Below, piece by piece: positions 1-33,697 of a stretch of DNA of 33,697 nt. This stretch comes from Pseudomonadales bacterium (GTDB lineage: Bacteria > Pseudomonadota > Gammaproteobacteria > Pseudomonadales > Azotimanducaceae): contig JAQWWC010000094.1 of NCBI GenBank assembly GCA_029249645.1, forward strand, positions 1 through 33,697, read 5' to 3'. Made by a program: the position numbers and the translations under genes. Position 1 is the first letter of the stretch. Each line of letters begins with the position of its first letter. The notes beneath the pieces were generated by a model. It was not told the DNA's origin. It saw only the letters and a program-made list of their open reading frames with translations, and made no database searches.

Positions 1-73
1 CCCGCCCTGCGTAAATTTTCGTCAACTCAAGGCCCACACCTTTATTTGTTCCTGTTATCAATACCGTCGCCAT
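1..73 (-). CDS. Short-chain dehydrogenase/reductase, N-terminal fragment (runs off window start)
   Basis: Reverse complement of 1-73 reads MATVLITGTNKGVGLELTKIYAGR; TGxxxGxG Rossmann nucleotide-binding motif typical of SDRs. Confidence 0.75.
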   Translation of the reverse strand, partial: MATVLITGTNKGVGLELTKIYAGR

Positions 74-87
74 AATCTGTTTCTTCC

Positions 88-501
88 TTAGTCTTTTGTT
101 TCTGAATTTAAAACTTCGTAGACCCGGCGTTTGAAGTACCAGCGGCCATCCTGTTTGATATAATCATCCTGGTAGCGCCCGGTTACACTGCGCTGACCGC
201 CATCTTTACCATGCAGAAACTCTTGCTGATACCAAGTTCCGGTTGCTGTATCACCGTCGACATGAATAGGGCCCGCCGAAGCGAAAAAGCCAACATAACC
301 AAAGGCACTCATTGCACCCTGCCAAACCGTTAAGATCGTCGCTCGGCCCTGAACATCTCCCGCACCTGGCAAATGCCAGACCGCATCTTCGGTCCAATTG
401 CTCGCCCATGCCTCGCCATCAAACCGCATCACCGCATCGTTATACGACTCAACTAATTCTCGAATTAACCAACGATCCTCCATCGACCCTGAACTCAACA
501 T
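88..501 (-). CDS. SnoaL-like / NTF2-like fold protein
   Basis: ORF 88..636; internal ATG at 501 is preceded by AAGGAGAAGG, so the shorter MLSSGSMEDRWLIRELVESYNDAVMRFDGEAWASNWTEDAVWHLPG form is preferred. Pattern typical of SnoaL_4/NTF2-like proteins. Confidence 0.75.
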   Translation of the reverse strand: MLSSGSMEDRWLIRELVESYNDAVMRFDGEAWASNWTEDAVWHLPGAGDVQGRATILTVWQGAMSAFGYVGFFASAGPIHVDGDTATGTWYQQEFLHGKDGGQRSVTGRYQDDYIKQDGRWYFKRRVYEVLNSETKD

Positions 502-784
502 TACCTTCTCCTTCTTACGGTCGCGCACAACCCGATGTAAACCAGTCGCCGCTTTAAACTGAAAACCACCACCTGAATGGTCACCTTTGCCATCACAACC
601 TCGCGCATCAATTGATGTTGTACCTGACGACTCCATTCAAGCGCGATCGGCTATGACTTGGCAACCCTCCCAGCCACTTGCCAACCACATCGGCATGCGA
701 TTCAACCGCAGTTTCGAGTGCCAAACCTAAATACTGGCGCGATGGAAACAATTCCGATAGTTTAATCCGAGCGCTCAATCAACT

Positions 785-829
785 GCGGCACCGTCCAGCG
801 CGGCACAGTCCAGCGCGGCACCGTCTAGC
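785..829. repeat. 15-bp tandem repeat, 3 near-identical units (GCGGCAC[C/A]GTC[C/T]AGC)
   Basis: Read directly: gcggcaccgtccagc / gcggcacagtccagc / gcggcaccgtctagc at 785-799, 800-814, 815-829. Confidence 0.9.
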
Positions 830-853
830 AAAGTCTGAAGAAGGATCAACACC

Positions 854-1861
854 ATGCAAAAACGAAGAATGGGCCAGCACGGCTTAGAGGTTCCCGTCCT
901 CACACTGGGCACCATGACCTTTGGGCTTCAAGTTGACGAAGCCGGATCTAATGAGATCCTTGACCAAGCCGAAGCCTATGGCCTGACGTTTTTGGATACC
1001 GCGGACGCGTACCCTCTCGGCGGCACCCTTGAAACGGTTGGCGAGACCGAGCGTATCATTGGCCGCTGGCTGCACAGACGAGGCAACCGGTCGAGGCTGC
1101 AAATCGCGACCAAATGCTTTGCACAAACGCGCCAGGGTCCGAATGGATGGGGACTATCGCGACAACACATCATGGAGTCCATCGACCAAAGTCTGCAACG
1201 ACTCAAAACCGACTATGTCGATCTGTTCCAGGCGCACGGGTTTGACCCCAATACCCCAATCGAAGAAACCTTACGCGCATTTGAAGACATTCAACGCACA
1301 GGTAAGGCGCGCTATATCGGCTGCTCAAACTATCCTGCCTGGCGCCTGGCTGACGCCTTGAGCGCAGCCGATCGCCTAGGCCTTGCGGGATATATGAGCC
1401 TGCAACCCCGATACAACCTGCTCTACCGTGAAATTGAAACCGAACTGCTGCCTCTTTGCAGAAGCCAAGGGTTGGGCGTTATTGTTTACAACCCGATTGC
1501 TGGCGGCTTTCTCTCAGGCAAGTATCAGCCCGAACAAGACCCAGAGCCCGGCACCCGCTTCACCCTCGGCACGGCCGCCGAACGCTACCAACATCGCTAT
1601 TGGCAGAGCGCACAATTTGATGCGGTGCAAAGTCTTAAAGCGCTGACCGATGCTCGAGGTATTTCCTTAGTCACCGTCGCTGTTGCCTGGGTTCTGGCGC
1701 AACCTGGCATTACCAGCGCCATTATTGGCGCCTCGAAGGCCAGCCAATTAAAAGCCAATGTTGAGGCGGTGAGTTTTGAATTTGATGACGATCTCATGGC
1801 TGCGTGCGAAGCCGCCTGGTGGCAATTACCGCGCCGGCCCGTCGCGGAAGGCTACCGATAA
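854..1861 (+). CDS. Aldo/keto reductase
   Basis: 335 aa; LTLGTMTFG, DTADAYPLG, DLFQAHGFD, YIGCSNYPAW, PIAGGFLSGKY motifs of the AKR superfamily. Confidence 0.93.
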   Translation: MQKRRMGQHGLEVPVLTLGTMTFGLQVDEAGSNEILDQAEAYGLTFLDTADAYPLGGTLETVGETERIIGRWLHRRGNRSRLQIATKCFAQTRQGPNGWGLSRQHIMESIDQSLQRLKTDYVDLFQAHGFDPNTPIEETLRAFEDIQRTGKARYIGCSNYPAWRLADALSAADRLGLAGYMSLQPRYNLLYREIETELLPLCRSQGLGVIVYNPIAGGFLSGKYQPEQDPEPGTRFTLGTAAERYQHRYWQSAQFDAVQSLKALTDARGISLVTVAVAWVLAQPGITSAIIGASKASQLKANVEAVSFEFDDDLMAACEAAWWQLPRRPVAEGYR

Positions 1862-2091
1862 CGGAAAGATCGTCAAGATCGCGACTTCTGTCAGGTCGAC
1901 GCGTTGATCACAGGCCAGCTTTTTTTCGACGCCTGAAAGGCGCGCAACTCAGTGCCAACGCCAAAAAATTAATCCGTCAGGATCGACCTTTTTGACATCG
2001 ATACTCAGGCAGTCGCGCGATGCATCACGCCAGGCATTCCCGCAAGCCGTTATCCACCCGGCCAAAAACAACCCACCGGAACCTTAAAATT

Positions 2092-3297
2092 TTAGACACG
2101 CCCCTCACTCGACAACCAACCAGACATTGGAAGCGACACTTCATGCCCTTGCGCCGGGTGCCGTGGAATCAATTGCGCGGCAATTAGTGATAGCAGCGCA
2201 AAACCGGCCCCAAAGAAAAACACCATTGAGGGCGAAAACATCCAAACCAAGCCCAGTGCAGCCGGCACCACAACCGCTGCGATATGATTGATCGTAAAGG
2301 AAACGCCGGCGGAGCTCGCCATATCTTTGGGATCGGCAATTTTTTGGAAATAAGTACTGATTGCGATCGCAAGCGCAAAGAACATGTGATCAATAACGTA
2401 CAGGCTTGCCGCAAGCAGCGCATGATCCACCAAAGCATAGGCCACAAAGACAACAATCAGCCCCACGTACTCGAAGGAGAGCGCCCAGCGTTCACCCCAG
2501 CGCGCGATCATGGCCCCAATCCGTTCAGCAAAGAGCCAGTTAAAGACATAGTTAATCAAAAAAAGTACCGTTATTTCTGAAGCGCTATAACCAAATCTCT
2601 CGACCATCAAGAACGCCGCAAACACCACAAAGATCTGACGCCGGGCGCCAGATAAAAAGGTCAGCAAGTAGTACAACCAATACCGCTGGCGCAGGATCAA
2701 AGTTTTATGTTGTACGGTCTTCGAGGGGAAGTGCGGAAACGCAAGCCACATCACAACCGAGAGCACCATGCAGACGCCGCCAGCCAGGGCGAAATTAATC
2801 TGGTAGGACAACGCGAACCATTCGAGGCAGATCCACAAAACCCCGTAAACCACCAAAGAAGTTATCGACCCCACAGCGATCAACCGGCCCAAGACTTGGG
2901 GCGCCTCCGCTTTCGATAACCATTGCAAACTCAAAGACTGCTTAACCGCCTCGAAGTAATGAAAGCCGATACTCATGAGAACCGTTGTGAAGTACAGACC
3001 ATATTCGGTCGGGAAGAACCCGGTCAGCGCAACCCCCAACCCCAGCAACGCCAGCGACAAAACCGCTAAGGTTTGTTCTTTGACAATCAGCAGTACAAAC
3101 ACCGCAGTGAACGCGAGAAACCCAGGGACCTCCCGCAAACTCTGCAAGATGCCTATTTCAATCCCAGTAAATGCGACCTGCTCGACCACGAAGTTGTTAA
3201 GCAGCGCAGACCAAATATGAAAAGCAACGGGCATCGCAATCGTCATCAGCGTCAGTAGCATGATGGGCTTTTGCCGCCAGCTTGTTACATCATCCAT
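2092..3297 (-). CDS. MFS-type transporter
   Basis: 401 aa with about 12 hydrophobic segments in two halves; MFS-like layout. Substrate not inferable. Confidence 0.8.
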   Translation of the reverse strand: MDDVTSWRQKPIMLLTLMTIAMPVAFHIWSALLNNFVVEQVAFTGIEIGILQSLREVPGFLAFTAVFVLLIVKEQTLAVLSLALLGLGVALTGFFPTEYGLYFTTVLMSIGFHYFEAVKQSLSLQWLSKAEAPQVLGRLIAVGSITSLVVYGVLWICLEWFALSYQINFALAGGVCMVLSVVMWLAFPHFPSKTVQHKTLILRQRYWLYYLLTFLSGARRQIFVVFAAFLMVERFGYSASEITVLFLINYVFNWLFAERIGAMIARWGERWALSFEYVGLIVVFVAYALVDHALLAASLYVIDHMFFALAIAISTYFQKIADPKDMASSAGVSFTINHIAAVVVPAALGLVWMFSPSMVFFFGAGFALLSLIAAQLIPRHPAQGHEVSLPMSGWLSSEGRV

Positions 3298-3346
3298 TGC
3301 GTATTCCCTAGTGACGAACCAGAACCCCTCGCACGAGCACCCGGAT

Positions 3347-3381
3347 CCGACCCGACCCGGCCCGGCCCGGCCCGCCCCGAC
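3347..3381. repeat. GC-rich pentanucleotide tandem repeat (CCGAC/CCGGC, 7 units)
   Basis: ccgac-ccgac-ccggc-ccggc-ccggc-ccgcc-ccgac read directly from 3347-3381. Confidence 0.85.
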
Positions 3382-3494
3382 ATCTTAGGTGTTTGCCGCG
3401 ACTTTAAAAAGCGATGTGCACTGACATTATTCACCGGAATCATGTCAGCGCCGTTACCAAAGGGCTTTTTATTTTGGCGCATCCTGCACCACCC

Positions 3495-5126
3495 TCACGG
3501 GTTGAGACCGAGAGCCTTAATTGAAAGCGCTCGCATCTCAACCTTGCGGATCTTGCCGGTCACGGTCATGGGGAAGGCCTCAACGAACTGCACATAATAC
3601 GGCACTTTGTAATGCGCAATCTTCCCGGCGCAAAAGGCTTTTAAGGCCTCCTGACTAACAAGCTGAGGGCTGACAAGGTCCGGTTTACGTTTTATCCACG
3701 CCATCAACTGCTCGCCATAGACCCTATCCGGCACTCCAATCACTTGAACCTCTTCAACTTCCGGGTGAGTGTATAAAAACTCTTCGATCTCTCGCGGATA
3801 GATGTTTTCGCCACCCCGAATCACCATATCTTTGATCCGGCCGACAATCTGAACATAGCCATCGAGGCCCATAACCGCAAGATCTCCGGTGTGCATCCAA
3901 CCGTCAGCATCAATCGCTTCGGTAGTTTTAACAGGGTCATCCCAGTAACCCGTCATCACCGAGTACCCTCGAGTACAAAACTCGCCCGTTTCACCCCGCG
4001 GCAGTGTCTCACCAGTTTCCGGGTGTGCAATGCGAATATCAACGTGAGGATGTGCCCGTCCAACGGTTTCCGTACGATGGGCCAACGAATCTTCAGGCAG
4101 CGTTTGGGTCGACACCGGCGAGGTTTCGGTCATGCCGTAACAGATGGTCACTTCCAAAAGGCGCATCCGATCGATGCATTGTTTCATTACCTCAACTGGA
4201 CAAGGTGCGCCGGCCATCACCCCCGTGCGCAGCGAAGATAAATCAAAATTTGAAAAATTCTCCAGTGCCAGTTCCGCAATAAACATTGTGGGCACGCCAT
4301 ATAACGCCGTGCAGCGCTCTTGACTGACGGCCTCAAGGGTTTGCTCGGCACTAAAACCATCACTCGGAATCACCATGGTCGCGCCATGACTGGTGCAGGC
4401 CAGGTTACCCATCACCATGCCAAAACAGTGATAAAACGGCACAGGAATGCACATTCGATCCTGCTCGGTTAAACGCTGCAACTCCCCGACAAAATAGCCG
4501 TTGTTCAGAATATTACGGTGGGTGAGCGTTGCGCCCTTTGGGAAGCCTGTCGTGCCAGACGTATATTGAATATTGATCGGATCGTCCGGAGAAAGCTGTC
4601 CACGCAGCTCGTCGACGCCAGCTTGGTGCCGTGCATCGCCCGCAATCAAAGCCTCCCATTCCAGGGACCAAAAGAAAATCGCCCGTTCAAGCTGCTGCGT
4701 TTGATCTTGTACAGCCGAAACCATTTCCTGGTAGTTCGATTTTAAGTATGAAGGCGCCGCAATCAGGAACCGACACCCCGATTGATTGAGCGCGTAGGCC
4801 AGTTCATGCGTTCGATAGGCTGGATTAATATTGACCAACACAACACCAATTTCCGCTGTAGCATATTGCACCAGGGTCCATTCGGCATAATTCGGGCTCC
4901 ACAGTCCCAGACGATCAAGTGGCTTCAACCCTTGCGCCAGGAGTCCGCTGGCAAGACGTTGTACCCGGTCATAGAACTCTTGGTAGCTCCAACGCACATC
5001 TTGATGCAGCGCCACGATGGCATCGTTGTTTGGAACCCGCGCCACGGTTTGCCTCAAGTTGTCGCCAATGGTTTGCGCCAAGAGCGGTTGATCTCGAGCA
5101 CCCATTTCAATTGCAGGGCTTGGCAT
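3495..5126 (-). CDS. AMP-binding fatty-acyl-CoA synthetase/ligase
   Basis: IQYTSGTTGFPKGATLTHRN (P-loop), YGMTETSP, GWMHTGDLAVMGLDGYVQIVGRIKDMVIRGGENIYPREIEE, TVTGKIRK. Likely start is the internal ATG at 5126 (MPSPAIEMGARDQPLL). Confidence 0.93.
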   Translation of the reverse strand: MPSPAIEMGARDQPLLAQTIGDNLRQTVARVPNNDAIVALHQDVRWSYQEFYDRVQRLASGLLAQGLKPLDRLGLWSPNYAEWTLVQYATAEIGVVLVNINPAYRTHELAYALNQSGCRFLIAAPSYLKSNYQEMVSAVQDQTQQLERAIFFWSLEWEALIAGDARHQAGVDELRGQLSPDDPINIQYTSGTTGFPKGATLTHRNILNNGYFVGELQRLTEQDRMCIPVPFYHCFGMVMGNLACTSHGATMVIPSDGFSAEQTLEAVSQERCTALYGVPTMFIAELALENFSNFDLSSLRTGVMAGAPCPVEVMKQCIDRMRLLEVTICYGMTETSPVSTQTLPEDSLAHRTETVGRAHPHVDIRIAHPETGETLPRGETGEFCTRGYSVMTGYWDDPVKTTEAIDADGWMHTGDLAVMGLDGYVQIVGRIKDMVIRGGENIYPREIEEFLYTHPEVEEVQVIGVPDRVYGEQLMAWIKRKPDLVSPQLVSQEALKAFCAGKIAHYKVPYYVQFVEAFPMTVTGKIRKVEMRALSIKALGLNP

Positions 5127-5413
5127 GTTTGATCCTATAAATGAACAATGATGGTATAGGTAACCTGTTTGGCGGGAACTTTCAATCGGCACCCCGCGTG
5201 GGTTACAACTCTGCCCGTCCAAAACACCTTATTACAACAACTCCCAGCCTTTTACCCGGCTCAAGAACCCGCACGTGACGCCCGTCGCTTGACGCAGCAC
5301 CCATCGGAGCGTTGCACGCTGAACCCGTTCGATTGACAGCAATCCTGACCAGTCTCTCAACGCCCATAAGACGCTTTGAAAATTTTTTGATTTTCTGGTT
5401 AACTCTTTCAAAC

Positions 5414-5427
5414 ATGAATATATTCAT
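5414..5427. promoter_or_regulatory. 14-bp perfect palindrome ATGAATATATTCAT upstream of the M43 protease (possible operator)
   Basis: Self-complementary sequence in an AT-rich upstream region, 46 bp before the ATG at 5473. Confidence 0.35.
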
Positions 5428-5472
5428 TTTTATGTCGCATTTAACAATTAAAAAAAACAGGAACCTATCACC

Positions 5473-6459
5473 ATGCGCCTATTGCCCACCCTACTGATTA
5501 CGCTCTTGGCACTTCTTACGTCCCAAGGCAGCCTCGCCGCCAGCGATCGCGCCGTTGAAGTTGCCAATCCGAACGCAAAATTTTTACGCTGCGCCACCGA
5601 GCATCCGTCACCCCGAGAAGCCAAAGCGCTAGAGGCCCAGTTCCAATGGCGCAAGGCGCAAGCCAAAAAGCCTTCCGGCAAGCCCGGCAAGGGTGGTGGC
5701 GGCGGTGATACTGGGGGCGGCGGAGGTGGCGAAGGTCCGACCGTGCCGGGCCCTGGCACCATTGTTGTTAACGTTTACTTTCACGTCATCACGTCAGGCG
5801 GTAATGGCGCCGTCAGCGACCTTAGTGTTGCCAGTCAAATGAATGTCATTAATGCGGCTTATGGAGGTAACGGCAGTTACACCACGCCCTACACCTTTGT
5901 CTTAAACGCGATCACCAGAAACGATAATGCGAATTGGTACACCGCTGGTCCTGGTACGGCTGCTGAGGCGCAGATGAAAGCCACTCTTCGGAAAGGGGAC
6001 GCAGGCGACTTAAACATTTATTCAAGCAGTCCAGGCGGCGGCCTTCTGGGCTGGGCCACCTTCCCTACCTCGTATGCTAGCAACCCGACTGGCGACGGGG
6101 TTGTGATCCTGAACGAGACGCGTCCCGGAGGCTCAGCGGGGCCTTATAACGAGGGCGACACCCTAACCCATGAGATTGGTCATTGGCTCGGTTTGTATCA
6201 CACCTTCCAAGGCGGATGCAGTAATTCGGCCGGCGATTACGTTACGGACACGCCAGCGGAACAATCGCCTGCCTATGGCTGCCCAGTTGGGCGCGATTCT
6301 TGCTCACGGATCAAACGGCGCACCGAGCAATACCCTGGCCTTGACCCCATTAACAACTTTATGGACTACACCGACGACAGTTGTATGTACGAGTTGTCCG
6401 ACGGCCAGGTGGCACGCGCCTTTGATCTCAGCAGCACTTACCGCGCATTGACGCCCTAG
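5473..6459 (+). CDS. Secreted M43-family (pappalysin-like) zinc metalloprotease
   Basis: N-terminal signal peptide [34 protein letters not shown] (HExxHxxGxxH) zinc site; [12 protein letters not shown] Met-turn; Gly-rich linker between prodomain-like N-terminus and catalytic domain. Confidence 0.92.
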
Positions 6460-6480
6460 CCGCGATAAACCGACACCCTT

Positions 6481-6514
6481 GGGTGGCCGCTATAAGCCTG
6501 CCACCCCCTTTTTT
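6481..6514 (+). terminator. Rho-independent terminator-like hairpin after the M43 gene
   Basis: GGGTGGC (6481-6487) pairs with GCCACCC (6500-6506), followed by CCTTTTTT. Confidence 0.7.
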
Positions 6515-6908
6515 CGGTGGGGCCGTGCGCCTAGCGCCTACTAGCTGGCTGCGGCGTTTCATCACGGCCATTCTGTTTTTGGCACCGCCGTGCCTCAATG
6601 CCAGCAGGATCCAACCACCCCAAGACTTCCTGTGCGCAGCTGGCGACATTGCTCTGATGGCTGGCACCATCGCCTCGGCGACAACCGGCCCTCGGCAGCT
6701 TGAGTTGACCATCCTGACAGACTGGAAAAGCCGCGAAATCGTAAGGCTTGTAACCCCGATTTCAGAAGAGGCGGTTAACGTCAGTCGACGCAGCAAGGTT
6801 CAACCCACCTCCTTAACCAACTGGCTGGTTACCGAAAAAGCAGCCCACATCCGCATTTGGCGTTGCGGAACCAGCCCAAGGGTGATGCTGGAGTTGAGCC
6901 TCCCTTAG
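6483..6908 (+). CDS. Possible small secreted protein (uncertain; true start probably downstream of the terminator)
   Basis: 141-aa ORF, GTG start inside the terminator stem. Internal LRRFITAILFLAPPCLNA resembles a signal peptide. No recognised domain. Confidence 0.3.
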   Translation: MAAISLPPPFFGGAVRLAPTSWLRRFITAILFLAPPCLNASRIQPPQDFLCAAGDIALMAGTIASATTGPRQLELTILTDWKSREIVRLVTPISEEAVNVSRRSKVQPTSLTNWLVTEKAAHIRIWRCGTSPRVMLELSLP

Positions 6909-7042
6909 GCCGTTGGTCAGCAGTCCCTCAGCAGCCTCTTATTAGAAGCTTCCAATTAGAATCAGTTAACTCGGGACACCGGACTAAAAGCATCAGAGCA
7001 GCTACGCCAGGTTGGTGGCGCCTCATGAAAACCGTCTAATTA

Positions 7043-7066
7043 CAAAAAAGGGGCTGGCTACCAAGC
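7043..7066 (-). terminator. Weak terminator-like element at the end of the nitroreductase gene
   Basis: Minus strand GCTTGG-TAG-CCAGCCCCTTTTTTG: short GC stem with one bulge plus T-tract; the stop codon sits in the loop. Confidence 0.35.
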
Positions 7067-7732
7067 ATCCACATGCATGACGGTCTCGACCGGCGGGCGA
7101 TAAGCGGGTTTAAAATCTGTGCCCTTGGTGTAGGCCATCGGAATCAACGCCACCTGCATAAAATCGTCATAGGGGATTCCAAGCAGATCCGCGATCGCTT
7201 TTTCATGCATCAAATGCAACGTGGTCCAGGCGGTGCCTAGTCCCCGGGCACGCGCCGCTAGCATAAAGCTCCAGGCCGCTGGCACAACAGAACCCAAGGT
7301 TGCGGTTTGCGACAGCACATTAGCACCCGCTTCATTGTCGGTTCGACCCGCAATACACGGAATCATCAATACCGGTGCCCGTCCCATATTCTCGCCCAAG
7401 AAATCCGCCGATGAAGCAGACCGCACTTGGCTTGAAGTTAAACTGGTGTCGGCACTATCGGCATGCAGTTTATGGATTGCAACTGGCATATCCTTGTAGA
7501 TCTCGAACGCCTGACGATAATACTCTCCGATCTGCGCCCGCTTATCGGGGTCTGTTATAAACATAAACTGCCAACCCTGGGCGTTCGAGCCAGAGGGTGC
7601 CTGCACGGCCATTTCCATACATTCTTTAACGACGCTCATCGGTACTGGCCGGTCGAAATCCAACCGCTTTCGAACAGCGCGGGTGGTGCTGAGCAGTTGA
7701 TCATTGGTAAGGTTTAATTGTTCGTGGGACAT
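7058..7732 (-). CDS. Nitroreductase family protein
   Basis: TTRAVRKRLDFDRPVP...AVQAPSGSNAQGWQFMFITD and ARARGLGTAWTTLH...IPYDDFMQVALIPMAY are typical of the FMN nitroreductase family. ATG at 7732 is preceded by AAGGAG. Confidence 0.9.
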   Translation of the reverse strand: MSHEQLNLTNDQLLSTTRAVRKRLDFDRPVPMSVVKECMEMAVQAPSGSNAQGWQFMFITDPDKRAQIGEYYRQAFEIYKDMPVAIHKLHADSADTSLTSSQVRSASSADFLGENMGRAPVLMIPCIAGRTDNEAGANVLSQTATLGSVVPAAWSFMLAARARGLGTAWTTLHLMHEKAIADLLGIPYDDFMQVALIPMAYTKGTDFKPAYRPPVETVMHVDAW

Positions 7733-7902
7733 ATACCGCTCCTTGGGAATTGGGTCGTTTCTGGTGCACATTCTAAGCCGATTGGGCAGCTCCAAGCCAG
7801 CCGTGGCATTCTTCGCCTTTTGTCACAACAGCGGCTTTATACGGTTCATCCAAAGATGCCGGCGACCGCTGGCGAACCTTGCGTCCTGAGCCTAGAACAC
7901 GG

Positions 7903-8937
7903 CTAGGGATCTTTTACTACCACTAGAGTCTTACCAAAATTTCCGCCCCGTAACATCTCAGTAAAGGCCCTGGGTGCAACCTCAAGTCCCGCCCGAAAGT
8001 CCTCTAAATAAACGATCTTTTGTTGCCGCAAGTAATCACCCATCAGTGCCAGAAACTCCGCTTGATGACTGGGCACATAGTTCCCCACGAACAAAGGATG
8101 CACTTGAACTTTTTGAGTCGTAAAAACAGGTTCCCCCACCGCCAACCAAGTATCCCTCGGCGATTGCCCGCTGGTGTCACCATATTGAGCAATTATGCCG
8201 CATAGGGTAATTCTTGCCTTGGCATTTAAAAGGGGCAGCACCCCTTCGAAAACCTTTCCGCCGACGTTTTCAAAATACACATCAACCCCATCGGGACACG
8301 CCGCCCGAAGGGCTTCTGGATAATCTGGGTCCAGATGCGAGACACAATCATCAAACCCTAAACGCGTTTTACAGAATGCGACTTTTTTGGGATCGCCTGC
8401 GATACCGACCACGCGCGCGCCGGCGAGCTTGGCCAATTGACCCGCGATCTGACCGACGCCACCCGACGCCGCCGAAACCACAACTGTCTCCCCAGCGATC
8501 GGCTGACACTGCACCAACATGCCCGCGTAAGCCGTTAACCCAAGCATGCCCATCACACCTAGGGCTGAGGATAAGGGCGCAAGCTTTGGATCCAAATACC
8601 GAGGGTGCATATAACCAAAATCGGTTACCCCGGCGCCCATCAATCCAAAACGTTGCCAGCCGTTGGTATTAAAAACATAGTCGCCCGCTTGGTAGTCCGG
8701 GTGGCGCGACTGCAGTACCCGAGACACCGTGCGACCATGGCACACACTACCAGGCGATTCCGCGCCAGTGCGCCTTCTGCCCCATTGATAAGGGTCCAAT
8801 GAAAGATAGAGTGTTTCTGTCAAACACTGACCGGCCCGGGGTTCTGGCGTACTTGACTCGACCCATTCAAAGTCTCCGTCTGTCGGCCAACCCGCGGCTG
8901 GCGTCCTGGCTAGGCGCCATTGTTGATTCATGCTCAA
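7903..8937 (-). CDS. NADP-dependent MDR-family oxidoreductase (CurA/prostaglandin reductase-like)
   Basis: 344 aa; LGMLGLTAYAGM, ETVVVSAASGGVGQIAGQLAKLAGARVVGIAG, VDVYFENVGG, GRTVSRV; no catalytic-zinc pattern seen. Confidence 0.9.
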   Translation of the reverse strand: MSMNQQWRLARTPAAGWPTDGDFEWVESSTPEPRAGQCLTETLYLSLDPYQWGRRRTGAESPGSVCHGRTVSRVLQSRHPDYQAGDYVFNTNGWQRFGLMGAGVTDFGYMHPRYLDPKLAPLSSALGVMGMLGLTAYAGMLVQCQPIAGETVVVSAASGGVGQIAGQLAKLAGARVVGIAGDPKKVAFCKTRLGFDDCVSHLDPDYPEALRAACPDGVDVYFENVGGKVFEGVLPLLNAKARITLCGIIAQYGDTSGQSPRDTWLAVGEPVFTTQKVQVHPLFVGNYVPSHQAEFLALMGDYLRQQKIVYLEDFRAGLEVAPRAFTEMLRGGNFGKTLVVVKDP

Positions 8938-10607
8938 AAAGCATCGGTGATTTTGTACAACACTCGATTGGATTCGCCTGGCACATACAGCGCGCCCGCG
9001 TCATCCATCGCTATGCCGTTGAAAACCTGTGACGGCGGCTGGTCCAGACTTGCCGCTTGCGACCCTGCTGGCACGTCGGCCAGGACCAAGTGTTCACCCT
9101 TTGCATTAATCCGAGTCACCTGACCCAAGTCTGCCTCGACAACGACAAAGGCCTCGCCCCTAACCACGAAGCCCTCAGGGGTTGTCAGGCCGGAGGCCAC
9201 CACACGATAAGGCGATAAAACGGCGCCCGCCTCTGCCAACTGCAAAATCTGCCCCAGCGCACGATCACTGACAAAGAGATCACCGCCGTTTGACCACAAC
9301 CCAGTCGGCGCTGGCAGGCCTTCGGCATAGACGAAGGCTTCGGCGCCATTAGCATCAAACCCAACGACCCGACCGGTTCCATGCTCACTGATCACAACCT
9401 CCGCGCCAAACCGCACTGCAGCCACGGGTCCGGCCAAGCCGGCTTTACGCCATGTTTGGCGCTGCTGACCTTGATCCCAAAGCCGAACGTCGCCATCAAC
9501 CCATGAGGTCAAGATGAGCTGGCCATCATCACTGGCAATATTGAGCGCGCCGCCCATAACGCCCGTACCTAAAACGTTTCGGGTGGTATAGGCCTCCTGA
9601 CCATCAAGTTCAAATCCTCGAATACTGTGCAAATCAGCGACAACCATGAGCCCATCGTGAAAGGTAATCCCGCCGGCATGTGCCATACCGCCGGGCAGTA
9701 ATTCGGTGATCGTGCCGTCAACATTCACTCGCTTAACAAACCCATCAACAAAGCTCGAAACAAAGTATCGCCCGTTCTGATCAATTTCAAAGTTATCAAG
9801 CCCAGGCGACAACTGCGCAACCGAAACCGCATTCTCGCCTTGCATCCGAAATAACTCGCCGGTGCCTGTGTCCAAAACATGAAGGCGACCCTCTGAGTCA
9901 AACTTCACCGCGGCCGGCGTATTAAAGCCGGTAGCTTCCGTGCGCATTGACTTGGTATCCACATCAAAACTCACTACCTCATTATGAAACCATCTGGGGC
10001 CATACAAACGATCGTCCGGCCCCCAGTCCATGCCATTCAACCCGCAACCTGGCCCGAGGGTGTCGCTAATCAATCGCGCGGGCTTTGCACCTGCCGGATC
10101 AACTTCATAGAGATTCACCCCAAAAAAACATTGCGCCACAAACAATCGATTACCGTCCGAAAAAGTAATGGGATTAACGCCTGCGGTTAATTTGGCGGCA
10201 ATCACTTTGTCACCCGCGACATTAAAACCGGCAACCTCCCCGGTCATAATAGACGTCCAATACAGGGCGCCATCGCTTGAAAATGCCACATCATCCGGCC
10301 CCACGACGCCCTCCGAGGCCCCATAGACGCGTTGAACATCGCCGCTGTCTGGATCCAACACCGTAATGTTTGAGCCGAGAACAGAGGCAACATAAAGCAA
10401 TCCGTCCGGGCCCAGCGCCATGCCATTGGCGCCAGCAATCTGCGCGCCGGTAGCAATGACCTCAACTTTGATGGGATTCGCAGCGTCCAAACTGGACGTC
10501 TTAATGATGGGGTCTGACTCAGAGCAACCGACTGCCATAACGCACCAAAGCAGGAGCACGAGCCCCTTAAAAGCCAGCGCTCCACCGTTTTTTATTGTAT
10601 TCATCAT
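8934..10607 (-). CDS. SMP-30/NHL-like beta-propeller lipoprotein
   Basis: 557 aa; signal peptide ending AVGC|SES (lipobox-like); repeated GPDGLLYVAS, SDGALYWTS, GPDDRLYGPR, DAGALYVPG blade motifs. 4-nt overlap with the downstream MDR gene. Confidence 0.8.
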   Translation of the reverse strand: MMNTIKNGGALAFKGLVLLLWCVMAVGCSESDPIIKTSSLDAANPIKVEVIATGAQIAGANGMALGPDGLLYVASVLGSNITVLDPDSGDVQRVYGASEGVVGPDDVAFSSDGALYWTSIMTGEVAGFNVAGDKVIAAKLTAGVNPITFSDGNRLFVAQCFFGVNLYEVDPAGAKPARLISDTLGPGCGLNGMDWGPDDRLYGPRWFHNEVVSFDVDTKSMRTEATGFNTPAAVKFDSEGRLHVLDTGTGELFRMQGENAVSVAQLSPGLDNFEIDQNGRYFVSSFVDGFVKRVNVDGTITELLPGGMAHAGGITFHDGLMVVADLHSIRGFELDGQEAYTTRNVLGTGVMGGALNIASDDGQLILTSWVDGDVRLWDQGQQRQTWRKAGLAGPVAAVRFGAEVVISEHGTGRVVGFDANGAEAFVYAEGLPAPTGLWSNGGDLFVSDRALGQILQLAEAGAVLSPYRVVASGLTTPEGFVVRGEAFVVVEADLGQVTRINAKGEHLVLADVPAGSQAASLDQPPSQVFNGIAMDDAGALYVPGESNRVLYKITDAF

Positions 10608-10796
10608 TGCTATGCCTCCTTAAAAAAATTCTCTACTACCGCCGACACCACCCTACATTTACCGCAACGTTTTATTCATACAACCCAAATTTGTCTCAAC
10701 GCGCTTTAACCGAACGCCATTCAGCGGCCTAAGGCTTTACCCTGAGCTGACTGCTCTCCAGCTTGAACACCAGCGGGAGTGGCCTTCAAGAATCAT

Positions 10797-11090
10797 CTAA
10801 CTCAATCCGGATCGCGCGGCATTCTTGCCCTTGATTGATAGCCGTTTCGATATGCCCTTAAGGCACAAACTCATTTGATCTGACACCGGATTGGTCACGA
10901 TGCCGTCGCTTAAGAGCCCACCAGAATCGTCATCAAAGGTCACCACAATCGGGCCTGGGTCCAAGCAATCAAGAAGGTGGTCGTCCGACTGGTGCGCAGC
11001 CTTGGGTATCGGCTCGACCGAGCCAATAATTTGTTGACGAACCCGGACATCTATATTTTTTTTGGACCATTGCTTTGGTGATCGGTTCAT
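10797..11090 (-). CDS. Hypothetical 97-aa ORF, 4-nt overlap with upstream nitronate monooxygenase-like gene
   Basis: ATGA overlap at 11087-11090; no family recognised. Confidence 0.35.
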   Translation of the reverse strand: MNRSPKQWSKKNIDVRVRQQIIGSVEPIPKAAHQSDDHLLDCLDPGPIVVTFDDDSGGLLSDGIVTNPVSDQMSLCLKGISKRLSIKGKNAARSGLS

Positions 11091-12229
11091 TCGTCTTCAT
11101 CAAGAAATGCCTGCAGACGATCGTTAGCGGCTAAGAAATCTTCCATAAAATCGAAGACCACCTGTTTCGCCGAGATGGACTGGGTCATGAGACCAACGCC
11201 CTGCCCAACCCAATAGGTTGCCAGCTGCCGTGCGCCTGCATGACCTGACTCGGCAAGTTTATTGACCTTATTCAATGCCGGCTCACTGACCAAAGACTGT
11301 AGCGGCATCGGCAAGGGTTCTGGCGCATCTTCACCATGTTCCCAAGCATCGGTCCAGGGCGAACGAACTTGCCTCGAGTATTTGCCCGTTCGACTTTTCG
11401 ACCGAACCGTTTGGTTCGATGCAGCGGCCAATAACTTTTCTTTAATAATGGGGGACGTCTCGGATTCGATGGTGGTTAACCAAACGGAGCCAGTCCAAAC
11501 TCCATGGGCCCCCATCGCCATCGCAGCCGCCATTTGCCTACCCGTCACAATGCCACCAGCAGCAAGGATGCTCACGTCTTTGAAACTTGCGACGGCGTCG
11601 GCAACCTCAGGCACTAACACCATCGTCGACACTTCACCGCAATGACCACCGGCCTCTGTGCCGGAAACGATTAAGATGTCGACGCCAGCTTCAGCTTGCT
11701 TGACGGCGTGCTGCTTGGTCCCAACCAAAGCGCCCACCGGCACCCCATGCTGCTTGCCAAGCGCGAGCATGTAAGCTGGCGGTACACCAAGCGCATTCAC
11801 AATAATGCTAATCGGGTGTGAAAACGCAACATCCAAAATATTGGCAGCCCGAGCTTCTCCCAAAAAGCCACCCGAGCCCCCGGCGACCTTGTCGTAGAGG
11901 TCTTTCGTGTCGATGTTGTGTCGAGCGAGGATACCCGAGGCAAATGCCTTATGGTCATCCGGCACGAGGGCTTGGACCTCTCCCGGCGACAGCTGCTCAT
12001 CTTTGTTGGCCATTGTCGTGGGGACAATCAAATCCACGCCGTAGGGCTTACCGTCAATATGGGCATCGATCCAGGCCAGCTCGATTTCGAGCTGCTCGGC
12101 GTTGTAACCCGCCGCACCTAACACCCCCATGCCGCCCGCTTTTGACACAGCGCAGACCACGTCCCGACAATGGGTAAACGCAATTAGCGGAAACTCGATG
12201 CCCAATTGTTCACAGATGGGTGATTTCAT
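11087..12229 (-). CDS. Nitronate monooxygenase / 2-nitropropane dioxygenase-like FMN enzyme
   Basis: ICEQLGIEFPLIAFTH...AGGMGVLGA, VDILIVSGTEAGGHCGEVSTMVLVPEV, ILAAGGIVTGRQMAAAMAMGAHGVWTGSVWL are NPD/NMO hallmarks. Confidence 0.9.
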   Translation of the reverse strand: MKSPICEQLGIEFPLIAFTHCRDVVCAVSKAGGMGVLGAAGYNAEQLEIELAWIDAHIDGKPYGVDLIVPTTMANKDEQLSPGEVQALVPDDHKAFASGILARHNIDTKDLYDKVAGGSGGFLGEARAANILDVAFSHPISIIVNALGVPPAYMLALGKQHGVPVGALVGTKQHAVKQAEAGVDILIVSGTEAGGHCGEVSTMVLVPEVADAVASFKDVSILAAGGIVTGRQMAAAMAMGAHGVWTGSVWLTTIESETSPIIKEKLLAAASNQTVRSKSRTGKYSRQVRSPWTDAWEHGEDAPEPLPMPLQSLVSEPALNKVNKLAESGHAGARQLATYWVGQGVGLMTQSISAKQVVFDFMEDFLAANDRLQAFLDEDE

Positions 12230-12336
12230 GCTGACTCCTGATTCGATTTTTCTTGTTTTTAGGTTGCGCCGTTTTCAAGCCTGGGTTTTGGTTCTGGTTT
12301 TATAACCCTTATTGCTTTTGTGTTTTGTCTGCATTC

Positions 12337-12367
12337 TTCAAAAGGCTGCGTCCTTCAAAAGGCTGCG
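12337..12367. repeat. Two direct copies of TTCAAAAGGCTGCG (period 17)
   Basis: 12337-12350 and 12354-12367 are identical. Confidence 0.8.
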
Positions 12368-12509
12368 GCCAAGCTTGCCGTCATCCATCCACTTCATGCC
12401 GACTGATCCGCCACGCGGTTGAGGCGATTGCCCCAACCTTTACGCATCCTGCGGCTAGCCCCCCGGCAACTCAGCTGAACGCTTCTCAGTCAGAGACTGT
12501 TTCTCTTAG

Positions 12510-13526
12510 TCAGCCCTTTGGCGCTGCCTTAAGATCACCGAGCAGATCGCCCAAGGCAGTCTCTGACAGGCCTTCGGGTTGAATCGAAAGTCGATCCACA
12601 ATATCACCATAACGCGCGAGAAGCTGTGCGCCAATTTCATCGGGCGCACCGATGACTGCAAACTCAGCCAAGACTTCATCATCGACTAGTGCTGCCATCT
12701 CATCGGTTCGCCGAGCCTTCATCAATCGGTTTAGGGCCTCTTGCAGGTCCCCCCAACCATGGTGGTCGAGCACCATCTTGTACCCCGGCGTTGAACCGTA
12801 GAAAGCAATCCGGCCTCTCACCCGCTCAATAGCGAGCTCAATCGCCTCATCAGATTCACCGGTTGCAATCAACGGCGAAAAATCTATCGTGTAATCGGAA
12901 CGCTCGAGCTCAACGGCTTCTAATCCTCGCGTGATTAAGGGCAAGTTAACCTTGCGAATATAAGATTCCGTGGAAAAAGGGTGCATGATGAAACCATCAG
13001 CTGTTTCAGCGGCAACCGTTGTCATGAGCGGGCCGGTCGCCGACAGAAAAATCTGTGGCCGTCCAGCCTCGCTGTCAGCTGGCTTAAACGTCTTTGGCAT
13101 CAGGCTGTGTTGGTAGTACTCGCCAAAGAAATTGAGGGGGTCACCATCGTAAAAGTGATCGAAAATATGATCCAGCGCCTCGATGAACTCGCGCATTTGA
13201 GCGGGCCCATTATGCCAGGGCATACCAAACCGCCGGGTAATGTGCGCTTTGACTTGCGTGCCAAGCCCGAGGATGAAGCGCCCATTGCTGAAGGCGTTAA
13301 GGTCATGCGCCAACTGAGCGGTACTCATCGGGTTCCGCGCAAAGGCCACGGCCACGGACGTGATCAATTCCACCCGATCGGTATATTCAGCCGCCAGGGT
13401 TAATGCCAAAAACGGATCATGGTTTAATTCGGCAACTCGTAATCCGTCGTAGCCCAACGCCTCATAGTGTCTGGCTGCACGCCCGACGGTGCTCAAGTTT
13501 GCACTGATGGTGGCATCGATTTTCAT
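12510..13526 (-). CDS. LLM-class (luciferase-like), probable F420-dependent-type oxidoreductase
   Basis: 338 aa; GYDGLRVAELNHDPFLALTLAAEYT, VAVAFARNPMSTAQLAHDLNAFSNGRFILGLGTQVKAH. Layout recalls the TIGR03617-type family. GGAGGAAAG RBS before ATG. Confidence 0.88.
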   Translation of the reverse strand: MKIDATISANLSTVGRAARHYEALGYDGLRVAELNHDPFLALTLAAEYTDRVELITSVAVAFARNPMSTAQLAHDLNAFSNGRFILGLGTQVKAHITRRFGMPWHNGPAQMREFIEALDHIFDHFYDGDPLNFFGEYYQHSLMPKTFKPADSEAGRPQIFLSATGPLMTTVAAETADGFIMHPFSTESYIRKVNLPLITRGLEAVELERSDYTIDFSPLIATGESDEAIELAIERVRGRIAFYGSTPGYKMVLDHHGWGDLQEALNRLMKARRTDEMAALVDDEVLAEFAVIGAPDEIGAQLLARYGDIVDRLSIQPEGLSETALGDLLGDLKAAPKG

Positions 13527-13601
13527 GTCTTTCCTCCCCCCAGATCTAAACCGCTTGGTTCAATCGAGGCATGTCTGACGCACAAAAGCGAGCTGATATA
13601 T

Positions 13602-14288
13602 TTATGAGGGCAACGGCCCCGTCAGCGACGCCCGCTGCGAGAGCTCGATCCAATTGCCATCTGGGTCTTGGATAAAAGAAATTCGCGCCGTTTCTCCCAA
13701 AGTCACAACTCCTCGGCCTTCCGTTGCACCCAGACTCAAGGCACGCCCATGCTCATAATCCACATCAAACACTTGCGCCGTCAGATACCGATAACCAAGC
13801 CCTTGCATAACATCACAGTAACCTTGGCTTACGTCTTCCGATACATACAGCCGCGTTTCACCCCAAAGATAACAGCGATCACTGATCTGCTCCAGCGCCA
13901 GCACCTCTGTCAAAAACTGGTGGTGGACCGCCAGAGATCGAACGCTTAGTTCGATCGCGATTTGATCAATGCCGTCGTAACCCTGCGGCACTAGCGTCAC
14001 CCGGTTACCGTCCGGATCCATCATCGACACTGGTTCATCCACAGAATCCTCTGCGAGGATAAGTCCTTGGTAGCCCGTTTTGGGCAGGCCTTGAAGTGGC
14101 GCGCGCAAATGATTCAGTTTAAACACCGAGCCATTACATTGATGCCGAAGCTGATGCGTTCCGCCACCGACTTTTAACAACTCTTCAAACTCAAGCCCAA
14201 CCGTTTGACCCCAGAATGACAACATGGACGCACGCTGATTGGTCTGTACGCCCACATCAATAAAAGGTTTTGCCAATCTCATAAACAC
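13602..14288 (-). CDS. VOC-family (glyoxalase/dioxygenase superfamily) protein
   Basis: Two-module layout; MMDPDGNRVTLVP and ISFIQDPDGNWIELSQR C-terminal VOC motifs. Start may be 14282. Confidence 0.82.
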   Translation of the reverse strand: MFMRLAKPFIDVGVQTNQRASMLSFWGQTVGLEFEELLKVGGGTHQLRHQCNGSVFKLNHLRAPLQGLPKTGYQGLILAEDSVDEPVSMMDPDGNRVTLVPQGYDGIDQIAIELSVRSLAVHHQFLTEVLALEQISDRCYLWGETRLYVSEDVSQGYCDVMQGLGYRYLTAQVFDVDYEHGRALSLGATEGRGVVTLGETARISFIQDPDGNWIELSQRASLTGPLPS

Positions 14289-14326
14289 CCCGAATGATTA
14301 ATTTTTTACGGTTTAATCGCAGTTTT

Positions 14327-14992
14327 TCAGCCATGGGCTCGTGGCTCACGATCAACGCTATTGGGAATCCCCTCCTCGGCCAAAACGGCTTGTACCGCTG
14401 GTCGTTGCTCCATTCGAGCTCGATGCGCAAGAACGCCCTTCAGTCCACGGGTATCCACCCGGTCCATCTCCAGCCAACGGGCAAAGGTATAAAGGTAAGC
14501 ATCTGCAATCGAGAAGTCGTTCCCCAAAACCCAAGGTCCCTCCTGGAGCGTTTGTTCAATTAATTCAAATGCAGACAACATATTGTCTGACACTTGCGCC
14601 CGCATATCTTGCAAAGCGCTTGCCGTTTTGGCCCAGCGCTCCCCTCGTGGGCCGTGAGCATGCGCCACGTGCACCGTCGCAGACAAGAAACAGTTGAATT
14701 CCCGCATTTTCGAGAGCTTAGCAGGGTCCTTAACGGGCGCAAGCTGGCCCTCAGGCGCGAGCGACGCGACGTACTCAAGAATCGCGGGATTTTCCGTCAG
14801 CGGACCAAACGGGGTAATTAACAAAGGAATTCGACCCTTCGGATTCAAAGCCAGAAAATCGGCTGAGCGCTGCTCACCAGCACCCAGTGCTACCGATTTC
14901 ACTTCGAACGGGATCTGTGCTTCTTGCAGCGCGATGTGGCTCGCAATCGAGCAAGCCCCCGGCGCATAATATAATGTCAGCGACACGGTCAT
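14327..14992 (-). CDS. Glutathione S-transferase family protein
   Basis: LTLYYAPGACSIASHIALQEAQIPFEVKSV, NPKGRIPLLITPFGPLTENPAILEYVASL, NDFSIADAYLYTFARWLE. ATG at 14992 preferred. Confidence 0.92.
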   Translation of the reverse strand: MTVSLTLYYAPGACSIASHIALQEAQIPFEVKSVALGAGEQRSADFLALNPKGRIPLLITPFGPLTENPAILEYVASLAPEGQLAPVKDPAKLSKMREFNCFLSATVHVAHAHGPRGERWAKTASALQDMRAQVSDNMLSAFELIEQTLQEGPWVLGNDFSIADAYLYTFARWLEMDRVDTRGLKGVLAHRARMEQRPAVQAVLAEEGIPNSVDREPRAHG

Positions 14993-15210
14993 TCTTCTGG
15001 CTTCCTGCTTCGATTGAGATCTGAAGTCTATCATCATCGAGATACCTGAAAAGATTGCAGGCGGACGCTCTGACATTCTACTGAGCGGGTCGGTAGTCTG
15101 AAGAATTAATCGCAAAAGTGCCTTGCGACACAGCAAGCCTTTGAATCAAAATCATTTGAACGGGTCGTACCTGAGAGCATCCCAATGACACAGCGTGAGA
15201 CGAAATCGCC

Positions 15211-16281
15211 ATGACACCGCCTGCTAGCGACCCCTTCCCTGAAGTCATTTTAGGCAACGCCAATCGGCGGTTTTCTGGGGTCACCTCGACCATGCTGCAA
15301 GTGCTCGCACGCCAACAAACCAAAGCATCCTTGGTAGTGCTCGGCGCCTGGCACTTACCAAGCGCAGTGCGGCGGGTACAATTTTTCACCTTGTTGCGGC
15401 AGCTTCGCAGCCAGCAGGCTAAAGGGCGCATCGTCGTGTTTCACGCGCGTCGAAACAACGAAATGATTCAGGGTCTGATCCTGCAATATTTCGCCCGCTG
15501 CACCGTGCGGCTTTTATTCACCTCCACCGCCCAGCGACACCACACTCGGTTTACCCGCTGGCTCATGAGACAGATGGACAGCGTGATCTCAACCTGTAAA
15601 GCCGCCGCCGACTACCTCAAAATACCGCCAGACAAGCTGATTCCGCATGGCATAGACACTGTTCGGTATCAGCCAACAATCGGCCCGGTTGCCTTGCCGG
15701 CTGACTTAGTCGCCCCAGCCCAACACTACATTGGGATCTTTGGGCGGGTTCGGGCACAAAAAGGGGTTGATGTATTGGTCACAGCAGCACTGCCCATCCT
15801 TGCCCATCACACCGATTGGGCCTTAATTATTGTTGGCGAGATCAAACCGGAGGAGCAACCCTTCGTCAATGACCTCAAACTGCAAGCCGAGCAAGCCGGC
15901 GTGCTGGATCGCGTCGTGTTTACCGGCCCGCGGTCCTTCGAGGAGTTGCCGAGACTCTTTGCCTGCATGTCGATCGTTACCGCTCTCAGCCGAAACGAGG
16001 GCTTTGGCTTAACCGTTCTTGAGGCCATGAGCAGCGCCAAAGCCGTGATTGCCAGTCGCGCCGGCGCTTGGCCAGATATTCTGACCCACGAAGAAGACGG
16101 CTTACTGGTTGATATCGGCGACGTGCCAGGCACTGAGGCAGCCCTTGAGCGACTGGTTACCGATAATGATCTTCGGTCACGATTAGCGGCCAACGGACGG
16201 CGGACGGTCCTTGATCGATATTCGGTTGACACAGAAGCCCAAGCTTTACTGGAACACTACCGGGCAATAACTCAAGGATGA
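15211..16281 (+). CDS. Glycosyltransferase family 4 (LPS core mannosyltransferase/LpcC-like)
   Basis: ILGNANRRFSGVTSTMLQVL N-terminus resembling LpcC-type GTs; GIFGRVRAQKGVDVLVTA, ALSRNEGFGLTVLEAMSSAKAVIAS GT4 motif. Confidence 0.88.
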   Translation: MTPPASDPFPEVILGNANRRFSGVTSTMLQVLARQQTKASLVVLGAWHLPSAVRRVQFFTLLRQLRSQQAKGRIVVFHARRNNEMIQGLILQYFARCTVRLLFTSTAQRHHTRFTRWLMRQMDSVISTCKAAADYLKIPPDKLIPHGIDTVRYQPTIGPVALPADLVAPAQHYIGIFGRVRAQKGVDVLVTAALPILAHHTDWALIIVGEIKPEEQPFVNDLKLQAEQAGVLDRVVFTGPRSFEELPRLFACMSIVTALSRNEGFGLTVLEAMSSAKAVIASRAGAWPDILTHEEDGLLVDIGDVPGTEAALERLVTDNDLRSRLAANGRRTVLDRYSVDTEAQALLEHYRAITQG

Positions 16282-16291
16282 GCTTTCAGCA

Positions 16292-17158
16292 TTAGGTTAG
16301 CTGATCAATCCCAGCCGGCGTCACGACAATTTTATGGCGACGCACGTCCGCTCGAATCCCTTGATTATGCGCCCAGCCCTCGGGTGACTCATAGCTCCTA
16401 GGATGGTCCAGATGCACCGTTATGGCGCTATATCGAATTTGCTTTGTCTTGATACCAGCATTGACAAGTCGTTCGCCAAACTCTCGGTCTAAGCCACCAT
16501 ATTGCAGACGCTCATCAAAGCCATTCACTAATAAAGCATCAGTCTTCCAACAGGAGGCATTATGCCCATTCCAGGTTGCCTTCGTCGGCGTCAATCGATT
16601 CAAGACCTTTGATAACAAGCCTTGAGCCCTTAATTTTAGTGATTTAAAAGGCATCGGCATACCTTTGGCCTTCAACCAGGCGGGATCAAAGCAACGCTGC
16701 GCTACCACATCCTCGTGCGTGATAGCCCGACTGACCGGCAACGCCAACTTAAAATAGCCACCACTCAAAAAGAATCCTGGCCGAGCGGCCGCCCGATGCT
16801 GGCTCACGAAATCCTTGCGCGGCACGCAGTCCCCATCCGTTAAAATCAAATAATCCCCAGTCGCTGCCAAAATGGCCCGATTTAGGATTTGGCACTTTTG
16901 AAAGCCGTGATCTTCATGCCAGACGTGACGCACATTCGTCTGACCTTGAGCACGCGCGGCATCCATGACGGCCTTCGTTTCAGGACCAGAGCCGTCGTCC
17001 GCAACGATCACTTCAAAATTCGAATCGGTTTGATTCGCGAATCCCCACAACACTTTCTCAAGCCATTTCGGGGAATTATAGGTTGTAAAAATAACGCTTA
17101 TTTTCACTTTTCGTCCTAAGGACTTTATTGAAACCGCATTATGGCGGATCTTGGCCAT
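16292..17158 (-). CDS. Glycosyltransferase family 2
   Basis: ISVIFTTYNSPKWLEKVLWGFANQTDSNFEVIVADDGSG, YLILTDGDCVPRKDFV, NGFDERLQYGGLDREFGERL (C-terminal galactosyltransferase-like region). Confidence 0.9.
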   Translation of the reverse strand: MAKIRHNAVSIKSLGRKVKISVIFTTYNSPKWLEKVLWGFANQTDSNFEVIVADDGSGPETKAVMDAARAQGQTNVRHVWHEDHGFQKCQILNRAILAATGDYLILTDGDCVPRKDFVSQHRAAARPGFFLSGGYFKLALPVSRAITHEDVVAQRCFDPAWLKAKGMPMPFKSLKLRAQGLLSKVLNRLTPTKATWNGHNASCWKTDALLVNGFDERLQYGGLDREFGERLVNAGIKTKQIRYSAITVHLDHPRSYESPEGWAHNQGIRADVRRHKIVVTPAGIDQLT

Positions 17159-17290
17159 AAAAAAAGGGCGTGAGCGGAATGTATCACTAGGGTTACCGCA
17201 TCAGTCCCCTATTGAGCTTCGTCTTGATCACAGTATGATCTGTTCCACAATAATAAGAATTGATCTTTGTAACATGTTGAAACCCAAATC

Positions 17291-17323
17291 TGGCGGCCCC
17301 GCAGCCGCCAATGGCAAAGCCAT
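17291..17323 (+). other. Two adjacent stem-loops in the 5' region of the second GT4 gene
   Basis: TGGCGGC-CCCGCA-GCCGCCA (17291-17310) immediately followed by ATGGC-AAA-GCCAT (17311-17323). Confidence 0.5.
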
Positions 17324-17398
17324 CGGTAGGCGATGGGATGGACGGCGCAATCAAGCGGCCAACCGAGTACCTGCGCGTTGCACCACAGCGCTTTGAAG

Positions 17399-18574
17399 AT
17401 GCAGCCAACAATTGGGCTCGTGATTGATCCTTGGGATTTTCCATTCAATGGCACGGTGGTTTCGACCCGGCGGTTTGTGGCAGCCCTTTCGAATCAGTTT
17501 CACTTCAAAATTTTAAAAACGGGCAATGCGCCACACCAAATTGCGAAAAACGAATTTCATTTTCCGAAGCTATCCATTCCAGGCGCCAATCGGATTATTG
17601 ACCAGATGCAAGCCCCACTGGCGCGTCCAAACCGTCGATTACTCGAGGTCGTTATCGCCGATTGTGATCTGATCCATGTGCAATACCCATTTCTTTTGGC
17701 ACACCAAGCCATCAGAACAGCACGATTGCTTGGCAAACCCGTCATCAGCTCCTTTCATGTTCAGCCTGAAAATATCCAACGCAATCTCAGGCTTAATCAA
17801 GCCTTTGTGACCCGTTGTCTCTACAGACTGTTTGTGAGTCAGTTTTATCAAGCATCGGATCGCGTCATCGCACCCTCTGAATTTGCTAAAACCCTCTTGA
17901 CCCAACACGGCGTATCCCGGCCGATTGATGTACTTTCTAACGGCGTCACCTCCGATTTTTTTGCCAGCAGCCGCCGCGATATCCGATCTGATCAATTCCA
18001 AATATTAAGCGTTGGCCGCCTTGCGCAAGAGAAGCAACAATCGTTATTACTCAAGGCGGTCGCCCGGTCACAGTATCGAGCCAAAATCCAGGTGACACTT
18101 GCAGGCACAGGCCCCGCCGAGATGGACCTCAAGGCGCTCGCAGCAAAACTCGGTGTAAGGGCCACAATCGGCCGTGTAACGGACGACCAACTTCATGACC
18201 TCTATGCAACAGCCGACGTCTTTGTGCAGTGTAGCCGCGTTGAATTAGAGGGCATGAGCGCGCTGGAGGCTATGGCCGCTGGCTGTCCAACGCTACTCAA
18301 TCGAACCGAAACCAGTGCCTTATCCGAGCTCATCCAAGACCCACTTAGCGCCTTTACCGATGAAGCGCCCATTATGCTCACGCAAAAATTAGATGCGTTG
18401 TTATCGAATCCTGACGCGCGGCAATTTCTGACTGACCGCAATAAAGCTTTTGCTCTGACCCGCCGTCATGAAGAATCGGCAGCTCAGCTGGCCAACCTCT
18501 ACCGGCACACCCTACTTGGCGAGTCAAATTCCGTTGACGGCGAACGCGTTGCCACCGACGGTCAAACCTCATGA
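17399..18574 (+). CDS. Glycosyltransferase family 4 (glycolipid-synthase-like)
   Basis: MQPTIGLVIDPWDFPFNGTVVSTRRFV, SSFHVQPENIQRNLRL, ILSVGRLAQEKQQSLLLKAV, CSRVELEGMSALEAMAAGCPTLL. ATG at 17399 preferred over the ORF-track start. Confidence 0.87.
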   Translation: MQPTIGLVIDPWDFPFNGTVVSTRRFVAALSNQFHFKILKTGNAPHQIAKNEFHFPKLSIPGANRIIDQMQAPLARPNRRLLEVVIADCDLIHVQYPFLLAHQAIRTARLLGKPVISSFHVQPENIQRNLRLNQAFVTRCLYRLFVSQFYQASDRVIAPSEFAKTLLTQHGVSRPIDVLSNGVTSDFFASSRRDIRSDQFQILSVGRLAQEKQQSLLLKAVARSQYRAKIQVTLAGTGPAEMDLKALAAKLGVRATIGRVTDDQLHDLYATADVFVQCSRVELEGMSALEAMAAGCPTLLNRTETSALSELIQDPLSAFTDEAPIMLTQKLDALLSNPDARQFLTDRNKAFALTRRHEESAAQLANLYRHTLLGESNSVDGERVATDGQTS

Positions 18575-21099
18575 CGGGGCGCTTAACCCGTTGGCTCACA
18601 GCTGCATTAACCCACGCTAAACTGCTGGTGTTCGTTTGCATCATGCTAGGCGTTTCCGGCGCGAGCTTATTTTTACTTCAGGGCCGGCTGAACGCCGATC
18701 TTGGCCAGCTCATTCAACCCAAGGGTGATCAAGACTGGTATCAAAGCAACAAAGTCTTCGAAGCTGCTTTTCCCATATATCGACAAACCGCTGTGGTCGT
18801 GGTTCGCAGCAGGGATGCGTTTGCTGCGGAGACTGCAACCCAATTGCTCAAAGCGGCGTTTGAAGCACAAGGTGCATTTGACCAAGTCTTCGCCCCCGCG
18901 GTTGAGCCCTTTATCCAAACCCGCAAACTGTATTTTCTTGAGCCCTCGGACCTCGATAAATGGTTGTTGGGCACTGAATTTAATTTCGGCGTACTGCAGC
19001 GACTCAGTGAACAGCCGACACTTGCCGCGACGCTGCTCATTATTGCGGATATGCTGGGGGTTCAAAGCGGGCAGCCCATGCCCATAACCCTGCAACACTC
19101 AATAGAGGGTCTGCTCAAAGGCAAGCCCAAGGTTACGAGCTTTTATCCGCTTCTGCCCACCGAACAAACTGAGTTTTTCAACCTCATTATCGTTAACGGC
19201 CGTCAGAGCCTCAATGAACCGCTACCGAACCAGCAAATTGTCAGGGCGCTGCAGTCGATTATTAAGCAACAAGTCTTGCCCGAATCGGTTGCGGTTGAAT
19301 TAACAGGCGAGGTCGTCTTAGCGCATGAGGAAATCAGCGCCGCTCTCAACGGCATCGAAATAGCGGGGTTCGCATCAATCCTGATTTTGGGCGTTATATT
19401 GCTCGTCGGTATCGGCGACGTCAGAATTATCACGGCAATTTTTTTAGTGCTCCTCACAGGGGTCGGCTTGACACTCGGGTATGCAACACTCGCCGTCGGC
19501 AGCTTTAATACGCTATCGATGCTCTTCGTGGTGATGTTTTTTGGGCTTGGCGTTGATTTTGCAACCCACCTTGCCTTGCGCCTTCAAGCCGATCAAGCAA
19601 CCAATGCCGATGCTATGATCACAGCAATCCAAGACATGGCGCCAGCGCTCGCACTCTGCACCCTGACATCCGCCATTGCCTTCTTGTCCTTCACGCCAAC
19701 GGCCTACACGGGAATGGCCGAGTTAGGCATTATCTCGGCCGGGGGTATGGTCATTGCGCTCCTGTTGACCTTGCTGATGATTCCGGCTTTGTTGACCCTG
19801 TGGCCGTCCTTAAAAACGCCGCCGCCTTTAACCTTTTTGTCCGTAAAGTGGCTGCCAAAGTATCAAACGCTTTTAACCCTTGTCCTTCTGGCCGTCATGC
19901 CTGGCGCACTATATTTTGCCAGCCATTTGGAATTCAATTACAGCGTGCTCAGTATGCGCGACGCTGACTCCCCAGGTATGAAAGCTCTCACCCGCTTACA
20001 GGAGAGTGGACAACAGACCGACTATAGCGTCATTTTACTTGCAGACACGGCCGAACAAGCCAGCCGACTCAAAACACGACTGACCGCACTCGAATCGGTT
20101 GCCAGCGTCCAAATTCCAGCAGATGTCATCCCAACAGGGCAAACCGATAAGTACCAGCGGATCATGGCTGTCGCCGAGCTCTATCGTGATTTATGGACGC
20201 CGCCCGAACTTGATGAGCAGACACTCCCGTTATCGAGCGCTCGTGAATACCTTGAAGCCCAGATGCCCAGTTTAAAAGGCCAACGTCTTCAAATCGCGCG
20301 GCAGATTGCTACCTTCGCCAAGACCCTCGAAACCGATCCAACAAACCTCGCTTTATTTGATGCATCCCTTGCCCAACAATTACATCGATCAAACCAAGAT
20401 CTGATGGACCTCCTTGAGGCGACGCCCTTTACCTTCAGCGCGCTCCCCAAACCGTTTCAGGAGCGACTCATCAGCCCGCAAGGGCAACACTTGGTTTCTG
20501 TACAACCCCGAGTCGCGCTGACCGACAAGGCCAAGACCGACCGGTTTATTAATGACATTCGCTCTGTCGAGCCAATGATTGCAGGGCGCAGTGCGGTTGA
20601 ATGGGGCATTGGTGAGGTCGTGGTCAATGCCTTTCGAGAAGCCATTGTCCTGACGCTATGTGGGGTCATGATTTGCTTAATCCTATATTTTCGAAACGTT
20701 TTGACTGCGTGCCTCGTTCTGGTACCGATTGCATTCACCTTAATCCTCACCTTTGCTGTGAGCAGTTTTTTGTCCTTAAGTCTTAACATGGCCAACATTC
20801 TCGTCGTGCCGCTCATCATAGGGCTCGGCGTTGACTCCGGAATCCACGTAACCCACCGATTCTTTAAAGGCGGCGCACTAAAACATCAACGAGCCACCCG
20901 TCGCGCGGTCCTCATCAGTGGTCTGACGACCCTTGGCACCTTCTTTTCGCTGATTTTAAGCCCACATCAGGGCGCTGCCTCAATCGGCCTGTTACTGACA
21001 GTCGCGATTGCTTGGCTGTTGCTACTGAGCCTATTTTTATTACCGAGCCTTTTGTCCTTTTTCAGTCATCGCGGTTTACTCCAGGCACGGGCTGTATAA
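18571..21099 (+). CDS. RND/MMPL-family transporter, HpnN-like
   Basis: 842 aa; two TM blocks each with a periplasmic loop; MFFGLGVDFATHLALR and PLIIGLGVDSGIHVTHR are RND TM4/TM10-like motifs. 4-nt ATGA overlap with upstream GT4. Confidence 0.88.
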   Translation: MTGRLTRWLTAALTHAKLLVFVCIMLGVSGASLFLLQGRLNADLGQLIQPKGDQDWYQSNKVFEAAFPIYRQTAVVVVRSRDAFAAETATQLLKAAFEAQGAFDQVFAPAVEPFIQTRKLYFLEPSDLDKWLLGTEFNFGVLQRLSEQPTLAATLLIIADMLGVQSGQPMPITLQHSIEGLLKGKPKVTSFYPLLPTEQTEFFNLIIVNGRQSLNEPLPNQQIVRALQSIIKQQVLPESVAVELTGEVVLAHEEISAALNGIEIAGFASILILGVILLVGIGDVRIITAIFLVLLTGVGLTLGYATLAVGSFNTLSMLFVVMFFGLGVDFATHLALRLQADQATNADAMITAIQDMAPALALCTLTSAIAFLSFTPTAYTGMAELGIISAGGMVIALLLTLLMIPALLTLWPSLKTPPPLTFLSVKWLPKYQTLLTLVLLAVMPGALYFASHLEFNYSVLSMRDADSPGMKALTRLQESGQQTDYSVILLADTAEQASRLKTRLTALESVASVQIPADVIPTGQTDKYQRIMAVAELYRDLWTPPELDEQTLPLSSAREYLEAQMPSLKGQRLQIARQIATFAKTLETDPTNLALFDASLAQQLHRSNQDLMDLLEATPFTFSALPKPFQERLISPQGQHLVSVQPRVALTDKAKTDRFINDIRSVEPMIAGRSAVEWGIGEVVVNAFREAIVLTLCGVMICLILYFRNVLTACLVLVPIAFTLILTFAVSSFLSLSLNMANILVVPLIIGLGVDSGIHVTHRFFKGGALKHQRATRRAVLISGLTTLGTFFSLILSPHQGAASIGLLLTVAIAWLLLLSLFLLPSLLSFFSHRGLLQARAV

Positions 21100-21153
21100 A
21101 GCGGTGACAATGAGGAATAATTGCACTTCATAAATTTTTAATGGAAAACCACC

Positions 21154-22077
21154 ATGCCAGTTGCCTTGTCTGCCATATTTGTAGGCCTTGCAGGATTACT
21201 GATTTGGTTTGGGAATCCAGCCATTGCCTTTTTAATCGGCGCTGCCATCGCAGGCACCGGCGGCGCACAGGGCTTGGTCGATACCCGCGTAATCGGCCGA
21301 TACAGCCTGCAGACCGGAATCGTTTTATTGGGTTTGGGGATCCAGGGCGAGCAACTCCTACGCATCTCGAGTGATTACACTTGGGTTGTGGCGGGCTACG
21401 TCCTTTGTGTTGCGGTCTTGGGACTGCTTGGCTATCGACTGTTGAACCTACCAAAACGTCAAGGCCTCTTGGTGACAGCTGGCAGCGCGATCTGCGGTGG
21501 CACCGCGGTCGTAACCCTTTCGCCCATCATAAACGCCAAGCCGATGGAAACCGGCGCTGTTTTAGGTCTCATTTTCACGATGAATGCGGTCGCCTTACTG
21601 ACCTTTCCTGCAATTGGTCAGTTCTTAGATCTTAGTCAGGCCCAATTCGGAATCTGGTCAGCGCTGGCTATTCATGACACGGCGAGTGTAGTTGCAACCG
21701 CACAGCTCTACGGAGACGAGGCAGCCCGAATCGCAACAACCCTCAAGCTCGGCCGAACACTCTGGCTGATCCCGACCGCGCTACTGCTCAGCGTCGTCTA
21801 TCGTCGGAAGGGTCGCGGCATCGGGCTACCACCTTTTGTGTTGCTATTTGTCATCGCCAGTATGGTGGGTTCCCTAATCAGTCTGCCACCGCAAGTGCTT
21901 GCCAGCGCCGCTTGGCTCTCAAAGGCACTATTGGTTTTGGCGTTGTTTCTAATCGGCCTGGAAATCTCGGTCGCGACCCTGCGAAGCATTCAGCCAAGAC
22001 TATTTTTCTTTGCGATCGGATTATGGTGCTTGGTCGCACCAAGCGCCCTAATGCTGGTGATCACCCTCGTGCCCTAG
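21154..22077 (+). CDS. YeiH-family (PF03601-type) putative exporter membrane protein
   Basis: LQTGIVLLGLGIQGEQLL, TAGSAICGGTAVVTLSPIINAK, HDTASVVATAQLYGDEAARIATTLKLGRTLWLIP, about 9-10 TM segments. Confidence 0.85.
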   Translation: MPVALSAIFVGLAGLLIWFGNPAIAFLIGAAIAGTGGAQGLVDTRVIGRYSLQTGIVLLGLGIQGEQLLRISSDYTWVVAGYVLCVAVLGLLGYRLLNLPKRQGLLVTAGSAICGGTAVVTLSPIINAKPMETGAVLGLIFTMNAVALLTFPAIGQFLDLSQAQFGIWSALAIHDTASVVATAQLYGDEAARIATTLKLGRTLWLIPTALLLSVVYRRKGRGIGLPPFVLLFVIASMVGSLISLPPQVLASAAWLSKALLVLALFLIGLEISVATLRSIQPRLFFFAIGLWCLVAPSALMLVITLVP

Positions 22078-22179
22078 GGTATTGAGATCTAACACTCCGT
22101 CATTGTTAGCGTCCTTGGCGCTAAGCATAGGCGAAATCGGTATTTCTCCGCTTGGCGCGCCTTGATTACTATCGCGGTC

Positions 22180-22278
22180 ATGAAATTGAAAACACCCCTC
22201 ATTGACACCCAAGCTCTCATTGCTCTGACAGTATTTCTGGCGTATCTAGCCTTTGGCTTCCGGGGCTTAGTTTTTTAG
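22180..22278 (+). CDS. Possible 32-aa single-TM microprotein
   Basis: ATG...TAG encodes MKLKTPLIDTQALIALTVFLAYLAFGFRGLVF; one hydrophobic helix. No clear Shine-Dalgarno sequence. Confidence 0.35.
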   Translation: MKLKTPLIDTQALIALTVFLAYLAFGFRGLVF

Positions 22279-22385
22279 CACGCTGAGATTTCAGAGCCGC
22301 CAGAGACCGGGCACAGCCTTCACCCCGGTTGCGAGCGTTAGAAACTCTATGCGACTATCTACGTCCTTGCTCAGGCAGATAAGCT

Positions 22386-23408
22386 ATGAAAATTCTAACT
22401 GGCGTCCCCGCCGAGCGACTCAATGATATCCCCAGCCTAGCCCAAGCAGCAGAACGCAACGGTTTTTCGGGCTTATCAACACAAGAAAACCGTCACAACC
22501 CGTTTTTACCGCTGGCCATAGCGGCCGTACACAGCCAGCATCTTGAACTGCGAACCAATGTGGCAATTGCATTCGCCCGCAGCCCGATGGTAGCCGCCGG
22601 TCTAGCGTGGGATCTGCAATTCGCCACCGCCGGCCGTTTCGTCTTGGGCCTGGGTAGCCAAGTGAAAGGACATAACCAGAGACGGTTCAGCGTCGCCTGG
22701 TCTCCGCCCGCGCCCCGGCTTCGTGAATATATCGGAGCAATTCAGGCAATTTGGTCCTGCTGGCGGGATGGCACACCGCTGAACTATGAGGGCAAGCACT
22801 ACCAATTCAGCCTTATGACCCCAAATTTTACACCCGAGCCGCTAACTGGTGCCTTACCAAAATTACACATTGCGGCGGTCGGGCCGGCGATGATGAAAGT
22901 TGCTGCAAGCGCTTGCGATGGCGTGATGCTGCATGCCTTTTGCACGCCAAAGTATTTAACAGAATCCATCATACCAGGCTTAAACCAAGGCCTCACCGCT
23001 CGCGGGTATGCTCGCGCGCAATTTGAGATCTCCGGTGGTGGTTTTGTGGTCACCGGCGCCAACCAAGCGGCAATCGACAAACAGTTTGAGTGGGTTCGAG
23101 CACGAATCGGGTTTTATGGCTCAACACCCTCTTATTGGCCTGTGCTTGCAAGTCATGGCCTGCAAGACTTAGGAGAAGAGCTCAATGCTTTGTCTAAAGC
23201 AGGCCGATGGGATGACATGACACGACGGATCTCGGATGACCTAGTACATGAATTCGCAGCGGTTGCGCCCTATGACCGCCTCAAAGCGACCATTGAAGCG
23301 CATTTTGGCGGACTGGTTGATTGCATCAGCTTGCCTGCCGATACCCCACCGGAGCTTGTTCAGGATTTGAAGACTATTGCCTGCTTGTACCAATCGAGTC
23401 CGGCATGA
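22386..23408 (+). CDS. LLM-class (luciferase-like), probable F420-dependent-type oxidoreductase, paralogue of 12510..13526
   Basis: NPFLPLAIAAVHSQHLELRTNVAIAFARSPMVAAGLAWDLQFATAGRFVLGLGSQVKGHNQRRF aligns with the first LLM protein. Confidence 0.88.
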   Translation: MKILTGVPAERLNDIPSLAQAAERNGFSGLSTQENRHNPFLPLAIAAVHSQHLELRTNVAIAFARSPMVAAGLAWDLQFATAGRFVLGLGSQVKGHNQRRFSVAWSPPAPRLREYIGAIQAIWSCWRDGTPLNYEGKHYQFSLMTPNFTPEPLTGALPKLHIAAVGPAMMKVAASACDGVMLHAFCTPKYLTESIIPGLNQGLTARGYARAQFEISGGGFVVTGANQAAIDKQFEWVRARIGFYGSTPSYWPVLASHGLQDLGEELNALSKAGRWDDMTRRISDDLVHEFAAVAPYDRLKATIEAHFGGLVDCISLPADTPPELVQDLKTIACLYQSSPA

Positions 23409-24400
23409 ATATCGGCGTGCTCGGCGGTGGCAGCTGGGGAACCACAGTTGCGCATTTATTGTCTCGTCGATACAACGTCACACTTTGGGCTCGAAATTCC
23501 GATATTGTGACCGAAATCAACGCCCACCATACCAACCACCGCTACCTTTCATCCGCGCAGCTATCGCAAAAGCTGCAAGCGACCGATCGGTTACAGGACG
23601 CAACAAACGGTCAATCGGTTTTGGTTATGGCCATTCCAGCGCAAAATTTTAGAGCGGTACTGACCGACGCAGCGGATTACTTAGACCCTTTGACGCCGAT
23701 AGTGTCCCTTAGCAAGGGCTTAGAGTTTTCGACCGGCGCACGGATGACCGAAATCATTCAAGCCGTTTGTCCCGAACATCCTGCTGCAGTTCTAACCGGA
23801 CCCAACTTAGCTCGGGAAATTATGGCTGGTTTTGCGGCGGCAAGCGTTTTGGCAACCCCCAACGCAGCCGACCAAAGCCACTTGCAAAGCATTTTCCACT
23901 CCCCCCTGTTCCGGGTGTATACCAATGATGATGTCATCGGTTGCGAGCTTTGCGGCGTTCTCAAAAACATCATTGCGATCGCTGCGGGCATGAGCGATGG
24001 CCTAGGGGCTGGCAACAATACCCGTGCTGCGATTATTACGCGGGGCTTGGCAGAAATGACCCGCTTGGGCTTGGCGATGGGCGCAAAATCCGAGACGTTT
24101 TCTGGGCTGGCGGGAATGGGCGATTTGGTCACAACTTGTACCAGCGCGCAATCTAGAAATCACACGGTCGGTTTCAAACTTGGGCAGGGCGACAGTATCG
24201 ATAACATCATTCAAGAGATGTTCATGGTGGCCGAAGGCATTAAAAGCGCGCCGGCTGTCATGCGGCTGGCTGAGCAATTTGGTGTGGAAATGCCCATTGC
24301 GGCGGAGGTCATGCAAGTTGTTACAGGACAGCGCGACGTTCAGGGCAGTTTCAAAGCTTTGCTTCGAGCCGGCGTGGGCCGTGAGGACGAACCCTTCTAG
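23405..24400 (+). CDS. gpsA: NAD(P)+-dependent glycerol-3-phosphate dehydrogenase
   Basis: MNIGVLGGGSWGTTVAHLL, VSLSKGLE, LTGPNLAREI, ELCGVLKNIIAIAAGMSDGLGAGNNTRAAIITRGLAEM, FSGLAGMGDLVTTCTSAQSRN. ATGA overlap with the upstream LLM gene. Confidence 0.96.
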   Translation: MNIGVLGGGSWGTTVAHLLSRRYNVTLWARNSDIVTEINAHHTNHRYLSSAQLSQKLQATDRLQDATNGQSVLVMAIPAQNFRAVLTDAADYLDPLTPIVSLSKGLEFSTGARMTEIIQAVCPEHPAAVLTGPNLAREIMAGFAAASVLATPNAADQSHLQSIFHSPLFRVYTNDDVIGCELCGVLKNIIAIAAGMSDGLGAGNNTRAAIITRGLAEMTRLGLAMGAKSETFSGLAGMGDLVTTCTSAQSRNHTVGFKLGQGDSIDNIIQEMFMVAEGIKSAPAVMRLAEQFGVEMPIAAEVMQVVTGQRDVQGSFKALLRAGVGREDEPF

Positions 24401-24513
24401 CGAAGGCATCGATTCAAAACGCTCCACGCAATCGGGCCCAAACCGATTAAGCCCATCCATTAAACTCGATCGGACTTTTTATCGGGGACGGACTTCGGGA
24501 GGCGCCATCAAAT

Positions 24514-24546
24514 GCAATTGATAATCATTCTTATTTAGATTATCAT
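24514..24546 (+). promoter_or_regulatory. Fur-box-like site overlapping a sigma70 promoter (TTGATA-N17-TATCAT)
   Basis: GCAATTGATAATCATTCTT (24514-24532) matches 14/19 of GATAATGATAATCATTATC by hand alignment. Inverted TGATAAT (24519-24525) / ATTATCA (24539-24545). -35 at 24518-24523, -10 at 24541-24546. Confidence 0.75.
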
Positions 24547-24576
24547 CCCGCTCTTTGAATTTCGAACTGCCGCATC

Positions 24577-26841
24577 ATGTCCAATCTATTTCGCTTCATC
24601 GGCTGCTGTAGCCTCAGTTTTCTCGCCATCCACAGCGCAAGTCTCGCGGCCGCTGCTGATGCGTCAGACCGTGAAAGCGCTCAGATTGAAGAAATTACGA
24701 TTGTCGGCTCGACCGCAGGTGCAAAACAGATGACCGGCGCCGCACGTTTTATCGGCCCGGAGCGTTTGGAAGCTTTCCATCACTCAGACATCCAAAAAGT
24801 ATTACGCGAAGTGCCTGGCGTTTCCCTTCAAATCGAGGACGGCTATGGCCTGCGTCCAAACATCAGCATTCGGGGTGTTGCCAGTGAACGCAGCAGCAGA
24901 ATTACATTACTCGAGGACAACATCCTGATTGCACCGGCGCCTTATTCAGCGCCTTCGGCTTATTATTTTCCGACAATGGGCCGGATGCACGCAGTCGAAG
25001 TTTTAAAAGGACCCGCTGCAATTTCGCAAGGGCCTTACACCATCGGCGGTGCCCTAAACCTGGTTTCAACCCCCATCGCCAACCGCGCGAAAATGGACCT
25101 GTTTGCAGAAGCTGGAAGTGACGCGACCCAAAGGCTACATTTTACTGCGCAGCAACCGCTGAGTGAACAAGCAGTCCTAATGATGGACGCGCATCATTGG
25201 CGCTCTGATGGCTTCCAAACAATCGACCGCAGCGATCGCGAAACAGGTTTGTCCATAACCGACTATACGGCCAAGCTTCGGGTGCGATCCAATGATGCCA
25301 GGCATGAATGGGTGGCAAAACTGCAAACGACGCAACAGTCGTCCAATCAAAGCTATTTGGGTCTGACGGATCAGGATTTCGGACAATCCCCCACCCGCCG
25401 TTACGGGTTATCAGAACTGGATTCCATTGAGACCGATCATAAACAGCAGGTGCTCTTCTACCGGTTTCAAGCAACGCCAACAACCGAGCTAGAGGTCGCG
25501 CTGTACAATAACGAGCATGCTCGAAATTGGTTTAAGACCGAGAAACTTGATATTGATGGCAGCCAGAACGCGGATTCTTTCGCTGGCAAAAATTGGCTCA
25601 CGGTCATTCAGACCATTAATACGGCTGCTGATTCGGGTCTTGCAGAACCCTATCAAAGTATTTTGGACGGCGCAGCGGACACGGCTCCGGGTAGCATCGG
25701 ACTTCGAGCCAATGCCCGCGAATATTTCTCCCGAGGCGTTCAGGCCAAGCTCACCCACAGCCTTCAAACCGGATCGATTGATTATGATTTTGAGGCCGGC
25801 CTGCGCCTGCACAAGGACGGCGAAGACCGACTCCAACGCGATAGCACCTACCACCAAAGCGGTGGTCAACTCCTGCTCGATGACCTCGGGCGCTGGGGTA
25901 ATGCGGGCAATCGATTACAAACTGCTGAAGCTGTAGCCGCCTATTTTCAAAGCCGTATCACATTCAAGTCCGTTTTGATTTCACCGGGACTACGCCTTGA
26001 GCGGATTCGCCAGGATCGAACGCGCTGGGAAACTCGCGCGGATCGAACAACCGATCCCGCAGACCGCAGCCTTGGTAACCTGCGTGACCAGCGCAGGAAC
26101 AAAGTGCAGGTACTGCTGCCCGGCGTTGGTTTGCTATGGCCGCTCTCGCCAGCAGTATCCGTCGTTGCAGGCGTGCATAGAGGGTTTACGACGCCGAGTA
26201 ATGCGCCAGGGGTAGAGCCCGAAACCGCGCTGAATTATGAATTGGGCTTTAGAACCAGTGGGCGAACAGCGATCGAGGCAATCTATTTTCTCAGCGACTA
26301 CGACAATCTACTTGGCCAGTGCACGGCATCCTCAGGTGCACAATGCAATCCGGGCGACAGCTTCAACGGCAATGCTGCAACGGTTCGGGGCCTTGAACTT
26401 ACGGCGCAACGCGATTTCGCAACCCAAGCCGGACTAACCTTTTCGGTGAATCTAAACTACACCTACCTTGACGGTCATTTTGACACTGACATCGCCGACA
26501 CAGCCTTCTTTGGCGACGTCCAAGCAGGGGATCCGATCCCCTATTTACCGCAACATCAGTTGCATATTGGCCTTGGTTTCCTAACCAGTCACTGGTCACA
26601 CTATTTGGACTTTAGCTATCAGGATGCCGTGTGCGTCAAGGCGAGCTGCAATCCGTATGAAACTACCGAATCGCAGGCCACGCTCGACCTGTCCAGCCAT
26701 TATGAGTTGAACGCTCGAACCTCGATTTTTGCAAAGATCGAAAACTTGGCGGATCAAACCAACTTAGTGGCCCGCCAACCCTATGGTGCACGACCGAACC
26801 GAGGTCGCACTATGGCCTTTGGCTTCAGCGTTTCGCTCTAG
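24577..26841 (+). CDS. TonB-dependent receptor, FecA-like
   Basis: Signal peptide; plug IQKVLREVPGVSLQIEDGYGLRPNISIRGVASERSSRITLLEDNI, VEVLKGPAAISQGPYTIGGALNLVS; C-terminal AFGFSVSL with terminal aliphatic residue. Behind a Fur-like site. Confidence 0.92.
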   Translation: MSNLFRFIGCCSLSFLAIHSASLAAAADASDRESAQIEEITIVGSTAGAKQMTGAARFIGPERLEAFHHSDIQKVLREVPGVSLQIEDGYGLRPNISIRGVASERSSRITLLEDNILIAPAPYSAPSAYYFPTMGRMHAVEVLKGPAAISQGPYTIGGALNLVSTPIANRAKMDLFAEAGSDATQRLHFTAQQPLSEQAVLMMDAHHWRSDGFQTIDRSDRETGLSITDYTAKLRVRSNDARHEWVAKLQTTQQSSNQSYLGLTDQDFGQSPTRRYGLSELDSIETDHKQQVLFYRFQATPTTELEVALYNNEHARNWFKTEKLDIDGSQNADSFAGKNWLTVIQTINTAADSGLAEPYQSILDGAADTAPGSIGLRANAREYFSRGVQAKLTHSLQTGSIDYDFEAGLRLHKDGEDRLQRDSTYHQSGGQLLLDDLGRWGNAGNRLQTAEAVAAYFQSRITFKSVLISPGLRLERIRQDRTRWETRADRTTDPADRSLGNLRDQRRNKVQVLLPGVGLLWPLSPAVSVVAGVHRGFTTPSNAPGVEPETALNYELGFRTSGRTAIEAIYFLSDYDNLLGQCTASSGAQCNPGDSFNGNAATVRGLELTAQRDFATQAGLTFSVNLNYTYLDGHFDTDIADTAFFGDVQAGDPIPYLPQHQLHIGLGFLTSHWSHYLDFSYQDAVCVKASCNPYETTESQATLDLSSHYELNARTSIFAKIENLADQTNLVARQPYGARPNRGRTMAFGFSVSL

Positions 26842-27899
26842 CGAGCGACCAATGTTGCGTCGGGCAGAGCCTCTAGGTTCGTTTTTTCGAACAAGAAGTG
26901 TCCGACCATCCAGGTTTCCCCGCCTTGAACCGCAAACATTTCCTGACAAGCCATCACAAACATTCGCCACCTCTGCCAAAGGATTGACGCAGAGTCTGGG
27001 TTATCCGAGGCCGCCAACGTCTCTAAGATTTCCGCTTTATATTGATCGAGGTTGCTCAACCAGGCCGCGCACGTTTTCGCATAATGCTGGCCATTCACCA
27101 ACCACACTTTGCGTTGCTGCAACGAGCCCTCGAACAGTTTCGGCAAGTCCAACGATGGCATTAATCCGCCCGTAAAGAAGTGCCTCGCCATCCAATCTTC
27201 TTCGCTGTCATCTTCGAAGAAATAGGGCTGATTACGATGGCAAAAAATATGGAAGAACAATAGTCCGTCCAAGGCTAGCCAGCCTGATACCTTATCGAAG
27301 AGGCGCTGGTAGTTACGCATATGTTCAAACATTTCAATCGATACCACTCGATCGAATTGGCTGTCTGGCTCAAAGTCATTCATATCCTGCGTTAACACCG
27401 TAATATTGGTCAAACCCCTCGCCTGCGCCTCAGCCTCAATAAAGAGCCTTTGCGAGTGCGCATTACTCACTGCCGTAATATTGCTATCGGGGTAGGCTTC
27501 AGCCATAAACAACGTGAGTGATCCCCAACCGCATCCCAGCTCTAAAATTTGCTGATTCGGACCTAATTGGGCGCGCTCGCAGGTTAGTTTCAGCATCGCA
27601 GCCTCTGCCTCAGCAAGGCTCGCATTCTCTTGCTCAAAGAGCGCACAACTGTACTTTAGATGGGGGCCCAACATGCGCTGAAACACGGCAGTTGGTACTT
27701 CGTAGTGCTGGTGGTTCGCATCCGTTGTCCCGACCGCCAAATCAGACGCCCTCATCGACTCGGCAAAGGCCGCCTTGCCTGCGGCCGTCGCATTCACCTT
27801 ATCTTGTGCGAGTCGCTTAACCAGCAACCGCCGCATCCCAAACCTAAGCAATGGGTCCGGAATCCAACCGCGTTCCGCCCAGTCCACTAAATTAATCAT
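26838..27899 (-). CDS. SAM-dependent methyltransferase of the CFA synthase superfamily, coclaurine N-methyltransferase-like
   Basis: ANHQHYEVPTAVFQRMLGPHLKYSCALFEQENASLAEAEAAMLKLTCERAQLGPNQQILELGCGWGSLTLFMA, FDRVVSIEMFEHMRNYQRLF. ATG at 27899 (MINLVDWAERGW) gives an 8-nt overlap with cfa. Confidence 0.86.
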   Translation of the reverse strand: MINLVDWAERGWIPDPLLRFGMRRLLVKRLAQDKVNATAAGKAAFAESMRASDLAVGTTDANHQHYEVPTAVFQRMLGPHLKYSCALFEQENASLAEAEAAMLKLTCERAQLGPNQQILELGCGWGSLTLFMAEAYPDSNITAVSNAHSQRLFIEAEAQARGLTNITVLTQDMNDFEPDSQFDRVVSIEMFEHMRNYQRLFDKVSGWLALDGLLFFHIFCHRNQPYFFEDDSEEDWMARHFFTGGLMPSLDLPKLFEGSLQQRKVWLVNGQHYAKTCAAWLSNLDQYKAEILETLAASDNPDSASILWQRWRMFVMACQEMFAVQGGETWMVGHFLFEKTNLEALPDATLVAR

Positions 27900-29157
27900 G
27901 TGCTGCCACCTCAAGTTGAAATCCCGGTAAATGTAACTGCATATGAACGCAGCCGATTGCCCGCTGCCGAAACCCAGCTTCGCAATAACAAAAATAGTAT
28001 CGCCACATGCGCAGGAACGTCTCGGACAACCCCAGCGCTTTGATTTCAGTCAGATTGGCCTCGAACGCGTCACGCCATCGCGACATGGTTAAAGCATAGT
28101 GCGGCGTTATATCTTCTAGTCCATAAACTCTAAAGCCTGCTCGCTCTGCAGCACTCACCTCCACCAACGTCTTGACGCACGCCAGTGCACCGCCCGGAAA
28201 AATGTAGCGCTGTATAAAATCAACCGAGTGCTTGGCGGCCTCAAATCGTTGTTCCGCAATTGTTATGGCCTGCAGCAACATGCTGCCACCCGGCTTGAGG
28301 AGGCTCGCGCAAACCTCGAAGAACTGCGGCAGATAGTCGAGCCCCACTGCCTCAATCATCTCGATTGATACGAGCTTGTCATAGCGGCCTTCAAGGCTTC
28401 GATAGTCCGATTGTAATAAGGTCACTCGATCCTCAAGACCTGCGGCGGCAACGCGCGCCTTGGCTTTTTGAAACTGCGCATCCGAAATCGTGGTTGTGGT
28501 TACTTGGCAGCCATAATTACGCGCAGCAAAACAGGCAAACCCGCCCCAGCCCGTACCAATTTCTAAGAGATGGTCCGAGGCGCACAGCTTAAGTTTCTGA
28601 CAGATCAGATCCATTTTCTGTTCTGACGCCGTCCCCATCGATTGCGTTGCATCTTGAAAATAGCCTGAAGAATACATCATCGTGTGGTCTAGAAATTGTT
28701 CAAAAAAACGATTCCCAAGATCGTAATGCGCTGCAATATTACGCCTGCTTTGCGCAGGCGTGTCCCGGTTGAGCCAATGCTGCACGCGCAACATAGGCTT
28801 TTTAAAAACGGCCCAACCCCCGTCCAAGTTACCCATCACTTCACGATTCTTTAAAAACAACTCAAGGGTAGCCAGGAGGTCTGAACACATCCAATCGCCA
28901 TCCATATAAGCCTCGGCTGCGCCAAGAGAGCCACCTAACGCCATCGATTGATAGGCTTTTGGCGACAGAATGGTGACCGTGATCGATTCCTGCTCTGGCG
29001 CAGATCCCACGTCAAGCAGCTGGGTCTTTCCTTCATAGAGCTTTAACCGTCCAACCATTATTTTTGATAGCACGGTCACAACTCGTTGCCGCCAGAAACT
29101 GAACGCCAGGTTCTTGTCAGCCGTTACGACCTTATTGTGATCCTTATCGATCGTCAT
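27892..29157 (-). CDS. cfa: Cyclopropane-fatty-acyl-phospholipid synthase family protein
   Basis: AAHYDLGNRFFEQFLDHTMMYSSGYF, HLLEIGTGWGGFACFAA, KLVSIEMIEAVGLDYLPQFFEVCASLLKPGG, QRYIFPGGALAC. Confidence 0.93.
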   Translation of the reverse strand: MTIDKDHNKVVTADKNLAFSFWRQRVVTVLSKIMVGRLKLYEGKTQLLDVGSAPEQESITVTILSPKAYQSMALGGSLGAAEAYMDGDWMCSDLLATLELFLKNREVMGNLDGGWAVFKKPMLRVQHWLNRDTPAQSRRNIAAHYDLGNRFFEQFLDHTMMYSSGYFQDATQSMGTASEQKMDLICQKLKLCASDHLLEIGTGWGGFACFAARNYGCQVTTTTISDAQFQKAKARVAAAGLEDRVTLLQSDYRSLEGRYDKLVSIEMIEAVGLDYLPQFFEVCASLLKPGGSMLLQAITIAEQRFEAAKHSVDFIQRYIFPGGALACVKTLVEVSAAERAGFRVYGLEDITPHYALTMSRWRDAFEANLTEIKALGLSETFLRMWRYYFCYCEAGFRQRAIGCVHMQLHLPGFQLEVAAHD

Positions 29158-29165
29158 AGTTTCAC

Positions 29166-29912
29166 CTACCGATTCTGATTAGGGTGACCGTGAAAAGGCA
29201 CCTGCTTTAAAAACAATTTAAACGCTTGCCAATAAATTCTACCGATGACCTGTGCCGCGTGAAATGGACGGCTCAAACAATATCGACTGATATTCCTTGA
29301 TGAAAAGCGCTGTGCCACAAGGCTAAATTTGGCGCTGAAAAATACCTGCCCCAATCGACTCACTTGGATCTGGGCGCGGCAGGTGGTTCCAGGCGCAGAT
29401 AATTGCCAAAGGTATTGGGTATCCATGGGCATAAATGGCGAAACATGAAACTGTTTTTGGGACGTCATGTCAGCACTTATGGGCACCACATAAACGTATC
29501 GCTCATTCCAGGGCGTGTTGTGCACTTCCGCGACCACCTGAATCAAGCGATCATCTTGAAAGCAGTAAAACAATGCAATGGGATTCAGTAACGTGCCAAA
29601 GGATCGCCAATTGGCAAGCAACGCAATCTGTCCATCGAACGTGGTACCGGTTTTTTCCTGAATTTGATGAACGACCTCGTCTCGAAGCGTGCGATGCGAG
29701 GGTAGATAATCTTGACGATGGAAGCTGACCCAATTGAATCGTTCAAAGGATAACAATCTCGAGCGAGCGCAGAGATCAGGAATTTCCTCAAGATCACAAT
29801 AAAAAGTCGCAAAGTTATAATCAAACCGGTGCGCTTTCGGTGAGCTCCTGACGTGGGTCAGCGCGCCTTCATAGATAGCGGCGTCAAGCACCACTGGCGA
29901 CCAAAGCATCAA
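29166..29912 (-). CDS. DUF1365 family protein
   Basis: IYEGALTHVRSSPKAHRFDYNFATFYCDLEEIP, FGTLLNPIALFYCFQ, VVAEVHNTPWNERYVYVV, KQFHVSPFMPMDTQYLW; classic DUF1365 pattern and gene context. Confidence 0.93.
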   Translation of the reverse strand: MMLWSPVVLDAAIYEGALTHVRSSPKAHRFDYNFATFYCDLEEIPDLCARSRLLSFERFNWVSFHRQDYLPSHRTLRDEVVHQIQEKTGTTFDGQIALLANWRSFGTLLNPIALFYCFQDDRLIQVVAEVHNTPWNERYVYVVPISADMTSQKQFHVSPFMPMDTQYLWQLSAPGTTCRAQIQVSRLGQVFFSAKFSLVAQRFSSRNISRYCLSRPFHAAQVIGRIYWQAFKLFLKQVPFHGHPNQNR

Positions 29913-31119
29913 TCACCCGAAGGCCACTGACCACCCCATCTTCGTGAAAACCATATCGCCAATAAGCACCACAGTAATGAGTGCGACCGACACCCGAAAT
30001 TTCCCCATGGCGGCCTTGCGCAGCCAGCATTGCAGCATCAAAAATAGGGTGCTCGTAATGCACGCGTTTCAGCACAAGGTTCTCATCAATGGTGCCCGCA
30101 TCGTTCATGGTCACCAGCACCGGTTGAGTGGACGCAAAGCCTTGTAGCCGATTCATATAGTAAGTCAGGCTGGCTTGGGTTGCGCCGAGCGGTGCATGAT
30201 AGTTCCAGCTCGCCCATACCTCAGGGCGCACCGGCATGACACTTGCGTCCTGATGCAGGACCACTTCATTACCCGAATACCCCATCGTACCAAGGACTTC
30301 GCGCTCCGCCGACGAAGCATCGGTCAGTACCGCGAGCGCCTGCCCTGAGTGGCATGCAAACACAACCTGATCGAACGCTTCGACGGTTTTGGTTGCGCCA
30401 GACGTAACCAAAACGCGGGTCTTCTCACGCGTGACGGCTAGCACGGGACAACCTAATCGCAGGTCCTGTAATCGATCCCCAATAACTTTGACGTATTGAT
30501 CAGAGCCGCCCTGAACGACATACCACTGAGGACGATCCACAAGGTCCAGCAAACCATGATGATTAAAAAACTGGCTCAGCATACCGATTGGAAACGCTAA
30601 GATACCGTCATCGCCCGTGGACCAAATAGCGGCCGCCATCGGCACTAAGTAATCAAATATGAAGGCGTCCCCAAACTTCTCGCGCCGACAAAAATCAATC
30701 AACGGTTCCGGGTCAGTCGCGAGCACCAACCGAGCGATGCGGTTAAACCTTAAAATATCCCGCAACATCTTCCAAAAACGAGGCCTTAATAAATTCGTTT
30801 TTTGGGCAAACATGGTTTTAAGGCTGTGACCGTTATATTCTAAATTTGGACGCTTTAGGCTAAAGCTCATCTCAGTCGGCTGACCCTTGCAGCCCAGGCG
30901 CGCTAGCAGCGCCATAAAATTCGGGTAGGTTCGATCGTTGTAGACAATAAATCCCGTATCGATTGCCCGCGAGGACCCGTCAATTTCAAGCCGGTGAGTT
31001 TGAGTATGCCCGCCTAGATAGTCATTTTGCTCAAAGAGCGTGACCTCAAATTGATCTGCAAGTCGCTCTGCAACGGTCAGGCCCGAAATGCCGCCGCCCA
31101 CTATCGCAATCTTTTTCAT
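29884..31119 (-). CDS. FAD/NAD-binding amine-oxidase-like oxidoreductase (COG2907-type)
   Basis: MKKIAIVGGGISGLTVAERLADQFEVTLFEQNDYLGGHTQTHRLEIDG, DTGFIVYNDRTYPNFMALLARLG, WNYHAPLG; C-terminal YCGAYWRYGFHEDGVVSGLRV. Confidence 0.93.
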   Translation of the reverse strand: MKKIAIVGGGISGLTVAERLADQFEVTLFEQNDYLGGHTQTHRLEIDGSSRAIDTGFIVYNDRTYPNFMALLARLGCKGQPTEMSFSLKRPNLEYNGHSLKTMFAQKTNLLRPRFWKMLRDILRFNRIARLVLATDPEPLIDFCRREKFGDAFIFDYLVPMAAAIWSTGDDGILAFPIGMLSQFFNHHGLLDLVDRPQWYVVQGGSDQYVKVIGDRLQDLRLGCPVLAVTREKTRVLVTSGATKTVEAFDQVVFACHSGQALAVLTDASSAEREVLGTMGYSGNEVVLHQDASVMPVRPEVWASWNYHAPLGATQASLTYYMNRLQGFASTQPVLVTMNDAGTIDENLVLKRVHYEHPIFDAAMLAAQGRHGEISGVGRTHYCGAYWRYGFHEDGVVSGLRVIDALVASGA

Positions 31120-31444
31120 CAAACAACCTTTGTAGCGCCAAGCTTTATGACCAACGAACCCGTTCATTGTGCCTGACAGGCCCCGAATCACAACCCCTTA
31201 CCGGCCAGGTTTTCAGAAGATATCACGGTTTAAAGCTCGCAAAATTCGCGGCGGCAAAAACACTCACATGCTGCGCCTATCACAGTGTTTTAGCGCACTT
31301 AACGCCACCGGCCTAGCAGCGATTATCACGCCGGCGCCCTAAGCGCTTACCTGTGCCGTTTCTTCGAGCGTAAATGCTTGTTGGGTCGTGCCCGTCCGCT
31401 CGCCTTTACCGGCATCAAACAACGCCCAGAAAATGCTCGATCAC

Positions 31445-31472
31445 TTGACCCTAATGGCGACCCACTTATACT
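31445..31472 (+). promoter_or_regulatory. Sigma70-type promoter TTGACC-N16-TATACT for the desaturase
   Basis: -35 TTGACC 31445-31450, -10 TATACT 31467-31472, 6 nt before the ATG at 31479. Confidence 0.6.
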
Positions 31473-31478
31473 GTTGGT

Positions 31479-32381
31479 ATGCATGGATTAACCCAACAAC
31501 AACTGAACCTGGTCACGCGAAAGAGTTCAGCCCAAGCCTGGTTCATAGTACTCTCGGATTGGATGCTTATCACAAGCGCGCTCGGCGCGGCGGCGCTCCT
31601 GCCGAATCCAGTCACCATTGTGTTTGCAATCCTTGTGATTGGCTGCCGCCAACTAAGCCTAGGTATTATTGTTCATGAGACTGGCCATCAAACCTTGTTC
31701 GAATCAAAGCGTTTGAACGATTTCGTGGGCCGCTGGCTATCCGGCTATTGGGTGTTTTCAAGCAAAACCGATTACATGAAGGGCCATTTACGACACCACC
31801 AGCTTGCCGGAACCCCTGATGACCCGGATCTAAAAAACTATGCTGCGTATCCCGTGAGCAGAAAGAGTTTCCGACGCAAAGTTTGGCGCGATCTATCCGG
31901 ACAAACAGGCTGGCGACGCCTGCGGTCTATTGGCCGTATGATTATTCGGTACAACACTTTGAACACTGAGGGCCGACGCGTTATTCGAGGCGGGCTCATT
32001 ACCAACCTTGCCTTTTTGGGTTTGGTCACTTTGCTCGGGCAACCTTGGCTTTACCTGCTTTGGGTGGCCGCATTTATCTCAACACACATGCTGAGCACTA
32101 GACTGCGACAAATTGGCGAACATGCGGCCGTGCGGAACCGACAAAGTGCAGACCCGCGAGACCATACCCGAACGATTTTGACCCGATGGTGGGAGCGGCT
32201 TTTGATCGCACCACATCAAATTGGCTTCCATCTTGAACACCACTTGCTGCCGTCGGTACCCATTTACCGGCTGCCGACGCTTCATAAGCTGTTGGTAGAC
32301 AACGGCTATCTCGCAACCGACCTTTTGATTACCGGTTATCCAAGTCTGATAAAGCGCGTCACTCACGAGCCTTCAGCCTAG
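31479..32381 (+). CDS. Membrane fatty acid desaturase
   Basis: Histidine boxes HETGH, HLRHH and HLEHH, with TM segments between. Confidence 0.88.
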   Translation: MHGLTQQQLNLVTRKSSAQAWFIVLSDWMLITSALGAAALLPNPVTIVFAILVIGCRQLSLGIIVHETGHQTLFESKRLNDFVGRWLSGYWVFSSKTDYMKGHLRHHQLAGTPDDPDLKNYAAYPVSRKSFRRKVWRDLSGQTGWRRLRSIGRMIIRYNTLNTEGRRVIRGGLITNLAFLGLVTLLGQPWLYLLWVAAFISTHMLSTRLRQIGEHAAVRNRQSADPRDHTRTILTRWWERLLIAPHQIGFHLEHHLLPSVPIYRLPTLHKLLVDNGYLATDLLITGYPSLIKRVTHEPSA

Positions 32382-32420
32382 AAAAATTGATTGCAGGATC
32401 ATTGGCGATCGGGCGCTTTA

Positions 32421-32447
32421 TTGGGCTGCGTTACGTTAGCGGCCCAA
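32421..32447. other. 9-bp stem / 9-nt loop hairpin downstream of the desaturase (possible bidirectional terminator)
   Basis: TTGGGCTGC-GTTACGTTA-GCGGCCCAA; no strong T-tract on either strand. Confidence 0.4.
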
Positions 32448-32656
32448 CACTCTCCTTTCTGCGACTAAGCCGCTAAACGCGCAACGGCTCTGAGCCATTC
32501 GGCGGGTTTACGCCTTGGGCCAACAATCCTTAGCGGCACCGCTTGTATCAAAAGGCGGGTGGACGGCAGTCCAACGCTTAAAAAGGATCCGGCGGCACCA
32601 GACCCACCGACCGGTTGAGCCTAAAGTCAAGATACACTCACTTGACCTGGGACGCG

Positions 32657-32830
32657 TCACTCTTCTGATTCAGCGCGCACCTTGTTTTGAACTTCCTCGC
32701 GGTGAACTGACACCTCTTTAGGCGCCTTGATACCCAGACGGACTTGGTTTCCCTTAGACCCTAATACCGTCACCTCAATCTCACCACCGATGACAAGCGT
32801 TTCACCTACCTTTCTGCTGAGAATGAGCAA
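32657..32830 (-). CDS. csrA: Carbon storage regulator CsrA (TTG start)
   Basis: (M)[72 protein letters not shown] on the minus strand supports a TTG start at 32830. Confidence 0.95.
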
Positions 32831-33077
32831 TCTAGCCTCCTTTGGCCTGCGCTCTGACATTACCTGCTGAAAACAGAAACCATCGCCTTATTTCGATCCT
32901 AACCGAAATAAAGCCGCCTTACACGGCAGAAATTGAAAGAATCAAAGCCTATCTAAAGCGCAGTCAGCCTAAGACTTTTGCGCGCGCAAGCGCGATTGAT
33001 AGATGGTTTATGCCAACGATGGACACACAGCAGACCGCTAGAGGCCTTAGACTAAATCCCTGATAACTTGCGTGGTT

Positions 33078-33697
33078 TTACGCCGGCTCCGCTCCGTGAT
33101 CCGTCTCGAGACAAAAACCTGCGTGCAAGGCCCGAACCGCAAGCTCCAAGTACTTTTCATCAATCACGACTGAAATCTTAATCTCAGACGTTGAGATCAT
33201 TTGGATATTAATCGACTCCTTCGCCAAGATATCGAACATCTGCGCCGCAACCCCGGCATGAGACCGCATACCAACGCCGACGATCGACAACTTCGCGATT
33301 CGTTCATCGCCCAAAACCTCTTCCGCGCCAATTTGCTCAGACACCGCTGTCAAAATAGAGTGTGCCAATTCGAAATCAGCACGCGCCACGGTAAAGGTAA
33401 AGTCTGTACTAAAATCAGCGCCTATATTTTGAACAATCATATCGACTTCAATATTGGCCTCACTGATGGGTGCCAAAATACTTGATGCGATTCCAGGCTG
33501 ATCTTTCACACCTCGCAAGGTCAACTTCGCTTCATCCCGGGTAAACGCGATCCCTGAAATCAAAGGCGCTTCCATCATAATATTATCCTCGGCGGTGATT
33601 AGCGTTCCTGCAACATCATTAAAACTAGATAGCACTCTGAGCGAAACCTGATTCTTATTCGCGATCTCAACGGCCCGTGTGTGCAATACCTTGGAAC
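33078..33697 (-). CDS. lysC: Aspartate kinase, C-terminal ACT-domain part (runs off window end)
   Basis: GIAFTRDEAKLTLRGVKDQPGIASSILAPISEANIEVDMIVQN, KLSIVGVGMRSHAGVAAQMFDILAKESINIQMISTSEIKISVVIDEKYLELAVRALHAGF. Confidence 0.95.
   Translation of the reverse strand, partial: SKVLHTRAVEIANKNQVSLRVLSSFNDVAGTLITAEDNIMMEAPLISGIAFTRDEAKLTLRGVKDQPGIASSILAPISEANIEVDMIVQNIGADFSTDFTFTVARADFELAHSILTAVSEQIGAEEVLGDERIAKLSIVGVGMRSHAGVAAQMFDILAKESINIQMISTSEIKISVVIDEKYLELAVRALHAGFCLETDHGAEPA

Follow-up and report, generated by a model that had tools for sequence, protein, structure and literature searches.

The window analysed here, a single contig of 33,697 nucleotides, belongs to a draft assembly of 3.7 Mb in 364 contigs (95.5% complete), and the named near relatives of its host are MAGs of marine Gammaproteobacteria/Pseudomonadales. 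It carries a gene for a GT4 glycosyltransferase which overlaps the gene for an HpnN-like RND/MMPL protein (Table 1). A sequence-only reading of this DNA had proposed the GT4 start, the ATGA overlap and the RND frame, and direct reading confirmed all three at these places, with the GT4 stop codon TGA at 18572-18574. The longest GT4 frame opens with an ATG at 17333. Since the part conserved among homologues begins at residue 3-4 counted from 17399, the latter is the best-fitting start. Scans for promoters and terminators gave signals no better than shuffled sequences.

Table 1. Features of the GT4-RND locus, in window positions.
Feature	Position	Strand	Remarks
GT4 glycosyltransferase gene	17399..18574	+	391 aa, GT-B fold; relative of Helicobacter cholesterol alpha-glucosyltransferase
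HpnN-like RND/MMPL lipid transporter gene	18571..21099	+	842 aa, 12 TM helices and two periplasmic domains (model)
ATGA stop/start overlap, translational coupling	18571..18574	+	direct reading; in-frame RND start codon -26 to +16 nt from GT4 stop in 35/35 homologous pairs
SFHVQPEN motif, S118-N125, N-terminal (acceptor-side) domain of GT4	17750..17773	+	conservation in 34 homologues
EX7E catalytic motif of GT4, E282...E290	18242..18268	+	E282 in 34/34; E290 in 29/34 (Q in 5)
D329, TM4 GxGxD motif of RND, candidate proton relay	19555..19557	+	alignment of three clades
D755, second aspartate, TM10 GxGxD motif of RND	20833..20835	+	alignment of three clades
H762, TM10 residue typical of the GT4-linked RND clade	20854..20856	+	alignment of three clades

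The GT4-RND pair is a real unit which is kept far beyond close relatives of the host. The overlap of the two genes is not due to chance, because every homologous pair keeps the RND start near the GT4 stop (Table 1), in 13 of the 35 at exactly -4 or -1. Across the neighbourhoods examined, i.e., those in relatives' genomes and 78 named loci, the pair was found in many genera and in several families of marine Gammaproteobacteria, including Halieaceae, BD1-7, K189A and OM182. Fourteen of 58 relatives encode the GT4, in each case beside this RND gene, and among 343 genomes of the order the two adjoin in 6/6. On the RND side, the 41 members of the clade described below comprise 33 with a GT4 gene directly upstream, three loci truncated at the edge of a contig and five without an adjacent GT4, which amounts to 33/38 when the truncated loci are left out. 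An adjacent GT4 gene is absent e.g., in L066, where the genes are fragmentary and lie close to a contig end. In Halioglobus pacificus both genes are present and unlinked, with the GT4 (501 bits) elsewhere in the genome. Genome searches of three further bearers of this RND type (L091, HTCC2080, L131) gave no GT4, so the transporter can do without the enzyme. Consistently, the phylogenies of both proteins match: the mirror-tree correlation, to which shared organismal descent contributes, reached r = 0.905 (permutation maximum 0.32), and 21 of 26 splits were common to both trees, with no well-supported conflict.

No third gene belongs to the core, because each partner considered (gpsA, fatty acid (FA) hydroxylase, DUF1295, TRAP/TAtT, AMP-ligase, SBP5/ABC transporter) is confined to one or two lineages. 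Genes of lipid type adjoin the pair in separate lineages and encode an FA hydroxylase, a DUF1295 protein (following the pair in Luminiphilus), AMP-binding ligases or a TAtT protein of the BstC superfamily (directly upstream in two loci, L080 and L127); such lineage-varying neighbours could be incidental. TAtT proteins score above cut-off in 34 of 58 genomes of the family, and since they are this widespread, their presence alone says little and only adjacency counts. The DUF1295 protein gave no informative relative in our searches; a similar gene lies close to the unlinked GT4 gene of H. pacificus. The idea of the FA hydroxylase as a sterol enzyme found no support, as its nearest match was the ornithine-lipid enzyme OlsE (100 bits, cut-off 475) and not the sterol desaturases; a search for solved relatives found none.

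In the window itself, two further glycosyltransferase genes flank the pair, encoding a GT4 (15211-16281) and a GT2 (16292-17158). These could indicate a surface polysaccharide or LPS-core locus, in which the GT4 of the pair would act on LPS core or O-unit and the RND protein would be incidental. However, the flanking genes are conserved within the genus only and the pair persists elsewhere without both, which weakens this reading, and the flanking GT4 does not group with that of the pair. We regard a role in LPS synthesis as quite unlikely.

The Pfam domains PF13439/PF00534 (Glyco_transf_4/Glycos_transf_1) were recognised in the glycosyltransferase with scores far above cut-off, and its AlphaFold2 model (pLDDT 90.9, pTM 0.88) matched GT-B/GT4 folds; together with the EX7E motif, these features assign it to family GT4. 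The best relative of known structure was the catalytic domain of the cholesterol alpha-glucosyltransferase of H. pylori (PDB 3qhp), with 134 bits in the profile search (runner-up 58) and 80 bits in the single-sequence search (runner-up 28), a likeness that refers to the nucleotide-sugar domain, which is all that 3qhp spans. Conversely, the GT4 of the pair was the only match of the 3qhp sequence in the host genome at E <= 0.01. A sugar-domain tree was built with plasmid relatives and a small outgroup of eight other GT4s picked by availability; here, window-type GT4s, the Helicobacter enzyme and relatives from Firmicutes split from this outgroup with a support of 100/99. On sequence grounds, the enzyme is best placed, over its sugar domain, in the cholesterol-alpha-glucosyltransferase group (HP0421) and not with the diacylglycerol enzymes. 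Moreover, S118, H120, Q122, E124 and N125 in the N-terminal domain are invariant and F119 is nearly so. In sequence comparison, FHVQPEN also occurs in an uncharacterised protein from Subdoligranulum that is related to the cholesterol enzyme; the sugar domains of this protein and of the Helicobacter enzyme share 44% identity. According to a review, CGT-like candidates were identified in Oscillibacter as well (PMC12667688).

An alternative option, to which we assign a probability of roughly one in three, is that the GT4 makes a diacylglycerol glycolipid of the monoglucosyl-diacylglycerol type, which is then exported by the RND protein, with sterols playing no part. In fact, the top two NCBIfam matches of the enzyme are the lipid glycosyltransferases IagA/BgsA and glucosaminyl (GlcN)-phosphatidylglycerol synthase, and all nine members tested match these models as well as Mgs and Dgs, weakly but consistently. 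The scores are far below the respective cut-offs (IagA/BgsA 85.8 vs. 460 bits, Mgs 36 vs. 400, Dgs 38.5 vs. 500), and among solved structures the cholesterol enzyme is clearly nearer. The glycerol-3-phosphate dehydrogenase gene gpsA occurs close to the pair in two different arrangements (at 23321-24400 in the window, directly upstream in BD1-7/Cellvibrionales), and a Lactobacillus relative of the GT4 adjoins a plsC-type acyltransferase gene. Both would suit a diacylglycerol product, but gpsA, found with htpG and a sixA-like gene, may equally belong to an old housekeeping gene order.

The transporter belongs to the MMPL/RND superfamily, as reflected by two stretches of PF03176 (92 bits, far above cut-off) and its RND topology. 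The sequence-only reading had called it HpnN-like, which holds for its nearest relatives by sequence and fold: HpnN led the solved structures in the profile search (412 bits, followed by MmpL5/MmpL4 at 36 bits or less), and it also ranked first among fold matches of the AlphaFold2 model (pLDDT 84.8; 5khn/5khs/6wu0, E about 1e-39), before MmpL4/5/3, Patched and NPC1-type proteins. Nevertheless, the protein falls below the cut-offs of both HpnN models (TIGR03480 523.4 vs. 751.85 bits, NF052374 361.0 vs. 1100), and five relatives from its own clade reach 445-614 bits with TIGR03480. The model of the sterol transporter BstA gave 131 bits (cut-off 1400).

Phylogenetic analysis resolved the HpnN-like proteins into three clades, namely hopanoid HpnN (26 rows, support 100), an Mla-linked clade (30 rows, support 93) and a GT4-linked clade (41 rows, support 100). 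The protein of the window sits in the last of these; it is HpnN-like but not HpnN itself. The genes of the sister clade accompany those for MlaC-MlaA, in many cases preceded by TRAP-transporter genes and followed by a gene of the sulfatase family. The aspartate in TM4 (D329) is common to all three clades (41/41 GT4-linked, 30/30 Mla-linked, 25/26 HpnN), whereas 40/41 GT4-linked and 29/30 Mla-linked proteins retain D755 in TM10, a residue mostly replaced in HpnN by alanine (18/26) or serine (3/26). R673, E677 and G679 typify both non-hopanoid clades and are missing in most HpnN proteins. H762 is found in 40/41 members of the GT4-linked clade, at a position mostly taken by D/E/K/Q/R in the Mla-linked clade and by I/V/M in HpnN.

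The position of the transporter also bears on the idea of an efflux pump for hydrophobic compounds or drugs, similar to AmeD, an RND protein affiliated with the HAE3 family and linked to monoterpene tolerance (PMC6394551); the GT4 would then modify the pumped compound or be unrelated. A match to the HAE3 model TIGR00921 (111 bits) is in line with such a function, although it is well below the cut-off of 352, and genes for outer-membrane or periplasmic partners do not adjoin the pair, in contrast to AmeABCD. Models of the AcrB/2A0602 type gave 17-22 bits, AcrB first appeared at rank 45 of the fold matches, and the nearest solved relative by both sequence and fold is HpnN. The protein is hence not a multidrug RND of the HAE1 type, and models, fold and tree all place it outside a multidrug clade. 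We consider an efflux function of the HAE3 kind unlikely.

An ordinary HpnN handling hopanoids obtained from neighbouring organisms is very improbable in our view. HpnN does top the matches of every kind; however, the transporter misses both HpnN cut-offs and lies outside the HpnN clade, and no squalene-hopene cyclase (SHC) was found in any searched relative carrying an RND protein of the GT4-linked clade. In line with the earlier observation that hopanoid genes are not visible in the window, the host assembly yielded neither shc nor squalene/phytoene synthase (SQS_PSY) homologues. One relative (G018) encodes a strong SHC, and its RND protein, two genes away, groups with HpnN; this genome serves as a useful positive control. 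The hopanoid reading of the RND protein was therefore dropped.

The computed features (conserved pairing, co-occurrence, matching phylogenies, fold and clade of each protein, conserved catalytic and transmembrane acidic residues) can be placed in a model of lipid modification and transport. In this model, the GT4 would work on the cytoplasmic face of the inner membrane and glycosylate a hydroxyl group of a hydrophobic acceptor, with retention and using a hexose, probably glucose from UDP-glucose. We infer that the product is the cargo of the RND protein, which would pick it up from the periplasmic face of the inner membrane and pass it on towards the outer membrane, driven by protons via D329 and D755. 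That the pair acts as a hopanoid-independent unit for lipid glycosylation and transport, whatever the acceptor, appears rather probable to us. The original proposal of a glycolipid made by the GT4 and moved by the RND protein thus fared well in the tests of the pair as a module, whereas the nearest solved relative of the enzyme turned out to be a cholesterol and not a diacylglycerol glucosyltransferase.

In both families, the members with a characterised function act on polycyclic triterpenoids: HpnN transports hopanoids, BstA sterols, and the Helicobacter enzyme glucosylates cholesterol. A sterol-like molecule taken from the surroundings is therefore a leading candidate for the acceptor, albeit a tentative one and about on a par with diacylglycerol. 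As 3qhp is confined to the sugar domain, inference on the acceptor leans on the N-terminal motif common with the Subdoligranulum protein. Further candidate points in favour are the closest solved GT4 being a sterol enzyme and the TAtT genes beside the pair in L080 and L127; points against it are the lack of own synthesis and the FA hydroxylase being nearest to OlsE. Since the host has no sterol or hopanoid synthesis of its own, a sterol acceptor would need to be imported. A somewhat doubtful extension would be that free-living marine Pseudomonadales devoid of sterol and hopanoid synthesis take up environmental, e.g., algal, sterols, glucosylate them by means of the GT4 and insert the resulting steryl glucosides into the cell envelope via the RND protein, which would be dedicated to this task.

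HpnN-like proteins are readily taken as hopanoid transporters. The genomes that carry the GT4-linked clade, itself HpnN-like and well supported, lack hopanoid synthesis, and the transporter goes together with a glycosyltransferase. This partner enzyme hints at the cargo, whose nature can thus be tested directly in bacteria amenable to culture. The pair predicts an undescribed route to make and move a sugar-coated, possibly sterol-like, membrane lipid in many ocean Pseudomonadales. Sterol glycosylation by bacteria is known from Helicobacter and from Borrelia, whose enzyme is unrelated to that of Helicobacter. If the acceptor is indeed a sterol, this capacity would extend to common ocean bacteria, link algal sterols to bacterial membranes and represent a module for steryl-glycoside synthesis and trafficking outside pathogens. 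Our literature search, in which subscription journals were thinly covered, found no description of a GT4-RND pair and no mention of HpnN with MlaA or of steryl glucosides with marine bacteria. Both families are known; as far as searched, their combination, its clade and the likely cargo are new.

Compared with known systems, the transporter resembles HpnN (TIGR03480/NF052374; PDB 5khn, 6wu0) in fold, length and the TM4 aspartate motif, with 25-27% identity over the structure alignment. Unlike HpnN, it forms part of a separate clade below both cut-offs, keeps the TM10 aspartate, shows the R673/E677/G679 and H762 patterns that most HpnN proteins lack and is accompanied by a GT4 in place of hopanoid genes. 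In the sugar domain (164 residues), most members of the GT4 group are 30-37% identical to HP0421/CapJ (PDB 3qhp), those of Halieaceae 23-26%; unlike HP0421, the enzyme is paired with an RND gene and found in free-living marine hosts. A further parallel is the sterol transport system BstA/BstB/BstC of Methylococcus, whose sterol-binding BstC belongs to the superfamily of TAtT, the TRAP T-component (PMC10942540). Both systems feature an HpnN-like RND protein and, in L080 and L127, the superfamily of BstC is represented beside the pair; however, our RND protein is only distantly BstA-like, sterol synthesis genes are absent and a glycosyltransferase is present. The mycobacterial MmpL proteins are likewise RND proteins, moving lipids such as glycolipids made by neighbouring enzymes. 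They differ from the system described here in RND branch, lipids and hosts, but share with it the predicted movement of lipids and constitute the second-best fold family for the RND protein.

All 15 genomes of the window's genus (G000-G014, several of them more than 90% complete) were searched for MlaA (PF04333), which was absent from every one and likewise from the related genome G035; most related genera carry the protein.

The sister clade of HpnN-like RND proteins lies in a conserved gene order, TAtT-DctP-(DctQ)-DctM-MlaC-MlaA-RND, with a sulfatase-family gene often following. This set apparently represents a lipid-trafficking system combining TRAP, Mla and RND components, for which our literature search found no paper.

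Several further genes of the window are listed below together with loci from other genomes. The YeiH-family gene has its place directly after the RND gene in part of the genus and is missing from other lineages. Relatives of the 97-aa ORF, which shares a 4-nt overlap with a nitronate-monooxygenase-like gene at the stop-to-start junction, are found within the genus, and the first luciferase-like monooxygenase reaches 395 bits against its family model, well above the cut-off of 278.

Features in the window and in loci of other genomes
Feature	Location	Remarks
97-aa ORF	window 10797-11090	no Pfam match
Luciferase-like monooxygenase, first of two near the pair	window 12510-13526	TIGR03617, F420-dependent type
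YeiH-family (PF03601) membrane protein	window 21154-22077	directly downstream of RND
Luciferase-like monooxygenase, second of two near the pair	window 22386-23408	
Fatty-acid-modifying cluster	window 26838-32381	two CMAS-type methyltransferases, DUF1365, amine-oxidase-like flavoprotein, fatty acid desaturase
Halioglobus pacificus unlinked GT4 region	L172:5600-9005	neighbours: PhyH-like dioxygenase gene, DUF1295 gene
Sister-clade RND loci (L105, L106, L107, L111, L115-L117, L123, L126, L139 and others)	near 6001-8600 of each locus	

Regarding GT4 genes elsewhere, the DUF1295 gene beside the unlinked GT4 of Halioglobus pacificus is a homologue of the one located after the RND gene in Luminiphilus and HTCC2080. 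GT4s were also observed on plasmids of gut and food Firmicutes, comprising those from Lactobacillus plasmids (L178, L179, L181) and that from Subdoligranulum (L180). These plasmid-borne enzymes are candidates for sterol or lipid glycosylation, sharing 36-44% identity with the domain of the Helicobacter cholesterol glucosyltransferase.
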